From Flavobacteriaceae bacterium GF1 (GTDB lineage: Bacteria; Bacteroidota; Bacteroidia; Flavobacteriales; Flavobacteriaceae), in NCBI GenBank assembly GCA_009797885.1, contig WNKP01000010.1, positions 1 to 64,000 of the forward strand: 64,000 bases of DNA, written 5' to 3'. This document shows positions 1 to 64,000 of the stretch, one piece after another. How positions within the stretch are numbered: the first letter of the stretch is position 1; each line of letters starts with the position of its first letter. The translations under genes and the position numbers were made by a program. The notes under the pieces are model-generated. The model saw only the letters and a list, made by a program, of their open reading frames with translations. It had not been told where the DNA came from and made no database searches.

Positions 1-497
1 CAACGGGCAAACATATAGCCCATATCGGTCACACCGCTCAGGTCGGGGGCATCCGTCGCCTTGACCTCCAGGTTGCTGCAGCCGTGAAATGCATGTTGCA
101 TGGTGCTCCAGGAGATACCGCTGCCCCATTGGTCCACGGAGAGCAGCTTATCCTTATCCCCTGCATTGTTGAACCGTATCGCGTCCAGGGTTCCCGTACC
201 GGAGGCGGCGTTACGAAGGGCCACCTGGATTTCCCCGGCGGTATGGCCATAGGTCGTCACATCCACGGTCAGGGTCCCCGTCTGGTCCAGCAGCTCATAG
301 CTGCCGTCATTGCCCAGGTCCACATCGTAGGTGCCCGTGGCGGGGATGGTGAGGGAGTTCCCGTCGGAGGTGCCGGTATTGGTCGTGTTCCAGGTGGTGA
401 TGAACCCACTCTGGGCAATCAGGCCTGTGGTGGTCCATAGGCCTATGAGAAAGATAAGCAAAGGCCTTCTCAGGCCCATAAGGTAATTTGTTTTCAT
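1..497 (-). CDS. N-terminal part of a T9SS-exported DUF285-type surface protein (runs off left edge)
   Basis: The frame opens with ATG at 497 and stays open to base 1, giving about 165 residues of a larger protein. Residues 1-29 form a signal peptide (MKTNYLMGLRR, hydrophobic core, cleavage near GLIAQ). It continues with the module that opens the 5,487-residue protein at 18742-35205: FITTW, SLTIPATGTYDVDLGNDG, the AGEIQVALRNA and LLSVDQWGSG segments, then the first 26-residue BspA/DUF285-type repeats (GYMF). The two N-termini are nearly superimposable, so this is a paralogue, and its C-terminus probably also carries a T9SS sorting domain (inference, since it lies outside the window). Cell-surface adhesin or gliding-related function is typical of such proteins but is not shown here. 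Confidence 0.88.
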   Translation of the reverse strand, partial: MKTNYLMGLRRPLLIFLIGLWTTTGLIAQSGFITTWNTTNTGTSDGNSLTIPATGTYDVDLGNDGSYELLDQTGTLTVDVTTYGHTAGEIQVALRNAASGTGTLDAIRFNNAGDKDKLLSVDQWGSGISWSTMQHAFHGCSNLEVKATDAPDLSGVTDMGYMFAR

Positions 498-774
498 AGT
501 AGATAAAGAATTTGTAAGAATTTACGTGTTAAACTATAGCTTCGTTATCAACACTTAAAAAGAGAAGTAACAAACGTTCCCATTTTGGCCATAAATGGGA
601 TCCGTAACTAGGGCCATCATTAAACCGTTTTTCTTCAAAATGAAGGGAATTCCTTCCGATGCCCCCTAATCATGGTTTGATCTGATGTCGGTCATTCCCA
701 CGGACTTTTATCTGACTTATCTAAATTATTGGCATTCCATATTTTAACTCATATAAACCTATTCTTTTTATAGG

Positions 775-984
775 TTTGGATTTCTCTCGTTCGTCGAAAT
801 GACCCCAGGGAGGATACCAACATAAGTAAAAATCACTGCGAGATTTTCAGTGTCCTCTTCCTGTCATTCCGCACTTGATGCGGAATCCACAATAGTTCCC
901 GTCTGAACGGATTCCTGCCTTCCCTTCAACTCCATGCCCTTTCGTAGCATTTAGCGGGCGCTCAGGGTAGCACCTAGGGATGAC
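775..984. repeat. Dispersed intergenic repeat, copy A (REP-like)
   Basis: The copy begins with TTTGGATTTCTC...TCGAAATGACC and includes the perfect inverted repeat ATTCCGCA-cttga-TGCGGAAT at 866-886. It ends in a segment resembling the end of copy B (GGGTGACA...ATGAC). Copy B lies at 35846-36046, and a partial copy of the opening segment lies at 1032-1060. The 498-1249 interval holds no convincing gene. Confidence 0.75.
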
Positions 985-1031
985 AACTTGTTGGATTATA
1001 ATGGGAAGTGCAACGCAAAACAGAAATTCAC

Positions 1032-1060
1032 TTGGATTTATCCCGCTGATCGAAATGACC
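1032..1060. repeat. Partial copy of the opening segment of the intergenic repeat
   Basis: This stretch reads TTGGATTTATCCC..GATCGAAATGACC and matches the first 30 bases of copies A (775) and B (35846) with a few changes. The stem-loop part is absent. Confidence 0.55.
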
Positions 1061-1249
1061 CCAAGGAGAATCCAATTATAGACAAAGGTCACGGCGATTG
1101 CATTCAAGAAAGGTTGGTCGAAGAGCCCCGGATAAAGGTATGGGACATTCCACATGATTGCGTTCCTCCTGGTCCCCCTTCGAAAAGAGAAGGTTTCTTT
1201 ATTAAAAAATTACCAAAAGGGATAATTGTCGTTCTGTGTTAACCGATGC

Positions 1250-3268
1250 TCATGTCGGCATTGCCAGTGAAATTGTTGTACCCAAGGAGGCTTTGCTCTC
1301 CACATGGAATTTGGCACCCGCTATCTTGGCACGCTCCAAAAGCGTCCGCATTCCCAGACTGGAACTGTCACGGAGTTTTTCCCGGACACTGAACCCCTTC
1401 CCATTGTCCCTGACCACCATTGCAATCCCGTCGGCCTTTCTTTCGATGTCCACCGATACTGCCTTCGCACCGGAATGCTTCATGATATTGTTCAACAGCT
1501 CCTGTACGATACGGTATAGCTGTAGGGAACCCTCATCGTTAAGCAGGTCGTCCACATCGTCGATGTTGTGGGTGAAGAAGATGTCCGTGTTGGCATCCAC
1601 TTCGTCGATTATGGCTCGTACCGCTCCCGAAAAGCCCAACTTCTCCAAGGTCGCCGGATGCAGTTGGCGGGAAACGCTCCGCAGTTCCTCCAAGGTATCC
1701 GTTGCCAGGGATGCCATCTCCTCATCCCCGCTCAATTTTGTCCTTTTGGCCAGTAGCATCAACTTTTGCCCTACCCCGTCATGCAGTTCCCTCGCCACGC
1801 GCGTTCGTTCCCCCTCCTGGCCTTTGATCAGGTTTCTGGAGAATCGGGCCTGGGTCTGCTGTTTCCTTTTGGTGGCATTCTGTACCCATACCAGGTAAAG
1901 GATAGCCCCCACAGCAAGTACCCCCAGACCGCCAAAAGTAATCCACATGTTCTTTGCGCGGTTCTTGGCGTTCAATAGCGCAATCTCTGATTTCTGGGTT
2001 GCTATCTCCGAATCCTTCTTCTCTGCCTCATAAAGTGCCTGGTAATAGGAAAAACCATTCGCCTTCTGGACGCTCTCTATGGAATCCTTTATGTTGTGAT
2101 GAGCCATGAGATGGTCATATGCCCTGTCGACTTTGCCCAGACTATCGTACACTTTGGCCAAAAAGCCATGGGACATATAAATGCCCTCATAGAACTGGGA
2201 ATTCTTTAGCTTATCATATTCCCGTTCCCCCAGTAGGGCCGCTCTTTGGTAGTTGCCCACTGCAAATTCATAATGCGCCATGGCCAGGTTGTATTCATCC
2301 ACTTCAAAGAAATTGCCCTGCTCCCTTCGTTTATCCAGCTCTTTCTTCACCTCCTCCGCCTTATCCAGCATCCCGTTTTCGGAGTAGGCACTGAGCTGGG
2401 CCACCAATACCTGCAGTTCGTGAAATATATAGTCCGTTTTGAAAGCATACACCTTGGTGGAATCCAGGAATCGGATCCGTTCCTCCTGGCTTCCATTGAG
2501 CATCTCATCAAAGGCCTGGTTATGAAATGTACTATTTAATACTTCATTTCTATTCTTCTCGTTTGTATATCCCCTGGCCTCTTCTATGATCCCCATACGA
2601 ATTTTTTTTGCCTCTTCTTGCAGCCCGTTCTGGGAGTACAATATTGACAGGGTATTTTTTGGGCACCATGCCATTTCGGGGTCGCTCTCCGATAAAATTT
2701 GATAGGATTCCTGTAATGTGGCCGATGCTCCCTGGAAATCTCCCATCATAGACTGCACCATGCCCATGTGGTCTTTAATAATGCCCATTTTCGGCTGATC
2801 ATTAACCTCTGAGGAATATGAAAAAGCCTGTTCAAAGCTTTCCAGAGCCTCATCAAGACGGTTGAGCACGATATAGTTCCGCCCAGCTTCGACATATACT
2901 CCGCTCAATTCCGCTAAATGCTCTTCCCGGGGAACCTTCTTCAAGAGGTCGTAGAAATCCTCCAGGGCCAGCTCCGGGTTTCTCAGTTCCTGCCAGCCAT
3001 AAACAATCAATTTGCGGCCGTGTTTCAGGGCTATTCGCGTGGAGTCCAGCTCCAGGGCATAATCAATAGTGCTCCTTACAATGGAATCATAACCAAAGTC
3101 AGTCCTGTCTTCGATCAATGTGGACAGACTGTCCATCCACATTAGGCGTTCACCGGCTTCGGAATTATTGATCTTTAGTTTTAGGGATTGGACGGAACCG
3201 GTCAGATCCACCTCCTGGGCAGACAGGGATAGCGTGAGTAACACTAAAAGGCAACACGTCCGTTTCAT
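1250..3268 (-). CDS. TPR-containing sensor histidine kinase, NarL/HisKA_3 type, without adjacent regulator
   Basis: This is a 672-residue protein. A signal peptide (about residues 1-18, ending LSLSAQE) precedes a long tetratricopeptide-rich sensor region (about 30-400). A coiled segment (EAEKKDSEIATQKSEIALL) and one membrane helix (about 440-462, MWITFGGLGVLAVGAILYLVW) follow. The transmitter has the HisKA_3 signature RVARELHDGVGQ with phospho-acceptor His at residue 496, and an HATPase_c domain with NNIMKHS, DNGKGF and SLGMRTLLERA boxes. This family normally phosphorylates a LuxR/NarL-type regulator. None lies next to it; its paralogue at 57262-59346 does have one. The two kinases align over their whole length, so an origin by duplication with loss or absence of the regulator is likely. 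The ligand is unknown. Confidence 0.9.
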   Translation of the reverse strand: MKRTCCLLVLLTLSLSAQEVDLTGSVQSLKLKINNSEAGERLMWMDSLSTLIEDRTDFGYDSIVRSTIDYALELDSTRIALKHGRKLIVYGWQELRNPELALEDFYDLLKKVPREEHLAELSGVYVEAGRNYIVLNRLDEALESFEQAFSYSSEVNDQPKMGIIKDHMGMVQSMMGDFQGASATLQESYQILSESDPEMAWCPKNTLSILYSQNGLQEEAKKIRMGIIEEARGYTNEKNRNEVLNSTFHNQAFDEMLNGSQEERIRFLDSTKVYAFKTDYIFHELQVLVAQLSAYSENGMLDKAEEVKKELDKRREQGNFFEVDEYNLAMAHYEFAVGNYQRAALLGEREYDKLKNSQFYEGIYMSHGFLAKVYDSLGKVDRAYDHLMAHHNIKDSIESVQKANGFSYYQALYEAEKKDSEIATQKSEIALLNAKNRAKNMWITFGGLGVLAVGAILYLVWVQNATKRKQQTQARFSRNLIKGQEGERTRVARELHDGVGQKLMLLAKRTKLSGDEEMASLATDTLEELRSVSRQLHPATLEKLGFSGAVRAIIDEVDANTDIFFTHNIDDVDDLLNDEGSLQLYRIVQELLNNIMKHSGAKAVSVDIERKADGIAMVVRDNGKGFSVREKLRDSSSLGMRTLLERAKIAGAKFHVESKASLGTTISLAMPT

Positions 3269-3437
3269 TTTTTGAAGAAGGTTGAGATTATCAAATATAC
3301 TAAATCCGCTTTTGTGAGGACTTGAAAAAAATCCCTGTAAAGCTAATTAACAATTGATAATCAATGTTCTATGACTGGAACAGGGCCTTTCTCAAGCCCA
3401 AAATTTCACCAACATTCCACAGATGCCCCATCCAACT

Positions 3438-3782
3438 TTAGTACTCCCGGATACCGTTTGCAGGCACATCATGAATATCCCCAAAAGTTTTCATCAGGTA
3501 AGGAGAATGGACTTCGTTACGTTCCAGCATGACCCAGGCCGGATTGATGCCTTTGGTCTCATACAGGAAATTTAGCAGGTGGCACAACTTGGTTGATGTG
3601 ATACTGTTTCGGCTCTCCAGTCTTACTATCGTGTTTGCGGTAAATTTCCCCTCTGCGTCCAAAAGCTGCTTGCGGTTTAAATACCTATTGACGATTTCAA
3701 CAAATTCATCCTGGGTCTTGCAATACACTTCAGTCCGCAATCGTCTGACCCTTAGACCTATTTTTTTGAATCGTTCTCTCAT
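3438..3782 (-). CDS. Small XRE-type helix-turn-helix regulator, paralogue A
   Basis: This is a 114-residue protein from ATG 3782. An upstream in-frame start at 3830 exists, but it lies inside the P3 hairpin, and the alignment with the two paralogues (6684-7088 and 42191-42595) begins at this Met (MRERFKKIGLRVRRLRTEV). The pattern IG.RVRRLRTE, KTQ.EFVE, GKFT.NT..RLE, then KL.HLLNFLY and GINPAWV resembles the INPNWL-type XRE regulators common in Bacteroidota. A DNA-binding role is inferred; the target is unknown. It is shorter at the C-terminus than the other two, which carry an extra ~20 residues (EYQRRIDE...). A structured leader and a dual-box promoter lie upstream (3959-4026). Confidence 0.72.
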   Translation of the reverse strand: MRERFKKIGLRVRRLRTEVYCKTQDEFVEIVNRYLNRKQLLDAEGKFTANTIVRLESRNSITSTKLCHLLNFLYETKGINPAWVMLERNEVHSPYLMKTFGDIHDVPANGIREY

Positions 3783-3821
3783 GACAGGTATTGATAGTTT
3801 GTGTTTTGGCAGTGAAAACCC

Positions 3822-3958
3822 AGTGCTCACAGAAGGAAATTGTGCCCATCAAAAGAACACATGAGCCCTTCACGGCTAAGGGGTCCCAGTTTGTAAGGAC
3901 AGCATCTTTCTTTGGTAAAAAACGCTTTACGTTATCGTTTTCCCGGAACCGGATAATT
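3822..3958 (-). ncRNA. Structured leader RNA of XRE paralogue A
   Basis: Read on the minus strand from the promoter at 3959-4026. A long-range stem pairs CGGTTCCGGG with CCCCTTAGCCG (two mismatches). A small hairpin TGT-CCTT-ACA sits just before the 3' arm. A final hairpin pairs AGGGCTCA (3869-3862) with TGAGCACT (3829-3822), 7 of 8 positions. The ordering matches the other members of the family in this window. No strong T-run follows the last hairpin, so read-through into the XRE gene is expected. All pairings were read by eye. Confidence 0.5.
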
Positions 3959-4026
3959 TCAATCTACATAGGAGCGGGAATAAGAGCAAAGATCATTGCA
4001 TAAGTGGTTTATTGAAAAAATAAGTG
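3959..4026 (-). promoter_or_regulatory. Dual CACTTAT-box promoter of XRE paralogue A
   Basis: On the minus strand, CACTTAT at 4026-4020 and CACTTAT at 4006-4000 are separated by 13 bases. Nine bases later comes TTTG (3990-3987), then 20 bases, then TAGATTGA (3966-3959), a match to the Bacteroidota -7 element TAnnTTTG. The spacing is identical in the other strong copies. Confidence 0.7.
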
Positions 4027-4124
4027 GGCAGGCTAGGCTTAGGTAGCTTTTTTGGGTGCCCAATTACATTAAACCCACAAAACAGTAGGTATTTAAGACG
4101 CGGTCAGCGATTACCTTTTAACCG

Positions 4125-5573
4125 TCAACCATCTGGATTTTTGGTCTTGGTTTTATTGCGGGAAAACACATAGCAACAAATAATGTTTACCACCAACCCT
4201 ATTAAACCAACATGGACGTGACCAATTGTCTTTATATTTAACAGAAAGGTGGCCGTTGCAAAGACAAAGCCAGTACATAGCCCAACGAACATGCCCCTGG
4301 ACGTTACGTTTTTGGCATAAATACCCAATAAAAATAAAGGTGCGATCTGAACCAAAATTTGCATTTTCAACTCAATCAATCCCCATAGTGTTATTTTGGG
4401 CCGCAGGGCCACCAGTACCATTAAAAACATAATACCCCAAGAGAACATTTTTCCAATTTTAGTGAGTCGTTCACTGGATATTTTATTGGATTTGAACTTT
4501 GCAAAAATGTCTTTTGCCAGTATGGACGATAAACTCAGCAATACAGAGTCGGCCGTTGACATAATGGCCGCTATTAGCCCTACGATGACCATAACCGCCA
4601 ATCCAAAATGAAACGTTGAGGTATTTGCCCAAAAACTTAGCATTGTTGGGAGTACGGTGTCCTTTGATGCTTGTTCGGTGTCCATAAAATGGGGGATACT
4701 TACCATGCCCAATAAAAACAGAATCAAAACGGTCACAAATGGCATTATCACCATGGCCCCCAGTGATTGGCGAAGTGATTTTACCGATTTGGCAGCGTAT
4801 ATGCGCTGGATTGCCTGTGGATATACCGCAGCTCCCAAACCGATCATAAGCAATAGACTGGCCCAATAAATTCTAAAGCCTACTTTGGGGACACCAATTT
4901 TCTGGGGTTCATTTTCAATGAGCCAATTGCTGATTTTCGCCAATTCCGTCGTATTGGGCATTACCATTATGAACAAACCCATTAAACCCGCAAATAGCAT
5001 TACTCCTTGGATTACATCCGTCCAGGCCACCGCCCTCATCCCTCCAAGGGATTCGTAAACTATAACAACAAGGGCCAGGGACACCACTCCCATCCAATAC
5101 GGAACCTGTCCATCGGTAACACCATTTACGATATGTCCCATTGCCATTAATTGGGACAACAAAAAATTGATTGATACAATAACAAGAATACCATTGGCCA
5201 ACAAGGTCAATTTGGGTAGCTTGAATCTATGGTCAAACCAATCCCCAGGTGTAATAAAATTGAACTTCCGCGATATTTCATACAATTGCGGTGCAAAGGT
5301 GAGATAGAAGACCACAACTGCCGTCAAGTACCCAAGTATCAATATCATACCCATTCCGCTGTTTACCACCTCTGCAGGTGTTACAAGCATGGTATTGGCA
5401 CTATACTGCGTGGCATATAGTGTGAATAGCAGTACAAATGGACCCAGACTCCTTCCTGCCAGATAAAACTCTTTCAACGAATTTGACTTTTTTCGCCTAT
5501 TGGCCAAAAAACCAAGTCCCAACAAGAGGATCAAATAACAGCCAATACTAATTATTAGAATTGTGGTATCCAC
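4125..5573 (-). CDS. Sodium:solute symporter family (SSS) transporter
   Basis: This is a 482-residue polytopic membrane protein with about 13 hydrophobic segments, the usual SSS size and layout. Features include LAGRSLGPFVLLFTLYATQYSANTM near residues 38-60, EVVNSGMG and ESLGGMRAVAWTDVIQG (about 165-190, typical of the family core), and GLIAAIMSTADSVLLSLSS (about 335-353, the conserved sodium-site helix). The family imports small organic solutes such as amino acids, pantothenate or sialic acid with sodium; the substrate cannot be read from sequence. The gene starts three bases after the stop of the small membrane protein at 5577-5780, so the two are probably co-transcribed and form a unit, as known for SSS carriers with short DUF997/DUF3311 partners. 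Confidence 0.9.
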   Translation of the reverse strand: MDTTILIISIGCYLILLLGLGFLANRRKKSNSLKEFYLAGRSLGPFVLLFTLYATQYSANTMLVTPAEVVNSGMGMILILGYLTAVVVFYLTFAPQLYEISRKFNFITPGDWFDHRFKLPKLTLLANGILVIVSINFLLSQLMAMGHIVNGVTDGQVPYWMGVVSLALVVIVYESLGGMRAVAWTDVIQGVMLFAGLMGLFIMVMPNTTELAKISNWLIENEPQKIGVPKVGFRIYWASLLLMIGLGAAVYPQAIQRIYAAKSVKSLRQSLGAMVIMPFVTVLILFLLGMVSIPHFMDTEQASKDTVLPTMLSFWANTSTFHFGLAVMVIVGLIAAIMSTADSVLLSLSSILAKDIFAKFKSNKISSERLTKIGKMFSWGIMFLMVLVALRPKITLWGLIELKMQILVQIAPLFLLGIYAKNVTSRGMFVGLCTGFVFATATFLLNIKTIGHVHVGLIGLVVNIICCYVFSRNKTKTKNPDG

Positions 5574-5576
5574 AGC

Positions 5577-5780
5577 TTACTCCCTCCAAAATTTTCCAAT
5601 AATCCATAACGTAAACAATACGATACCAAATATGGCCGCAATACACAGTACCAACCATAATGGCAAGCCAAAGGTCAAGTGCATGATTAGGCCCTTGGGC
5701 AAATACCAGGGAATGGAAAGGGAAAACAACAGTATATAAATGAACCATACCCAGTTTGGGAATACTTTTTTCGTTTGCAT
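5577..5780 (-). CDS. Small two-helix membrane protein, DUF3311-like symporter partner
   Basis: This is a 67-residue protein with two hydrophobic helices (about 10-26 and 38-60) separated by a PWYLPKG...GLPLW linker. Size, helix pattern and position directly before an SSS symporter fit the short DUF3311/DUF997-type partners. The assignment to DUF3311 is by resemblance only. The role of these partners is not established; assembly or regulation of the carrier is a common guess. Confidence 0.7.
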   Translation of the reverse strand: MQTKKVFPNWVWFIYILLFSLSIPWYLPKGLIMHLTFGLPLWLVLCIAAIFGIVLFTLWIIGKFWRE

Positions 5781-5818
5781 ATTAAATTTTGATTCTTTGT
5801 TTACAATGGTAAATATGG

Positions 5819-6559
5819 TTAAAAACTTTTATCACAGGAAAGGCCAATCACGGGTTGCGTTTCCAGAATAGGTTGCCAAAAGTCGATTCCAAACTCTTCT
5901 TTTCCCTCTGGGGACAACTCGATGGTGTGCCACTGAATATTTGACAATCCCACTTTTTTAAAAGCAATTTCATGGGTCAATTTTTCCAGGTGGTAATTGA
6001 TTACATCAATATGACTCCCATCCGATGAGAAAAAGCGATATATGATTTCCCCTCCCTCCGAATAACTTTTGTTTTCCCGTGTAAATCCATATTTGTACAG
6101 TGTGTCCACAGGGGCTTTATAATCGGGATTGCTATTAATTGTAACAAAACGGCCCCCGGGCTTTAAATGATTTGAAATGACTTTTCCAAATTGAATCAGT
6201 TCCTCAGGGGTCTTGGCATAATTAAGCAAATAGGAAGCGGTGATAAGGTCAAATTTTTTAGGCAACACTAGCGTTAAGGCATCGTGCTCGTGATAGGTAA
6301 TTCCCAGAGGATTCCGGTCTTCGGCCTTCCTTGCGAGCTGGATCATTGCTTTTGAAATATCGACTCCTTCAACATGGCCCGCACCCCTTAGTTTTAGCTG
6401 CCTGGTATAAAAACCTTCTCCACAGGCCAGATCAAGCACTGTCTTGTTCGATAAATCCCCTGTCAATTTGAACAAAGAAAATCCTTCGATATGCTTTCGC
6501 CACGGCTGCATTTTCGAAGCTTGATATTCCTTTGCAATGGTATTATAGTCCGTTGCCAT
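5819..6559 (-). CDS. Class I SAM-dependent methyltransferase
   Basis: This is a 246-residue soluble protein. Motif I is VLDLACGEGFYTRQL (about residues 41-55), followed by GVDIS (acidic residue binding the SAM ribose, about 65-69) and HDALTL, then FDLITASYLLNYA (motif IV region), and LKPGGRFVTIN (about 132-142). This is a Methyltransf_11/25-type fold of the usual length. Substrates in this group are mostly small molecules and cannot be inferred. It lies 38 bp upstream of the small membrane protein and symporter genes on the same strand, so the three probably form an operon; methylation of the transported compound is possible but speculative. Confidence 0.85.
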   Translation of the reverse strand: MATDYNTIAKEYQASKMQPWRKHIEGFSLFKLTGDLSNKTVLDLACGEGFYTRQLKLRGAGHVEGVDISKAMIQLARKAEDRNPLGITYHEHDALTLVLPKKFDLITASYLLNYAKTPEELIQFGKVISNHLKPGGRFVTINSNPDYKAPVDTLYKYGFTRENKSYSEGGEIIYRFFSSDGSHIDVINYHLEKLTHEIAFKKVGLSNIQWHTIELSPEGKEEFGIDFWQPILETQPVIGLSCDKSF

Positions 6560-6683
6560 GGTAAGGGTATGGATTTGAGTTTATTTTCCTGTGTATTTCT
6601 TTGGCAAGGTTGCCCGAACCGCACTAAATGCCTCTTTTCCAAGATGGTATCACGTTCGATTTTTACACTAAATCACAACACGG

Positions 6684-7088
6684 CTATAATCCAAGGCCGT
6701 AAAAATGCATGATGGTCTCCAGACGCTCGTCTATCCGGCGCTGATACTCCCGGATATCTTTTTTCAAAGCAAATAGGTCAATATTGCCGGGAACCTTTCT
6801 GAGATATGGTGCATGGGACAGATTCCGCTCCAATATGACCCAGGCGGGATTTATACACTTGGTGTCGTACAAAAAGTTGAGCAAGTGGTACAGTCGTGTC
6901 GACGTGATGTCATCCTTTGTCTCCAGCCTTGCCATTGTGTTTTGGGTAAACTTCCCCTCGTCATCCAAAAGCTGTTTTCGGTTTAAGTATCCATTGACCA
7001 TCTCAACAAACTCCTCCTGGGTTTTGAGGTAAACCTTGGTCCTTAGTTGTCTGATCCTTTTGCCCATGATTTTTGAGCATCCTTTCAT
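6684..7088 (-). CDS. Small XRE-type helix-turn-helix regulator, paralogue B
   Basis: This is a 134-residue protein from ATG 7088. A longer frame opens with TTG at 7172, but that start lies inside the terminator-like hairpin 7129-7197, and the paralogue alignment begins here (MKGCSKIMGKRIRQLRTKV). Shared features are IGKRIRQLRTK, KTQEEFVEM, GKFTQNTMARLET, LYHLLNFLYDTK, INPAWVILERN and a C-terminal helix with EYQRRIDERLETIMHF. Paralogues are at 3438 and 42191. The XRE/INPxW pattern supports DNA binding; targets are unknown. A strong intrinsic-terminator-like hairpin ends only 40 bases before the start, so expression may depend on read-through of an attenuator. Confidence 0.75.
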   Translation of the reverse strand: MKGCSKIMGKRIRQLRTKVYLKTQEEFVEMVNGYLNRKQLLDDEGKFTQNTMARLETKDDITSTRLYHLLNFLYDTKCINPAWVILERNLSHAPYLRKVPGNIDLFALKKDIREYQRRIDERLETIMHFYGLGL

Positions 7089-7128
7089 GTCATATATCAT
7101 CAGTTTGGATTTTAGCAGTGGAAATCGC

Positions 7129-7298
7129 AAAAAATGGGGAGAACCGGCACTTAAGGATGGAAATTTTGACAACCAGATTAATACGCCAGTCCTCCCCTGC
7201 TCTAAACACTAGAAAAGTATCCAGCCAAGAAATCCCAATCTGTAAGAACAGGACCATATCTACCAGAGAACGTTGTTAGCTATGGTTTCCTGAAACTG
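7129..7298 (-). ncRNA. Structured leader RNA with attenuator before XRE paralogue B
   Basis: Read on the minus strand. P1 pairs CAG..AGGAAACC with GGGATTTCTT..CTG. P2 is CTGT-TCTT-ACAG. P3 pairs 7197-7185 (GGGGAGGACTGGC) with 7148-7136 (GCCGGTTCTCCCC) and is followed by A and six T, an intrinsic-terminator shape. P3 ends about 40 bases before the XRE start codon. Sequence and fold resemble the stand-alone element at 42731-42869. Pairings are by eye. Confidence 0.62.
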
Positions 7299-7305
7299 AA
7301 CGACC

Positions 7306-7373
7306 CGAAACTAGCTAAGGCCGGTAAGAGGAGCAAAGAACATTGCATAAGTGGTTCATGGAAAAAATAAGTG
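7306..7373 (-). promoter_or_regulatory. Dual CACTTAT-box promoter of XRE paralogue B
   Basis: On the minus strand, CACTTAT at 7373-7367 and 7353-7347, N13 between them. Then N9, TTTG at 7337-7334, N20 and TAGTTTCG at 7313-7306. All spacings equal those of the copies near 4.0, 39-42 and 60 kb. Confidence 0.75.
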
Positions 7374-7669
7374 TACAATAACATCCTATTTGCACAAAAT
7401 CTTTGGGAGCAATGGCCATCAAGCATGGGAATGCGACCCTTTGAAGCGTCAAGTGTCTTGCTTTTCAATACACCCGATGCAATGGGACCTCATGTTCTTC
7501 CCATCCATAAAAATCCAATTGCGCTAGTAGGATTTATGGTGGCCTCAATTGGATGCCTCCATCGCAATTGGGTTTGAGTAAAAACAAATTAGGATAGGGC
7601 GCCAATGCTTCGGAGATGCTATACGCATAATCAACAAAAATACCTTTTGTCGCAGGCCTCTACAGCGCC

Positions 7670-7738
7670 CACTTATCCCCATATATCCCCGTTTAAGTAT
7701 TCGCTTTTGCATTAAGTAGCTTTTTTTTGAATAGTTTG
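7670..7738 (+). promoter_or_regulatory. Candidate degenerate dual-box promoter of the glycosylation island
   Basis: CACTTAT (7670-7676), N13, CGTTTAA (7690-7696, a weak second box), N9, TTTG (7706-7709), N22, TAGTTTG (7732-7738). The box-to-TTTG spacing is that of the strong copies; the last spacer is two bases longer. It lies 70 bases before the glycosyltransferase gene at 7808. The rest of 7374-7669 shows no gene. Confidence 0.45.
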
Positions 7739-7807
7739 CCCTTTTTGTAAAACATCGTATTCAAAAAACGGCTTTACTGAGACAAAACAAAAACTTGATC
7801 GTAAAGG

Positions 7808-8596
7808 ATGGGGAGGCACACATTTATAATTCCGGTTTACAAAGAACCACCCTATTTGGAGATGTGCATCATGAGCTTAAAAAGGCAAATTGTGGCCAGT
7901 GATATTGTGATTACCACTGCCACACCTATGGCAAGCACAAGGGAGTTGGCAAAAAAATACGGGATACCCTATTATGTCAATACCCAAGAAAAAACAGGAA
8001 TTGCCAAGGATTGGAATTTTGCACTTTCAATGGCCAATTCCGACTACGTGACCATTGCACACCAAGATGATGTTTATGCGCCAAACTACGTGCAGGAAGT
8101 GATGAAAAGTATAGAAGGAAGTTCCATAGTTTTCACGGATTATTGGGATGTGGTCAATGGCAGCTGTAAAAAGAGTACATTCAATGCCATTGTCAAAAAA
8201 ATATCGCTGTTTCCCTTTATTATTAAGTCGTCCTATAAAAGCAAAATACTAAAAAGACTGGTGTTGATTTTTGGCAATTCCATTTGTTGTCCTACTGTGA
8301 CCTATAACACCAAAATCCTAAAAGGATTTTCGTTTTCTTCCCATTTTAGATTTGCGTTGGATTGGATAGCCTGGCTGGAGATAGCCAAAATGGATGGGAG
8401 TTTTACGTATATCCCCAAAAAACTGGTAAATCGTCGTATTCATATTGGGTCCGAAACCTCTGCAACCTTGGCCAGTGGGGCTGCACAAACCGAAGAATTC
8501 GAAATTTTGAAACGAATTTGGGGCAGGGCAATTGCCAAACTTTTAACAAAAGTTTACGCTATTGTACGCAAGGTGGACCTGAGCAGTATTACTTGA
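7808..8596 (+). CDS. Family 2 glycosyltransferase
   Basis: This is a 262-residue protein with a GT-A fold start (TFIIPVYKEPPYLEMCIMSLKRQ) and the family's diphosphate/metal motif as AHQDDVYAP (about residues 85-93, normally DDD/DxD). FTDYWDVV (about 113-120) and LDWIAWLEIAK (about 184-194, acceptor-side region) follow. GT2 enzymes transfer a sugar from a nucleotide-sugar, here probably to a lipid- or polymer-bound glycan. There is no signal peptide and no clear membrane helix, so it would act at the inner face of the cytoplasmic membrane. It is first in the + strand island with two oligosaccharyltransferase-like genes, which suggests a role in building the glycan they transfer (inference). 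Confidence 0.83.
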   Translation: MGRHTFIIPVYKEPPYLEMCIMSLKRQIVASDIVITTATPMASTRELAKKYGIPYYVNTQEKTGIAKDWNFALSMANSDYVTIAHQDDVYAPNYVQEVMKSIEGSSIVFTDYWDVVNGSCKKSTFNAIVKKISLFPFIIKSSYKSKILKRLVLIFGNSICCPTVTYNTKILKGFSFSSHFRFALDWIAWLEIAKMDGSFTYIPKKLVNRRIHIGSETSATLASGAAQTEEFEILKRIWGRAIAKLLTKVYAIVRKVDLSSIT

Positions 8597-8708
8597 TTTT
8601 CTTTCCAAGATGGAAAACCTGGGGGAAACCATTAGGATTCCTAAAAATCGTTTCTAAGCTACTCCTTAAGTGCGCATACGAGGAGTTCCTATTTTTTCAA
8701 AAAGGAAA

Positions 8709-8776
8709 CAGTTGTTCGACATACATCCCGCTTATTACTTTCCTCTTTCAGCAAAAATGCACCTTTTCTTCCTTTA
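8709..8776 (+). promoter_or_regulatory. Very weak dual-box promoter candidate before the first PglB-like gene
   Basis: CAGTTGT (8709-8715), N13, CGCTTAT (8729-8735), N9, CTTT (8745-8748), N20, TTCCTTTA (8769-8776). Spacing equals that of the strong copies but every element is degenerate, so chance is a real possibility. The 8597-8900 gap otherwise shows no gene. Confidence 0.2.
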
Positions 8777-8900
8777 CATAATGAAATCTCCGGTAGGGTA
8801 CAGCATTGGTCCGTAAACTGCATTTAGGGCCAACTAATGATACCCACCCACGAGTCCTTGTATTTTTTATAGTCATGATGCTTTGAAAATATAAAGCAAA

Positions 8901-11030
8901 TTGAAACCATTAGCCCAAGTTAACCCACCCCAACAACCAAAGGATTTTTTAGCAACAAGTCGCCAAAAGTCCATAGCCACCGTAATGGCATTGGCATTCA
9001 TTGTAGCTCTTTCCATTTTTTTACGCTATGAGGATTTTATCGACTGGCAAAAAAACAAGGCCGTTTTTCAATACCAAGGCGAGTACATCATGGGAAGTCT
9101 TGATGCCTATATCAACCTACAACATGCCAAAGATTTCAATGAAGGAACCTATGATTCGTTGGATGAAAAACGCAATGTGCCCAATGGGGCGGTAAGGCCG
9201 GCCATACCACCATTGTTATCCGCGATTACTGTGGCCGTACACAGAATAACGGGTATTCCACTTTCCGCTGTAGCCTTGTTCATCACGATTTTTTTATCCG
9301 CGTTCATAGTCCCCCTAATCTATAACTTGGCACGAAAATTAGCTTTTAGTCGAATAGGGGCATTGGTTGCCACTTTCTTTTCTACCATCTCCATTACGGA
9401 TATCTCCAGAACACGTATCGGTTTTTTTGATACCGATTGCCTTAATGTGGTCTTTGTACTCCTTAACTGTTATTTGTTCCTATGCTTTGCCAAATCGCAA
9501 AATAATCGGCGTTTTCGGTTTTTGCTATTGGCCATTTTGAACACCTTTTTATTTTACACCTTTTGGTACAACGCAAGCAGCGTTGTTATTTTCTCATTTC
9601 TGGTCCCTCTTTTTGTTGCTTTCATTTTCTATTTCGACACAAAGCATAAATGGCACGTATACGGTTTCCTGGCACTACTTGGTGGAAGCGGTTTGCTCGT
9701 GGTGAAAGAGGAGGTCATCAATATCATGAATTTGGTTCTTGGAAACGAACAAAATTCTTTTCACCTCCAGGATATTATTGGGGAATTGGTGCCCGTTGGA
9801 ATCACCGAATACATGGAGACCACCTATGCCAACAGTTTTCTATATCTGCTGATCATAGTGGGGCTTGTCCATTTTTTTGTGAAACAAAAACGAAAGGCCC
9901 TATTCTTTGCGGTCCCCATAGGATTGGGCCTATTGCCCTTCTTTGCGGGAAACCGTTTTTTGATTTTTGCCTCGCCAATATTGGCATTGGGCATAGGTTC
10001 CCTTGTGGAACTTCTCTTCCATATAACCCCTCGGAAACATACCAAATTTGTGTATCTGGCCTGCGCTTTTCTTATGGGTCTGGGCCTTTACAGCAACTAT
10101 AACAAGGTTATCCCGAAGATGCATCAGGTGCCTTTTGTAAAAAGCAAGGCCCTTTTGGGTCCCCTGAAAAGGTTTACTCCGGAAAATGCCAATATATGGA
10201 CCAATTGGGGCATCGGCCACCAAATCCATTACTATTTGGACAAAAACACCTATGCCGACGGGGAATTCGGTGGGGAAATCAATTACTACCTGCATTTCCC
10301 CCTGGCAGCTGACAATTTTGCCCTCTCTGCCAACTTTATGAGGTTTTATGGCAAACATGGCAAGAAAGGTATGGAAAAACTGTATGCCCTTTTTGGGACC
10401 GAGGCCAAAACCTTTGCATTCCTCAAAACCATACTTTCCAAAGATATTGACGGTGCCACGCCCCTATTGGATTCCGGTCTTGCGGACGGCCAATATCCAA
10501 AAGTTGAAGGATTGGACACCTTGCAGGAATGGACGTCGTTCCTATATCCCGAACAAACCGAGGATATTTACCTCTTCCTACATCAAATCATATTGCAGAC
10601 ACCGTCATGGTTCAAACAAGGCACGGTAGATCTGGAAACCGGAGCCCTAAAGGGTGAGGCCTTCTTTCAATCCTTTTCCAACCTGCAGAAAAACGACAAC
10701 TCAATTTTCAATAACGAGTTCAAATTGGACCTAACAACGGGACAGGCACTCACAAGGACGGGAGGCAGGTTCATCTTTCAGAACATGTTCACCCATGATG
10801 GCCAAGTGTTGAAAAAAACATCATTTGCTAAAACAAGCCGGCACAACCCATCCCCTTACACCTTTATATGGAACAGCAAAACCCGTTTTGGGGCCATCAT
10901 CTCCAAGGATGTGGCGAAGACCACATTGATGCGGCTCTTTATGCAGGAAGACGGTGATGGATATTTTGAACCGGTATCCTTGAACACACCACACTATCAA
11001 ATATGGAAAATCAAAGGAACAAGGCAATGA
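8901..11030 (+). CDS. PglB/STT3-like oligosaccharyltransferase 1
   Basis: This is a 709-residue protein with about 12-13 membrane helices in the first ~410 residues and a C-terminal soluble domain. It follows Campylobacter PglB in order: first acidic motif SLDAY (Asp68; PglB SNDGY), SRTRIGFFDTD (Asp177/Asp179; PglB RTMSGYYDTD), Glu295 in IIGEL (PglB TIQEV, catalytic-loop Glu), then AGNRFLIFASPILALG (PglB GGLRFTIYSVPVMALG). The site of the WWDYG acceptor motif reads NWGIG (435-439), and the PglB MSLI site reads ILQT, so the pocket that reads the +2 Ser/Thr of the sequon is altered. Family role: transfer of a lipid-linked glycan to protein on the periplasmic side. The start is TTG; a later Met29 is the alternative. 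The stop overlaps the next gene. Confidence 0.85.
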   Translation: MKPLAQVNPPQQPKDFLATSRQKSIATVMALAFIVALSIFLRYEDFIDWQKNKAVFQYQGEYIMGSLDAYINLQHAKDFNEGTYDSLDEKRNVPNGAVRPAIPPLLSAITVAVHRITGIPLSAVALFITIFLSAFIVPLIYNLARKLAFSRIGALVATFFSTISITDISRTRIGFFDTDCLNVVFVLLNCYLFLCFAKSQNNRRFRFLLLAILNTFLFYTFWYNASSVVIFSFLVPLFVAFIFYFDTKHKWHVYGFLALLGGSGLLVVKEEVINIMNLVLGNEQNSFHLQDIIGELVPVGITEYMETTYANSFLYLLIIVGLVHFFVKQKRKALFFAVPIGLGLLPFFAGNRFLIFASPILALGIGSLVELLFHITPRKHTKFVYLACAFLMGLGLYSNYNKVIPKMHQVPFVKSKALLGPLKRFTPENANIWTNWGIGHQIHYYLDKNTYADGEFGGEINYYLHFPLAADNFALSANFMRFYGKHGKKGMEKLYALFGTEAKTFAFLKTILSKDIDGATPLLDSGLADGQYPKVEGLDTLQEWTSFLYPEQTEDIYLFLHQIILQTPSWFKQGTVDLETGALKGEAFFQSFSNLQKNDNSIFNNEFKLDLTTGQALTRTGGRFIFQNMFTHDGQVLKKTSFAKTSRHNPSPYTFIWNSKTRFGAIISKDVAKTTLMRLFMQEDGDGYFEPVSLNTPHYQIWKIKGTRQ

Positions 11031-12235
11031 TAGCACCTGGAACAGCTGTGGGCAAAACTACGGCCATGCCCAAAAATAATGACACTTCACCCATGGAAGT
11101 ATCCATTGTAATGCCATGTCTCAATGAGGCGGAAACATTGGCCATCTGTATAAAAAAGGCCCAGGATTTCCTTAAAAGGCACAACGTTTTGGGAGAAGTG
11201 ATCATTTCTGACAATGGGAGTGCGGACGGTTCTATTAAAATTGCCGAAAAATTGGGGGTGAAGGTGGTCCATGCAAAACTAAAGGGCTATGGTTCGGCTT
11301 TACGGGAGGGCATAAACAATGCCATAGGAACGTATGTCATCATAGGTGATTGCGATGATAGTTATGATTTCTCCAATTTACTGCCATTTCTTGAAAAGTT
11401 AAGGGAGGGAAATGATCTGGTGATGGGAAATCGGTTTAAGGGCGGCATCGCCAAAACTGCAATGCCCTTTCTACACAAATATGTCGGTAACCCGGTGCTA
11501 TCATTCATTGGTAGATTGTTTTTTAAGGTCAAAATCGGGGATTTCCATTGTGGTTTACGGGCATTTAGCAAAGTAGCGTACGAAAAAATGAACCTTAAGA
11601 CCATAGGTATGGAGTTTGCCTCTGAAATGGTTGTCAAAGCTTCCCTAATGAACATGAGGATATCGGAAGTGCCCACAACCTTATCCCCTGACGGAAGGTC
11701 GCGCCCTCCCCATTTGCGCACCTTTCGGGATGGGTGGAGGCATTTGCGGTTTTTATTGATGTTTTCTCCTAAATGGTTGTTCCTTATTCCCGGCCTTTCG
11801 TTGTTGATCCTATCATCCGTAGGTGGAGGACTGATCCTTATGGGCCCCATTCAAATAGGCAATGTGGGTTTTGATATACACACATTGATTGTACTGTCCT
11901 TTGTTTTCCTTGTAGGAATCCAGTTCATATTCTTCCACGTCTTTGTAAAAACATTCAGGGTAACAAGCGGCCTACTACCCGGAAGCAATGGACTATACCA
12001 TTTCTATCGCATATTCACATTGGAAAAAGGTATATGTACCGGATTAATTGTCCTACTTCTTGGAATAGTGTTGTTTATCATCAATTTTAATCTGTGGGGA
12101 AACACAGGGTTTTCAGAATTGCAACCTACTTTTTTCGTAAAAACAATATTGCTTTCCACTGTCCCGATCATTCTGGGAATCCAAATCATTTTTTACAGTT
12201 TCATTCTAAGTCTAATTTCAGTGGCGAGCAGATAA
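11027..12235 (+). CDS. Polyprenyl-phosphate-type glycosyltransferase, family 2 with C-terminal membrane helices
   Basis: This is a 402-residue protein. The chosen ATG at 11027 overlaps the stop of the preceding gene as ATGA, a sign of coupled translation; an ATG at 11003 would add eight residues. The GT2 domain has SIVMPCLNEAETL, EVIISDNGSADGS, GYGSALREGI and IIGDCDDSYDF (DxD-type motif), then DFHCGLRAFSK. This layout is typical of dolichyl/polyprenyl-phosphate sugar synthases (DPM1, GtrB-like). The last ~150 residues hold about four membrane helices. The likely product is a polyprenyl-phosphate-linked sugar for the flanking oligosaccharyltransferase-like enzymes (inference from family and position). 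Confidence 0.85.
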   Translation: MIAPGTAVGKTTAMPKNNDTSPMEVSIVMPCLNEAETLAICIKKAQDFLKRHNVLGEVIISDNGSADGSIKIAEKLGVKVVHAKLKGYGSALREGINNAIGTYVIIGDCDDSYDFSNLLPFLEKLREGNDLVMGNRFKGGIAKTAMPFLHKYVGNPVLSFIGRLFFKVKIGDFHCGLRAFSKVAYEKMNLKTIGMEFASEMVVKASLMNMRISEVPTTLSPDGRSRPPHLRTFRDGWRHLRFLLMFSPKWLFLIPGLSLLILSSVGGGLILMGPIQIGNVGFDIHTLIVLSFVFLVGIQFIFFHVFVKTFRVTSGLLPGSNGLYHFYRIFTLEKGICTGLIVLLLGIVLFIINFNLWGNTGFSELQPTFFVKTILLSTVPIILGIQIIFYSFILSLISVASR

Positions 12236-12489
12236 CACCGTATTTATGACAATCCTCCCAGCATCCGGTCGAACCCATTTATGTTTTACCCACCCACGTT
12301 TGACACCACCAAAGGGAATCCACCCCATGACAATGGATTTTCCAGGTTTATTTGGGGAAATGGACACCAAAACCACGAAAAAAGCGTCCTAAGGACGAAA
12401 AAGCCCTGTAGCTAAGAAACGACCGGAACCAACCAAATCACAAGACCATGATTCTCCGACTGTTCAAATGAACCAATTTTTGGAAAACA

Positions 12490-14670
12490 ATGAAAAAAAA
12501 GCATAGTACCAGGCTTCGGGACGAAGCTAGACCTAAAAAGGGTTCAAGAGGGACCCATCCACTACAAATGAATATTCGAAGAAAAAGAAGACTTCAAAAA
12601 ATCGGAACCTGGATTGGATTGTTCGCCATTGTTCTTTTTGCCATGTATTTACGGTATGAAGACTTTTCCGTCTGGCAAAAGCATAAAACCGCTTTTCAGT
12701 ATCAGGGCGAATATCAAATGGCCAATTTTGACAGTTACTATTATTTGCAACTCGCCAAGGATGTCCAAGAAGGTGTCTATGATGGTTTTGATGAAAAAAG
12801 ATATGTCCCCAACGGTAAGGAACGTCCTTATATTCCTCCCCTACTGGCTTTGTTAACAGTAACGATCAGCAATATAACGGCCATTCCCCTGACCACGGTT
12901 GCCATTTTTATGCCGGTCGTCCTATCCTCCCTACTGGCGGTCGTCCTCTTTTTTTTGTGCCGGGGATTCCATCTGAACAGGGTTTCGGCACTGTCCGCCG
13001 CCCTTTTTTCAATAATTTCCCTGACCTATGTTATACGAACACGCATAGGTGTATTTGATACCGATTGTCTAAATGTTGTTTTTCTTGTTCTTAACACGTA
13101 TTTGTTTTTGCAATTTGGGCAACTACAGGATCACCGGCGTTATCGATTTTTAATCTCCGGATTTGTATGCACCGCCCTTTATTTCCTATGGTGGGACAAT
13201 GCGAATAGTGTTGCTGTCTTATCGGCCCTGGTGCCTTTGTCAGTGGCCTTGTTCTTTTTTTATAAAACCAAAAAAACACTTGTCAAGTACAGTCTGTTGG
13301 GGATGATTGTTTTACTGGGATTGTATGTAATCAAAGACCAGGTGTTTTCCATTTTTGAATTGTTATTGGATCCCAATACGGACTTTCCAAACAATTTGGG
13401 TATTGCAGAGTTGGACAAGGTAAGCTTGAGCGGCTTTTTGGAAAAGACGACTGATAATCGGTTTATTTCTTTTCTGATGCTTCTGGGCTTTGTCCTATTG
13501 ATCTGGAAACTTAGGGTAAGGACATTGTTTCTTACCATGCCCATTTTGTTGGGCTTCCTACCTTTTATTGCAGGCAATCGCTTTATCATATTTTCAGCTC
13601 CCCTAATGGCGCTGGCCATCGGGTATGTTATCCAGTTGTTGTTTGATTTTAGGGGCAGACTAAAGCCCACCCTTATTTATGCAATGACCCTGATCATAGT
13701 GCTAATAGGTGTTTTTTCAACTTATGGTACCATTACCAAGAATTATGAAAAGGCCGCGGTGTTCGAAAATAGAACGTTGTTGGATGCCCTTGAAAAAAAC
13801 ACCCCGGTAGATTCCAATATTTGGACGGATCTGGATCTGGGCTATCAAATTCAGTATTATTTGAACAGGGGCACTTTTCTTGATGGTGGATTTTCGCTGG
13901 AGGTCTCCTATTATCTGTATTTCCCGTTGGCGGTCGAAGACCTGTCCCTGGCAGCAAATTATATGCAGTTTTATAGCGTACATGGTATCCAGGGCATGCA
14001 CGATCTGTACGCCCTGTTCCCCAATATAAAAGAGACTTTTGTGTTTTTAGGACACGTATTGTCCCAGACTCCGGAAAAGGCCGCACAGTGGTTAAGGAAA
14101 GCGCAACGGAACGGTCGCCTCCCACAAGCGGATAAATTCACCACTGTGGAAGAATGGTTGTCCTTTTTGTATCCCAAACAAGAGAAGGACATCTATTTAT
14201 TTACGTATTATAAAATGACACAGACCGCATCCTGGTTTAAACAAGGGCATTCGGATTTGGGAACTGGAAAAACAATGGGACTACCTCTTTTCCTTACCTT
14301 TAATGGTCTTAAGGAGCAGGGTAACGAAGTAACAAACCGTCAGATTAGTCTGGATAGGCAAAGCGGTATGGCAAATTATCTTAACCAAAAACGATACTTT
14401 CAATCCCTGTCCACTTTTGATGGTATCCGGGCCAACTCAAAAAGGTTCCCTCCCCAAACTCCATTAAAGGGTGCCAAGGACGATCGTTTTGTATTTCAAT
14501 GGGACAAGAGCACTGGTTTTGGTGCCGCCATGTCCAAGGAAATGGCTAATACGACATTAGTTAAGTTGTACTTGTTGCAAAAGGATTCTCCGTATTTTGA
14601 ACCTGTTCTAATACAGGCTCCCGCCTATCAAATCTGGAAAATTAATGGAGATGTCTATGATGGACCCTAA
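12490..14670 (+). CDS. PglB/STT3-like oligosaccharyltransferase 2
   Basis: This 726-residue paralogue of the protein at 8901 has a basic cytoplasmic N-terminus (about 1-40) before the first helix. The catalytic acidic residues are kept: Asp81 in NFDSY, Asp190/Asp192 in RIGVFDTD, Glu307 in GIAEL. The WWDYG site reads DLDLG (447-451), different both from PglB and from its neighbour's NWGIG; the MSLI site reads MTQT. The C-terminal domain matches its paralogue (DIYLFTYYKMTQTASWFKQG, DLGTG, YQIWKING). Two copies with different acceptor-pocket motifs suggest different target motifs or glycan donors. It is separated from the glycosyltransferase by 254 bp with no gene and no clear promoter seen. Confidence 0.85.
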   Translation: MKKKHSTRLRDEARPKKGSRGTHPLQMNIRRKRRLQKIGTWIGLFAIVLFAMYLRYEDFSVWQKHKTAFQYQGEYQMANFDSYYYLQLAKDVQEGVYDGFDEKRYVPNGKERPYIPPLLALLTVTISNITAIPLTTVAIFMPVVLSSLLAVVLFFLCRGFHLNRVSALSAALFSIISLTYVIRTRIGVFDTDCLNVVFLVLNTYLFLQFGQLQDHRRYRFLISGFVCTALYFLWWDNANSVAVLSALVPLSVALFFFYKTKKTLVKYSLLGMIVLLGLYVIKDQVFSIFELLLDPNTDFPNNLGIAELDKVSLSGFLEKTTDNRFISFLMLLGFVLLIWKLRVRTLFLTMPILLGFLPFIAGNRFIIFSAPLMALAIGYVIQLLFDFRGRLKPTLIYAMTLIIVLIGVFSTYGTITKNYEKAAVFENRTLLDALEKNTPVDSNIWTDLDLGYQIQYYLNRGTFLDGGFSLEVSYYLYFPLAVEDLSLAANYMQFYSVHGIQGMHDLYALFPNIKETFVFLGHVLSQTPEKAAQWLRKAQRNGRLPQADKFTTVEEWLSFLYPKQEKDIYLFTYYKMTQTASWFKQGHSDLGTGKTMGLPLFLTFNGLKEQGNEVTNRQISLDRQSGMANYLNQKRYFQSLSTFDGIRANSKRFPPQTPLKGAKDDRFVFQWDKSTGFGAAMSKEMANTTLVKLYLLQKDSPYFEPVLIQAPAYQIWKINGDVYDGP

Positions 14671-14910
14671 TTCATACCGAAAAATCCCCCTTTACAAAGT
14701 TGGGTTCCCCATGCTGAATTCCTTCTTACCACGCTAAAATCCATCAATGATTTCCATACCATTGCCCCACAGGCCCTACGTTACATGAATTTGGTCAAAA
14801 TCAAAAGTGATTTTCAGAAACATATATACCCATTTCCCTTAATGTAAATACGTGCGGTTAGGTGTTAAAAAAACTTTTGAAAATTTTCCGCTTTTCGAAA
14901 TTAAAAGACA

Positions 14911-14940
14911 TTTGAATTACTACTTTCGGGCAGTAGTTCG
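14911..14940 (+). promoter_or_regulatory. Bacteroidota-type promoter of the DNA methylase gene
   Basis: TTTG (14911-14914), N19, TAGTTCG (14934-14940), ending about 20 bases before the ATG at 14962. It agrees with TTTG-N19/21-TAnnTTTG except one base. No CACTTAT boxes are present. Nothing else was seen in 14671-14961. Confidence 0.45.
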
Positions 14941-14961
14941 ACCATCAATAAGTTCCTTCCA

Positions 14962-16164
14962 ATGCAATTAATTTCCGAAGAAACCAAGGTAGTATTAAGA
15001 GATGATGTCCCCCATATCGTTAAGTATATGGGTTCTAAACGGGAGCTCATTCCTTTTCTGATCCAATCCATCAATGAAATCTATAAGGGTGAACCTATTT
15101 GCGATCTGTTTGCGGGATCTTCAATCCTAAGTGGGGCCATTGGAACTAGTGTGACCATGTATTCCAACGACATTCAAGAATATTCATCCGTTTTTGCAAA
15201 AACCTATTTGGGAAATTACAATTGGGACGATCATGGAAATCTAATTGATGAGTTGATAGCATCCGCCACTGCGCATGTACATCGCGTAAAGGAAGCATAC
15301 CCACATCTCGAATTTACCTATGACGATGATTTAACCCTGGAAGGATTCAATACCATTGAGAAATTACAACAGGATTTGATATTTTTTGAATTCAATGATG
15401 TAGCGCATCATCTATTTATTAAGAATTACTCTGGGACCTATTGGTCTTATGAACAATGTCTTTGGATAGATGGATTGCGAATCGCCGCCGAAAAGTTTGC
15501 CGGATCCTCCATTTATTATCCCATACTTTCAAGTATCATGTTTGCCATGTCCTACAATGCCCAAAGTACGGGGCATTTTGCGCAGTATCGGGATGCAAGT
15601 AGTGCCGAGACCATGCATAGCATCATTCTTTATAGAAAGAAAGAAATTGTAACGTATTTTAAACGAAAGCTCAAGGAAATAATGATGTTTACTGGTGCAA
15701 ACCATTTGAATCATCAGGTAACTGCGCTGGATTATAGGGATTGTTTGGATAGCATTCCTGAGAAGACCCTGGTCTATGCAGACCCTCCGTACTCATTTAT
15801 GCACTACTCAAGATTTTACCATGCTCTGGAGACCCTAGTCAAATACGATTATCCCGAAGTTCAGTTTAAAGGACGATACAGAAATGATAGGCACCAATCC
15901 CCTTTTTGTAAACGAAGTGAGGTAAAAGGGGCTTTTGAGGAAATGTTTGAAAAAATCAAGGGCAAAAAAGCCAAACTTGTCCTGAGTTACAGCAACACTG
16001 GAATGATTGCATTGGAATCCCTGTTGGATATAGCCCATAAGACTTTTGGAAATACCTATAAAGTTATGGTAAAGGATATTGATTACATCCATAGCACAAT
16101 GGGGAGGATAAAAGATAAATCCCGTGAGGTCACCGAATACCTCGTCATTGCCAATCCGGTATAA
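14962..16164 (+). CDS. D12-class adenine-specific DNA methyltransferase
   Basis: This is a 400-residue protein. KYMGSKRELIPFL (about 20-32) and DLFAGSS (48-54) form the SAM-binding motif X/I region of D12/Dam-type enzymes, and ADPPYSFMHYSRF (Asp274-Pro-Pro-Tyr277) is catalytic motif IV of N6-adenine methylases. LVLSYSNTGM (about 340-349) fits the late strands. It is longer than Dam (about 280) because of a central insertion (about 85-200) likely to carry the target-recognition region. The product would methylate adenine in a short DNA motif. No restriction nuclease is recognisable next to it; the following ATPase gene is on the same strand 382 bp away. It is either an orphan methylase or part of a defence locus. 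Confidence 0.85.
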   Translation: MQLISEETKVVLRDDVPHIVKYMGSKRELIPFLIQSINEIYKGEPICDLFAGSSILSGAIGTSVTMYSNDIQEYSSVFAKTYLGNYNWDDHGNLIDELIASATAHVHRVKEAYPHLEFTYDDDLTLEGFNTIEKLQQDLIFFEFNDVAHHLFIKNYSGTYWSYEQCLWIDGLRIAAEKFAGSSIYYPILSSIMFAMSYNAQSTGHFAQYRDASSAETMHSIILYRKKEIVTYFKRKLKEIMMFTGANHLNHQVTALDYRDCLDSIPEKTLVYADPPYSFMHYSRFYHALETLVKYDYPEVQFKGRYRNDRHQSPFCKRSEVKGAFEEMFEKIKGKKAKLVLSYSNTGMIALESLLDIAHKTFGNTYKVMVKDIDYIHSTMGRIKDKSREVTEYLVIANPV

Positions 16165-16546
16165 GCTATAAACGGTAAATGATGTGAATTGGACAAATGG
16201 GCCAAGGGTTTTGACAAAGATGCCCAATTTTCGATTTTGAACCTATCGGAAGAATAGGACCCCAAGAGCTTCCTGTGCATAACTTCATCCCTTCAACCGC
16301 CGTATTGCCCCCAGATATCATCATAGGCTTCCGCTTGTTACATTAAGTTTTTCATTCTACCCCCAGTACTTGAACTTGAAGGAAAAGTCCTTTTTAGGTT
16401 GTAAGTGTACACTTCGATCAACGCATTTTCTAGCATGTATTCTGGATTTTTAAGTGTAAGGGATGTGGGGTAAATTGATTTTGTGGCAATGAATAAAACT
16501 ATGGAAATACTTTTCAATCCTATCCCATATTGTATGTGGTTATCCT

Positions 16547-18127
16547 ATGGAATTTAATGGCGATTTTAATTTTACCAAAATTCGAACTTCATGGACAAAA
16601 TATGACATCGTCCGGGTACTTGAGGTTGTCCACAGTCCTGAAATCCTAAGGAAATATGTAAATCGGGAAGCCAAAATGGATGGGCGCATACTTCGTTCAT
16701 TTCTTGGAATGAAATCCCTTGACCATCCCATTCCCGGGTACTGGATCGATATCCAAAAATATCCACAAGAGAAAAAACTCTTCGCTTTGTTTTCTGTAAT
16801 CTTCACACATGGGGACATCGTAAAAAAATTTGCCGAAGAGTACACCTGTGGCAATATGAAGGGACTGTTTATCTACACATCCGGTAAGGAATATACCAAT
16901 ATCAGAAGTGCGCTTGTGGAGTCGGGGGCTGCCAAACCCTATCTCAGAAAAGCAAAAGAAGTTCCTTTTGATTTTTCCCCAATTTTTCAAAATTTCGAGG
17001 TTGGCAAACTCTTCAAAAGGGTGCTTAAAGAACGGATTGCGAGGCTGACCAAAGTAACTCCCAATGATACCGATTTTTACAAGATATGTCTTGGCAACAA
17101 CTTCCATAAGGCCATGGGTATTTCAAGCCATAAATTTTGGACATGGTTGGAAGGAACTAAAATGATCGAAAGCGAGAACAATTATATCAATACCGTCAAA
17201 ATAGCCAATTTTCACGCTATCCATCAGGCACGTATCGACAATCTCTCCAATACCAAGGAAATCTATTTTGTAGGAGAAAATGGAGATGGAAAATCCCTTG
17301 TTTTAATGGCCATTTATCTCACATTCAATCGATTTTTCGTTTTGGAACATACGAATGGGGAAAGAGGTGGTAAAACAAAACATATTTTAAATGGCAATTC
17401 TTCCATGGAGCTTCTTGGGATCGACAGCAGCGGTAAAAAATATGGTCAAAAAAGTGATGGTTATTTAAGGGATCTATATGCATATGGCCCCCATCGGGGA
17501 AGGTATCGGTCATCCAATTCCGAATCGTATGGATTTATGTCCCTTTTCGATAATGACCAAACACTTATGGACCCTATTTCCTGGCTTACGAATCAAAAAC
17601 GGGCTGAACTACAAAAGCCTGGAAATACCGCTCTGGATTCCAAAGATAATGGGAGTGCCGTAGCACTATTTTCCACACCGTTTTTGGAACATATGTTCTA
17701 TGAACTATCCGATAAAAATGTTCAAATACGAATAGGGTACAATACCGTCACTTTTATTGAAAAAGGAACCCCGCTCCATTTCAACCAATTATCGGAGGGA
17801 TACCGAAGTATGGTAATTTTTGTTTCGGATTTGCTCTGCAGGCTAAGTAGCAGTCAACCTGAGGTGAAGAAAGTTAAAAACCTCTATGGAGTTGTACTGG
17901 TAGATGAAATTGACCTACATCTTCATCCAAAATGGCAAAGGGTTTTGGTCAAAAAATTGAGGGTATTGCTACCGAGGGTACAATTCTTTTTCACCACCCA
18001 TAGTCCAATCATTATTGAAAGTGCTTCAAATGATGCTGTTATTTATAGGGTGTATCGAAATTCCGGGACCGGGGAAACGAAAATATCTTCTCCATACCTT
18101 AAAAAGTCCCAATTATTTAGCGTTTAA
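16547..18127 (+). CDS. AAA/ABC-like ATPase with a unique N-terminal domain
   Basis: This is a 526-residue protein. Residues 1-235 match nothing I recognise. Walker A is GENGDGKS (243-250), followed by a degenerate ABC-type signature LSEGYRSM (about 416-423). Walker B is VVLVDEIDLHLHP (Asp453, Glu454), and a switch His485 lies in FFTTHSP. This is the AAA_21/OLD-like layout of many anti-phage ATPases (Septu PtuA, retron and Gabija-type partners), which usually have Walker A near the N-terminus; here it is about 240 residues in, so the N-terminal domain is an addition. Position after a DNA methylase suggests defence, but no nuclease domain is visible. Function is not assigned. Confidence 0.75.
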   Translation: MEFNGDFNFTKIRTSWTKYDIVRVLEVVHSPEILRKYVNREAKMDGRILRSFLGMKSLDHPIPGYWIDIQKYPQEKKLFALFSVIFTHGDIVKKFAEEYTCGNMKGLFIYTSGKEYTNIRSALVESGAAKPYLRKAKEVPFDFSPIFQNFEVGKLFKRVLKERIARLTKVTPNDTDFYKICLGNNFHKAMGISSHKFWTWLEGTKMIESENNYINTVKIANFHAIHQARIDNLSNTKEIYFVGENGDGKSLVLMAIYLTFNRFFVLEHTNGERGGKTKHILNGNSSMELLGIDSSGKKYGQKSDGYLRDLYAYGPHRGRYRSSNSESYGFMSLFDNDQTLMDPISWLTNQKRAELQKPGNTALDSKDNGSAVALFSTPFLEHMFYELSDKNVQIRIGYNTVTFIEKGTPLHFNQLSEGYRSMVIFVSDLLCRLSSSQPEVKKVKNLYGVVLVDEIDLHLHPKWQRVLVKKLRVLLPRVQFFFTTHSPIIIESASNDAVIYRVYRNSGTGETKISSPYLKKSQLFSV

Positions 18128-18240
18128 TTCGTTATGATTCCCCCTTGTTTATTTGGTTTAAAAGATTCCTGATCGGATTCAATGTATACAGCGCTTGGCA
18201 AATATATGGGCCCTAATTACATAGGAACCTTAAAAATCAA

Positions 18241-18581
18241 TTGACAGAAGCCAAATTACACCTGCCGTACCAAAGGATAACGGCAAAAATCGAGGAATAC
18301 CTCAGTGATAAAAAAGTTAACCCTATTTATCAAGGAATCCCGTTCAAATCCGGGGCACTGAAGGAATTTCAGGCGCCAAAACGGTTTTACGGTAAAATAT
18401 GCCCTTTTGGAACCCAATGTTCATAACAATGGGGCCTACCCTTTGCATTGGTAATGGCCTTCCAAAAAATAGCAAAGGGAGCCCCAATTGTGTCTTTCCG
18501 TTCACCGGCAACTTTTACACTGAGGATGTGGTTGAAGCCAAACGCCAACCCCTCCAATCCTTGCAGGTCGGTGCCGTATGA
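18241..18581 (+). pseudogene. Possible decayed gene remnant downstream of the ATPase
   Basis: A TTG-started frame (18241-18426) gives KEFQAPKRFYGKICPFG, vaguely like the start of an HNH nuclease of Septu/retron type (GKCAYC). After a frame change, the phase at 18399-18581 reads NSKGSPNCVFPF, vaguely like its later CNxxK..FP segment. No frame is open across both. It could equally be chance. It is listed because a nuclease partner is what the ATPase context would predict. Confidence 0.15.
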
Positions 18582-18741
18582 TGCCGATCAATCTCCAAAG
18601 CTATCCGTTGCCCCAGCACCGATACTGGACATTGAAAGACTGCCCTCCTTTAATGGCCCGGAAGGGGGCATATGCGTTTCAGTGCCCAGTGCGATGCTTC
18701 TATTACTTTCTTTTGGAACATCAATCGTTCTTGTTCGTTTT

Positions 18742-21700
18742 TTATCGGTTCAGATAAACAATCCCCTGTACTGGTGGTGTGGTACCGTCCCCGAAGTCTA
18801 TCGTATAAAAGTATACGCCGTTGGGCAATTTACCATCCCCCAGGACAAGGCCCCGATCGGCGCTACCGTCCCAATCCGGTGTGCTGATGTTCCCTTCGTA
18901 CACCATGGAACCATTACGGTCATAGACCGACAGGCTATAATTGGGATAATCGTTCCTTAGCCAGGAAATGGAAAAGGTATCGTTGACCCCATCACCGTTC
19001 GGAGAGAAGCCGAGTTTGTCCGCTTCGGGTAGTTCTTCGCAGCCCCGCATGCTTATGCTTATGGCCACTGCAACCCGCTCGGAAATACATCCATTAGCAT
19101 CTTCCAACAATCCGTAGTAGATGGTACCGTCCTCAAGGGGAACATCGCTCTCCAATTCCACGGTGCTGTCCTCATCCGAATACCAGCGTATGGTGCCATC
19201 ACCAGAGGCCACCAAATCCGATACCGTGGCGTTGTCCAAAGCACAGAACAGCTGTTCGCCCTCCGTATCTAGAACAGGCACCTCATGAAGAAAGGCCGTG
19301 GTGGTACCCGTAATGGTACAGCCATTGGCCAGGGTCACCCTAACGGTGAACTCCTCCCCATCCGAGACATTGGTCACTTCCGGGTTTTGTATATCAGGGT
19401 CGTTGAATATGGCATTTCCATTACTGGTCCACGACCATGCCGCTCCCAATCCACTTATTTCATCCAATTGTAGGGCGAAGCCCGGGCAGATCGGTCCGCT
19501 ATTGGTCACAATGGTCAACGCTGTAGTTGTATCCTGGACCGTTACCGTAGCGGTACAACTGGCCATATTCCCACTGCTGTCGGTCACGGTAAGGGTTACC
19601 GTGTTCTCCCCAACCTCGGAACAGCCAAAATTGGTCCTATCCAGGGAAAGGGACACCGTACCACTGTTGTCAAACGAGCCATTGTCCACATCTGCCGCAG
19701 CAATCGTCGCACTTCCCGTTTCGTCCAGCTCCAAGGTAATGTCCTGGCAAATGGCCGTTGGGGCCAGGTTGTCCTCCACGGTAATCTCGGCTTCGCAGGT
19801 GGTTGTATTGTTGCTACCATCGGTCACCGTCAGGGTCACTGTGTGCGTGCCAAGGTCGGTGGCCGTAAAACTGCTCTGGGACAGGTCCAAAGAAACATCC
19901 CCGCAGGCATCACTGGAACCATTGTCCACAAAGGCCGCATCCAAGGTTGCCGTGCCATCGGTACCCAGTTCCAGGGTTGCCGCCTGGCATACGGCAGTCG
20001 GTATGGTAATATCCCTTACCGTAATGGTCTGGGTCACCTCAATATGGTTTCCTGTCGTATCGCTCACCCTATAGGTCCGGATAATCATTCCCGGCGTACT
20101 GGTGTCATCGCCTATATGGGTAACCGTTGGTGTTCCACAGTTGTCGGCTTCGTCCGCCACCACCGTGGTATCCACGGCAGGGATATCGGATGCGCACTCT
20201 ACGTTTATCGGTGATGGATTGCCCGCTGTTGGGGAAATCTTGTCCTCCACCGTTACCGTAGCGGTGCAGGTGACCGTATTGTTACTGCCATCCGCCACCG
20301 TTAGGGTCACTATGCGCTGTCCCAACCCGGAACAGTCAAAGGTGTCCGTATCCAGGGAAAGGGTCACGGTACCACTGTTGTCAAACGATCCGTTGTCCAC
20401 ATCTGCCGCAGCAATCGTTGCACTACCCGTTGCGTCCAGTTCCACACCAATGTCCTGACAAATGGCCGTTGGGTCCACGCCGTCCACCACAGTGACCGTG
20501 GTATCGCAGGTGGTTATGTTATCGCCGTTGTCCCGCACTGTTAGGGTCACCGAGTTCGTACCAAGGTGAGTGGCATCAAAGCTGCTTTGGGACACATTCA
20601 AGGAGGCAATACCACAATTATCACTGGAACCGTTATCCAAAGAGTTGGCATCCAGAGTGGCCGTACCGTCGCTGCCCAGTTCAAGTTCTACGGCCGTCTT
20701 GCATACGGCTGTTGGCGGGGTTACATCCTCTATTGTAATGGTCTGCGTCACATCAATATGGTTCCCTGCGGCATCACTCACCCTATAGGTCCGGACAATC
20801 GTTCCCGGAGTACTGGTGTCATCGCCCGTATGGGTGACCGTTGGTGTCCCACAATTATCGGCTTCATCGGTCACCACTGCGGTATCCACAACAGGAACAT
20901 CGGACACACACTCTACATCGACCGATGTTGGATTGCTCGCCGTTGGGAAACTATTGTCCTCCACGGTTACCGTAGCGGTGCAGGTAGCACTATTGCTACT
21001 GCCATCCTCCACTGTCAGGGTTACGGTGTGATCACCAATCCCGGAACAGTCAAAAGTGTCCGTATCCAGGGAAAGGCTTACGTTGGTGCCACTATTGTCA
21101 AAAGAGCCATTGTCAACCTCCGAAGCTGTAATCGTTACACTTCCAGTTGCATCCAGTTCCGCGGTAATGTCCTGGCAAATGGCCGTAGGTTCCGCACCGT
21201 CCACCACAGTGACCGTGGTATCACAAAAGGCAATATTGCCACTGGTATCCTCCGCAGTAAGGGTCACCGTGTTATCACCAATGTGGGAGGTATCAAAGCT
21301 GCTTTGGGAAAGGCTTAGTGAAATCGAACAGTTATCACTCGAACCGTTGTCCACATCATCGGTCGTTAGCGTAGCCGTACCACCGCTGCCCAATTCGAGC
21401 TCCACTGCAGTCTTGCATAGGGCCGTCGGCCGGGTATTGTCCCCTACTGTTACCGTGGCCGTGCATTCGGCCGTATTGCTGCTGTCATCCGTTACGGTAA
21501 GGGTCACCGTGTTATCGCCGATATCGGAACAGCCAAAAGTATTCTTGTTCAAGGCAAGGGAGACTTCGGTTTTACTGTTGTCGAACGAGCCGTTGTCAAT
21601 GTCCGATGTGGCAATCGTTGCGCTGCCCGATGCGTCCAGTTCCACGCTAATGCCCTGGCATTCTGCGGTGGGAACCGTAACATCTTCCACGGTCACCGCA

Positions 21701-24700
21701 GTGGTACAATTGTTCGTATTCCCATTGACATCCCTTACGGCAAGGGTAACTGTGTTCACACCCAAATCTGCTGTTGTAAAGAAGTCATTGGATATACTCA
21801 AGGAAACGTTCCCACAGGCATCACTGGAACCGTCGTCCACAAGGTCGGCCGTCAAGTTGGCCTCACCGTTCTCATCCAATTGGATCGTTGCAAACTTACA
21901 CCGCGCCGAAGGGGCCGTCTCGTCCTTCACGGTTACCGTTGCCGTGCAGGTGGCCGTGTTACCTATAGTGTCGGTCACCGTAAGGGTCACTGGCTGCGGC
22001 AGTGCTACATCGGAACAGCTAAAACTTGCCTTGTCCAGGGACAGGGAGGCAATGCCATCACTATCGGACGAGCCGTTGTCGATGTCAGACGTCGTAATTG
22101 TCGCACTGCCCGCATCGTCCAATGTCACCGTAATATCCTGGCAGACCGCTATGGGTGCTGAGGCGGACAATACGGTAACGGTAGTTACACAGGTTTGTTC
22201 GTTGTCGCTGCCATCGGTCACGGTAACGGTCACCGCATTATCACCGAGGTCGGCGGTCGTGAATTGGGTTTTGGATACCTCCACCTGGACAGTCCCGCAG
22301 GTATCGGAACCACCGCCCACTTGGGAAGTACTGGTCAGGTTGCCAACTCCACTGGAGTTTAGTCGAACCGTCGCCGTCTGGCATTCCGCCGTGGGCAGGG
22401 TCACGTCCACTACCGTAACGTCCGTGGTGCAGGTGGCCGTAGTGCCAACAATATCGGTTACCGTAAGGGTCACCGTCTGTAATGTCCCCACATTGAAACA
22501 GGTGAAATCGGTAGTGTCCAGGGAAAGGGACACCGCACCACCATTATCGGAAGAGCCATCGTCCAAAGCTTCCGGTTCTATCGTCACACTGCCTTCATCG
22601 TCCAACTCCACGGTGATTGCGTCCTTACAGGAAGCTACGGGCGCCAGGTTCGACAACACGTTTACCGTGGTATCGCAGGTATCCGTGTTGCCATTGGAGT
22701 CGGTCACCGTAAGGGTTACGGTGTTCGGACCCAGGTTGGCGGCCGTAAAGCTTTTGGTATCTATGTCCAGGTCAACGTTCCCACATTTATCATAGGAACC
22801 GTTGTCCACACGGGCCGCATCCAGGGTAGCCGTATCGTTGGAGTCCAGTTCCAGCGTTACCGATACCTGGCATACGGCCGTCGGTGCCTGGCTTTGTTTG
22901 TTATCGCCACTGATTTTGAAGGGGGAATCGTTCAGTTCGGCACGTTCGGCAAAGGCACTACAGTATTGCAGGTTATAGGCTTGGATGGTCACAGCGTTAT
23001 TGAAGGTCTTGCTGTGCCAACCCTTTAGCGTGGCGTCCCAGTTCTCTACGGAGAGTCCAGCGGTATGGAGCATATACTCGGCATCGTTCAACTGCCCCAG
23101 GTCCCACTCCCCCAGATTCTGGTTAAAGGCGCGTGCTCTATGAAACATATAATCCATATGGTTGACCTTGCTGGTATTCCAGGAACCAATGTTCCCGTTA
23201 AAGGAAGATGCCTCCCGGAACATACCGCTCATTCTGGTCACGTTGCTCGTGTCCCAGGCACTGATGTCCTGATCAAAGGCGGTTGCATTCCAGAACGTAT
23301 TGAACATACTGGTCACGCTGCTTGTATTCCAGGAAGTGACGTCCCCGTTAAAGGAAGATGCAAAGGCAAACATATAGGTCATGTGGATTATGTTGCTTGT
23401 ATCCCAGGAACTAAGGTCCGCATTAAGGGAAGTTGCTCCATGAAACATATGGCCCAAATTTGTTATAAGGGTCAGGTCTGGAGCGTCGGTCGCCAAAACG
23501 TTCATATTGGTACAGTCCCAAAATGCAGCCGCTAGATTAGTCCAGGATATGTCGCCCCATTGATCTATGGAAAGGAGCTTATCGTGGTCCCCACCGTGGA
23601 GCCTACTGTTGAACTGAATACCCCGTAGCTTCATGTTTTCGGTGGGCGATGCATCGCGAAGGGCCACCTGTATCACTCCGGCGGTATGGCCATGAGTGGT
23701 CACGTTCACGGTCATATGATCTCTTATGCCCTGCAATTCGTAACTGCCATCAGCACCCAAATCTATATCGTATGTCCCGAAGGCGGGGATGGTGAAAGAG
23801 TTCGCATCGGAAGCGCCGTTTCCGCCGGTCCTGGTCGTGTCCCAAGTGGTGACAAACGTTACGGAATCCAACACGGTCACTGTGGTCTCGCATTCTTTTT
23901 CGTTACCATACTTATCGGTCACCGTAAGGGTCACCGCGTTTGCCCCGAGATCGTCAATTGTAAAGCCGGTCTTGGATATCGTGAAGGAAACATCCCCACA
24001 GACATCACTGGAACCGTTATCCAAATCAACAGCATCCACCGTAGCTCCAAGGACGCCGCCAGTATCCGCTTGAAGTGTCACGCTCACCGCTTTACACTGG
24101 GCATCAGGAAGATCTTTTTCATGATCATCACCGGTAATTTTGTTGCCAAAATCATTGCGCTCGGTACTGGCTTCGCAGTATTCCAGTCCAGAGGCCCCAA
24201 TGGTGACGGTAAGGGTATTGTGGAAGTTCTCGTTGTGCCAGCCAATCAGTGTGGCATCCCAATTGCCCTGGGAGAGTCCACTGCCGTTGAGCATATCGGT
24301 ACCATTGGTCAACGCCCCCAGATTCCATGTCCCCAAGTTCTGATCAAAGGCACTGGCATCCTTGAACATAGAGGACATATCGGTTACGCTACTGGTGTCC
24401 CAGGAACCGATATTCTGGTCAAAGGCACTGGCACCATTGAACATACTGACCATATTCATCACGTTGGCCGTGTTCCAGGAACTGATGTCCGCGTTAAAGG
24501 CACTTGCCCCGAAAAACATGAAGGCCATATTGGTCACATTGCCCAGATTGGGGACATCGCTCGCCAAAACATTCATTTCGGCACAGCCGTAAAATGCATT
24601 TTCCATGGTGGTCCAGTTAATGTCACCCCATTGGTCCACGGAAAGCAGTTTAAGGACATCATCCGTATTGTTGAACTGTATTCCGGTAAGGTTCCCCGTC

Positions 24701-27700
24701 CCAGCCGAGGTAATGGCATTGCGAAGGGCCACTTGTATTTCGCCTGCCGCATAATTCGTATTGGTAGCAGGATTGGTATAGGCAGTGATATCTATGGTAA
24801 TGCTCCCGTTCCCGCCTTGGGCGTACAGGTCATAGGTACCATCATTGCCCACGTCCACATCGTAGGTCCCCAGGGCGGGGATGGTGATGGAGCTACTACC
24901 GGACGTACCGGAATTTTCCGTGTCCCAGGTGGTGACAAATACACTTGCGGGGTCTTCCACGATTACCATGGCGTCACAGGTTTCTGAGTTGCCATTGGGA
25001 TCGATCACCGTAAGGGTCACCGTATTCACCCCAAGGTCGGCTGTCGTAAAGTCGGTTTCGGATAGGCTCAAGACGACGGTCCCACAGGCATCGTTGGAAC
25101 CGTCATCCACATGATCAGTGGTCAAGGTGGCCGTACCACCATCCAGTCGAATTGTCGCCACCTTGCACAGTGCCGTTGGCTTGATCGTTTCTGCACTATC
25201 GCCAGCAAAGGTAAAGGTCGTCATTGCGGCACGCTCGTCGCCAGCAGTGCAATAGATCAAATTAGAGGCACCGATGGTAGTGCTGTTCGTGAAGCCCAGG
25301 ACTTCCCAACCAATCAAGGTGGCGTCCCAGTTGGCCACTGAGAGCCCACTGTTGTCGAGCATGTTGGCCCCACCTCCACTGGTCAATAACCCCAGGTTCC
25401 AATTCCCCAGGTTCTGGTCAAAGGACGTGGCATTGGCAAACATATTGGCCATATTGGCCACGCCAGTCGTATTCCAGGCGGAGAAGCTTGTTGTCCCGGT
25501 AAGTGTGGTACAGCCGTTAAACATATTGGCCATACTGATCACGTTACCCAGGTTAGGGGTATCGGTTGCCACTACGTCCAGGTTGGAACAGCCATAAAAT
25601 GCGCCTTCCAAGGAGCTCCAAGCTATACTGTTTCCCCATTGGTCCACGGAAAGGAGCTTAAGCTTATCCCCCGTATCATTGAACCGTATCCCGGTCAGGT
25701 TCCCCGTCCCGGCCACGGTAATGGCATTACGAAGGGCCACTTGTATTTCCCCGGCAGTATAGTTCGTATTGGTCCTGGGATCGATATAGGTGGTAATATC
25801 TATGGTAATGTCCCCGTTTCCACCTTGGGCAAATAGGTCATAGGTGCCATCATTTCCCACATCCACGTCATAGGTACCTATGGCGGGAATGGTGATGGAA
25901 TTGTCCTCGGATGCACCGGAATTTTCCGTGTCCCAGGTAGTCACGAACAGGCTTGCGGAATACAAGACTGTGACCGTACTCGTACAGGTATTTGTGTTCC
26001 CGTTGGGGTCGGTCACCGTAAGGGTTACCATTTCCTCCCCAATGTCGGCAGTCGTAAATTCGGTTTTGGATAGGCCAAAGGAAAGGGTCCCGCAGGCGTC
26101 GCTGGAACCGTTGTCCACAAGGGAGGTATCCAGGATGGCTTCGTCGTTATTGTCCAGTTGGATCGTTACCGCTGTATGGCAAGAGGCCGTCGGCAGGGTA
26201 GTTTCTGCGCTGTCACCAATAATTTTGGTGCCAAAATCGGCACGCTCGGTGCCGGCCCTACAGTAAACCAAGCCGGAGGCACCAATGGTGGGGAAATTGG
26301 ATGCATTATGGTAGCCCTTGGCGTGCCAGCCTTCGATGGTGGCGTCCCAGCTGTCCTGGGAAAGACCACTGCTATTGAGCATATTGGTACCACCCCCACT
26401 GGTCAACTGCCCCAAATCCCAATCCCCCAGGCTCTGGTCAAAGACGATGGTACCTTGAAACATATGGGCCATATTGGTCACGTTACTGGTGTTCCAGCCG
26501 GAAAAGTTGTTGATGTCCGTCCCTGTAAGGGAATTGCACCCAAAAAACATGTAGGACATATTGGTCACATTGCCCAGATCAGGGGTGTCGGTCGCCAGAA
26601 CGTCCATATTCCGGCACCCTTCAAATGCACTGTCCATGGTGGTCCACTTGATGTCGCCCCATTGGTCCACAGAAATAAGTTTCTGCGTATCGCCTACTCC
26701 GTTAAACTGTATCCGGTCCAGGGTCTTGGTCCCGGTCCCAATCCCAGAGGCGGCATTCCGAAGGGCCACTTGTATTTCCCCTGCGGCATAGTTATAGGTT
26801 GTCACATCCACGAGTAGGGTTTGACTCACTACTTGGTCCGTCAGTTCATAGGTGCCATCATTGCCCAGATCCACATCGTAGGTGCCCACGGCGGGAATCA
26901 TGATGGAATTGCTATCGGAATTACCGGATTTGGTCGTGTCCCATGTGGTGACAAATACACTTGTGGGATCTTCCACGATCAACGCGGTCGTACAGGTACT
27001 TGTATTGTCGTTGGCATCGGTCACCGTAAGGGTCACGGTGTTCACCCCAAGCTCGGCGGTGGTAAAGGTCCTGTTGCTAACAGCAACGCCACTGGCATTG
27101 GATACCGTAAAGGTAACGCCTCCGCAGTCATCAAAGGAACCGTCGTCCAGGGAATCGGCCTCCAGGGTGGCGCTGCCACCGTCTTCCAATCGAAGGGTCA
27201 AGGTGGTCTTGCATTGGGCCGTTGGAGTGACATTCTCTGCGCTGTCCCCGGTAATATAGGTGGTAAATGCGTCCCGTTCAGCAGTGGCTGTGCAGTAGAC
27301 CAGGCCAGAGGCCCCGATAGCATTGAAAGTAGGTGTGCTATGGAAGCCTTGATTGTACCAGCCGATGATGGTAGCATCCCAATTGGCAATGGAGAGTCCA
27401 CTGCCGTTGAGCATATCGGTACCTTCGGTCAACTGTCCCAGGTCCCAGTTGCCCAGGTTCTGGTCAAAGGCACTGGCACCATTGAACATGCTGCCCATAT
27501 CGGTCACATTGACGGTATTCCAGGAGCCAATATTCTGGTTAAAGGCTGTGGCACCATTGAACATGTTGCCCATATCGGTCACATTGGCCGTGTTCCAAGA
27601 ACCAATGTCCTGATTAAAGTTGCTTGCACCTGAAAACATAAAGCTCATATCGCTCACTCCATTCAGGTTGGGGACGTCGGTCGCTTCCACGGTTAGATTG

Positions 27701-30700
27701 GCACAGCCATAAAATGCCTTTTCCATGGTGCTCCAGGCAATGCCACTACCCCATTGTTCCACGGAGAGGAGCTTAAGCTTATCATCCGTATTGTTGAACT
27801 GTATCCCGGTCAGGGCCCCGGCACCAGAGGTGGCACTACGAAGGGCCACTTCTATTTCCCCAGCGGTATAATTGGCATTATTGTTTGTAGGGTCCGTATA
27901 GGCGGTGATATCTATGGTGACCGATCCTGTTGTGCCCAACAGTCCAGGTTCGTAGAGGCCATCATTGCCCACATCCACGTCATAAGTCCCTATTGCGGGG
28001 ATGGTAATGGAGTTGTCGTCGGAGGTGCCATTATTGGTGGTTTTCCATTTGGTGACAAATACTCCTGTCGCCTGATCCACCACAGCGACCGTAGCAGTGC
28101 AGGTGCTGGTATTGTTGTTGGGGTCGGTCACCGTGAGGGTCACCGTTTCCGTGCCGGCGGTCGTAAAGGCGGTTTTGGACAACTGCAAGGAGACGTTGCC
28201 GCAGGTATCGCTGGAACCGTTATCCACAAGATTTGTGGTCAGGGTGGCCGTGCCACTGGAGTCCAGTATGAGTACCGCATCCTTGCACAGGGCCGTTGGA
28301 TCAATATCCTCCGGGGTATCACCAGTAATTTTGGTGCCAAAATCAGCACGTTCAGTGGTGGCTTCGCAATAGACCAGGTTGTTGGCACCGATGGTGGTGC
28401 TAAGCGTAGTATGGAAGCCCTGCTCATGCCAGCCTTTGATCGTAGCGTCCCAATTGGCCACGGAGAGCCCACTGTCGGTGAGCATATTGGTACCATTGGT
28501 CAAACTGCCCAGGTCCCAATCCCCCAGGTTCTGGTTAAAGGAGTCTGCACTAAAGAACATATCCAACATACTGGTCGCGCTACTGACGTTCCAAACGCTA
28601 ATATCCTGGTTAAAAGCGTTTGCATTTTTGAACATATTAAACATAACCCTTACACTACTGATGTTCCAACCACTGATGTCCCCGTTAAAGACAAGTGCTT
28701 GATTAAACATGTTGGCCATAGTGGTCACGCTGCTGGTTTCCCAAGAGCCGATGTCCTGATTAAAGACCCATGTATTTGCAAACAGCCCTGCCATGTTTGT
28801 CACCTTAGCCGTGTTCCATGAACTGATGTCCGCGTTAAAAGCATTTGCTTGCCAAAACATACTGTTCATGTTGGTCACGTTTCCAGTATCCCATGAACCG
28901 ATGTCCCCGTTGAAGACTTGTGTATCTGCAAACATCCAGTTCATAAGGGTTACACTACTGGTATCCCAGGAACTAACGTTCCCGTTAAATGCATTTGGGA
29001 GTCGGAACATATCAAACATAGCACTCATATTGGTCACGTTGCTAGTGTTCCAGGCGGAGAAATCCTCATCTTCAAGTGCAGTACACATCATAAACATTTC
29101 GGCCATGTTGGTCACGCCACTCAGGTTGGGGGCATCGGTGGCGTTGATTCTTAAGTTGCTACAACCACTGAATGCTTGTTGCATAGTGCTCCAGGCTATT
29201 GCGCTGCCCCATTGGTCCACGGAGCGTAGCTTATCCTTATCCCCTCCGTTGTTGAAATATATCCTGGTTAGTCCCCCAGTCCCAGCAGTATTGCGAAGGG
29301 CCACCCGTATGTCCCCGGCGGCAAAGCCATAATCGGCGATATTCACGGTCAGTGACCCAGTCTGGCCCTCTATATCGTAGTTGCCATCATCCCCCAAATC
29401 CACATCATAGGTTCCCGAGGCGGGAATGGTGAAGGAGGTATCTGAATCGGTCGTCCTCCAGGTGGTAACGAAGGCCGTTGTGGGATAAGCCTCCACGGTG
29501 ACCGTGGTCTCGCAGGTGCCCGTGTTGCCATTGCCGTCGGCCACCGTTAGGGTAACCGTTTTGGAACCTACATCGGCCGTTGTAAAGGTGTCCGTGGACA
29601 TACTGAAATCGGTGATAGTGCCACACTCATGGGTGGAACCATCGTCCAAAAGGACTGCATCCAAGGTGGCCGTACCGGTGTTATCCAGTCGTACTGTTGC
29701 CGTTTTGCACGAGGCTGTTGGTGTACTTCTTGGGCTATCGCCATAAATGTTGAAGCTCATCGCGGCGCGTTCGTTTCCGGCCTCACAGTAGACCAGGCCA
29801 TGGGCGCCGATACTAGCGCCATTGGAGAGGCCCTTGCTGTGCCAACCCTTGAGCGTGGCATCCCAGTTCGCCTCGGAGAGCCCGGTACCGCTGAGCATGG
29901 CAGCTCCATTGCCCAAACTGGCCATGTTCCAGGCCCCAAGGTTCTGGTCAAAGGAACTCGCCCCATTGAACATGCTTTCCATATCCTGCACCTTGCCCAC
30001 GTTCCAGGAACTGAGGTCCTGGTTAAAGGCCCTTGCGTCATGGAACACCGACCACATGCTCCCCACATTGCCCACATCCCAAGTACTGAGGTCCCCGTTA
30101 AAGGAGGTCGCGCCCCAGAACAGGTAATCCATCAACGATAAACTGGACGTGTTCCAGCCAAGGTCCTGGTCAAAGGACGTTGCGAAACCGAACATGCCCT
30201 CCATATCCCTCACGCTGGACACGTTCCAGGAACCGATGTCCTGGTTGAAGGCGCTTGCTCTGGTGAACATATAGATCATGGTGGTCACATTGCCCACATC
30301 CCAGGAACCGATGTCCCCGTCAAAGGCGGTCGCGCCGTTGAACACGGCTCCCATATCCGTTACATTGGCCGTGTTCCAGCTGGCGAGGGAGCCCAGTTTC
30401 CCCGTAAGCGAGGTACAGCCTTGGAACATTCGTCTCATACTGGTCACGTTGCCCAGATCGGGCGCATCGAGTGCCTTGATCTCCAGATTGCCACAGCCAA
30501 TGAATGCCTCTTCCATGGTGGTCCAGGCGATGCCGCTGCCCCATTGGTCCACGGAGAGCAGCTTGCTGCCCCCTCCCCTGAACCCGGTCAGGGACCCGGA
30601 ACCCGCATTGCGAAGGGCCACCTTTATTTCCCCGGCAGAATAGCCATAGGTACTGATATCCACGGTAGTGGTCCCGGTCTGGTCGAACAGGTCAAAGGAA

Positions 30701-33700
30701 CCGTCATTGCCCACGTCCACATCGTAGGTCCCAATGGCGGGAATGGTTATAGAGGTATCCGTGGACGAACCCGATTTGGTCGTGTCCCAGGTGGTCACGA
30801 ATACGTCTGTGGGGACCGTACTTGCCAATACGGTCACTGAGGCCGTACAGGTGTTCGTCAGGGTGTTGGCAGCGGTCACCGTAAGGGTGGCCGTTTCCGT
30901 GCCTGCGGTGGTGAAAGCGTTCGGTTGTATTGCCAGGGATATGTCGCCACAGCCATCGCTACCGTCGTCCACAAGGTCGGCCGTTAAGATGGCCGTACCG
31001 GTGGCGCCGTCCAGTTGGACCGTCACATCCTTGCACGAGGCCGTCGGCAGGTCCTGTGAAACGCCGTCGCCGGTAATGGCAAAGTTCATCGAGCCACGCT
31101 CGTTGAAGGCCTCACAGTACACCAGGCCAGAGGCTCCCACGGTAAGGCCGTTAGAGCCCTGTCCGTGCCAACCCACCAGCGTCGCGTCCCAGTTCGCAAC
31201 CGAGAGCCCTGTCCCGTTGAGCATGGAGGTTGCCAGGGTCAACAGCCCAAGGTCCCATCCCCCCAGGTCCTGGTCAAAGGTGCTTGCCCCATTGAGCATG
31301 GAGGTCATATCGGTCGCGCTGCCCGTGTCCCAACTGCCGATCTCCCCGTTGAAGGACACTGCCCCGGAGAACATTCCGGACATATTGGACACCCCGGCCG
31401 TGTTCCAGATTGCAAAGCCTGTGCCCCCCTCAAGGGACGTACAGCCCTTGAACATATCGGCCATGGTCGCCACACTCCCCAGGTTGGGCGCGTCATCCGT
31501 ATCCACCTTCAGGTTCGTACAGCCCTCAAAGGCACCTTCCATCGTGCTCCAGGCCACATTGGTGCTCCATTGGTCCACCGAGAGCAGCTTCTCCCTGTCG
31601 CCGCCGTCCGTGCCCCCAAAGTGTATCCGGGTCAGGGTCCCCGCCCCTGTCGCCGCACTGCTGAGGGCCACCTGTATCTCCCCGGCGGTATAGTTGCCAT
31701 TGGTTGCAGGGTCCGTGTAATTGGTCACGATCACCGTTGTGGTCCCGGTCTGGTCGAACAGGTCGTAGGTGCCGTCATTGCCCACGTCCACATCATAGGT
31801 GCCCGTGGCAGGGATGGTGATGGAGTTGTCGGCAGAGGCGCCGGACTCGGTCGTGTCCCAGGTGGTGACGAAGGCGCTTGTGGGATAGGCCACAATGGTG
31901 ACCTTGGCCGCACAGCTACTTTCATTCCCATTGGGGTCGGTGACCGTTAGGGTAACCGTCTCTTCACCAATATCAGAGGTCACGAAGCTGACCTTGGATA
32001 AGCTTAGGGAGACCTCCCCACAAGCATCGCTGGAGCCATTGTCCACGAAAGCGGTATCCAGGGTGGCCGTACCGTCCGCGGCCAATTGGAGTATGGTCGG
32101 TTGACAAACGGCCGTTGGTGGGGTGGTTTCCTTACTGTCATTGATGATGTTCAGGGTCAGCGCGGCACGCTCAGTGCCGGCCGTACAGTATTCCAGGCCA
32201 TTGGCCCAGATGGTCACGGTGTTGGTAAGTCCCTGTCCGTGCCAACCGATGATCGTGGCGTCCCAGCTCGCAGGGGAGAGCCCAGCCAAATAGAGCATCT
32301 CCCTACCTGCAGTCACATTGCTCATGTCCCAGGCCCCCAGGCTCCGGTCAAAGGCTTCCGCAAACTGGAACAGATAGCCCATATTGGTTACACTGCTGGT
32401 GTTCCAGCCACTGATGTCCCCATTAAAGGATTTCGCGGCGGCAAACATGCTGCTCATGGTGGTCACGCTGCTGGTATTCCACATACCGATCTCCCCGTTA
32501 AAACCGCTTGAGCTGAACATCCCTCTCATATCAAGTACGCCGCTGGTGTCCCAGGAATTGAGATCCTGATTAAAGACATTCGTAAGGGCAAACATGTTGG
32601 ACATATCGGTCACGTTGCCGGTATTCCAGCCATTGAGGTCCCCGTTAAAAACAGATGCGCTCATAAACATTTCCGCCATATCGGTGACATTACCCGTGTC
32701 CCAATGGGAGAAACCTTTCGCTCCCGTAAGGGAGATGCACCCCCTAAACATGCTACTCATATTGGTCACATTGCCCAGGTTCGGAGCATCCGTGGCATTG
32801 ATCTGCAAATTGCTACAGCCCCAAAATGCACTTTCCATTGTACTCCAGGCGATGCTGCTCCCCCAATTATCTACCGAAAGTAGCTTTCGCTTGTCGCCCC
32901 TATTATTGAAGTTTATCCGGGTCAGTCCCCCGGTCCCGGAGGCATTGCGAAGGGCCACTTGTATCTCCCCGGACGTATAGCCATAGGCTGTTACATCTAT
33001 GGTAATGGACCCGCTTTGGTCCGTAAGGTCATAGTCACCATCATTGCCCAGATCCACATCGTAGGTCCCCGTGGCGGGGATGGTAATGGAGTTCGAATCA
33101 GATGGACCAGTTCTGGAGGTGCTCCAGGTGGTCACAAACGTTTCAGGATTCACAACCGTAACGGTGGCCTGGCAGGTGCTCGTAGTGCTGCCGTTGGTCA
33201 CCGTAAGGGTCACCGTGTTCGCACCCAGATCTGCTGTCGTAAAGCTGCTCTTCGATAAACTTAGTGAAACCCCACAGCCATCGCTACCATTGTCCACAAG
33301 GGAGACCTCCAAAGTGGTGTCCGTGCTACCGGTGTCCAATTGTAGGATTGCCTCCCGACACTCGGCCTTCGGAGGGGTAGTTCCCAGATTGTCACCGGTA
33401 AAGCTGAAGTTCGTCATTGCGGCACGCTCGGCAAAGGCCTTACAATAGACCAATCCCGAAGCGCCGATGGTGGCCGTATTGGTCAAACCCTGTCCGTGCC
33501 AACCGATCAGCGTGGCATCCCAGTTGTCCTCGGAGAGCCCACTGCCATTGAGCATCCCGGTGCCATTGGTCAACTGCCCAAGATCCCAGGCCCCCAGGTT
33601 CCCATCAAAGGCGCTTGCACTGTTAAACATATTGGACATATCGGTCACATTACTCAGGTCGGGAACATCACTAGCTTTAGCTTCCAGGTTGGAACAGCCA

Positions 33701-35205
33701 TAAAATGCACCCGCCATGGTGGTCCAGTTGATATCGCCCCATTGGTCCACGGAAAGGAGTTTCAGCTTATCCCCCGTATTGTTGAACTGTATCCCGGTCA
33801 GGTCACCCGTCCCGGCCAAGGTGATGGCATTGCGGAGGGCCACTTGTATTTCCCCTGCCGTATAATTATATGTGGTCACATCCACCGTAATGGTTCCTGT
33901 TTGGCTCAGTAGCTCATAACTGCCATCATTGCCCAAATCCACATCGTAGGTCCCCAAGGCGGGGATGGTGATGGAGCTATTACCGGACGTACCGGATTTG
34001 TCCGTATCCCAGGTGGTCACAAACAGGCTTGTGGAATCCACCACGGTCACCGTAGTCACACAACTGTGTGTTTTGTTGTCCTTGTCAGAAGTTGCCGTGA
34101 GGGTCACCGTATTGGCACCGAGGTCGGCAGTTGTAAAACTATTGTCCGAAACGCTAAGGGAGACCTCCCCGCAGGCATCACTGGAACCATCGTCCACAAG
34201 GGCGGCATCCAGGGTAGCCGTGCCGTCGGCATCCAGTTGCAAGGTCGCCTCCCGGCATACGGCCGTAGGTGGATTCGCTTCCAGGCTGTCGCCAGTAATG
34301 TTGAAGCCATTAGCTATCAGCGCGGCACGCTCGGCTGCAGCCTCGCAGTGGACGAGGCCAGTGGCCCAGACATCGACTGAGTTGGTAAAACCCTGTCCGT
34401 GCCAACCGATCAGGGTGGCGTCCCAGCTGGCAATCGAAAGCCCAATGCCGTTAAGCATGGCGAAGCCATCCGACAACTGTCTCAAATCCCATTCCCCGAG
34501 GTTTTGATCAAAAGCGGTTACGTTCAAAAACATCTCGCGCATACTGGTCACCTTGCTGGTGTTCCAGTAACTGATCGCACCGTTAAAGTCACTTGCACCC
34601 TGGAACATGGATCGCATACTGGTCACTTTGGATGTGTTCCAGTTGGAGAAGCCCGTGTTCCCCGTAAGTGATGTACACTTTCTGAACATACTTTCCAAAC
34701 TGGTACCGGTCAACTCACTCAGGTCTGGGGCGTCGCTCGCCCTGACCTCCAGGTTGGCACAACCGTAAAACGCTCCCCACATATCGGTCCAGGTAATGTT
34801 ACTGCCCCATTGGTCCACGGAAAGCAGCTTAAGCTTATCACCACCATCGTTGAACAGTATCCTTTTCAGTGTTCCGTTTCCAGAGACGGCATTACGAATG
34901 GCAATCTGTATCTCCCCGGCGGTATAGTTTTCACGGGTATTAGGGTCCTCAAAGGTGGTGATATCAATGGTAATGGTCCCTGTACTGCTTTGCAGGTCAA
35001 GTTCATAAGTGCCATCGGCGCCCACATCCACATCGTAGGTCCCTGTCAAAGGAATGGTGATGGAGTTACCATCGGACGTACCGGGATTGGTCGTGTCCCA
35101 GGTCGTGATAAATTCGCTTTGGGCAAACAGGCCGGTGGTCATCGATAGGCCCATGAAAAAGGTAAGTAGAAGCCCTTTTAGGCCCATAAAGTAATCTGCT
35201 CTCAT
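18742..35205 (-). CDS. Giant 5,487-residue repetitive surface protein exported by T9SS (type-B sorting domain)
   Basis: A signal peptide (MRADYFMGLKG..., cleavage near GLFAQ) is followed by 11 super-modules starting near bases 35115, 34025, 33140, 31880, 30800, 29480, 28060, 26960, 25950, 24940 and 23860. Each opens with FVTTW and SITIPA.GTYDVD.GNDG. Then come AGEIQVALRNA and LLSVDQWG, a variable number of 26-residue BspA/DUF285-type repeats (SWNTSNVT.M..MF..A..FN), a WDATLIGWH...YC segment, and one HYR-like domain (TVTLTVTD.NGN...C). From about residue 4100 come about 14 further HYR-like repeats in tandem, then a PKD-like region. Last is a gliding-motility/CHU_C type-B domain (GFSPNGDGVNDTF...YDRNGSMVYEG...LPNGVYFYTIDFGDG, last ~95 residues). 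It is likely a cell-surface adhesin. It lacks a neighbouring PorP/SprF. Repeats are rich in N-x-S/T. Confidence 0.9.
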   Translation of the reverse strand: MRADYFMGLKGLLLTFFMGLSMTTGLFAQSEFITTWDTTNPGTSDGNSITIPLTGTYDVDVGADGTYELDLQSSTGTITIDITTFEDPNTRENYTAGEIQIAIRNAVSGNGTLKRILFNDGGDKLKLLSVDQWGSNITWTDMWGAFYGCANLEVRASDAPDLSELTGTSLESMFRKCTSLTGNTGFSNWNTSKVTSMRSMFQGASDFNGAISYWNTSKVTSMREMFLNVTAFDQNLGEWDLRQLSDGFAMLNGIGLSIASWDATLIGWHGQGFTNSVDVWATGLVHCEAAAERAALIANGFNITGDSLEANPPTAVCREATLQLDADGTATLDAALVDDGSSDACGEVSLSVSDNSFTTADLGANTVTLTATSDKDNKTHSCVTTVTVVDSTSLFVTTWDTDKSGTSGNSSITIPALGTYDVDLGNDGSYELLSQTGTITVDVTTYNYTAGEIQVALRNAITLAGTGDLTGIQFNNTGDKLKLLSVDQWGDINWTTMAGAFYGCSNLEAKASDVPDLSNVTDMSNMFNSASAFDGNLGAWDLGQLTNGTGMLNGSGLSEDNWDATLIGWHGQGLTNTATIGASGLVYCKAFAERAAMTNFSFTGDNLGTTPPKAECREAILQLDTGSTDTTLEVSLVDNGSDGCGVSLSLSKSSFTTADLGANTVTLTVTNGSTTSTCQATVTVVNPETFVTTWSTSRTGPSDSNSITIPATGTYDVDLGNDGDYDLTDQSGSITIDVTAYGYTSGEIQVALRNASGTGGLTRINFNNRGDKRKLLSVDNWGSSIAWSTMESAFWGCSNLQINATDAPNLGNVTNMSSMFRGCISLTGAKGFSHWDTGNVTDMAEMFMSASVFNGDLNGWNTGNVTDMSNMFALTNVFNQDLNSWDTSGVLDMRGMFSSSGFNGEIGMWNTSSVTTMSSMFAAAKSFNGDISGWNTSSVTNMGYLFQFAEAFDRSLGAWDMSNVTAGREMLYLAGLSPASWDATIIGWHGQGLTNTVTIWANGLEYCTAGTERAALTLNIINDSKETTPPTAVCQPTILQLAADGTATLDTAFVDNGSSDACGEVSLSLSKVSFVTSDIGEETVTLTVTDPNGNESSCAAKVTIVAYPTSAFVTTWDTTESGASADNSITIPATGTYDVDVGNDGTYDLFDQTGTTTVIVTNYTDPATNGNYTAGEIQVALSSAATGAGTLTRIHFGGTDGGDREKLLSVDQWSTNVAWSTMEGAFEGCTNLKVDTDDAPNLGSVATMADMFKGCTSLEGGTGFAIWNTAGVSNMSGMFSGAVSFNGEIGSWDTGSATDMTSMLNGASTFDQDLGGWDLGLLTLATSMLNGTGLSVANWDATLVGWHGQGSNGLTVGASGLVYCEAFNERGSMNFAITGDGVSQDLPTASCKDVTVQLDGATGTAILTADLVDDGSDGCGDISLAIQPNAFTTAGTETATLTVTAANTLTNTCTASVTVLASTVPTDVFVTTWDTTKSGSSTDTSITIPAIGTYDVDVGNDGSFDLFDQTGTTTVDISTYGYSAGEIKVALRNAGSGSLTGFRGGGSKLLSVDQWGSGIAWTTMEEAFIGCGNLEIKALDAPDLGNVTSMRRMFQGCTSLTGKLGSLASWNTANVTDMGAVFNGATAFDGDIGSWDVGNVTTMIYMFTRASAFNQDIGSWNVSSVRDMEGMFGFATSFDQDLGWNTSSLSLMDYLFWGATSFNGDLSTWDVGNVGSMWSVFHDARAFNQDLSSWNVGKVQDMESMFNGASSFDQNLGAWNMASLGNGAAMLSGTGLSEANWDATLKGWHSKGLSNGASIGAHGLVYCEAGNERAAMSFNIYGDSPRSTPTASCKTATVRLDNTGTATLDAVLLDDGSTHECGTITDFSMSTDTFTTADVGSKTVTLTVADGNGNTGTCETTVTVEAYPTTAFVTTWRTTDSDTSFTIPASGTYDVDLGDDGNYDIEGQTGSLTVNIADYGFAAGDIRVALRNTAGTGGLTRIYFNNGGDKDKLRSVDQWGSAIAWSTMQQAFSGCSNLRINATDAPNLSGVTNMAEMFMMCTALEDEDFSAWNTSNVTNMSAMFDMFRLPNAFNGNVSSWDTSSVTLMNWMFADTQVFNGDIGSWDTGNVTNMNSMFWQANAFNADISSWNTAKVTNMAGLFANTWVFNQDIGSWETSSVTTMANMFNQALVFNGDISGWNISSVRVMFNMFKNANAFNQDISVWNVSSATSMLDMFFSADSFNQNLGDWDLGSLTNGTNMLTDSGLSVANWDATIKGWHEQGFHTTLSTTIGANNLVYCEATTERADFGTKITGDTPEDIDPTALCKDAVLILDSSGTATLTTNLVDNGSSDTCGNVSLQLSKTAFTTAGTETVTLTVTDPNNNTSTCTATVAVVDQATGVFVTKWKTTNNGTSDDNSITIPAIGTYDVDVGNDGLYEPGLLGTTGSVTIDITAYTDPTNNNANYTAGEIEVALRSATSGAGALTGIQFNNTDDKLKLLSVEQWGSGIAWSTMEKAFYGCANLTVEATDVPNLNGVSDMSFMFSGASNFNQDIGSWNTANVTDMGNMFNGATAFNQNIGSWNTVNVTDMGSMFNGASAFDQNLGNWDLGQLTEGTDMLNGSGLSIANWDATIIGWYNQGFHSTPTFNAIGASGLVYCTATAERDAFTTYITGDSAENVTPTAQCKTTLTLRLEDGGSATLEADSLDDGSFDDCGGVTFTVSNASGVAVSNRTFTTAELGVNTVTLTVTDANDNTSTCTTALIVEDPTSVFVTTWDTTKSGNSDSNSIMIPAVGTYDVDLGNDGTYELTDQVVSQTLLVDVTTYNYAAGEIQVALRNAASGIGTGTKTLDRIQFNGVGDTQKLISVDQWGDIKWTTMDSAFEGCRNMDVLATDTPDLGNVTNMSYMFFGCNSLTGTDINNFSGWNTSNVTNMAHMFQGTIVFDQSLGDWDLGQLTSGGGTNMLNSSGLSQDSWDATIEGWHAKGYHNASNFPTIGASGLVYCRAGTERADFGTKIIGDSAETTLPTASCHTAVTIQLDNNDEAILDTSLVDNGSSDACGTLSFGLSKTEFTTADIGEEMVTLTVTDPNGNTNTCTSTVTVLYSASLFVTTWDTENSGASEDNSITIPAIGTYDVDVGNDGTYDLFAQGGNGDITIDITTYIDPRTNTNYTAGEIQVALRNAITVAGTGNLTGIRFNDTGDKLKLLSVDQWGNSIAWSSLEGAFYGCSNLDVVATDTPNLGNVISMANMFNGCTTLTGTTSFSAWNTTGVANMANMFANATSFDQNLGNWNLGLLTSGGGANMLDNSGLSVANWDATLIGWEVLGFTNSTTIGASNLIYCTAGDERAAMTTFTFAGDSAETIKPTALCKVATIRLDGGTATLTTDHVDDGSNDACGTVVLSLSETDFTTADLGVNTVTLTVIDPNGNSETCDAMVIVEDPASVFVTTWDTENSGTSGSSSITIPALGTYDVDVGNDGTYDLYAQGGNGSITIDITAYTNPATNTNYAAGEIQVALRNAITSAGTGNLTGIQFNNTDDVLKLLSVDQWGDINWTTMENAFYGCAEMNVLASDVPNLGNVTNMAFMFFGASAFNADISSWNTANVMNMVSMFNGASAFDQNIGSWDTSSVTDMSSMFKDASAFDQNLGTWNLGALTNGTDMLNGSGLSQGNWDATLIGWHNENFHNTLTVTIGASGLEYCEASTERNDFGNKITGDDHEKDLPDAQCKAVSVTLQADTGGVLGATVDAVDLDNGSSDVCGDVSFTISKTGFTIDDLGANAVTLTVTDKYGNEKECETTVTVLDSVTFVTTWDTTRTGGNGASDANSFTIPAFGTYDIDLGADGSYELQGIRDHMTVNVTTHGHTAGVIQVALRDASPTENMKLRGIQFNSRLHGGDHDKLLSIDQWGDISWTNLAAAFWDCTNMNVLATDAPDLTLITNLGHMFHGATSLNADLSSWDTSNIIHMTYMFAFASSFNGDVTSWNTSSVTSMFNTFWNATAFDQDISAWDTSNVTRMSGMFREASSFNGNIGSWNTSKVNHMDYMFHRARAFNQNLGEWDLGQLNDAEYMLHTAGLSVENWDATLKGWHSKTFNNAVTIQAYNLQYCSAFAERAELNDSPFKISGDNKQSQAPTAVCQVSVTLELDSNDTATLDAARVDNGSYDKCGNVDLDIDTKSFTAANLGPNTVTLTVTDSNGNTDTCDTTVNVLSNLAPVASCKDAITVELDDEGSVTIEPEALDDGSSDNGGAVSLSLDTTDFTCFNVGTLQTVTLTVTDIVGTTATCTTDVTVVDVTLPTAECQTATVRLNSSGVGNLTSTSQVGGGSDTCGTVQVEVSKTQFTTADLGDNAVTVTVTDGSDNEQTCVTTVTVLSASAPIAVCQDITVTLDDAGSATITTSDIDNGSSDSDGIASLSLDKASFSCSDVALPQPVTLTVTDTIGNTATCTATVTVKDETAPSARCKFATIQLDENGEANLTADLVDDGSSDACGNVSLSISNDFFTTADLGVNTVTLAVRDVNGNTNNCTTAVTVEDVTVPTAECQGISVELDASGSATIATSDIDNGSFDNSKTEVSLALNKNTFGCSDIGDNTVTLTVTDDSSNTAECTATVTVGDNTRPTALCKTAVELELGSGGTATLTTDDVDNGSSDNCSISLSLSQSSFDTSHIGDNTVTLTAEDTSGNIAFCDTTVTVVDGAEPTAICQDITAELDATGSVTITASEVDNGSFDNSGTNVSLSLDTDTFDCSGIGDHTVTLTVEDGSSNSATCTATVTVEDNSFPTASNPTSVDVECVSDVPVVDTAVVTDEADNCGTPTVTHTGDDTSTPGTIVRTYRVSDAAGNHIDVTQTITIEDVTPPTAVCKTAVELELGSDGTATLDANSLDNGSSDNCGIASLNVSQSSFDATHLGTNSVTLTVRDNGDNITTCDTTVTVVDGVDPTAICQDIGVELDATGSATIAAADVDNGSFDNSGTVTLSLDTDTFDCSGLGQRIVTLTVADGSNNTVTCTATVTVEDKISPTAGNPSPINVECASDIPAVDTTVVADEADNCGTPTVTHIGDDTSTPGMIIRTYRVSDTTGNHIEVTQTITVRDITIPTAVCQAATLELGTDGTATLDAAFVDNGSSDACGDVSLDLSQSSFTATDLGTHTVTLTVTDGSNNTTTCEAEITVEDNLAPTAICQDITLELDETGSATIAAADVDNGSFDNSGTVSLSLDRTNFGCSEVGENTVTLTVTDSSGNMASCTATVTVQDTTTALTIVTNSGPICPGFALQLDEISGLGAAWSWTSNGNAIFNDPDIQNPEVTNVSDGEEFTVRVTLANGCTITGTTTAFLHEVPVLDTEGEQLFCALDNATVSDLVASGDGTIRWYSDEDSTVELESDVPLEDGTIYYGLLEDANGCISERVAVAISISMRGCEELPEADKLGFSPNGDGVNDTFSISWLRNDYPNYSLSVYDRNGSMVYEGNISTPDWDGSADRGLVLGDGKLPNGVYFYTIDFGDGTTPPVQGIVYLNR

Positions 35206-35845
35206 AATATATCAAGGTATTTATACAAAAAAGTCGTCCTTAAATCAATTGGTGTTGCGTGAAGGAAAGGGAGTGCCCGGAACCCCATTTTAAGGGTCAT
35301 GGCATCAATCTTGGAATCGGATCCCAAAGATGGACACAACCAAGGTGAAAAGTGTACCGGAATTTCCAGACACCCGGCCCCATGCAACCTCCCGCATCTT
35401 GTTTTTCTATACGCTTCCAAAACAATCGGTCCTTTATAATCCAATCTTTTCCAAATCATCTAACCGGCCGAACCCGTTGTTTTTTTGGACCGGAAGTGGC
35501 ATCAAGGTTTAGCGGGCAAAAAGGTCCCAAGTGGGGATTTTTCCCTTTAAACGCACATGACACTTTTAAAGTAAAGGTATCCCCTTGGGGCCAACACTTT
35601 AACACCAATGTAACAAGCGCTCCTTGCCAGCGTAACAATCGTGGCTATTTGGAAATAAGTGGGAGATCCTGATCAATTTATCCATGGGTTGCATCCAAAA
35701 ACAGGGTCGTTAGGGGGTGTTGTCTGGCAACTTTACCCATGATTTGGTCGTTTGCCGGGCCCATTTTACTTAAGATTACCCATCCGAGCAGTCACCATCA
35801 TCTCGAAATGGGGTGCGAAACGTGCCGTTAGAAAATCCATTTACA

Positions 35846-36046
35846 TTTGGATTTCTCCCGTTGGTCGAAATGACCGTATAATGGAAGAGGCTCTCGAAGT
35901 GGAATGGAGTGACCCTTTCCTGTCATTCCGCACTTGATGCGGAATCCCACCCCGTTTCCTGTGCCAATGGACTCCTGTCCGCCCTTCGATTCCCTGTCTA
36001 CTCGAAGCATTCAGGCAGGCCCTGAGGGTGACACATAAGAATGACG
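35846..36046. repeat. Dispersed intergenic repeat, copy B (REP-like)
   Basis: Same order as copy A (775-984): TTTGGATTTCTCCCG..GGTCGAAATGACC, then the inverted repeat ATTCCGCA-cttga-TGCGGAAT at 35925-35945, then GGACTCCTG..CC and a GGGTGACA...ATGACGG end. The 35206-36106 interval otherwise shows no gene. Confidence 0.75.
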
Positions 36047-36106
36047 GCTTATCGGTTTACAACTAGTGATCATCCGTTTCCAAAATAGCAAACGGACATT
36101 CATACA

Positions 36107-36634
36107 TTATTTGCCGGAGACATAGGAGTTCCAGTCTTTTTCCTTATAGATGTTATCCCCAAAATAACGTGCAAGCTGTAGAAAGGGGCCTGCCTTTTTA
36201 TATCCGGGAACAGGGGAAAGCACATTCAGTCCCTCATCGAGGAAAACTACGGTAGGATAGCTCATTTCACCCCTTAAGAGCGTAGCGGCCAACTCATGGT
36301 AGCCCTTTCTTCCAGAAGGGACATAGGCAAAAGTCTTTCCTTGAAATTCTATGGGGTCCTTGCCTTCTGCATCCAGCTTTACCATATAAAAGTGCTCCTG
36401 CATATAGGCCACTACCTCAGGGTTTTGAAAGGTATCCTTGTCCATTTTTTTGCACCAACCGCACCAATCCGTGTACACGTCTACGAAGGTTTTTTTAGGC
36501 AGGGCCTCTGTCTGGGCCAGGGCTACGGCTTCCTGCCAGGTCATCCATTGCACATTTTGTGCATGGGATCGGAATCCTAAAAAAAAGAAAAGAACCAGCC
36601 CCATCTTGGCAGTGTAGGTACAAATTGCATCCAT
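36107..36634 (-). CDS. Periplasmic thioredoxin-like protein with CGWC active site
   Basis: This is a 175-residue protein. A signal sequence (about 1-25, ending SHAQ) is followed by a thioredoxin_7/DUF255-type fold. The active site is DWCGWCKKMDKDTF (Cys58, Cys61), with YMQEHFYMVKLDAEG after it and cis-proline region SYPTVVFLDE (about 130-139). It would act outside the cytoplasm as a thiol-disulfide reductase or folding factor; the partner is unknown. It lies downstream of the acetyltransferase-like gene on the same strand, separated by 124 bp. Confidence 0.86.
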   Translation of the reverse strand: MDAICTYTAKMGLVLFFFLGFRSHAQNVQWMTWQEAVALAQTEALPKKTFVDVYTDWCGWCKKMDKDTFQNPEVVAYMQEHFYMVKLDAEGKDPIEFQGKTFAYVPSGRKGYHELAATLLRGEMSYPTVVFLDEGLNVLSPVPGYKKAGPFLQLARYFGDNIYKEKDWNSYVSGK

Positions 36635-36758
36635 AGTTTTCTATTTTTGGGAATCTGGCCAGAGGACCAAATCATAATTGACTAAAATCTCCTGGAATGG
36701 TTGTCCAGTGCTATTGAAACTGTTGCCCATTTTCTGAAATTTCCCGTTGCGGCCCGCT

Positions 36759-37622
36759 TTATCCCAGTTCAAAGGTTGTAATGCCATAGATCTTATCCAT
36801 TCGTATCTTCGGGAATTCCCCATGATACATCCTTGCACATTCAAAAACATAATCGGCCTCGTATTTGTGCACCAAGCCAACTGCTCCCCCGTTCGGTACC
36901 GGAATATCGAGGTACACCCGTTTTCCCTGAGCCGAGTTTAAACAAGCTCTATACAATTCTTCAGCAATGCTATCATTGTCCGCAAACAAGGGTCCTATTT
37001 TATATCCGGAATTCACCTCCCGAATCACCGCATACCCCTTGACCTCATTCCCTCTTGAAAATTTAAAGGACTTGCTATCGGGCATCGCCAACCAGTTCTT
37101 TAAAAATTCCCTCCTTCCAAAGCCAAAGCACTCCGTATCATAATCGACCAATTTTTCAAAATCTTTTGTTTCGATCGGGGATATGGCTCTATCCACGGCC
37201 ATCTTTTGGCCCATACATTCATATCTTTCATCCCTAAAGGCTCTATTGAAGCCCCCTTTTTCATAAAAAGACTGCATTTCCACCACACCATCCATACCTA
37301 TGGTCGCGCCGTTCTTGAGTCTTCCCTTGAGAAGGTCCCTTCTTAAGTACCACAGTTTTCTTCCAATTCCCAAACCTCGGAAATTGGGATGGACAATGAA
37401 CAGTCCCATAAATCCAAACTCCCGATTATACGAAACCACCGCCCCTCCGGCAATTAATTCGTTCTTAAGGTAGTATCCGTAATATCCATCCGGGTCGGTT
37501 TTCCAAAACACATCGAAATCATTTTTCCCGGGATTCCATCCCTCGTTTTTTGCCCAGCCCACCAAGGTTTCCAGGTCATCCTTGCTGAGTTTTTGTAATG
37601 CCAAGTTTTCCAAATTTATCAT
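36759..37622 (-). CDS. Double GNAT-domain acetyltransferase
   Basis: This is a 287-residue protein. The first GNAT domain (about 1-135) has GFMGLFIVHPNFRGLGIGRKLW, with the acetyl-CoA loop RGLGIGRKL (Q/RxxGxG/A), and FYEKGGFNRAFRDERYE. The second half (about 140-287), with YGITTFELG at the end, resembles the Acetyltransf_18-type domain found in YitH-like proteins: KGYAVIR, IGPLFADND and VYLDIPVPN. Such enzymes acetylate amino groups of small molecules or proteins; the substrate is unknown. Length is normal for two-domain members. The start codon follows a 264 bp gap (37623-37886) with nothing recognised in it. Confidence 0.82.
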   Translation of the reverse strand: MINLENLALQKLSKDDLETLVGWAKNEGWNPGKNDFDVFWKTDPDGYYGYYLKNELIAGGAVVSYNREFGFMGLFIVHPNFRGLGIGRKLWYLRRDLLKGRLKNGATIGMDGVVEMQSFYEKGGFNRAFRDERYECMGQKMAVDRAISPIETKDFEKLVDYDTECFGFGRREFLKNWLAMPDSKSFKFSRGNEVKGYAVIREVNSGYKIGPLFADNDSIAEELYRACLNSAQGKRVYLDIPVPNGGAVGLVHKYEADYVFECARMYHGEFPKIRMDKIYGITTFELG

Positions 37623-37886
37623 CCGTACCGAATTGGTTTATGCCTACTGCCGTTTTGGTCACAATTTATAGGGGATATAAAGATATGGTCGTGCATCAAA
37701 AATGGTGGTAAATCGATGTAGTTTGTCATCGTTTTATCGCTCCGTTGTGACCATACCACTATAGGCCGGGGGTGGTCACGCCAACTCGTTCCTAGGCCCG
37801 CACGTTCGTTCCCGACCACAAATTCACAGGGGTTTTGAAAAGCAGGATGGAATATGCAATTACGGATGGCCATCATTATATGTACT

Positions 37887-38414
37887 TTAAAATTCATATT
37901 GTAAGCAGATGTTCCCGGAATAGGTATTTACCAAAGCATTCAAATTCACATTGGAATTTATTCCAATTCCAAAATGCCTTCCCGTATAAAAAATCAATTT
38001 TGCCCTTATGGGAACGCCAATGGTCGATTCCTTGTTCGAAACAAAATCCGTTACATTGCTTTTATAGGAATACCTAAAATGTCCCAGTCCTACATGCCAT
38101 TCCAATTTTATCCAGGGATTTAAATTTATTGGTCTTCCATAGGTTAAATTTAATTCCGTATACTTTTCTTCTGCATCAACCAAGTCCAATTCCGAACCAT
38201 CACTCAAATAGAGCGAAAAAACATGTTTGTCCAGCATCATGGACAAATCCAAACTTACCGCAAATCCCCCTATGGAGGTTTCTGATGATGACCCCATAAA
38301 ACCCGCACCAATACTCAAAGACTTCAGCTTTAATTCGCGGTCCTGCGCAAAAAGGGGCGTCAAGCTTGAACAAATCAATAGTAGGGTTATCACGTTTGAA
38401 GCCCGCTTGTTCAT
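37887..38414 (-). CDS. Secreted, probably outer-membrane beta-barrel protein of unknown function
   Basis: This is a 175-residue protein with a signal peptide (about 1-23, SSLTPLFAQD). The mature part alternates polar and hydrophobic residues (LSIGAGFMGSS, FAVSLDLSMML, YTELNLTYGRPI, IKLEWHVGLGHFRYSY, IRAKLIFYTGRHFGIGINSNVN) and ends in ICLQYEF, a C-terminal Phe typical of small outer-membrane barrels. No family recognised. A weak dual-box promoter candidate lies about 250 bp upstream (38661-38728). Confidence 0.72.
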   Translation of the reverse strand: MNKRASNVITLLLICSSLTPLFAQDRELKLKSLSIGAGFMGSSSETSIGGFAVSLDLSMMLDKHVFSLYLSDGSELDLVDAEEKYTELNLTYGRPINLNPWIKLEWHVGLGHFRYSYKSNVTDFVSNKESTIGVPIRAKLIFYTGRHFGIGINSNVNLNALVNTYSGNICLQYEF

Positions 38415-38660
38415 AGTTTTCGATTATCGTTCGGGGTTATGGAAGTAAAACGCATGTCAAATAATTTAGTAATCATGCCACCGATAAGGCCCATCATCTT
38501 TTTTTGAATTTGTAACAGTTCCAATCATGAAGCTGTTCCTCCCCAAGGAACTATAGGGAGCGGAAGGTCCATTTATGCCATTGCATTCTAGGGTCAATTT
38601 TTCTTTCTTTTTAGAACCCTACCTGACCATTGGCCTTAATCACTCAAAGATTTGGCTCCC

Positions 38661-38728
38661 TAAACATGGGCAAATCCAGGGCCAGAAAAAACAGAACTGT
38701 AATAAATGGACGCAGGGGGTAATAAGTG
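38661..38728 (-). promoter_or_regulatory. Degenerate dual-box promoter before the 37887 gene
   Basis: On the minus strand: CACTTAT (38728-38722), N13, CATTTAT (38708-38702), N9, GTTT (38692-38689), N20, CATGTTTA (38668-38661). Both boxes match at 6-7 of 7 positions and all spacers equal the strong copies, but the core promoter elements are poor. Confidence 0.4.
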
Positions 38729-39068
38729 GGGAATCTTGGGCCTTTCATCCCCATTGGCCTGGCTATTTGAATTCTTTTTGCCCGATGTATCACGTTAATG
38801 ACCCACGCGTAAATGGTTATCCCCTGGGAACTTGGTGGGAAGTCCAATACCAAAGATTGATCGGCATTGGAAAGGTTTGGTAGGTGCTTGCAAGATATGA
38901 ACCGCTTCAAGGACGTCCCAAACGCAGTTGAGGTGGGACAATCAAGGCCCTTACTTTTGATTTTATCGCGTTTGATTTTGGTAGATTGTGTATTGTATTC
39001 TTTTCATAGTTCCGGTCTGGTAACGTTCTTTTCCCCAAAGGGATTTTCACCGATTGGCGACAACCCCA

Positions 39069-39136
39069 CACTTATCTTTTCAATGCAACACTTATGCATC
39101 CCTTTTTGCTCCCTTTCCAACCGTTAATTAGTTTCA
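39069..39136 (+). promoter_or_regulatory. Dual CACTTAT-box promoter of stand-alone RNA 1
   Basis: CACTTAT (39069-39075), N13, CACTTAT (39089-39095), N9, TTTG (39105-39108), N20, TAGTTTCA (39129-39136). Confidence 0.72.
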
Positions 39137-39142
39137 CGTTTT

Positions 39143-39282
39143 CAAATTCTTCGGACTGCCTGTCCAATTCAAGTTCATCGTACCAAGGCAATCTGAGGTT
39201 CCTTTTATTAAGGATTTGAATTAGGTGTTTACGGGGGAGGATTCATTTTTTTTACAGGAATGGTTAGAATCCTCCCCATTTT
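39143..39282 (+). ncRNA. Candidate stand-alone structured small RNA 1
   Basis: No reading frame of note. P1 pairs TTCAAATTCTT with AAGGATTTGAA (11 pairs, one G-T). P2 is CCTT-ttatt-AAGG just before the 3' arm of P1. P3 pairs GGGGAGGATTC (39234-39244) with GAATCCTCCCC (39267-39277), followed by ATTTT. Order and geometry match the other family members while the P1 sequence differs. The nearby 38729-39068 stretch shows no gene. Confidence 0.55.
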
Positions 39283-39314
39283 AAAGGACTTTCCAAGAAT
39301 ATAAAATTACCACA

Positions 39315-39382
39315 CACTTATTGCCCAGAAAACACACTTGTGCATTGCTTTTTGTTACCCTTCTGGCCTTTGCATAATTTTC
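39315..39382 (+). promoter_or_regulatory. Dual CACTTAT-box promoter of stand-alone RNA 2
   Basis: CACTTAT (39315-39321), N13, CACTTGT (39335-39341), N9, TTTG (39351-39354), N20, TAATTTTC (39375-39382). Confidence 0.72.
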
Positions 39383-39387
39383 GGATT

Positions 39388-39516
39388 ATTCAGGCCAAGG
39401 GCACCTATTTAATTTAAAATTACAAGTAACAAGGGCTGTTGGGTCCCTTGGCTGAATTAAGGTTATAATTTGGTTGGGAGGATTCTCTTTTAGCGATTAC
39501 TGGAATCCTCCTTTTT
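39388..39516 (+). ncRNA. Candidate stand-alone structured small RNA 2
   Basis: P1 pairs CAG-CCAAGGG (39391-39401) with CCCTTGG-CTG (39445-39454), one bulge. P2 is AACA-agggc-TGTT. P3 pairs GGAGGATTC (39477-39485) with GAATCCTCC (39503-39511) and is followed by five T, a standard intrinsic terminator. About 130 nt from predicted start to terminator. No gene was seen in 39517-39833. Confidence 0.6.
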
Positions 39517-39833
39517 CCAACGTTTTCTGTCCCGAACTACTTTACACTTATATGCTCAACGGCCCATTTGTTCTTTTCAATGGTCCATTTATGAAGCAGT
39601 CTTTGTAGCTCTTCCGACCCTGATGTATTTTTAGGCTGTCCCGTTTCTGGGTTAGTACATCTTTAACATAGCGCATGATTTTGTATCACAGATTGGGATT
39701 ACTTGGTTTGACCGGTTTTTCGTTTAGGGGGAATCGCATGATATCGTTCTGCCATTGTCCCTGATTGTGCTTTTTAAAGGATTGACCATCAGTACTGGTT
39801 TTTAGTTAAACGTAGTTTGTTCTTAACATTTTA

Positions 39834-40178
39834 ATGCTTATGAAATACCCTTTTTTAATTATCATATTATTTTTTTCCTTGGCATGTTATTCGCAACAAT
39901 GGCCTTTTGGACAGGAAATCAATGCAGAATATTCTTATGGTGTTCCGGATGGACAAGAGTTTGCCGAACAATACGGGACGTATGGGGTACCACAGGTACA
40001 ACTGAATTGTACAGATAGTATCCCTTTTGCCATTAACGCTTGTGGATTGCAGGGAAAGTGGAACAAACCTGCAAAGGCAGCACCGCTGTGTACCACATTC
40101 TATAGGAAACATTTTTTAGGATTATATGCATATGTAGGCTGTAAAGCCATGGACAAAAAGAAGAATTCAGTCAACTGA
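39834..40178 (+). CDS. Small secreted protein of unknown function
   Basis: This is a 114-residue protein (or 112 from the ATG at 39840) with a hydrophobic signal sequence KYPFLIIILFFSLACYSQ. Either Ser-Gln is a signal-peptidase site or the Cys of SLAC is a lipoprotein site. The mature part has three further cysteines, but no family is recognised. Coding status rests on the credible export signal and a position between RNA cassettes on the same strand; the basic tail KKKNSVN is ordinary. Confidence 0.5.
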   Translation: MLMKYPFLIIILFFSLACYSQQWPFGQEINAEYSYGVPDGQEFAEQYGTYGVPQVQLNCTDSIPFAINACGLQGKWNKPAKAAPLCTTFYRKHFLGLYAYVGCKAMDKKKNSVN

Positions 40179-40300
40179 TCCGCTGCTTGTACCATTGCAA
40201 TGACATTTAATGAAACCCTCCCAAAATGACGTATAAAATCAAGGTTGGACGGAATGGATTTGCAAACGATAGCCCAGGATTTAATCAACAACAGTGAACA

Positions 40301-40510
40301 ATGTTAAATAAAGATTTCTGTTCGGACGGCTACTCCAGCATTCTCGAAAATTTGAGGGACAATGAATACTTGATCCAAGAAGATGTTGACGTGCTCATCA
40401 AAGACGCTTTCGAGAAAAAAACAATTGTTTTGACAAATATTAGTGAGGAAAAAGCCGAAATAGTTCGAAGGGCCCTTTTAGAAAACAGTAAACGAAGAAA
40501 GTTCGAATAA
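40301..40510 (+). CDS. Small acidic/helical protein of unknown function
   Basis: This is a 69-residue frame from ATG 40301. The sequence is strongly helix-forming (ILENLRDNEYLIQEDVDVLIKDAF, EEKAEIVRRALLENSKRRKFE) with amphipathic spacing and a basic end, which suggests a real small protein rather than chance. No family recognised. It lies between the secreted protein at 39834 and the queE-like gene at 40735. Confidence 0.45.
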   Translation: MLNKDFCSDGYSSILENLRDNEYLIQEDVDVLIKDAFEKKTIVLTNISEEKAEIVRRALLENSKRRKFE

Positions 40511-40734
40511 CGAACTACCGTTTTGAAGAAAACTGCAGTAAACAGTGACACCAATATGATGGCCACGTTCTTGCTTACCCCAAATAGGGTTGACGAGGGG
40601 AGCAAAAAGCGGGGACCAGTGGACCGTGCTTTCCCAATAAACAGATTTTTAACCCTGCGGTTTGGGACCGTTTTCGTCTTGCAAAACAAAGTGACGCTAC
40701 CGAGGAAAGGTTTCCCATACCAAAGCCCTTATAA

Positions 40735-41487
40735 GTGAAGATTTCCAACAACAATGGCGTACCGGAAATATTCCATTCCCTGCAGGGAGAGGGAAAATCG
40801 ATCGGTAGGCCCTCCATATTCATTAGAACCAGTTTGTGTAATCTTCATTGTATTTGGTGTGATACCGATTACACCTGGAATTGGAAAAGCACCGATTTCA
40901 AACATAAAAATGACCGCAAGGAGGGATATTCAAAGTTCAGCAAAGAAGATCAAATTATAGAATTGGATACTTCGGAAATTGTTTCCATTGTTCTAGGGTT
41001 CGACTGCAGCAGCATTGTCCTGACCGGTGGAGAACCTTTGATCCAGCAATTTGGACTCGTAAAAGTGATGAAGGTGTTGAGGGAGAAGCCAATGGATTAT
41101 CATTTTGAAGTGGAAACAAACGGGACAATCATGCCCACTAGGGAAGTTGACGCATTGATCGATCAATACAACGTTTCCCCAAAACTTAAAAACTCGGGTA
41201 TCCCGGAATCCCTAAGAATTAAACCGGAGCCACTGGGTTTTTTTAGTAAAAGCCATAAGGCAAACTTTAAGTTTGTGGTCTCCGACAAGGGCGATATTGA
41301 AGAAATCCTAACACTCATGGCCATCTATGGAATCGATCCGAATCGCATCTATTTGATGTCCGAAGGAACATCCATGGATGAACTGTCAGAAAAAAACAAT
41401 TGGCTTGTGGACATATGTAAAAAGTACAATTTTCATTTTACCCATAGGCTCCATATTTTTATTTGGGGGTCAAAAAGGGGAATATGA
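40735..41487 (+). CDS. queE: 7-carboxy-7-deazaguanine synthase (QueE), radical SAM
   Basis: This is a 250-residue protein from a GTG start. The N-terminus EIFHSLQGEGKSIGRPSIFIRT is the QueE hallmark. The iron-sulfur motif CNLHCIWC (Cys35, Cys39, Cys42; CX3CX2C) is followed by DTDYTW. VLTGGEPL (about 101-108) binds SAM, and FEVETNG and NVSPKLKNSG are typical of the family. QueE forms the 7-deazaguanine core from 6-carboxytetrahydropterin on the way to preQ0 and queuosine, or to 7-deazaguanine-modified DNA. No queC, queD, queF or folE is in the window, so it stands alone here among RNA cassettes. The full partner set must be elsewhere, or the enzyme serves another pathway. Confidence 0.88.
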   Translation: MKISNNNGVPEIFHSLQGEGKSIGRPSIFIRTSLCNLHCIWCDTDYTWNWKSTDFKHKNDRKEGYSKFSKEDQIIELDTSEIVSIVLGFDCSSIVLTGGEPLIQQFGLVKVMKVLREKPMDYHFEVETNGTIMPTREVDALIDQYNVSPKLKNSGIPESLRIKPEPLGFFSKSHKANFKFVVSDKGDIEEILTLMAIYGIDPNRIYLMSEGTSMDELSEKNNWLVDICKKYNFHFTHRLHIFIWGSKRGI

Positions 41488-41685
41488 AGTCATGGAGGTA
41501 CTTATGGGATTATCACTTCATATTTGGACCTATTGAACCAAGTTCCTTAAAGCCGCTTTCCAATCTATTGACTTAGTACCGTTTTTGGAAGTTCTACCTA
41601 TGTTACTTTTTCTAAAGTAATGGCCGCGATTTCATTTTATAGTAGCACATCCTTCTAATGACTTTTTCTATACATAATTATGCTA

Positions 41686-41753
41686 CACTTATTTTTTCTA
41701 TAAACCACTTATGCATTCGTTTTTGCCCATCCTTTAATTCCCATTTAGTTTTG
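41686..41753 (+). promoter_or_regulatory. Dual CACTTAT-box promoter of stand-alone RNA 3
   Basis: CACTTAT (41686-41692), N13, CACTTAT (41706-41712), N9, TTTG (41722-41725), N20, TAGTTTTG (41746-41753). This is the best consensus match in the window. Confidence 0.78.
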
Positions 41754-41758
41754 GGCCA

Positions 41759-41925
41759 TACAGCTTAGGGAATACCATATTCTATTTAAGTTTAGTGTTT
41801 CATATTAGTTTAAGATGGTTCTACAATCTCAGATTGAAATCCCTAAGCTGGTGCTATGGTTGGTTTTAGGTTAGAGGAGGGTCCATGCACTATGGAAAGA
41901 CCAATGGTGCATGGACCCTCCTCTT
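41759..41925 (+). ncRNA. Candidate stand-alone structured small RNA 3
   Basis: P1 is a perfect 11-bp stem, CAGCTTAGGGA (41761-41771) with TCCCTAAGCTG (41840-41850). P2 is CAATC-tca-GATTG (41824-41836), three bases before the 3' arm. P3 is a perfect 17-bp stem, 41874-41890 (starts GAGGAGGGTCC) with 41907-41923. Only TTCCT follows, so termination by a T-run is not clear. No reading frame of note. Confidence 0.65.
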
Positions 41926-41957
41926 CCTAAGATCTGCTTTCCATAGGAAATTACTCA

Positions 41958-42025
41958 CACTTATCTTTTTAACAAACCGCTTATGCATCGGCCTTTGCCT
42001 CTCTCCTTACCCTTGTATAGTTTCG
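41958..42025 (+). promoter_or_regulatory. Dual CACTTAT-box promoter of XRE paralogue C
   Basis: CACTTAT (41958-41964), N13, CGCTTAT (41978-41984), N9, TTTG (41994-41997), N20, TAGTTTCG (42018-42025). Confidence 0.74.
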
Positions 42026-42030
42026 GGTTA

Positions 42031-42161
42031 TTGGTTTAGGGTCAGTATTTCTTAGCTTAGAATGATTCTGTTCCCACTTAGTGGGTTCCCTAAGCCGGTA
42101 TGATTTTGACATATGGGAGAATCCCGGTATCACGGAATATTCCAGTATGCCGGATTCTTCC
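42031..42161 (+). ncRNA. Structured leader RNA of XRE paralogue C
   Basis: P1 pairs GGTTTAGGG (42033-42041) with CCCTAAGCC (42088-42096), one wobble. P2 is CCCAC-tta-GTGGG (42073-42085), in the same place as P2 of RNA 3 but with every pair changed, a compensatory difference. P3 pairs 42115-42127 (GGGAGAATCC..) with 42150-42161 (..GGATTCTTCC), without a T-run, 29 bases before the XRE start. Confidence 0.6.
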
Positions 42162-42190
42162 TGCCAAAATCCAAACTATTGATCTCTGAT

Positions 42191-42595
42191 ATGAAAGAAT
42201 GCCCAAATATTATAGGCCAACGGGTCAGGCGACTACGTACCGAGGTATACATCAAAACCCAGGAAGAGTTTGTCGAAATGATCAATGGATATCTAAGCGG
42301 TAAGCAGCTCTTGGAGGATGTAGGGAAATTCACCCAAAACACAATGGCCAGGCTGGAGACACTGGATGGCATCACTTCAAAAAAACTGTACCACTTTTTA
42401 AACTTTTTGTACGATACCAAACGGATCAATCCAGCCTGGGTCATACTAGAGCACAACGAGTCCCTCACACCATATCTGAAGCCCCCTTTGGGGAATATCA
42501 ATCCTTTTGACCTGCAAGCGGATATCAAGGAGTACCAGCGTCAAATAGACGAGTGCGTAGAGACTTTTATGCACTTTATGGGACTTAAGCTATAG
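42191..42595 (+). CDS. Small XRE-type helix-turn-helix regulator, paralogue C
   Basis: This is a 134-residue protein from ATG 42191. An in-frame ATG at 42113 lies at the edge of the P3 hairpin of the leader, and the family alignment begins at MKECPNIIGQRVRRLRTEV. It contains KTQEEFVEMINGYL, GKFTQNTMARLETLDGITSKKLYHFLNFLYDTKRINPAWVILE and the C-terminal helix EYQRQIDECVETFMHFMG. It is clearly paralogous to 6684-7088 (closest) and 3438-3782. A DNA-binding role is inferred from the XRE/INPxW pattern. It sits between RNA cassettes 3 and 4 on the same strand. It may control the cassettes or be controlled by the dual-box factor. Confidence 0.75.
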   Translation: MKECPNIIGQRVRRLRTEVYIKTQEEFVEMINGYLSGKQLLEDVGKFTQNTMARLETLDGITSKKLYHFLNFLYDTKRINPAWVILEHNESLTPYLKPPLGNINPFDLQADIKEYQRQIDECVETFMHFMGLKL

Positions 42596-42657
42596 CGGGT
42601 CACACCCCTCTTGTGTAATGATTGGTACACGGCCGTCCCTTTTTACTAATTATTTCC

Positions 42658-42725
42658 CACTTATCTTTTCACCGACCCGCCTATGCAACTGCCCTTGTCC
42701 CTCTTACCATCCTGGTGTAATTTTG
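42658..42725 (+). promoter_or_regulatory. Dual CACTTAT-box promoter of stand-alone RNA 4
   Basis: CACTTAT (42658-42664), N13, CGCCTAT (42678-42684), N9, CTTG (42694-42697), N20, TAATTTTG (42718-42725). Confidence 0.72.
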
Positions 42726-42730
42726 GGTTG

Positions 42731-42869
42731 TCCAGTAAGGGCTATCATGCTTTCAGCGTTTACTATGACTCTGTTGTCAAAGATTGGGGTTTCCTGGCTG
42801 GGCAGATTTTTCCATTTAGGGGAGGATTACGGTTTCGTTCTGCATTCGTACCGGATTCTCCCCTTTTTT
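42731..42869 (+). ncRNA. Candidate stand-alone structured small RNA 4
   Basis: Close in sequence to the leader of XRE paralogue B: both have CTGTT.., AGATTGGG.TTTC.TGGCTGG and a GGGGAGGA hairpin. P1 pairs CCAGT.AGGG with TTTCCTGGCTGG (one mismatch). P3 pairs 42819-42833 (GGGGAGGATTACGGT) with 42850-42863 (ACCGGATTCTCCCC) and is followed by six T. It ends about 120 bp before the convergent cyclase gene. Confidence 0.62.
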
Positions 42870-42987
42870 AAGGATTCCCCAGCAAAAAATCAACTTGTCC
42901 ACGCTTTTCTTCACGGAAAACCCAAAAACCACGGCACAAATGGGGAGGGCAGTTTAAAACAGCTGTACGTCTTTATCAGGAAATGCG

Positions 42988-43809
42988 TTATTTGACCAAC
43001 GCCACTATCCTTAAGGGTGCCCCTGTCCCCCCTTTAATTTTCATGGGAAGTGCTATTATTTCAAATCCCCGACTTGGCAACTTATCGAGATTTGTTAAAT
43101 TCTCGAAGGCTGGAATGTTTTGGGAAAGTAAAGTAACATGACTTTCAAAAAACTCGGACTGACCGTAGTCTATGCTTGGTGTATCAATTCCAATCGCATG
43201 TATGTTTCGTTGTTCAACGATCCATTTGGCCGCCTCTGGTGAAAGCCCTGGAAAATGCAGTTCTTTAATTGCCAATATTCCGCGTGCCGCAGTTCCCATA
43301 TACCTGATTCTATCTGGGTAATATCGAGCAAAGCCTGTTTGCAATAAAACAATGCTGCCTTCTGGAATCTTAGTTTTTTCCCTTGCTTCCCATTCCATTA
43401 AATCGTTTATACTTATTAAATAATCAGGATTGTCCAGTGCTTTTGACGAAATATCGATTTTTATTGCTGGCCCAACCAACTTAGTGAGCGGTATTTCATC
43501 AACTGTTTGACCTTTTTCCGCAAAATGAATGGGCGCATCAATATGTGTCCCCCCATGTTCGGCAGTACTAAAATTATTGGCGGAATAATAATACCCTTTG
43601 TCCGTGAACCCACTAAAAACGGTATCCAATTGAAACAATCTTGCCGTAACCCAATACACCGTCTCATGGGAATAGGTGTGGGATAAATCAACTAATTTGC
43701 CCCCTAATACATTTTCATTTGAAGAACCATTGATTTCCTTTGAAGGATTTTGTTCTCCAATGCATGAAAAAAATAACAATAGTAGAATGGAAAGTAGTGG
43801 TTTGTTCAT
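42988..43809 (-). CDS. Cyclase-family lipoprotein (kynurenine-formamidase-like metal hydrolase)
   Basis: This is a 273-residue protein with an N-terminal hydrophobic stretch ending FFSC (Cys16), a likely lipoprotein site. The PF04199 (cyclase) fold shows LVDLSHTYSHETVYW near residue 38, the metal-binding HGGTHIDAPIHF (about 84-95; H-G-G-T-H-x-D), GSIVLLQTGFARYY, and IDTPSIDYGQSEFFESH (about 197-213, second metal/catalytic His region). FEIIALPMKIKGGTGAPLRIVAL closes the fold. Family members hydrolyse amides such as N-formylkynurenine, or cyclise polyketides; the substrate here is unknown. Export as a lipoprotein suggests periplasmic action. It is probably a single-gene unit. Confidence 0.85.
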   Translation of the reverse strand: MNKPLLSILLLLFFSCIGEQNPSKEINGSSNENVLGGKLVDLSHTYSHETVYWVTARLFQLDTVFSGFTDKGYYYSANNFSTAEHGGTHIDAPIHFAEKGQTVDEIPLTKLVGPAIKIDISSKALDNPDYLISINDLMEWEAREKTKIPEGSIVLLQTGFARYYPDRIRYMGTAARGILAIKELHFPGLSPEAAKWIVEQRNIHAIGIDTPSIDYGQSEFFESHVTLLSQNIPAFENLTNLDKLPSRGFEIIALPMKIKGGTGAPLRIVALVK

Positions 43810-44276
43810 TTCTAAAAAATTATAACACGCCTATTGGCGTAGTTGCCTTTCTTTATTTTAGGCTATCCATTTGTTCCTAAACTTTAATTCCTTAGCCGTA
43901 TCATTGGCGCTATGGAACCCATGGCCAGGTACCAATCCAACTTAAATGATAGCGATAATGAATACTATCTAAAATAGGCCAAATTTTTTTTTCAAACGTG
44001 TGACGTCCTTCAGGTTCAATAGTTTTGGGTAAAATGGTCACACACCTACCTTCCCCGGGTGTTAAAACAACTACTGTTTCCATTGAAAAACCACCAAAGT
44101 CATGTCTTGACTTTTGGTGTACTCCCCTTAAATGCAATTGCAACCGAAGTAAGAACCCATAGGTAAGAAAACTTTCCCCTAATACTCTTGAAATTCAACT
44201 TTTTTATCGTGGACAGAGGATTCTTTTAAATGAAGAAAAAAATCGGCAATGGATGGTGCCCAAAACCAATAGCTAT

Positions 44277-44711
44277 TTATCGATGCCAAACCTTACCTTC
44301 TTTTTCACGGTCCTTCCGAAACCTGAGTATGTGTGTTTCAATTTGGTAAAAAAGCTCTGTTTTTGGAAGATCGATATCCAACATAACAATTTCCGGGAAA
44401 TTGTGTTGCAACCACTTTACTTCAACTGGATCTGTACAGAGGATAAGATTAATTTCCCTATTCAAAAAAGGTAGCAGTTCATAAAGCCTGTCTTTCCCAT
44501 ATATGAAGAGGACAGCTATGGCAACATTATTGGAAACCAAGTAATCCCCTATATTCTCGATTTTGGAAATTTCATGAATTACAAAGTCATAATCATATGC
44601 CTCTTTGGACTTAAGCATTTTTTTTCCGTAGACCCCATGTGCTTTGAGTCCATCATAAAAAAGGACGGTTCCCTTTTTTTTCAGCTTGGTCGAAATCATA
44701 GGCTTAAACAT
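44277..44711 (-). CDS. Hypothetical protein, receiver-like alpha/beta fold, near the polysaccharide genes
   Basis: This is a 144-residue soluble protein. Alternating strands and helices (KGTVLFYDG, YDYDFVIHEIS, NVAIAVLFIYG, INLILCTDPVEVKWLQ, EIVMLDIDLP) suggest an alpha/beta fold such as a degenerate response-regulator receiver. No clean acidic pocket plus Lys set is visible, so I do not assign it. It is transcribed in the same direction as the exopolysaccharide genes but lies beyond their terminator (45108-45134). A promoter candidate with one good CACTTAT box lies upstream. The 43810-44276 stretch before it holds only one doubtful frame. Confidence 0.55.
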   Translation of the reverse strand: MFKPMISTKLKKKGTVLFYDGLKAHGVYGKKMLKSKEAYDYDFVIHEISKIENIGDYLVSNNVAIAVLFIYGKDRLYELLPFLNREINLILCTDPVEVKWLQHNFPEIVMLDIDLPKTELFYQIETHILRFRKDREKEGKVWHR

Positions 44712-44857
44712 TTAACGCAGTATTGAAAACCAAAAATCCTACCCATCATTGTTCATAAAAAACCTCCTCAAAACAAAAACGGCGACCCCCAGAAAAAACA
44801 TTAATGACAAAACCAATTCAAACTCAACCATAACGCAACTATTTCTAAAGCTTATAC

Positions 44858-44905
44858 TAAAGATATTTCCAGGCCACAAGAACTCTAAACCCCATGTAAT
44901 AAGTG
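44858..44905 (-). promoter_or_regulatory. Promoter candidate of the 44277 gene with a single CACTTAT box
   Basis: On the minus strand: CACTTAT (44905-44899), N9, TTTA (44889-44886), N20, TATCTTTA (44865-44858). Spacing is as in the strong copies; the distal box is not recognisable. Confidence 0.4.
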
Positions 44906-44959
44906 GTCTTATTTAAGAACCTTCGGTATAAATAAGGGATTGATTATTGGCATTCTTAG

Positions 44960-44987
44960 TACGTTCCCTATTTGGAGAGGGAACGTA
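44960..44987. repeat. Perfect inverted repeat in the 44.7-45.3 kb intergenic region
   Basis: TACGTTCCCT (44960-44969) pairs with AGGGAACGTA (44978-44987), an 8-base spacer between. It could be an operator or a hairpin. No T-run follows. Confidence 0.5.
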
Positions 44988-45107
44988 AGCATGAAAAATA
45001 TCCAATCGGAAAATGTACCCGTAATCAGGTTCCTTATTCCAAAGATTTAGGGGAATATTCCTTTTGGGGATGATACCATCATTGTTGGATTCCTTTCAAA
45101 AACAAAA

Positions 45108-45134
45108 AAAGACCAGGCAATAAACCTGGTCTTT
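45108..45134 (-). terminator. Intrinsic terminator of the exopolysaccharide genes
   Basis: The stem AAAGACCAGG / CCTGGTCTTT has a 7-base loop. On the minus strand a T-rich run follows, about 210 bases after the stop of the Wzc-type kinase gene. Confidence 0.8.
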
Positions 45135-45343
45135 CCAACCCATATAACACAACCCCACGTCGTGAAAAAGGTATTATACCTCGATACAGTCCAAAGTAGC
45201 GACAAAAAAACCAGAAAATAAATTCATAAGTAATAACTGGTCAGCATCAGGATTTAATCGATTTAAAGATGGATACAATCGATTCTTTACAGAAAGAAAA
45301 CCAGCCTGCTGGAATTGCAATTTCAAGGAGAGTATGGGAATAG

Positions 45344-47719
45344 TCATGTGAGTGCCCCCACACTTTTTAAAATGCGTCTATACCAGCTTTTTGTAGTGTT
45401 CCCGGAATTATATCCGTATCCGTAATTATTATATCGATATGATTTATTTCCTACAACATCATTTATAAGATAGGTCATGTTGGGTAGTTTTTGGGTCCGA
45501 CTCAAATCTTTTGAGAATCCCAACAAGCGTTTATCAGTAAATCCCAGTCGTGTCAGGTATATTGTCACATCTGCGTATTTAGAGATCAAGAATGTATCGG
45601 TCACCAAAATAGTTGGCGCTGTGTCCACAATAATGTATTCAAATTCGCTTTTTACAGTGGCAATAAATCTTGCGAAAGCACCTCTGGACAACACTTCGGG
45701 AGCATTTGGCAGTATGATCCCTCCAAAGCAAACCTTATGGTCCTTATTTTCATCGTACATTTCATGAACGCACTCCTGCCAATCCATTTCTGGATTATGC
45801 AAATAATCGGCAAGTCCAGTAATGCTCTTATCCACGTTAAAGTACGTATGAAGTTGTGGGTTTCTTAAATCAGATCCTACAAGGAGTACTTTCTTTTTCA
45901 TCCTGGCATAAGCCAAGGAAAGGTTTAAAGCCGTAGTGGTTTTCCCCTCTCCTTGAATAGCGGAAGTGACATAGATGATCTGTCCTTCAGAGTTATCCTT
46001 TTCAGGCAGCAAATAGTTGATATTGACCGCCAAAATCATAAAAGACTCCGCTAACACGGAACCATCATTGAATTCCCCAAACTTCTTTTTCCCTTCAATA
46101 TATGGGACCTCTCCCAGAATCGGTATCTCAGGGGCAATCTTCTCCAAATCCAATCTATCATTTATTTTGGTATTCAAAAACGTTCGTAGGAACACCATTG
46201 CCAATGGGATTATGGCCCCACAAAAAGCTGAAATTGCCATTACAATTCTTTTGTCCGGCGAAACGGGCTCCATGCTGGTCAAACCATAGTCCACTATTTT
46301 AATGGAGGGCTCGGTTATGGCAAGATTGATTGCGGCCTCTTCACGCTTTTGCAAAAGCAGCAAAAACAGTTTTTCCTTTAAATCCTGGCGCCGTTCTATG
46401 GCCCGTAACACCTTTTCCTTTTCTGGAATCTGCGAGAACATCAAATTGGAATGGTCCCTTTCTTGATTCAGTTTTGTTAGCGACACCTCCAATTGTCCTT
46501 GGTATGTATTTAGGGTCGTCACTATATTTAACTTTACCTTTCCCAACTGTTCAGATAGCATGGCAAGCAATGGATTATTGTCCCCGGCACTTGCCATAAG
46601 TTCCTCTCGTTTTAGCACCAATTGATTGTATTCCGAAATAAGGGTATTAATGGAACTATCCCCTAAACCAAGATTGACGGGCAATAAATTGTAAACATCC
46701 TTATCGCTGATGGTTTCTTTTAGGAGCCCGCAAAGCGAAATTTGGGTCTGGGTACGAAAAACTTCATTGTCCGCGGCACTCATTTTTTGTAGTATCAATT
46801 CTGCGTCCGCCGTAATATGGGAGAGGTCATTGGATTGCTTGAAGTCCTTTTTTTGAATTTCAATGGAGTCCAATTCCCTGGACAGGTAAAAAAGTCTTTC
46901 GTCCATAAAATCCAAGGTACGCTTTGAGACCAATTGTCTGTCCAAAACACCATCTTGATTGAACTTCTCGATTATAGTGTTTAAAATGGCCTCATTTAGG
47001 CGTATACTTTCCCCTTCCAGGACCAAATACAGGATTTCACTGTTCATATCGGTGGTCCTCACTTCCAATTCTTTGGAAAGCTCTATTACAGCTTCCTTAA
47101 CAGGTTTTAGAACCACATAAAATTCCATATCCCGATATTTCTGGGCCGTTTCTTTTTCCAACAACTTAATCCCAAAAGGAAGACCTTGTACGGATTTCGT
47201 GGAATTATGGCCATCAATGGTGAATACATCACCTTTTTCATCAATTACAGTGAATCCAAAAGGCGTTACTCGTATCCTGTATTGATTCTCCCTTTCCTCA
47301 AGAAATCCCAAAATGGAATCGGTTACAGTAAACGGTGGGGGCCAAATCTCAGAGGTCCTTAGATTGGTCTTTGTATAATACCTAACCTCCAAGTCCAACT
47401 CTTTTACCACTTGGGACAACAATCTGTATGATTTAAGAATTTCCATTTCATTGCCCAAACTGATTTTGGGATTGTTCCCCAAAAGGGACAGTGCGTCCAC
47501 GGACAGACCCAGTTCTTTGGAGTCATCCATAATTTTGATCTTTGCAATCGACCTATGGGTAATAGGAACAATACTCAGGTATAAAAAACCAATACATAAG
47601 CAGAGAACTACACTGGTCAAAAACCAGGGCCAATGGCTCTTGCACTGGAAAAAGACATCTTTAAGGTCAATAAAATCCCCATCATTATCGTAGTATATTA
47701 TATCTGGATTTTTCTCCAT
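45344..47719 (-). CDS. Polysaccharide co-polymerase / tyrosine autokinase (Wzc type)
   Basis: This 791-residue protein has an N-terminal Wzz-type domain with a first membrane helix (about 33-54), a long periplasmic coiled-coil part (about 60-480), and a second helix (about 490-512). The cytoplasmic BY-kinase domain has Walker A SAIQGEGKTTTALN, Walker A' VLLVGSDLRNPQ and Walker B EYIIVDTAP. It ends in a tyrosine-rich tail (SYRYNNYGYGYNSG) for autophosphorylation. Family role: control of chain length and export of capsule or exopolysaccharide together with a Wza-type channel, not seen here. A terminator follows. The Asp usual at the start of Walker A' is replaced by Gly (VGSD), while the second Asp is kept. 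Confidence 0.93.
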   Translation of the reverse strand: MEKNPDIIYYDNDGDFIDLKDVFFQCKSHWPWFLTSVVLCLCIGFLYLSIVPITHRSIAKIKIMDDSKELGLSVDALSLLGNNPKISLGNEMEILKSYRLLSQVVKELDLEVRYYTKTNLRTSEIWPPPFTVTDSILGFLEERENQYRIRVTPFGFTVIDEKGDVFTIDGHNSTKSVQGLPFGIKLLEKETAQKYRDMEFYVVLKPVKEAVIELSKELEVRTTDMNSEILYLVLEGESIRLNEAILNTIIEKFNQDGVLDRQLVSKRTLDFMDERLFYLSRELDSIEIQKKDFKQSNDLSHITADAELILQKMSAADNEVFRTQTQISLCGLLKETISDKDVYNLLPVNLGLGDSSINTLISEYNQLVLKREELMASAGDNNPLLAMLSEQLGKVKLNIVTTLNTYQGQLEVSLTKLNQERDHSNLMFSQIPEKEKVLRAIERRQDLKEKLFLLLLQKREEAAINLAITEPSIKIVDYGLTSMEPVSPDKRIVMAISAFCGAIIPLAMVFLRTFLNTKINDRLDLEKIAPEIPILGEVPYIEGKKKFGEFNDGSVLAESFMILAVNINYLLPEKDNSEGQIIYVTSAIQGEGKTTTALNLSLAYARMKKKVLLVGSDLRNPQLHTYFNVDKSITGLADYLHNPEMDWQECVHEMYDENKDHKVCFGGIILPNAPEVLSRGAFARFIATVKSEFEYIIVDTAPTILVTDTFLISKYADVTIYLTRLGFTDKRLLGFSKDLSRTQKLPNMTYLINDVVGNKSYRYNNYGYGYNSGNTTKSWYRRILKSVGALT

Positions 47720-47858
47720 ATCTATTTAATGATTAGCCTTACCTATCGTTCAAAAAGTTTTGGAACACCCCACAGGCTTGGGATGGTCCTTTACTGCCAA
47801 TGGAAAGGGAAAATGTATCCAGGTACTGTACTTATTAAAATCTCCAGGCCGGCATTTT

Positions 47859-49289
47859 TCATTCCTTCACGATAAATCCAGCCCTTTCCCCATAACTCTT
47901 TATCCCGCCAACATTTCGAATAAGAAGTCTTACTTGATTTTTTATGCGTCTTTGGAGGCGGTGGCGGGCTATGGCCTCAATTTTTTCCATACCAATATGA
48001 TTTTCCTTCAAAACGATGTTGACCAATATGGAACCGCTTTTTCGTTGTAGAATCTGAAATTGCTTTACACTATCCGTAAAATCATCAAAAAGGGTGGTCA
48101 GAAATTCACTCGCTAGAACGGTTCCGTCCGGCAAAACGATACCATCCGAAATCCTACCTTTAACACGGTCCAGGAGAGGTAAACCAATCCCACTCTTACA
48201 CCTCGCCGGTAACCACCTTCCTATGTCACCATTCTCGTAACGAATCAAAGGAAAATGATATTCATCGAGATTGGTGAGAATGATTCTCCCATAATTGCCT
48301 TTTTTAACCGGCATGTCAAATTCGTCCAGAATTTCGAGGTTTACCGAATCTGAAAAAACGTGAAGTCCAATTTTGCTGGGGCATTCAGCTGCTACAAAAT
48401 TTATCTCACTACAACCGTAGTGACCACAAACGGGCGCACCAAAGGCGGCATTCATTTTATCTTCCTGACTTCTTGTGAGTGCGGCCCCAGTGGCCCATAT
48501 CACTTTTGGAGGGGGAAACTTCAAATTGTTGTCAATTATAAAATCTGCAACGGCATCCAAAGCTCCTACATCGCCATGGATCAATTTCGGTCTTATTCTT
48601 CCACATTTTTTTATGAAATCCTGAATTCCTTTCCCATTGATTTGGTTGGGGTCGAGCCAAATTGCCTTTTTGGGCCAACCCATAACGTTAAAAATGAATT
48701 TTTCCCAACCCGTCCTGGGCACTCCTCTTTGAAGTAAAGCCACATTGTCCCATGGATTGAGACCCCACCAGGAATACATTTGCCATTTTCGTATTTGACC
48801 GGACCCAAATTTCCCCATTCCAACCTTCAAAGGTTCTCCAGAACTACCCCTTGTGTACGACACTTTTACCGATAAGGGATTTACCTTGGTCGAAATAAAA
48901 TGGTCAAAATTGTTCATTAAATCGTCACGTGTCACTATAGGGACCTGGTTAAAATGTTCTGGTCTGGCAATATCTTTTGGATGCAATCCAATAGTTTTGA
49001 ATCTTTTGGTATACCATGGTACATTGTCATAAGCGTACTCCAAAAGTCTCAATGTCTTTTCCCATGTTATTTCATGTAGTTTGCTTGCGGGGAGCTGCTG
49101 TCTTGCCATGGCATTTTTATAGGCCGTTAATGCCCCTTTTTTAACTATGGAATATCTAAGGAGGCATACATAGGTGGCAAAATTCATCGCTCCCTTGTAG
49201 TTATTGGCACGCAGCTGTTCTCCATAACTATTTTTTCCTATGTTCCGAAGAGAAAATTCTTGAACTATCTGCTTTGAAGTTTTACTCAT
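47859..49289 (-). CDS. CapK/phenylacetate-CoA-ligase-like adenylate-forming enzyme
   Basis: This is a 476-residue protein. The AMP-binding P-loop is SYTRGSSGEPLKV (near 152-164), with a CGHYGCSEINFVAAEC segment (about 291-306), ENGDIGRW (about 353-360) and a C-terminal small domain. It resembles CapK proteins of capsule loci and PaaK-type ligases (about 430-470 residues). CapK enzymes are thought to activate a carboxylate for modifying a polysaccharide; the substrate is unknown. The Ser/Thr/Gly-rich loop is kept, so it should bind ATP. It lies 139 bp upstream of the Wzc-type kinase on the same strand. Confidence 0.85.
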   Translation of the reverse strand: MSKTSKQIVQEFSLRNIGKNSYGEQLRANNYKGAMNFATYVCLLRYSIVKKGALTAYKNAMARQQLPASKLHEITWEKTLRLLEYAYDNVPWYTKRFKTIGLHPKDIARPEHFNQVPIVTRDDLMNNFDHFISTKVNPLSVKVSYTRGSSGEPLKVGMGKFGSGQIRKWQMYSWWGLNPWDNVALLQRGVPRTGWEKFIFNVMGWPKKAIWLDPNQINGKGIQDFIKKCGRIRPKLIHGDVGALDAVADFIIDNNLKFPPPKVIWATGAALTRSQEDKMNAAFGAPVCGHYGCSEINFVAAECPSKIGLHVFSDSVNLEILDEFDMPVKKGNYGRIILTNLDEYHFPLIRYENGDIGRWLPARCKSGIGLPLLDRVKGRISDGIVLPDGTVLASEFLTTLFDDFTDSVKQFQILQRKSGSILVNIVLKENHIGMEKIEAIARHRLQRRIKNQVRLLIRNVGGIKSYGERAGFIVKE

Positions 49290-49667
49290 TACTTCCTTTT
49301 TTAATCGTCCCGTACCTGTTCAGGTTATGTATGCCCCTGGTGTGAGGGGACCAATACCCGATTGTTTCAGTTTTGATCGGTTCTGGCCAACAACCACAAT
49401 ATTTAAAAAGCTAGTGGGAGGTTGCAGGGCACCTCTCCCTGGACCAATGATCTTGCAGTGTTGATAAAATGGGGAAATACCAAAATCCTTTGGAACGGAG
49501 TTGTGGCCCACTTTTTGGGTAAAATGGACATTGCCCACCTCCCGTATAATGCCCTATTGTGAATGGGCGGGTACAAGGTAATGACAATAGGGCCGGATTG
49601 TTTGCCCAATGTTTTTATCGTATTCCGGACAATGGCACCATTTGTTCTACTGGACCAGTACACTGTG

Positions 49668-50411
49668 CTACTTTATCTTTAGAAACCTATTAAGGGAGTT
49701 TAGCTTTCTTTTGGCTACAGGTATGGATTCGCCCACTTTTAATTCCAAATAATTTCCGCCTGCCTTGTTGATGTTTTGAACTTGCGTAAGGTTAACGATA
49801 TAAGAGTGGTGCGTCCTAAAAAATGTTTTGGGACACAGCAGTTTTTCAAATTCGCCCAAATTTCTACTTGCCAATTTGGTCAGTCCACAACTCAACAGAA
49901 ACCGGGTGTACCTCCCTTCTGCTTTTAAGTAGACAATATGCCTTTTTTCTATTAGCTCAATCTTATCCATGGAGGGTAAGGCCAATATGTTTATATCCTC
50001 TTCTTCATTTTCCCTATTGTTTTCCAAAAACTGCCTGTTCTGTGCAAGCCTCATTTTTTGTTTCGCTTTATTGACCGCCAACAGCAGATCTTCCAGTTTC
50101 AAAGGTTTCAACAAATAAGCAATGACATCATAGGATATTGCTTTCAATGCGTATTTGTCCACATTGGATGTTATTACAAAATTGGACTTTGTCCAAAGGC
50201 TTTCAATAATTTGGAAACCACACCCATCCTTTAATTCGATTTCCAGGAACACAATATCCGGTTTAAGGGTATGGATCGAATCCATGGCCTTCTCAATGTC
50301 TTCCGTAAATCCGAGTATGTTGATCTCAGGAAAGTATTTTTGAAGAACAAATGCCAATCCTCCATAAGAAACTTCATTTTCTACGATAAATGCCTTTAAT
50401 TCTTGTATCAT
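49668..50411 (-). CDS. LytTR-family response regulator with a substituted phospho-acceptor
   Basis: This is a 247-residue protein. The receiver domain (1-120) has the fold landmarks FIVENE, DIVFLEIEL and YLLKPLKLEDLL. The phospho-acceptor Asp is replaced by Glu57 (FLEIEL), and the acidic pocket reads Glu11-Asn12-Glu13 instead of two adjacent Asp. The LytTR DNA-binding domain follows (about 150-247: IVYLKAEGRYTRFLLSCG, FFRTHHSYIVNLTQVQNI, VGESIPVAKRKLNSLNRFL). A Glu in this place often mimics the phosphorylated state, so the protein may be constitutively active or controlled differently. No kinase adjoins it. It sits inside the exopolysaccharide cluster and may regulate it. LytTR domains bind paired direct repeats. 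Confidence 0.88.
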   Translation of the reverse strand: MIQELKAFIVENEVSYGGLAFVLQKYFPEINILGFTEDIEKAMDSIHTLKPDIVFLEIELKDGCGFQIIESLWTKSNFVITSNVDKYALKAISYDVIAYLLKPLKLEDLLLAVNKAKQKMRLAQNRQFLENNRENEEEDINILALPSMDKIELIEKRHIVYLKAEGRYTRFLLSCGLTKLASRNLGEFEKLLCPKTFFRTHHSYIVNLTQVQNINKAGGNYLELKVGESIPVAKRKLNSLNRFLKIK

Positions 50412-50785
50412 AGGTATTCTCTATTTTATGTTGGACAATCCTCCTTTTCAAACCCAAAAACCATGGAGTAATGGCAAAAACCGATTTTCCGAAAGGAATT
50501 TTACCTTATGGATTTTCTTGAATAAGAGCTTGTATTTTTACAAAACCTTCATTTTTTGCCAGATTGGAGCAATGGGACATGGGTGTTTTTTACCCGCTAT
50601 GTTGGCCATGATCTGGTTTCAGAATGATGGAAAAATGATTGATGGTATTCGGTTGTTTTGCCCCTAAATTCCAGTTCTGCGTCATTATCCAAAAAAAGGG
50701 CTCCACTATTGTGTATTAGGGAAAACAACCACGCTCAGAACAATTGACGGTCTCATATAAATAGCCTTTATGGGTTTCCTATAAT

Positions 50786-51301
50786 TTAAGACACCGCTTC
50801 CCTGATCCTAACGTTTATGGCATATCCCAAACTCGGTAAAAGTAACCGCATGCGTTTCTTGCCAATATGTTTAATGAACGCTTCCTGATTTTTAAAGACT
50901 CCATCGGAAATCGTTATCCTGTCCCCTGGAGACAAGTTTTCTACCTGCCATTGGTCAATTTCGTCGTTTTCATTCCATTTCCTTATGGCCCTGATTTCCG
51001 CATCACGCACCTCAGCTGGTTTTCCCAACCAAAAGAGATAATTTACGACACCGGGGACCGTAAACACCTGGTTGCGCTGTTGTGCTTTCAAATGGACAAA
51101 GACATAAGACTTGAACAAAGGGGTCGTTATCTTTTTTTTCCTATCGCTCCATTGACGTATTTCCTGCACAACCGGGCAATACACCTCTATGCCCATTTTT
51201 TTTAAAGCTTCCGCTACCCTTAGCTCTGATCGTGGTTTTGTATATATGACCAACCAGGGCATACCAGATTTTTTGTGTGTTATGTGATCAATTGGATCCA
51301 A
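50786..51301 (-). CDS. UpxY/NusG-like transcription antiterminator
   Basis: This is a 171-residue protein: an N-terminal NGN domain (WLVIYTKPRSELRVAEALKKMGIEVYCP..., LFKSYVFVHL, GVVNYLFWLGKPAEVRDAEI) and a C-terminal KOW-type segment (LSPGDRITISDGVFKNQEAFIKHIGKKRMRLLL). Size and pattern match the UpxY proteins that prevent premature termination of capsule and exopolysaccharide operons in Bacteroidota. Its usual target is the long leader of its own operon. Here the exopolysaccharide genes lie downstream on the same strand (49668-45344). The 50412-50785 gap after it has no gene. Confidence 0.88.
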   Translation of the reverse strand: MDPIDHITHKKSGMPWLVIYTKPRSELRVAEALKKMGIEVYCPVVQEIRQWSDRKKKITTPLFKSYVFVHLKAQQRNQVFTVPGVVNYLFWLGKPAEVRDAEIRAIRKWNENDEIDQWQVENLSPGDRITISDGVFKNQEAFIKHIGKKRMRLLLPSLGYAINVRIREAVS

Positions 51302-51318
51302 TTAAGACGATTTTAAAA

Positions 51319-51942
51319 TTAAATACGGTACATTAAGCCCAAATGGAATTGATAATAATTGTTTACCAATTCATTCATTGGCCGTATCCCTAATTTCCCC
51401 ATACCCTTACATCCTACACCAAAAGCTTTAGTGAACCAAAGCTGCAGCCCTCCGCCCACATTGTAAGTGAATGCGATGTCATCATTTAAATCGTACAAAC
51501 CAAAACCTCCGGCCATATATAAATCCCACCTATTCTGATGTCTTTTGGCAAACAGATATTCCAAATAAAGTTTCCCGTTGATGTCCATTCCAAAATATCC
51601 AAATTCCTCTTGTTGGGAAACCTCATTTAAAAGTTCCAACTCATTTATGGATACCAGGGCTTCTAAAGAAAACCCCTTGGACAACTTCCGTTCCACACCC
51701 AAGAAAAATGGATTTTGTAAATCCAAACGATTCAGACGATTTAGGTTGAAATAGCTTCCATCACTCCTGACGTCGTTGACAATGGCATTTATTCCAACCG
51801 AAATCAAATATTTTTCCTCCGTTCGCACCAATGGGCGGTTTTTATTATCAATAGCTGTCGAAATCAAATCGTTTTCTTCCGTTTGTGCGGTTAGATAGTA
51901 CGTACCCATAAAAAACGTTATCAACAAAATTGATTTCCTCAT
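51319..51942 (-). CDS. Secreted outer-membrane barrel protein of unknown function
   Basis: This is a 207-residue protein with a signal peptide (about 1-19, ending YYLTAQTEE). The mature part has repeated amphipathic strands (YLISVGINAIVNDV, FSLEALVSINEL, GYFGMDINGKLYLEYLF, RWDLYMAGGFGLYDL, IAFTYNVGGGLQLWFT, YYQFHLGLMYRI). It looks like an 8-stranded small barrel; a family name is not assigned. It lies 17 bp upstream of the UpxY gene, so co-transcription is likely, which hints at a role in polysaccharide or surface assembly. Confidence 0.7.
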   Translation of the reverse strand: MRKSILLITFFMGTYYLTAQTEENDLISTAIDNKNRPLVRTEEKYLISVGINAIVNDVRSDGSYFNLNRLNRLDLQNPFFLGVERKLSKGFSLEALVSINELELLNEVSQQEEFGYFGMDINGKLYLEYLFAKRHQNRWDLYMAGGFGLYDLNDDIAFTYNVGGGLQLWFTKAFGVGCKGMGKLGIRPMNELVNNYYQFHLGLMYRI

Positions 51943-52008
51943 TATTTCCAGGGTTCTGAATATTTTGAAGCCCTAAGCGTTTCCTTATCCGCAATTGACC
52001 CAAGGAAT

Positions 52009-53871
52009 TCAGTTCACATCATTGAATGTGAGGGTCGCCTTATCTATAACCGTGACACTTGAAATGGCATCAATCAATACATCATAGGTCACGTCAACTG
52101 AATTTGTTTGGGGCAACGTTGGTGGTGTTTCCGATAATCCATATAAAGTGATGGTATATTCATGGCTTCCCGTGCCAGGTGAACAAGGGGAAGTATAAGA
52201 GATTGCGTTACCGTCCTTATTTGCACCCATGAACCAATCACCGTCATCCGCTCCCCCATGCGGAATTTCGGTAATACTGGGATCAATCCCCCAAAGCAAT
52301 AGGTATGAGTTGATTTCCGAAGTATCATCGGGAAAAGGATAATGGTGCATGATTATGACCAAACTGTTGACTCCCTCTGGCACATTGGACCAGGCCAGGG
52401 GTATGGAAGCTTCACTTCCATTAACCTTTTCCTCACATTTATAATCATCCAAAAGCTCTCCATTTTCATCAATCGCAACACTGCTCAGCGTAAAGTCCGA
52501 GGTCCCACTGCCTTCACCTTGCCAGGCAAATCCCTGATACGTTTCTATGGTGCCGGTTCCATCCGCAGCCACATATTGAAAGGTATATAAACCAGTATTG
52601 TCCCAGTCGTAGTTTATTGTGGCAATATCGTTACCGTTTTCATCTTGATACGCCAAAGTGTATGCATTTGTGCCGGTTGGACCAAAGGAAATGGACCCAT
52701 TGCTTAATGATGGTGCCGAAACTTGTCTCAACGGGATGGATAGTGCTTGCGGCCATATTTGATCTTCCGGGGCAGTTGTGTTTGGATCCAACGAAACCTT
52801 ACCGCGCATTTTGGGAATAAAATAGGGATAATCGTCAATGGAATGGTATTGATAGGAACCGTCGTCATTAAATTTTCCAAAAAACTCGTCCAATTCATCG
52901 GTGGTTTTTCCATATATGGGAAAACCATCCAGAGCATAGGCAATTGGATTATTTGCCCCTACCGTAGCTTCCAGGTGCACCGGTGGAATATGGTAATGAT
53001 AGTCATCTGCCCTTCCGGCATGTCCTCCCCACTCATCAAGTTCCCCTATAAGCTTTGTATCCTCTCCCCTATTGTTGAGGGGATTGAATATAGGAATTCC
53101 GTTCACTGCAATGGCAATGGCTCCTTTCATAAAATGTTCCCTTAGGGAAAAAGGCTCATCTGCCAATACAGGTTGTATTGGGATTGCCCAACTATTATCC
53201 CCCGAATAGTCCTGGGGAACGGGAACCTGTCGATTCCAAGCTGTAATACCCTCCATCATATTGTGTTCCGGAAAACCAGGGGAAGAAACGTAAAAGTAGG
53301 TATCATCAAAACTAGTGGCCACCCCCGTAAACTTTCCAAAATGGGAACCCATGTTTTCCATGTCGTTGGCAGGCACGGAAGGGAAATCATTTAAATTTCC
53401 AATATTCTTATCCTCGCTGCAAGTAACAAACACCGATGAAACAAAGAGCAAAGCAACAGCATGGAGCAGAATTTTAAATGACCTCGATTTTTTGGGCCAG
53501 ACCATAAGGCAAATCGATAAAAGTATTCCAAGGGCAATGGAAAGGTAAAAAGGCAGATTCCTTTTATAACCAAACAACTTCTCCGATCGGTTTTGTAGGT
53601 TTAAGGATGCTATTCCGTTATGTCTTTCAAGAATATAGTTTTGGTCTTCAAAAGCCAATGCAGAGAGGGGATATTTGAGAATTTCGCCATTCCTGTCCTC
53701 AAAAAAAACGGTATTGTTCTTATACAATAAAAAGGAGGCTTGGAAAACGCTTGCTTGTTCCCCAACAATGTTCCAATTTCTAAGTTCGGAACCATGCCCT
53801 CCCGCATGGGCACACATCATTTGGCCCATACAGCAGAAGATAAGGACTATTGCTATTTTGTTGATGTTCAT
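52009..53871 (-). CDS. YHYH-domain protein fused to a PEBP/YbhB-like domain
   Basis: This is a 620-residue protein. Signal peptide (about 1-23), a short domain, a membrane helix (about 104-121, LPFYLSIALGILLSICLMVW), and a second hydrophobic helix (about 133-150) ending VTCSED. The YHYH domain (about 180-400) has DDYHYHIPPVHLEA and YALDGFPIYG, a family found in marine bacteria. After a spacer, a C-terminal PEBP (YbhB/YbcL) domain begins at DFTLSSVAIDENG and has IPLAWSNVPEG, LVIIMHHYPFP, LLWGIDPSITEIPHGG and SPCSPGTGSHEYTITLYGL. Exported position is likely. Biochemical function is unknown. The stop overlaps the start of nothing; its 5' end overlaps the upstream fucose-synthase gene's stop by four bases. 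Confidence 0.82.
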   Translation of the reverse strand: MNINKIAIVLIFCCMGQMMCAHAGGHGSELRNWNIVGEQASVFQASFLLYKNNTVFFEDRNGEILKYPLSALAFEDQNYILERHNGIASLNLQNRSEKLFGYKRNLPFYLSIALGILLSICLMVWPKKSRSFKILLHAVALLFVSSVFVTCSEDKNIGNLNDFPSVPANDMENMGSHFGKFTGVATSFDDTYFYVSSPGFPEHNMMEGITAWNRQVPVPQDYSGDNSWAIPIQPVLADEPFSLREHFMKGAIAIAVNGIPIFNPLNNRGEDTKLIGELDEWGGHAGRADDYHYHIPPVHLEATVGANNPIAYALDGFPIYGKTTDELDEFFGKFNDDGSYQYHSIDDYPYFIPKMRGKVSLDPNTTAPEDQIWPQALSIPLRQVSAPSLSNGSISFGPTGTNAYTLAYQDENGNDIATINYDWDNTGLYTFQYVAADGTGTIETYQGFAWQGEGSGTSDFTLSSVAIDENGELLDDYKCEEKVNGSEASIPLAWSNVPEGVNSLVIIMHHYPFPDDTSEINSYLLLWGIDPSITEIPHGGADDGDWFMGANKDGNAISYTSPCSPGTGSHEYTITLYGLSETPPTLPQTNSVDVTYDVLIDAISSVTVIDKATLTFNDVN

Positions 53872-55043
53872 AATTTTTTTTTTGATAATTGTCGTGATGT
53901 CCCTTCAACGGTAGCTTTATACCATTGATACAATTGTGCTATTCCTTCGTTTAATTCCACCTTGTGTTTCCAACCAAGACTATTTAATTTGGTAACGTCC
54001 GTAGTTTTGTGGGAGGTACCATCCAATCCAGAGGTGTTAAAGGCCAATCTGCCTTTAAAATCAAGTAGCTGTGTAATCGTTTTTGCAAGTTTTGCTATGG
54101 AAATCTCCTTTCCGGTCCCCACATTGATGTGGGTATTGCGCATTTTGCCTGAATCATGGTTTAAAGTAGCTTGGGACAACATTTGCTTACCACCGCTAGG
54201 GGTAATGTTAAAAGAACCCTTGAAGCTTTCGTGCTCCATCAAAAAAATACATGCATCCGCCATATCACCATTCCAAAGGAACTCCCTAAGGGGTTTGCCA
54301 TTTCCGCCTATTTCTACCTTTACACTTTTGCTGTCCCCTGCCTTAATACCAAATTTTTCCATGATACCAATAATTTCTTTCTTATTGGCCCTTCCATTTA
54401 TTCCTTCAATAGGTCGGCTATTTAAATCTTCTCGTATGCTGTCCCAATCACAATCTTCCAACAACTTCCCCAAGTGTATTTTTCGAAGCAGTGCAGGCAA
54501 TATGTGGCAGGTCTCCAGGTCAAAATTGTCTTTGGGACCATAAAGATTGGTCGGCATGGCCGAGATGAAATTTGTGCCATATTGTATGTTATAACTCTCG
54601 CACATTTTTATGCCCGCAATTTTAGCAATCGCATAGGGTTCATGGGTGTACTCAAGATTTCCGGTGAGCAAGTATTCCTCTTTTATGGGTTGGTATGTTT
54701 TTTTGGGATAAATACAGGTACTTCCCAAAAAAAGCAGTTTTTTCACACTATGGATATAGCTTTGGTGGATTACGTTGTTCTGAATCATTAAATTTTCATA
54801 AATGAAATTTGCCCGGTGGTAATTATTGACAAGAGTTCCTCCAACCTTAGCCGCGGCAAGAAATACGTATTCGGGTCTTTCCCTTTTAAAAAAGGACGCC
54901 GTAGCAACGGAATCAACCAAGTTTAATCTCCTATGTTCCTGGGTAACCAGGTTTTCATAACCTTTGCCCCTTAAACTTTCCAAAATTGCCGAACCAACAA
55001 ATCCACGATGCCCGGCCACGTATATTTTTGCGTTCTTTTTCAT
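53868..55043 (-). CDS. fcl: GDP-L-fucose synthase with an internal insertion
   Basis: This is a 391-residue protein from ATG 55043 (MKKNAKIYVAGHRGFVGSAI); an upstream ATG at 55094 would add 17 polar residues unlike the family start. The Rossmann motif is AGHRGFVG, the catalytic triad region LGSTCIYPK and YAIAKIAG (Ser, Tyr-x-x-x-Lys). GKPLREFLWNGDMADACIFLME and INVGTGKEISIAKLAKTI are hallmarks of Fcl/WcaG. It makes GDP-L-fucose from GDP-4-keto-6-deoxymannose. It is about 70 residues longer than the usual ~320, with an insertion after LLRKIHLGKLLEDCDWDSI and before VEIGGNGKPL. Its partner gmd is not in the window. Likely supplies fucose to the exopolysaccharide encoded downstream. Confidence 0.9.
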   Translation of the reverse strand: MKKNAKIYVAGHRGFVGSAILESLRGKGYENLVTQEHRRLNLVDSVATASFFKRERPEYVFLAAAKVGGTLVNNYHRANFIYENLMIQNNVIHQSYIHSVKKLLFLGSTCIYPKKTYQPIKEEYLLTGNLEYTHEPYAIAKIAGIKMCESYNIQYGTNFISAMPTNLYGPKDNFDLETCHILPALLRKIHLGKLLEDCDWDSIREDLNSRPIEGINGRANKKEIIGIMEKFGIKAGDSKSVKVEIGGNGKPLREFLWNGDMADACIFLMEHESFKGSFNITPSGGKQMLSQATLNHDSGKMRNTHINVGTGKEISIAKLAKTITQLLDFKGRLAFNTSGLDGTSHKTTDVTKLNSLGWKHKVELNEGIAQLYQWYKATVEGTSRQLSKKKL

Positions 55044-55421
55044 GAGTATCAAGGCATGGTCCCTTGCCCGATTCTTTTTGGTATTGGAGCCCATAATGAA
55101 GTGTTATTCCTTAAAAACTTCAACAAAACATGATATGGCTTCAAAATCATAATTGGGATGTTCGGTTTTTAACACATAATGGATTTATTTCACGGCTCCG
55201 CCACTGTGAGTCCCATTAAGAAGTGGGATTCATTTGAAAACCCGATAGGAACTGGTCGTTTCCAACGTAATCAATTCCTTTTCTTTAGCTTTTAATCCGT
55301 GTCCTGAAAATCCCCACACCTTTTAAGGACAAAAGGAATATTGAAAACCAGGACCCAATGACACCTGCTGGGTAAGCTATGCCACGTTTTCATTGCAATC
55401 GCAACCCATCATATAGGAATG

Positions 55422-56201
55422 TCATTCCTTTTTTATGTTCAGTGCATCCTCACTAAAGTGACATGCGATAACATCAAAGCTGTATTCAACCACATCATCG
55501 ACCTCGTCCGATACATCTATTTTTTTATCTCTTTTTGAAACTGTACATTTTTCCTCAAAGGGCTGTAATCTCAGATTTGATGTTTTTTGGATTTCCTTAC
55601 GGATATTTTCCGCGTTTTCGATTTCCGTAATGAGATCAATGGCCGTAAGGATGGACTTTTTAAAGAAACCGTATTGAAAGTGGTAGGTACCAGTCAAAAT
55701 CATTTCTAAGTCCCATAACCGGGATAACTTCCTAAATCCTTGTTTTAATTGTAAGTCCTGAATAACCAATACCAGACTTTCCTTGGTATTGCAAGGATTG
55801 CCATTGACCTTTACTTTGCGGGTAATGTAAAGTCTTTGTTTCATTCTTTTTGGGAGAAAGCCCCTTAAAGTCAGGGGTTTGGAAATTGAGTTACCTTTCT
55901 CCATATAATCGAGTAATCCCCGTGCATCCAATTCCAAGTGTTCCAATGGAGTAGTTGTCCTATAGCGGATCTTTACTTCCTGGTCCATTCGCTTCAGATG
56001 CCCTTCATCCATGGCGTTAATGATTTCCATGGAGGTCAACAGCTGTTTTTCCAGAATCACTATGTTTCCCGCAAAGTATTCCGTAATGACATTTTTGGAC
56101 AATCTGTCCTGCAATGCTTTGGCCTTACCATAGGACTTTCTAAGGTCGTCCAACATTTTTTGAAGTTGCCCAAAATTGGTACAATCTATATAGGTATGCA
56201 T
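55422..56201 (-). CDS. Unknown protein with a dual-box promoter
   Basis: This is a 259-residue protein from ATG 56201 (MHTYIDCTNFGQLQKML). The frame extends upstream to an ATG at 56384, but that start lies before the dual-box promoter at 56296-56363 and would place the promoter inside the gene, so the later Met is preferred. The N-terminal half is helical (KMLDDLRKSYGKAKALQDRLSK, VILEKQLLTSMEIINAM), the middle strand-rich (LTLRGFLPKRMKQRLYITRKVKVNG), and the tail acidic (DVSDEVDDVVEYSFDV). No domain or signal peptide recognised. Single-gene unit by the look of its flanks. Confidence 0.55.
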   Translation of the reverse strand: MHTYIDCTNFGQLQKMLDDLRKSYGKAKALQDRLSKNVITEYFAGNIVILEKQLLTSMEIINAMDEGHLKRMDQEVKIRYRTTTPLEHLELDARGLLDYMEKGNSISKPLTLRGFLPKRMKQRLYITRKVKVNGNPCNTKESLVLVIQDLQLKQGFRKLSRLWDLEMILTGTYHFQYGFFKKSILTAIDLITEIENAENIRKEIQKTSNLRLQPFEEKCTVSKRDKKIDVSDEVDDVVEYSFDVIACHFSEDALNIKKE

Positions 56202-56295
56202 AATAGTCTTAGGCAACTTTTTGGACGATCCTTTAGATTTTTTAAAAAAATGAATCTTTCCCAATACATGTGTTGCCAAAATTTGGGTTAATAAA

Positions 56296-56363
56296 TTAAA
56301 CTCGGCCCACAGGGCCCTACCAACAAAACACTGGTAATAAGTGGTGAAATTTGATAATATGTG
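56296..56363 (-). promoter_or_regulatory. Dual-box promoter of the 55422 gene
   Basis: On the minus strand: CACATAT (56363-56357), N13, CACTTAT (56343-56337), N9, TTTG (56327-56324), N20, GAGTTTAA (56303-56296). The -7 element is poor; the rest fits. Confidence 0.55.
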
Positions 56364-56538
56364 ATGTTTGTTGTTATGGTTCAAGAATGTGTCTCTTTTT
56401 TCGTTTATTACAGTTACTTCCCTAACATAATTATATCAGGCCCACTTATGTAATTCCTATATTTTGAATACTTTGGAATTGTAGTGTTTTATTGAACTGC
56501 AAGTTATCCTCGAACCACTTATTCGGGAAATAAGAAAA

Positions 56539-56559
56539 AGCACGTAAAAAATACGTGCT
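56539..56559 (-). terminator. Terminator of the two-component operon
   Basis: The stem AGCACGTA / TACGTGCT has a 5-base loop and is followed on the minus strand by five T. It lies about 50 bases after the stop of the regulator gene at 56611. Confidence 0.75.
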
Positions 56560-56610
56560 AGTACGTATAGAATGAAAAAGAAGACCTTTTTTGTAGGAAA
56601 AAACTAAGCT

Positions 56611-57252
56611 TTAGAGCTCCTGTATAACTTTCTGGTTGGTTATGGCCCAATGGGTCAAGGTATTGGTACTGTTCTCCAATGCCAGCTTTGCAATAATATT
56701 GCTTCTGTGCTTTTCCACCGTTCGCACAGAAACACAAAGATGGTCGGCAATGTTGATATTTGATGCCTGTTTTGCAACAAGCTTTAAAATGGTAACCTCA
56801 GAAGACGTCAGTAGCGTCAATTTTTTTAATTCATCATTGGCGCTGTGCAGTGTAAGCGAATCCAATGAAGGGCTAAAATAGGTTTGGTTTTTGGCCACCG
56901 CATGAATGCAACGTTCAATTTCGAAAAAAGAATCTTCTTTGAGCAGGTACCCATTAATTTGAAGTGCTTTGGCCTGACACAGGTAACTCACCTCCTTATG
57001 AAAGGACAGGACAATAAAATTCGTGGGAATTCCTTTCTCCTTGGCCATTTTTACAACTTCAAAACCCGATAAAAAAGGCATATCAATATCTATCAATGCC
57101 AGTGTTGGTCTATACTGCAAAATAAGTTTTAAGGCATTCATGCCATCAGAGGCCTGTCCAACCACATTATAATCATTGGCGATCAGTTCTTCATAAAGTC
57201 CCTTTAACAGCAAAGGATGGTCATCGGCTATAATTATGGAAACATCTTTCAT
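56611..57252 (-). CDS. NarL/LuxR-family response regulator
   Basis: This is a 213-residue protein. The receiver domain (1-120) has the acidic pair Asp10-Asp11 (IIADDHP), phospho-acceptor Asp55 (ALIDIDMPFLSG) and GYLLKEDSFFE (Lys). The C-terminal GerE/LuxR helix-turn-helix (about 145-210) has LTSSEVTILKLVAKQASNINIADHLCVSVRTVEKHRSNIIAKL. It starts 9 bases after the stop of the histidine kinase at 57262, so the two form a pair. The target genes are unknown. A terminator follows at 56539. Confidence 0.93.
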   Translation of the reverse strand: MKDVSIIIADDHPLLLKGLYEELIANDYNVVGQASDGMNALKLILQYRPTLALIDIDMPFLSGFEVVKMAKEKGIPTNFIVLSFHKEVSYLCQAKALQINGYLLKEDSFFEIERCIHAVAKNQTYFSPSLDSLTLHSANDELKKLTLLTSSEVTILKLVAKQASNINIADHLCVSVRTVEKHRSNIIAKLALENSTNTLTHWAITNQKVIQEL

Positions 57253-57261
57253 ACCTATTCT

Positions 57262-59346
57262 TTACGTGGGCATTACCAGTGAAATTGTCGTCCCCAATGA
57301 GGTTCCGCTCTCCACATGGAACTTTGCTCCGGCGATTTTGGCCCGTTCCAAAAGTGTTCGCATTCCCAGACTGGATCGGTCACGGAGTTTCTCCTTAAAG
57401 CTGAACCCTTTCCCATTGTCCTTCACCACCATTTCTATGGTGCCCACTTTTCTTTCAACGTTCACTGATGCGGCCTTGGCCCCGGAATGCCTCACTATAT
57501 TGTTGAGTATCTCCTGCACCATTCGATAGAGATGAAGGGAACCCTCATCGCTTAACAGGTCGTCCACATCTTCGATATGGTGGGTGAAAAAGATTTCCGT
57601 GTTCGCGTCCACATCGTCGATTATTGCCCTTACCGCTCCGGAAAAACCCAACTTCTCCAGAGTGGCGGGATGTAAATGGCGGGAAACACTCCGCAGCTCC
57701 TCCAAGATGTCCAAGGCAAGGGCTGTCGTCTCGGAATCACCACTTAATTTTGTTCTTTTCGCCAACAACATCAACTTTTGACCCACCCCATCGTGCAGTT
57801 CCCTAGCCACACGGGTCCTCTCCCCTTCCTGACCCTTGATAAGGTTCCTGGAAAATTGAGCCTGAATCTGCTGCTTTTTTCTAATAAAATACTGTATTCT
57901 CCACAAATATACAATTGAAAATACGGCCAGCGCCCCAAGGCCACCAAAAATGATCCACATGTTCTTGGCCTTGTTCCTAGCGTTCAAAAGCGCAATCTCC
58001 GATTTCTGGGAATCAATCTCGGAATCCTTTTTCTCAGCCTCATAAAGTGCCTGGTAAAAGGAAAAACCGTTTGCCTTTTGAACAGTTTCTATGGAGTCCT
58101 TTATTCTGTGGTATTCCTTAAAATGCGTATACGCCCTTTCCATATCGCCAAGACGGTCGTACACTTTGGACAAGAAACCATGGGCCATATAGATTCCTTC
58201 GTAGTACGGGGAATTCTTGACCTTGTCATATTCCTGTTCCCCCAAGATTGCCGCATTTTTGTAGTTGCCTTTTGCAAATTCATAATGTGCCATGGCCAGG
58301 TGATACTCATCCACTTCAAAGAATCCCCCGTTCTTTTTCCGCTCCTCCAGCTCTTTCTTTGCCTCCTCCGCTTTTTCCAGCATCCCATTTTCGGCATAGG
58401 CACTCAGCTGACCTACCAACACCTGCAGTTTGTGAAATTTATACTCCGTTTTGAAGGCATACACCCTAGTGGAATCAAGATATCTGATCCGTTCACTTTG
58501 GCTTCCATTCAACATTTCGTCAAAGGCCTGGTTAAAAAACTGACCATTGAGTACTTCATTCTTATTCTTTATACTTTGATATCCCCTTGCTTCTTCAATG
58601 ATTTCCAGACGTATTTTTTTGGCCTCTTCCTGTAGTCCGTTCTGAGAGTATAATATGGCAAGACTCCCCTTTGGTCGCCAGGCTGTTTCAAGGTCGCTCA
58701 CTGATAAAATTTGATAGGATTCCTGTAGTGCCGTAGCTGCCCCCTGGAAATCGCCCATAACGGAAAGCACCTGCCCTATCGAATTTTTAAGAATGCCTAT
58801 TTGGGTCCGATTATTGGCCTGAACGGCATATGAGTAAGCCCGTTCATAACTATCCAGAGCTTCATCAAGCCGGTTGAGCATGGTATAGTTGCGACCACCC
58901 TCCCTGTACAATCGACTCCACTCCAAAAAATGCCGATCATCAGGGACCCTTTCCTTCAGGTCGTTGAAAAGATCTAAGGCCTGCTCCGGTTTTCTCAATT
59001 CCTGCCAATTATATATAACCAGTAAGTTGGCATGTTCCAGAGCCAATCGTGTGGAATCAAGTTTCAAGGCGTAATCAATCGTAGTCCTGGCGATGGAGTC
59101 GTATTTAAAATCCTTCCTGTCGCCGATCAATCTGGTAAGACTGTCCATCCACATGAGACGTTCACCTCCTTTTGATTCATGTATCTTCAGTTTCAGTGAA
59201 TCCATGGTGTCGGTCAAATCCCCTTCTTGCCCGGACAGCGATAATGTGAGTAACAGCAAAAAGCAACATATTCTCTTTATAATTCGGGTAAGATTGGAAT
59301 AATCAAATATAACGGATTCGCCTTGGGGAACTTGAAAAAAGACCAT
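57262..59346 (-). CDS. TPR-containing sensor histidine kinase, partner of the regulator at 56611
   Basis: This is a 694-residue frame from ATG 59346. The signal peptide (CCFLLLLTLSLSGQEGD) starts about 26 residues in. The paralogue at 1250-3268 starts right at the equivalent place with ATG, while here the matching codons are ATT/ATA, so the true start may be a non-ATG codon near 59280 or the longer N-terminus may be real. Sensor region of tetratricopeptide repeats, one membrane helix (about 462-484, WIIFGGLGALAVFSIVYLW), then the HisKA_3 motif RVARELHDGVGQ with His518 and an HATPase_c domain (NNIVRHS, DNGKGFSF, SLGMRTLLERA). Together with the regulator it forms a complete two-component system. 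Confidence 0.9.
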   Translation of the reverse strand: MVFFQVPQGESVIFDYSNLTRIIKRICCFLLLLTLSLSGQEGDLTDTMDSLKLKIHESKGGERLMWMDSLTRLIGDRKDFKYDSIARTTIDYALKLDSTRLALEHANLLVIYNWQELRKPEQALDLFNDLKERVPDDRHFLEWSRLYREGGRNYTMLNRLDEALDSYERAYSYAVQANNRTQIGILKNSIGQVLSVMGDFQGAATALQESYQILSVSDLETAWRPKGSLAILYSQNGLQEEAKKIRLEIIEEARGYQSIKNKNEVLNGQFFNQAFDEMLNGSQSERIRYLDSTRVYAFKTEYKFHKLQVLVGQLSAYAENGMLEKAEEAKKELEERKKNGGFFEVDEYHLAMAHYEFAKGNYKNAAILGEQEYDKVKNSPYYEGIYMAHGFLSKVYDRLGDMERAYTHFKEYHRIKDSIETVQKANGFSFYQALYEAEKKDSEIDSQKSEIALLNARNKAKNMWIIFGGLGALAVFSIVYLWRIQYFIRKKQQIQAQFSRNLIKGQEGERTRVARELHDGVGQKLMLLAKRTKLSGDSETTALALDILEELRSVSRHLHPATLEKLGFSGAVRAIIDDVDANTEIFFTHHIEDVDDLLSDEGSLHLYRMVQEILNNIVRHSGAKAASVNVERKVGTIEMVVKDNGKGFSFKEKLRDRSSLGMRTLLERAKIAGAKFHVESGTSLGTTISLVMPT

Positions 59347-59660
59347 TGGTCAAGATTTTAAACATTTGATAATCAAAATACTGAGAATAAATATACGGAG
59401 AGAGCATCTTGAGCTCGTGAGGTTTAAAGGTATGTATCATTGAAAGATTCTGTGGGATTGCACCCTATCCCAGTGATAACCGTTCAGATTATCAACAATA
59501 GGAAAGCCTTTCAGAACATCACGAAAGGTATGTGGTATTGAAGCACCTCTATCCAAACAACGAAGAACAACTTGAATATAAAAATAGGATGGGCTAAGTA
59601 AACAATCCAATTCATTGATGAAATATCACCATCAGGGTGAACCCGAGCACCCGGAAACCA

Positions 59661-59891
59661 CTAGGTATTGCTTACATATTCCCTTGTCTTTCCATCTTTT
59701 AAAAATATGACCACCAGTTTCCCTTCGGAGTTATGGAATGCCTTGATCAAACTCCAGCCCTGACTTTCTGCCGCTTGTATCAAACATTTTAGCACATCAC
59801 CGCTGGTAAGGTCCAATGAAGGACTTGGTTCATTCGCTTGAAGATACAGCGTGCTCATTGCCAAAAGAATGAAGAGGTATAATTTTCTCAT
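59661..59891 (-). CDS. Small secreted protein under the dual-box promoter
   Basis: This is a 76-residue protein with a signal peptide (about 1-18, LYLFILLAMSTLYLQANE). The mature part (SLDLTSGDVLKCLIQAAESQGWSLIKAFHNSEGKLVVIFLKDGKTREYVSNT) is a compact alpha/beta segment with one cysteine; no family recognised. The promoter at 60000-60067 lies about 110 bases upstream. The 59347-59660 stretch downstream has no gene. Confidence 0.62.
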   Translation of the reverse strand: MRKLYLFILLAMSTLYLQANEPSPSLDLTSGDVLKCLIQAAESQGWSLIKAFHNSEGKLVVIFLKDGKTREYVSNT

Positions 59892-59999
59892 AGTTTAATT
59901 TGGTTTACTGATTTTACATCATTTAGCCCCATTTCAACACTGCATCTTAGACTAAGAAATGGTGGCTTGAACATTGGTTCCATAGTCTTTAGGTAATGT

Positions 60000-60067
60000 T
60001 AAAATTATACTGAGATACCCCCTGTTTGAAAAGCAAATGCATAAGTGTACCTATATTCGAATAAGTG
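60000..60067 (-). promoter_or_regulatory. Dual CACTTAT-box promoter of the small secreted protein gene
   Basis: On the minus strand: CACTTAT (60067-60061), N13, CACTTAT (60047-60041), N9, TTTC (60031-60028), N20, TAATTTTA (60007-60000). Spacing is identical to the strong copies. No P1/P2/P3 fold is evident in its short leader. Confidence 0.7.
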
Positions 60068-60295
60068 GATGCATAACTCCAAAGACAGCCTAAACGGTCC
60101 TAGTTTTTTTAACAGGACTTGAAAAAAGTCACTAAAAACATTGGTGATTACACAAGCAATCCCCGGTCCCAATTCCAAGGCCTTTTGGTTTTTACTTTCT
60201 CCCATAACAATACACCTGATTCAAATAGCCAAATGGACTGTTATTTATCTAGCGGAAGATTATCGTTAAGACAATACAGGATTACCGCAACGTGT

Positions 60296-61258
60296 CTAAG
60301 GTTGCTCATCTATCGCATCCAATGGTGGTTCTGAATCGGCACTACCTTTAAAATCAATATTGAACAACAGGAACACCTCGTGCGAGCTGGATCCGAATCC
60401 TCCAAGATTGTTCACCGTATGGTCATGGGCATACCCCACCCGTAACCTTGGGCTCAACCTAAAATTGATCATGGAAAGGAACGATTCACTCGTTCGGTAC
60501 CCCATACCGACCTCAAAACGATCGTACAGTACAACGTTAAGGTTCAGGTCCAAGATCATCGGTGCCCCACGCACACCCCTGGCCAATACTGAGGGTCTCA
60601 GGGAAAAAACTGATGGCAACATGTCAAATGTGTAGCCCGAGGTCAGATAATAGTGTACTTCCTCCCTACCCCGGTTAACCACCCCTTCGGACTGATCCAA
60701 ATGCTTGGCATTCAAAAGGTTTAACGCTGAAAACCCAACATAAAAGTTCTTATTCGTATAATACATCCCGGCCCCAATGTTCGGGAACACCTCACTGGTT
60801 GGATCCAAAAAGGTGGGGTCTATAGTGGTGTCATCGAAACCAATGCCGGTAAAATCGGAGTTAAAGAAGGTAAAACCAGCCTTTAGGCCCAGGGAAAGGG
60901 AGCTTTCCCCGCCCAATGGCAGAATATAGGCATAGTCCGCATAGACATTATCCTCCAACAATGCCCCCGAACCAATGTCGTCCCGGACCAGGGAGACCCC
61001 TAGCTGCATCCTCTCGTTCAAACGGAACTGCCCAAAGGCATTGATGATACGCGGAGAGCCCTCCACCCCTACCCACTGGGCCCTGTAAAGTAGCCCGGCA
61101 TTGAGGCGCCCGCCCTCACCAATGATGAAGGCAGGGTTCACAATACTGTGATTATAGAGGTACTGCGTGTACTGTGGGTCCTGTTGGCCCCTTGAAAGGT
61201 GTGTAAAAAGGCCTATAAATGTCAGTACCAATAGTGATCTGTTAATTTTTGCTTTCAT
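60296..61258 (-). CDS. PorP/SprF-family type IX secretion membrane protein
   Basis: This is a 320-residue protein with a signal peptide (about 1-24, ending SRGQQD). The mature part begins DPQYTQYLYNHSIVNPAFIG-like, the PorP/SprF hallmark (here DPQYTQYLYNHSIVNPAFI). It then alternates beta strands (LNAGLLYRAQWVGVEGSP, MQLGVSLVRDDIGSG, LSLGLKAGFTFFNSDF, FYVGFSALNLL, DLNLNVVLYDRFEVGMGYRTSESFLSMINFRLSP). Such proteins are outer-membrane partners of T9SS type-B cargo and typically sit next to it. It follows the giant cargo gene at 61296 by 37 bp on the same strand, so it is that cargo's dedicated partner and may also serve the 18742-35205 protein, which has none. Confidence 0.93.
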   Translation of the reverse strand: MKAKINRSLLVLTFIGLFTHLSRGQQDPQYTQYLYNHSIVNPAFIIGEGGRLNAGLLYRAQWVGVEGSPRIINAFGQFRLNERMQLGVSLVRDDIGSGALLEDNVYADYAYILPLGGESSLSLGLKAGFTFFNSDFTGIGFDDTTIDPTFLDPTSEVFPNIGAGMYYTNKNFYVGFSALNLLNAKHLDQSEGVVNRGREEVHYYLTSGYTFDMLPSVFSLRPSVLARGVRGAPMILDLNLNVVLYDRFEVGMGYRTSESFLSMINFRLSPRLRVGYAHDHTVNNLGGFGSSSHEVFLLFNIDFKGSADSEPPLDAIDEQP

Positions 61259-61295
61259 GTTTACTTTTTGGATATGTTTTGTTCTTGCTCTTTTT

Positions 61296-64000
61296 TTATC
61301 GGTTCAGATAGATGATTCCTTGAAACGATGGTGTGGTCCCGTCCCCAAAATCTATCGTATAGTAGTACACCCCGTTGGGTAGTTTGCCATCCCCCAGGGT
61401 GATGCTTCGGGTGGCGCTACCATCCCAGTCCGGTGTACTCACATCACCCTTATACACCAGGGAGCCATTTCGGTCATAAATCGTCATGGTATATTTGGGG
61501 TATTCACTCCTAAGCCAGGAAACGGAAAAAGTATCATTGATTCCATCGCCATCCGGTGAAAACCCACGTCTATTCAAATCTTCCAGCCTACCGCAATTGG
61601 CTACGGTAACTTTTACAGGAACCCTTTGATTGGAAATACATCCGTTGGCATCCTCCAATGATCCGTAATAAATGCCACCCTCCACCAGGGAGGTTTCACT
61701 CACCAGTTCCATGCTACTGCTCGCGTCCGGATACCAGCGCACGGTGCCACTACCGGGGATTTCCAAATCCGATACCGTGGGGTTTTCGGAGGCACAGAAA
61801 CCCTGTTCCTCAGCTACCTCCAAGACTGGGGGCTCCAAAACAAAGGCTACGGTAGTACCCGTAGCGGTACAGCCATTTGCCTGGGTTATCGTAACGGTAA
61901 ACTCCTCTCCATCCGAAACACCGGTCACTTCCGGATTTTGTATGTCAGAATCGTTGAATACGGCATTGCCATTACTGGTCCATGACCATGAGGTCCCCAG
62001 TCCACTTGTTTCGTTCAATTGTAAAGGGGAGTCCTGGCAAATTGGTCCGCTATTGGTAACAATGGCCCTTAGGGGTGAGGTTACCGTTACGGTGGCGGTA
62101 CAACTGGTCGTATTTCCACTATCGTCGGTCACTGTAAGGGTCACGGTGTTTTCCCCCACATTGGAACAGTTGAAGCTGGTCCTGTCCAGGGAAAGCGACA
62201 CAGTGGTGCCGCTGTTATCGGACGAACCGTTGTCCACATCGGCCACAGCAATCGTTGCACTTCCTTCCGTGTCCAGTTCCACGGTGGTATCCTGGCAAAT
62301 GGCCGTGGGAGCTAAGTTGTCCTCCACGGTCACCGTGGCTGTGCAGTCTTCTTCGTTGCCATTGTTGTCGGTCACCATTAGGGTTACCGTATTTGTGCCC
62401 AGTTCGGTAGCCGTGAAACTACTTGGGGATACACTCAATGTTACGTTTCCACAGGTATCGCTGGAACCATTGTCCACGGTGGCAGCATTTAGGGCCACCG
62501 TACCATCAATGCCCAGTTCGAGCATTGCCACCCCACATACGGCTATCGGCAGGGTCACGTCCACCACCTTTACTGTGGCGGTGCAGTTGGCCGTATTACC
62601 GCTGTTGTCCGTCACGGTAAGGGTCACTGTATTTTCCCCTACATCGGAACAGCCAAAGTTGGTCCTGTCCAGGGAAAGGGATGCAATGCCATCGTTGTCT
62701 GTGGAGCCATTGTCCACGTCCGCGGTAGTAATCACAGCACTGTCCGAAGCATCCAGTTGTATGGTGACGTCCTTACAGTGTACTATTGGAGGTGTCTCAT
62801 CCACCACGGTCACTGTAATCATGCAAGTCGCGCTGTTCGTATCCTCGTCGGTCACGGTTAGAGTTACCGTATGCTCGCCAAGGTCCGCGGTTGTAAACCT
62901 ACTGGGGGATACCTCCAAGGTAACGTTCCCGCAAGCGTCACTGGAACCGTTGTCCACGAGGTCAGCTGTTAAAGTGGCCGTGCCGTCAGCGCCCAAGGGG
63001 AGCGTTGCCGCCTTGCACAATGCCACCGGATCGACATTGTCCTCCACTGTCACCGTGGCCTCACAGGTATCCGTGTTCCCAACGGGGTCGGTCACCGTAA
63101 GGGTCACTGTGTTCGGCCCTACATCGGAACAACCGAAGATGGCCTTACTCAGGGAAAAGGACATCTCTTCACTATTATCGTCCGAGTCGTCGTTTACATT
63201 ATAGTCCGAATCGTAATTATCGTCGTCTCCATCTACCGCAATGATGGTAGCACTGCCCGAGGACGCATCCAGTTCCACGGTAACGTCCCTACATCCGGCT
63301 TCGGGGTCAATTTTGTCCAACAAGGTTACCTTGGCCTCGCATGTAGCTTGGTTGTTGTTATCATCCATTACAATTAGGGTATACATGTTCTCACCGAGGT
63401 CTTCGCCCGTAAGCCATATGCGCGGCCCAAAGTCCAGGGACACGATGACCTCTTCATCACAGGTATCGCTGGAACCGTCGTTAAAATCATCGGCCGCTAG
63501 GCGAGCCGTACCATCTTCGGGCAGGTCAGTCTCAATTGTCTTGCACCGCGCCGTTGGAGGGGTAACGTCCTTGACCTCTACCGTAGCGGTGCAGGTAGCC
63601 GTATTTCCGCTGCCATCTTCCACGGTCAGGGTCACCAAATTATTCCCCAAATTGGAACAGTCAAAGTCTTTCTTGTCCAGGGAAAGGATTGGATCGATAC
63701 CACTGTTATCGAACGAGCCGTCGTCCACGTCCGTTGCGGCAATCGTAGCGCTGCCCTGGGCACTTAGTTCAACAATGATGTTGTCCTCCTTGCATTTGGG
63801 GTTAGGGTCCCTCTCATCCGTCACAGTTACCAGGGCCGTGCTGCAACTGTCCGAGAGACCACTATTGTCGGTCACCGTCAGGGTCACCGAGTACGTGCCG
63901 ACGGCCGAGAAGCTATAACGGGATGCGCCACGGGTGACAATCTGCCCGCAGGCATCGGTAGAACCGCCATCCAAATCCAAAAGGGAGGCATCATCCAGGG
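61296..64000 (-). CDS. C-terminal part of a giant T9SS surface protein (starts beyond right edge)
   Basis: The frame is open to base 64000 on the minus strand (residues LDDASLLDLDGGSTDACG at the edge), so the start lies outside. About eight HYR-like repeats with TVTLTVTD and GNT..C motifs are visible. One carries an unusual Asp-rich insertion (GDDDNYDSDYNVNDDSDD, perhaps calcium-binding). A PKD-like region (TNSGPICQDSPLQLNETSGLG) and an RWYPDASS segment follow. The gliding-motility/CHU_C type-B domain ends it (GFSPDGDGINDTFSVSWL...LPNGVYYYTIDFGDG, ending GIIYLNR). The C-terminus is very close to that of the 5,487-residue protein. PorP/SprF follows immediately. Function as a surface adhesin is likely. 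Confidence 0.9.
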   Translation of the reverse strand, partial: LDDASLLDLDGGSTDACGQIVTRGASRYSFSAVGTYSVTLTVTDNSGLSDSCSTALVTVTDERDPNPKCKEDNIIVELSAQGSATIAATDVDDGSFDNSGIDPILSLDKKDFDCSNLGNNLVTLTVEDGSGNTATCTATVEVKDVTPPTARCKTIETDLPEDGTARLAADDFNDGSSDTCDEEVIVSLDFGPRIWLTGEDLGENMYTLIVMDDNNNQATCEAKVTLLDKIDPEAGCRDVTVELDASSGSATIIAVDGDDDNYDSDYNVNDDSDDNSEEMSFSLSKAIFGCSDVGPNTVTLTVTDPVGNTDTCEATVTVEDNVDPVALCKAATLPLGADGTATLTADLVDNGSSDACGNVTLEVSPSRFTTADLGEHTVTLTVTDEDTNSATCMITVTVVDETPPIVHCKDVTIQLDASDSAVITTADVDNGSTDNDGIASLSLDRTNFGCSDVGENTVTLTVTDNSGNTANCTATVKVVDVTLPIAVCGVAMLELGIDGTVALNAATVDNGSSDTCGNVTLSVSPSSFTATELGTNTVTLMVTDNNGNEEDCTATVTVEDNLAPTAICQDTTVELDTEGSATIAVADVDNGSSDNSGTTVSLSLDRTSFNCSNVGENTVTLTVTDDSGNTTSCTATVTVTSPLRAIVTNSGPICQDSPLQLNETSGLGTSWSWTSNGNAVFNDSDIQNPEVTGVSDGEEFTVTITQANGCTATGTTVAFVLEPPVLEVAEEQGFCASENPTVSDLEIPGSGTVRWYPDASSSMELVSETSLVEGGIYYGSLEDANGCISNQRVPVKVTVANCGRLEDLNRRGFSPDGDGINDTFSVSWLRSEYPKYTMTIYDRNGSLVYKGDVSTPDWDGSATRSITLGDGKLPNGVYYYTIDFGDGTTPSFQGIIYLNR

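What the first reader, a model, noticed from the sequence alone, without database searches (positions are those of the whole stretch)
41759..42161. Candidate new structured RNA family with compensatory base changes
After seven of the promoters the transcript folds alike: P1, a small P2 just before its 3' arm, then a GC-rich P3. P1 is CAGCTTAGGGA/TCCCTAAGCTG in one copy, CCAAGGG/CCCTTGG in another and TTCAAATTCTT/AAGGATTTGAA in a third. P2 is CAATC-GATTG, CCCAC-GTGGG, AACA-TGTT or CTGT-ACAG. Pairing is kept while sequence changes, the classic mark of selected RNA structure. I do not recognise it as a named family, although short Flavobacteria-specific RNA families exist in Rfam and could include it.
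Basis: partly seen in the sequence, partly recalled or inferred. Interest (0 to 1): 0.88.

Follow-up and report, generated by a model that had tools for sequence, protein, structure and literature searches.

The report
Multicopy structured RNA genes beside adhesins
A marine flavobacterium carries about nine diverged copies of a small RNA gene whose folded shape is kept while its letters change, apparently switched on from the same kind of control site as a giant surface adhesin; it matches no catalogued RNA family we could test, and what the RNA does is still unproven.

Summary
The window has eight copies (one degenerate), each directly after a shared 75-bp promoter block; a ninth lies elsewhere in the genome. 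P1 arms pair with their own copy better than with others (1 of 100,000 permutations as good); P3 likewise (0 of 100,000). In a hand-fitted alignment 15 of 20 pairs change on both sides (shuffles 7.4). RNAs are 90-99% identical to a sister species; longer flanking stretches mostly 77-88%. A model of the RNA alone recovers held-out copies B and E beside their promoters but misses others. No Rfam family reaches its cut-off. The upstream block (TACACTTAT-11 bp-ACCACTTAT, 9 bp before TTTG) resembles published LytTR direct repeats; a LytTR regulator lies in the window, and the block also precedes a 2457-aa T9SS-type adhesin. Eight of eight genes of a small orphan protein follow such an RNA. Distribution is narrow: three of 11 genus members and Poritiphilus flavus. 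Best reading: a new family of LytTR-activated paralogous small RNAs in a surface-adhesion regulon; expression, partner and targets are untested. Nearest known kind: FopS of Bacteroides.

The parts
41683..41755 (+). Copy A: LytTR-type direct repeat plus TTTG / TAnnTTTG promoter
   Evidence: R1 hit 61.7 bits
41756..41930 (+). Copy A RNA: P1 (CAGCTTAGGGA/TCCCTAAGCTG), P3 long hairpin
   Evidence: fold of 41756-41935 z -9.95; in the R2 seed
41955..42028 (+). Copy B promoter block
   Evidence: R1 hit 70.4 bits
42029..42161 (+). Copy B RNA, leads into the small orphan ORF
   Evidence: held-out R2 hit 42028-42160, E 0.015 in the window; fold of 42029-42165 z -4.42
42191..42595 (+). Small orphan protein (134 aa), HTH-like by eye only
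   Evidence: no Pfam or NCBIfam family
42655..42728 (+). Copy C promoter block
   Evidence: R1 hit 61.0 bits
42729..42863 (+). Copy C RNA, stand-alone, T6 after P3
   Evidence: R2 unfiltered 42728-42861, E 0.032 in a 4.1-kb region
39066..39139 (+). Copy D promoter block
   Evidence: R1 hit 60.2 bits
39140..39277 (+). Copy D RNA
   Evidence: P1 strongly diverged yet paired; 98.6% identical in G399; not distinguishable from noise with R2
39312..39385 (+). Copy E promoter block
   Evidence: R1 hit 54.5 bits
39386..39511 (+). Copy E RNA
   Evidence: held-out R2 hit, E 5.9e-4 in the window
39563..39635 (+). Copy F promoter block, degenerate
   Evidence: R1 hit 31.3 bits
39636..39775 (+). Copy F RNA, degenerate; P1 not supported; 3' end approximate
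   Evidence: 5 of 13 foreign arms pair as well
7303..7376 (-). Copy G promoter block
   Evidence: R1 hit 66.9 bits
7136..7302 (-). Copy G RNA, leads into the orphan ORF
   Evidence: G399 ortholog found by R2, E 0.0017; G itself E 0.11
6684..7088 (-). Small orphan protein, second copy
3958..4029 (-). Copy H promoter block
   Evidence: R1 hit 60.5 bits
3812..3957 (-). Copy H RNA, weak P1, leads into the orphan ORF
   Evidence: 8 of 13 foreign arms pair as well; not found by R2
3438..3782 (-). Small orphan protein, third copy, shorter
49668..50411 (-). LytTR response regulator, candidate activator (inferred)
   Evidence: Pfam LytTR E 2.2e-16 and Response_reg; orthologs
59998..60069 (-). Same promoter block in front of a small ORF with a signal-like start (by eye), no RNA seen
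   Evidence: R1 hit 42.4 bits

Best explanation
This is a lineage-specific family of paralogous structured RNA genes. Each copy starts right after a TTTG/TAnnTTTG promoter carrying a LytTR-type direct repeat, so a LytTR regulator (candidate: 49668-50411) probably activates all copies together with a giant T9SS-type adhesin and a few other genes. The transcript is about 130-180 nt: its 5' end is locked in stem P1, which closes a variable domain, and it ends near a strong hairpin P3 that is a plausible intrinsic terminator in about half the copies. Shown: the shared promoter block, kept pairing in P1 and P3, conservation between species, no Rfam match. Inferred: activation by LytTR, transcript ends, and the function, which I take to be trans-acting small-RNA control of surface or adhesion genes by pairing through the variable domain enclosed by P1. 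Where a copy precedes the small orphan ORF it may also serve as that gene's leader.
For: P1 and P3 permutation tests; covariation counts, 0 of 500 shuffles as high; 27 of 38 changed base pairs in nine G000-G399 ortholog pairs stay pairable (no null value was computed for this); RNA bodies 89.8-98.6% identical to G399 against mostly 77-88% in longer flanking stretches; the RNA-only model recovers held-out B and E at the promoter boundary, C weakly in a 4.1-kb unfiltered region, and in the own genome (150 of 1071 candidates scored) its five matches are all A, E, K or their antisense. The direct repeat resembles published LytTR repeats such as ACCACTTAT-12 bp-ACCGCTTAT (PMC6193735, passages; spacing here). 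LytTR protein in the window with close orthologs in G399 (98%) and P. flavus (72-81%), both of which have the promoters. Copies A, C, D, E, I, K and L stand alone or are followed at once by another promoter. No conserved small ORF: the internal ATG of B and H is lost in their G399 orthologs.
Against: No transcript data. P3 is followed by a run of 4 or more T in only 6 of 11 copies, and the terminator scan of 38900-43000 found none of the P3 hairpins and no more sites than shuffles give (its loop limit is 8). P1 of F, H, K, L and N is no better than 5-10 of 13 foreign arms. R2 does not find F or H, finds G only at E 0.11, and of seven held-out G399 copies finds only E9 and G9. G401 has the promoters and an RNA but no close LytTR ortholog. 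No target, chaperone or conserved unpaired seed was demonstrated. Alignment A5 was fitted by hand to the structure.
Confidence: 0.55

Rival explanations
1. Cis-acting leaders or attenuators: P3 is a regulated terminator in the 5' leader of the downstream gene, chiefly the orphan protein, and the stand-alone copies are relics of duplicated promoter-leader units.
For: 8 of 8 orphan-protein genes found (3 in G000, 3 in G399, 2 in P. flavus) follow a promoter block and RNA copy, by eye for H, J and M; adhesin leaders in G399 and G401 match R2 right after the promoter (25.1 and 21.7 bits), so the RNA can become an mRNA leader.
Against: No alternative pairing between P1 and P3 arms (z +0.93 to +1.93). 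At least seven copies are followed by another promoter or by no co-directional gene, yet A, C, D and E (92.9-98.6%) are as conserved as the leader copy B (92.5%). Copy J lacks P3.
Confidence: 0.25
2. The RNA binds and titrates or regulates the orphan HTH-like protein, an RNA-protein pair in which extra RNA copies are decoys.
For: Linkage of the protein to an RNA copy, 8 of 8; several extra RNA copies per genome.
Against: G401 keeps a copy K ortholog but no relative of the protein was found; the protein has no recognised domain and the structure model is of low confidence.
Confidence: 0.1
3. Only the promoter block is under selection; the RNA resemblance is duplication history plus ordinary terminators.
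For: The promoter block is the best conserved part among paralogs; terminator hairpins covary by nature; P1 is weak in several single copies.
Against: P1 is not a terminator and covaries over the set; RNA bodies are about as conserved as the promoters between species; R2 without the promoter finds held-out copies.
Confidence: 0.08

Closest known systems
FopS, family of paralogous sRNAs (Bacteroides thetaiotaomicron; PMC11697453, abstract and passages read)
   Same: Multicopy paralogous small RNAs in one Bacteroidota genome, many intergenic with their own phylum-type promoters.
   Different: FopS are about 65-70 nt with a conserved 5' seed and an RRM protein partner, 14 copies; these are 130-182 nt, strongly diverged in sequence with structure kept, under a LytTR-type site and linked to an adhesin and an orphan protein.
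LytTR regulons (PMC6193735, abstract and passages read)
   Same: 9-bp direct repeats with an ACCACTTAT-like core, 11-13 bp apart, a few bp upstream of the -35 element.
   Different: Here the site sits before repeated RNA genes besides proteins, with a Bacteroidota-type promoter.
Rfp18 and other structured sRNAs of Flavobacterium psychrophilum (PMC9723704, abstract and passages read)
   Same: Structured, independently transcribed sRNA of the family Flavobacteriaceae with predicted protease and adhesin mRNA targets.
   Different: I saw no paralogous array in the passages read; sequences were not compared.
6S-Flavo and Flavo-1 (Rfam RF01685, RF01705; named in PMC2864571, passages read)
   Same: Bacteroidetes noncoding RNA families.
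   Different: No match at gathering score in the window.

Membership tests
Any Rfam 15 family | Score at or above the family's gathering threshold | tested here: not met
   0 matches in the 64-kb window; permissive scans give only sub-threshold matches: 12 in 41600-42950, most of them the near-perfect hairpin of copy A to microRNA models, and one snoRNA match in 7 loci
FopS/GibS sRNAs | Length about 65-70 nt (FopS) | tested here: not met
   130-182 nt from promoter end to P3 end, 11 copies; transcript ends themselves not measured
FopS/GibS sRNAs | Shared R1 seed sequence | not tested
   The seed sequence was not compared
FopS/GibS sRNAs | Bound by RRM protein RbpB | not testable with these tools
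   Needs CLIP or EMSA
LytTR-regulated promoter | Two 9-bp direct repeats with 11-13 bp between, shortly upstream of the promoter | tested here: met
   12 of 13 pairs listed (spacings 19-23 tried) have 20 bp start to start, i.e. 11 bp between 9-mers; the 13th re-pairs a second box; published range
LytTR-regulated promoter | Bound and activated by a LytTR protein | not testable with these tools
   Candidate protein at 49668-50411; presence agrees with the promoters in G000, G399, G211 but not G401
XRE/HTH_3 regulators (orphan protein) | Match to an HTH profile | tested here: not met
   No HTH family in Pfam or NCBIfam; one weak PHROG regulator match, E 0.18; model pLDDT 43, all-helical
Structured RNA family | Covarying helices beyond chance | tested here: met
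   P1 and P3 over the set; P2 not met
Intrinsic terminator (P3) | GC-rich hairpin followed by a T run | tested here: inconclusive
   6 of 11 copies have 4 or more T in a row within 12 nt; none found by the scan

The most novel reading that the evidence does not exclude
A self-contained cassette, LytTR promoter - structured RNA - small orphan protein, in which the RNA and the protein are functional partners and the protein-less RNA copies are satellites that tune it, spread near adhesin genes in a few marine flavobacteria.
Probability: 0.15. Interest if true: 0.75.

Novelty: new variant of a known kind. Interest (0 to 1): 0.52.

Why it matters
In my judgement few small-RNA families of Flavobacteriaceae are characterised and few targets known. 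A multicopy RNA family with natural sequence diversity but a common architecture, tied by its promoter to a surface adhesin and present in a named isolate (Poritiphilus flavus R33), makes the question of how these bacteria use RNA to manage their surface directly testable.

Tried and rejected
P2 as a conserved helix: not supported. Attenuator pairing between P1 and P3 arms: none. Conserved small ORF starting at the internal ATG: rejected, the ATG is lost in the G399 orthologs of B and H. Mobile element on phages or plasmids: no match of 41683-42595 in either collection; no orphan-protein relative in viral contigs or genome contigs with the peptide patterns that those searches chose. Fold of the orphan protein: model too poor to search; no PDB sequence relative at E up to 1. 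MAFFT alignments A3 and A4 put some arms out of register and were not used for counting. Literature: no paper holding 'Poritiphilus flavus'; the listings were read only as listings, except the four papers cited. Target prediction was not attempted.

Rows dropped: the orthologs D9, E9, F9, G9 and K1, whose arm letters equal a listed row, were left out; P3 letters of F, J and N, and part of one P3 arm of M, were set to N; bulged letters were omitted and N put in for missing partners in C, E, F, G, H, I, K and L (and C9, H9, K9). One search, which checked the typed arms against the sequences, did not hold the sequence of L. One search used 12 copies (F and N left out); one search used 11 (F, J and N left out).

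Full report
What is there. The window comes from a 5.28-Mb flavobacterial genome of the genus that holds the MAG Croceivirga sp. PL25a_bin.19: G401's contig C37 has the length and the match coordinates of JANQKR010000013.1. Around 41759-42161 lie copies A and B of a repeated unit. Repeat and profile searches and a 75-nt sequence model of the upstream block, R1, find eight copies in the window: 39066, 39312, 39563 (degenerate), 41683, 41955 and 42655 on the plus strand, 7376 and 4029 on the minus strand. The own genome has 15 R1 hits below E 1e-4; by reading the downstream sequence I count ten with an RNA, including a clear ninth copy K at C10:27543 and a doubtful one (N) at C15:7256, and five without.

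Promoter. The block is TACACTTAT-11 bp-ACCACTTAT-9 bp-TTTG-about 20 bp-TAnnTTTG. The last two elements fit the Bacteroidota housekeeping promoter (recalled). The first two resemble published LytTR direct repeats, for example ACCACTTAT-12 bp-ACCGCTTAT of BrsR, with 11-13 bp between repeats, just upstream of the -35 element (PMC6193735, passages). A LytTR response regulator lies at 49668-50411. Close orthologs occur in G399 (98%) and three times in G211 (72-81%); the best match in each of the nine other genus members examined is 30-35%, including G401, which has the promoters: a mismatch. In G211 two of the three LytTR genes lie about 4 and 5 kb from a weak R1 hit (E about 2e-5). The same block without a clear RNA precedes a 2457-aa ORF with PKD and T9SS (CHU_C) domains on contig C59 and a small ORF at 59998.

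Structure. Without using an alignment, I asked whether the first 24 nt after the promoter pair better with the interior of their own copy than with that of other copies. Over 14 copies the summed energy was -257.1 against a permuted mean of -202.0; 1 of 100,000 permutations was as good, and 247 of 100,000 with the eight window copies alone. Control segments gave z -2.30 (promoter region), -0.16 and +0.97. Copy by copy the result is uneven: A, B, C, D, E, I, J and M are beaten or equalled by at most 1 of 13 foreign arms and G by 2, but F, H, K, L and N by 5, 8, 9, 5 and 10. P3: 0 of 100,000. On a hand-fitted alignment of arms (19 rows) 90.2% of 346 cells pair, 15 of 20 pairs have double changes (shuffles 7.4) and 40 cells carry them (shuffles 12.8), 0 of 500 shuffles as high; sliding the partners by 1-3 columns lowers every measure. 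Because the alignment was fitted to the structure, the permutation test is the stronger evidence. Between G000 and G399, nine ortholog pairs show 38 changed base pairs of the predicted folds, of which 27 stay pairable (one by a double change) and 11 break; the breaks lie in B, E, F and H, and I computed no null value. P2 is not supported.

Conservation and specificity. Against G399 the RNA bodies A-F are 89.8-98.6% identical and the promoter blocks 91.8-98.6%. Of the longer stretches taken as intergenic, five are 77.4-87.5% and one (40179-40500) is 93.8%; the short gaps between copies are 89.8-95.8%, and ORFs are 87.0-96.3%. A covariance model of RNA alone, R2, seeded with A, A9, K, K9, K1, I and L, finds in the window the held-out copies E (E 5.9e-4) and B (E 0.015) at their promoter boundary, besides A and an antisense match to the palindromic P3 of A. 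Unfiltered in a 4.1-kb region it adds C (E 0.032); part of D scores E 0.09, no better than an antisense match beside it. It misses F and H, and finds G at E 0.11 in a small search but its G399 ortholog at E 0.0017. Of seven held-out G399 copies it finds two, E9 and G9. In the own genome all five matches at E up to 10 are A, K, E or the antisense of A and K, with 150 of 1071 candidates scored; B is not listed there. In G399 and G401 the adhesin leader also matches right after its promoter (25.1 and 21.7 bits), the own genome's does not, so RNA and adhesin leaders probably share ancestry.

Linked protein. An orphan protein of about 134 aa follows a promoter block and RNA copy in 8 of 8 cases found: three in G000, three in G399, two in G211; for H, H9, J and M the RNA is recognised by eye, and J has no P3. 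It has no Pfam or NCBIfam family; a helix-turn-helix look is my reading only, and the structure model is poor. G401 has an RNA, and no relative of the protein was found in it.

Distribution. R1 at E 1e-4 or better: 3 of 11 genus genomes, with single weak hits in two more (E 0.017 and 0.043). Of 397 family genomes sampled, with stricter filters, two match at 1e-5: the own genome and G211. G211 is Poritiphilus flavus R33 by equal contig coordinates. An exact direct-repeat pattern found four stretches in genome contigs, in that species and in the Croceivirga MAG (the own genome may be left out there), and none in viral contigs. No match on phages or plasmids.

Interpretation. The RNAs measure 130-182 nt from promoter end to P3 end in 11 copies. 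Seven copies stand alone or are followed at once by another promoter, and no alternative P1-P3 pairing was seen, so I favour independent small RNAs in a LytTR surface regulon, with some copies doubling as leaders. Expression, partner and targets are untested. [quoted passage not shown] I file this as like FopS in kind, not as a member.

Noticed in passing
window 18742-35205 (-): One ORF of 5487 aa, giant adhesin-like (not scanned for domains); a similar protein start lies just downstream of RNA copy L and a second direct-repeat promoter in P. flavus (L079), while here only a single CACTTAT box was seen, about 450 bp upstream of the start.
   Followed up: partly
window 38728 (-) and 56363 (-): Further direct-repeat pairs (13 of 14 box letters each, 20-bp spacing) in front of other genes, possibly more regulon members.
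   Followed up: no
window 50786-51301 (-): NusG-like protein next to the LytTR regulator and near a Wzz/tyrosine-kinase polysaccharide gene (45344-47719), perhaps a specialised antiterminator.
   Followed up: no
window 8901-11030 and 12490-14670 (+): Two STT3/PglB-like oligosaccharyltransferases close together with glycosyltransferases.
   Followed up: no
window 14962-18127 (+): D12-class DNA adenine methyltransferase followed by an AAA ATPase with matches to AAA_15 and AAA_21 (AbiEii-like), possibly a defence pair.
   Followed up: no
L074 4435-7259: P. flavus keeps methyltransferase and sodium symporter genes with direct-repeat promoters at both places, but without the RNA-plus-orphan-protein units found there in the window (read by eye).
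   Followed up: partly
window 3438-3782 and L061 7131-7475: The orphan protein after copy H is shorter (114 aa) than its paralogs in both species.
   Followed up: no
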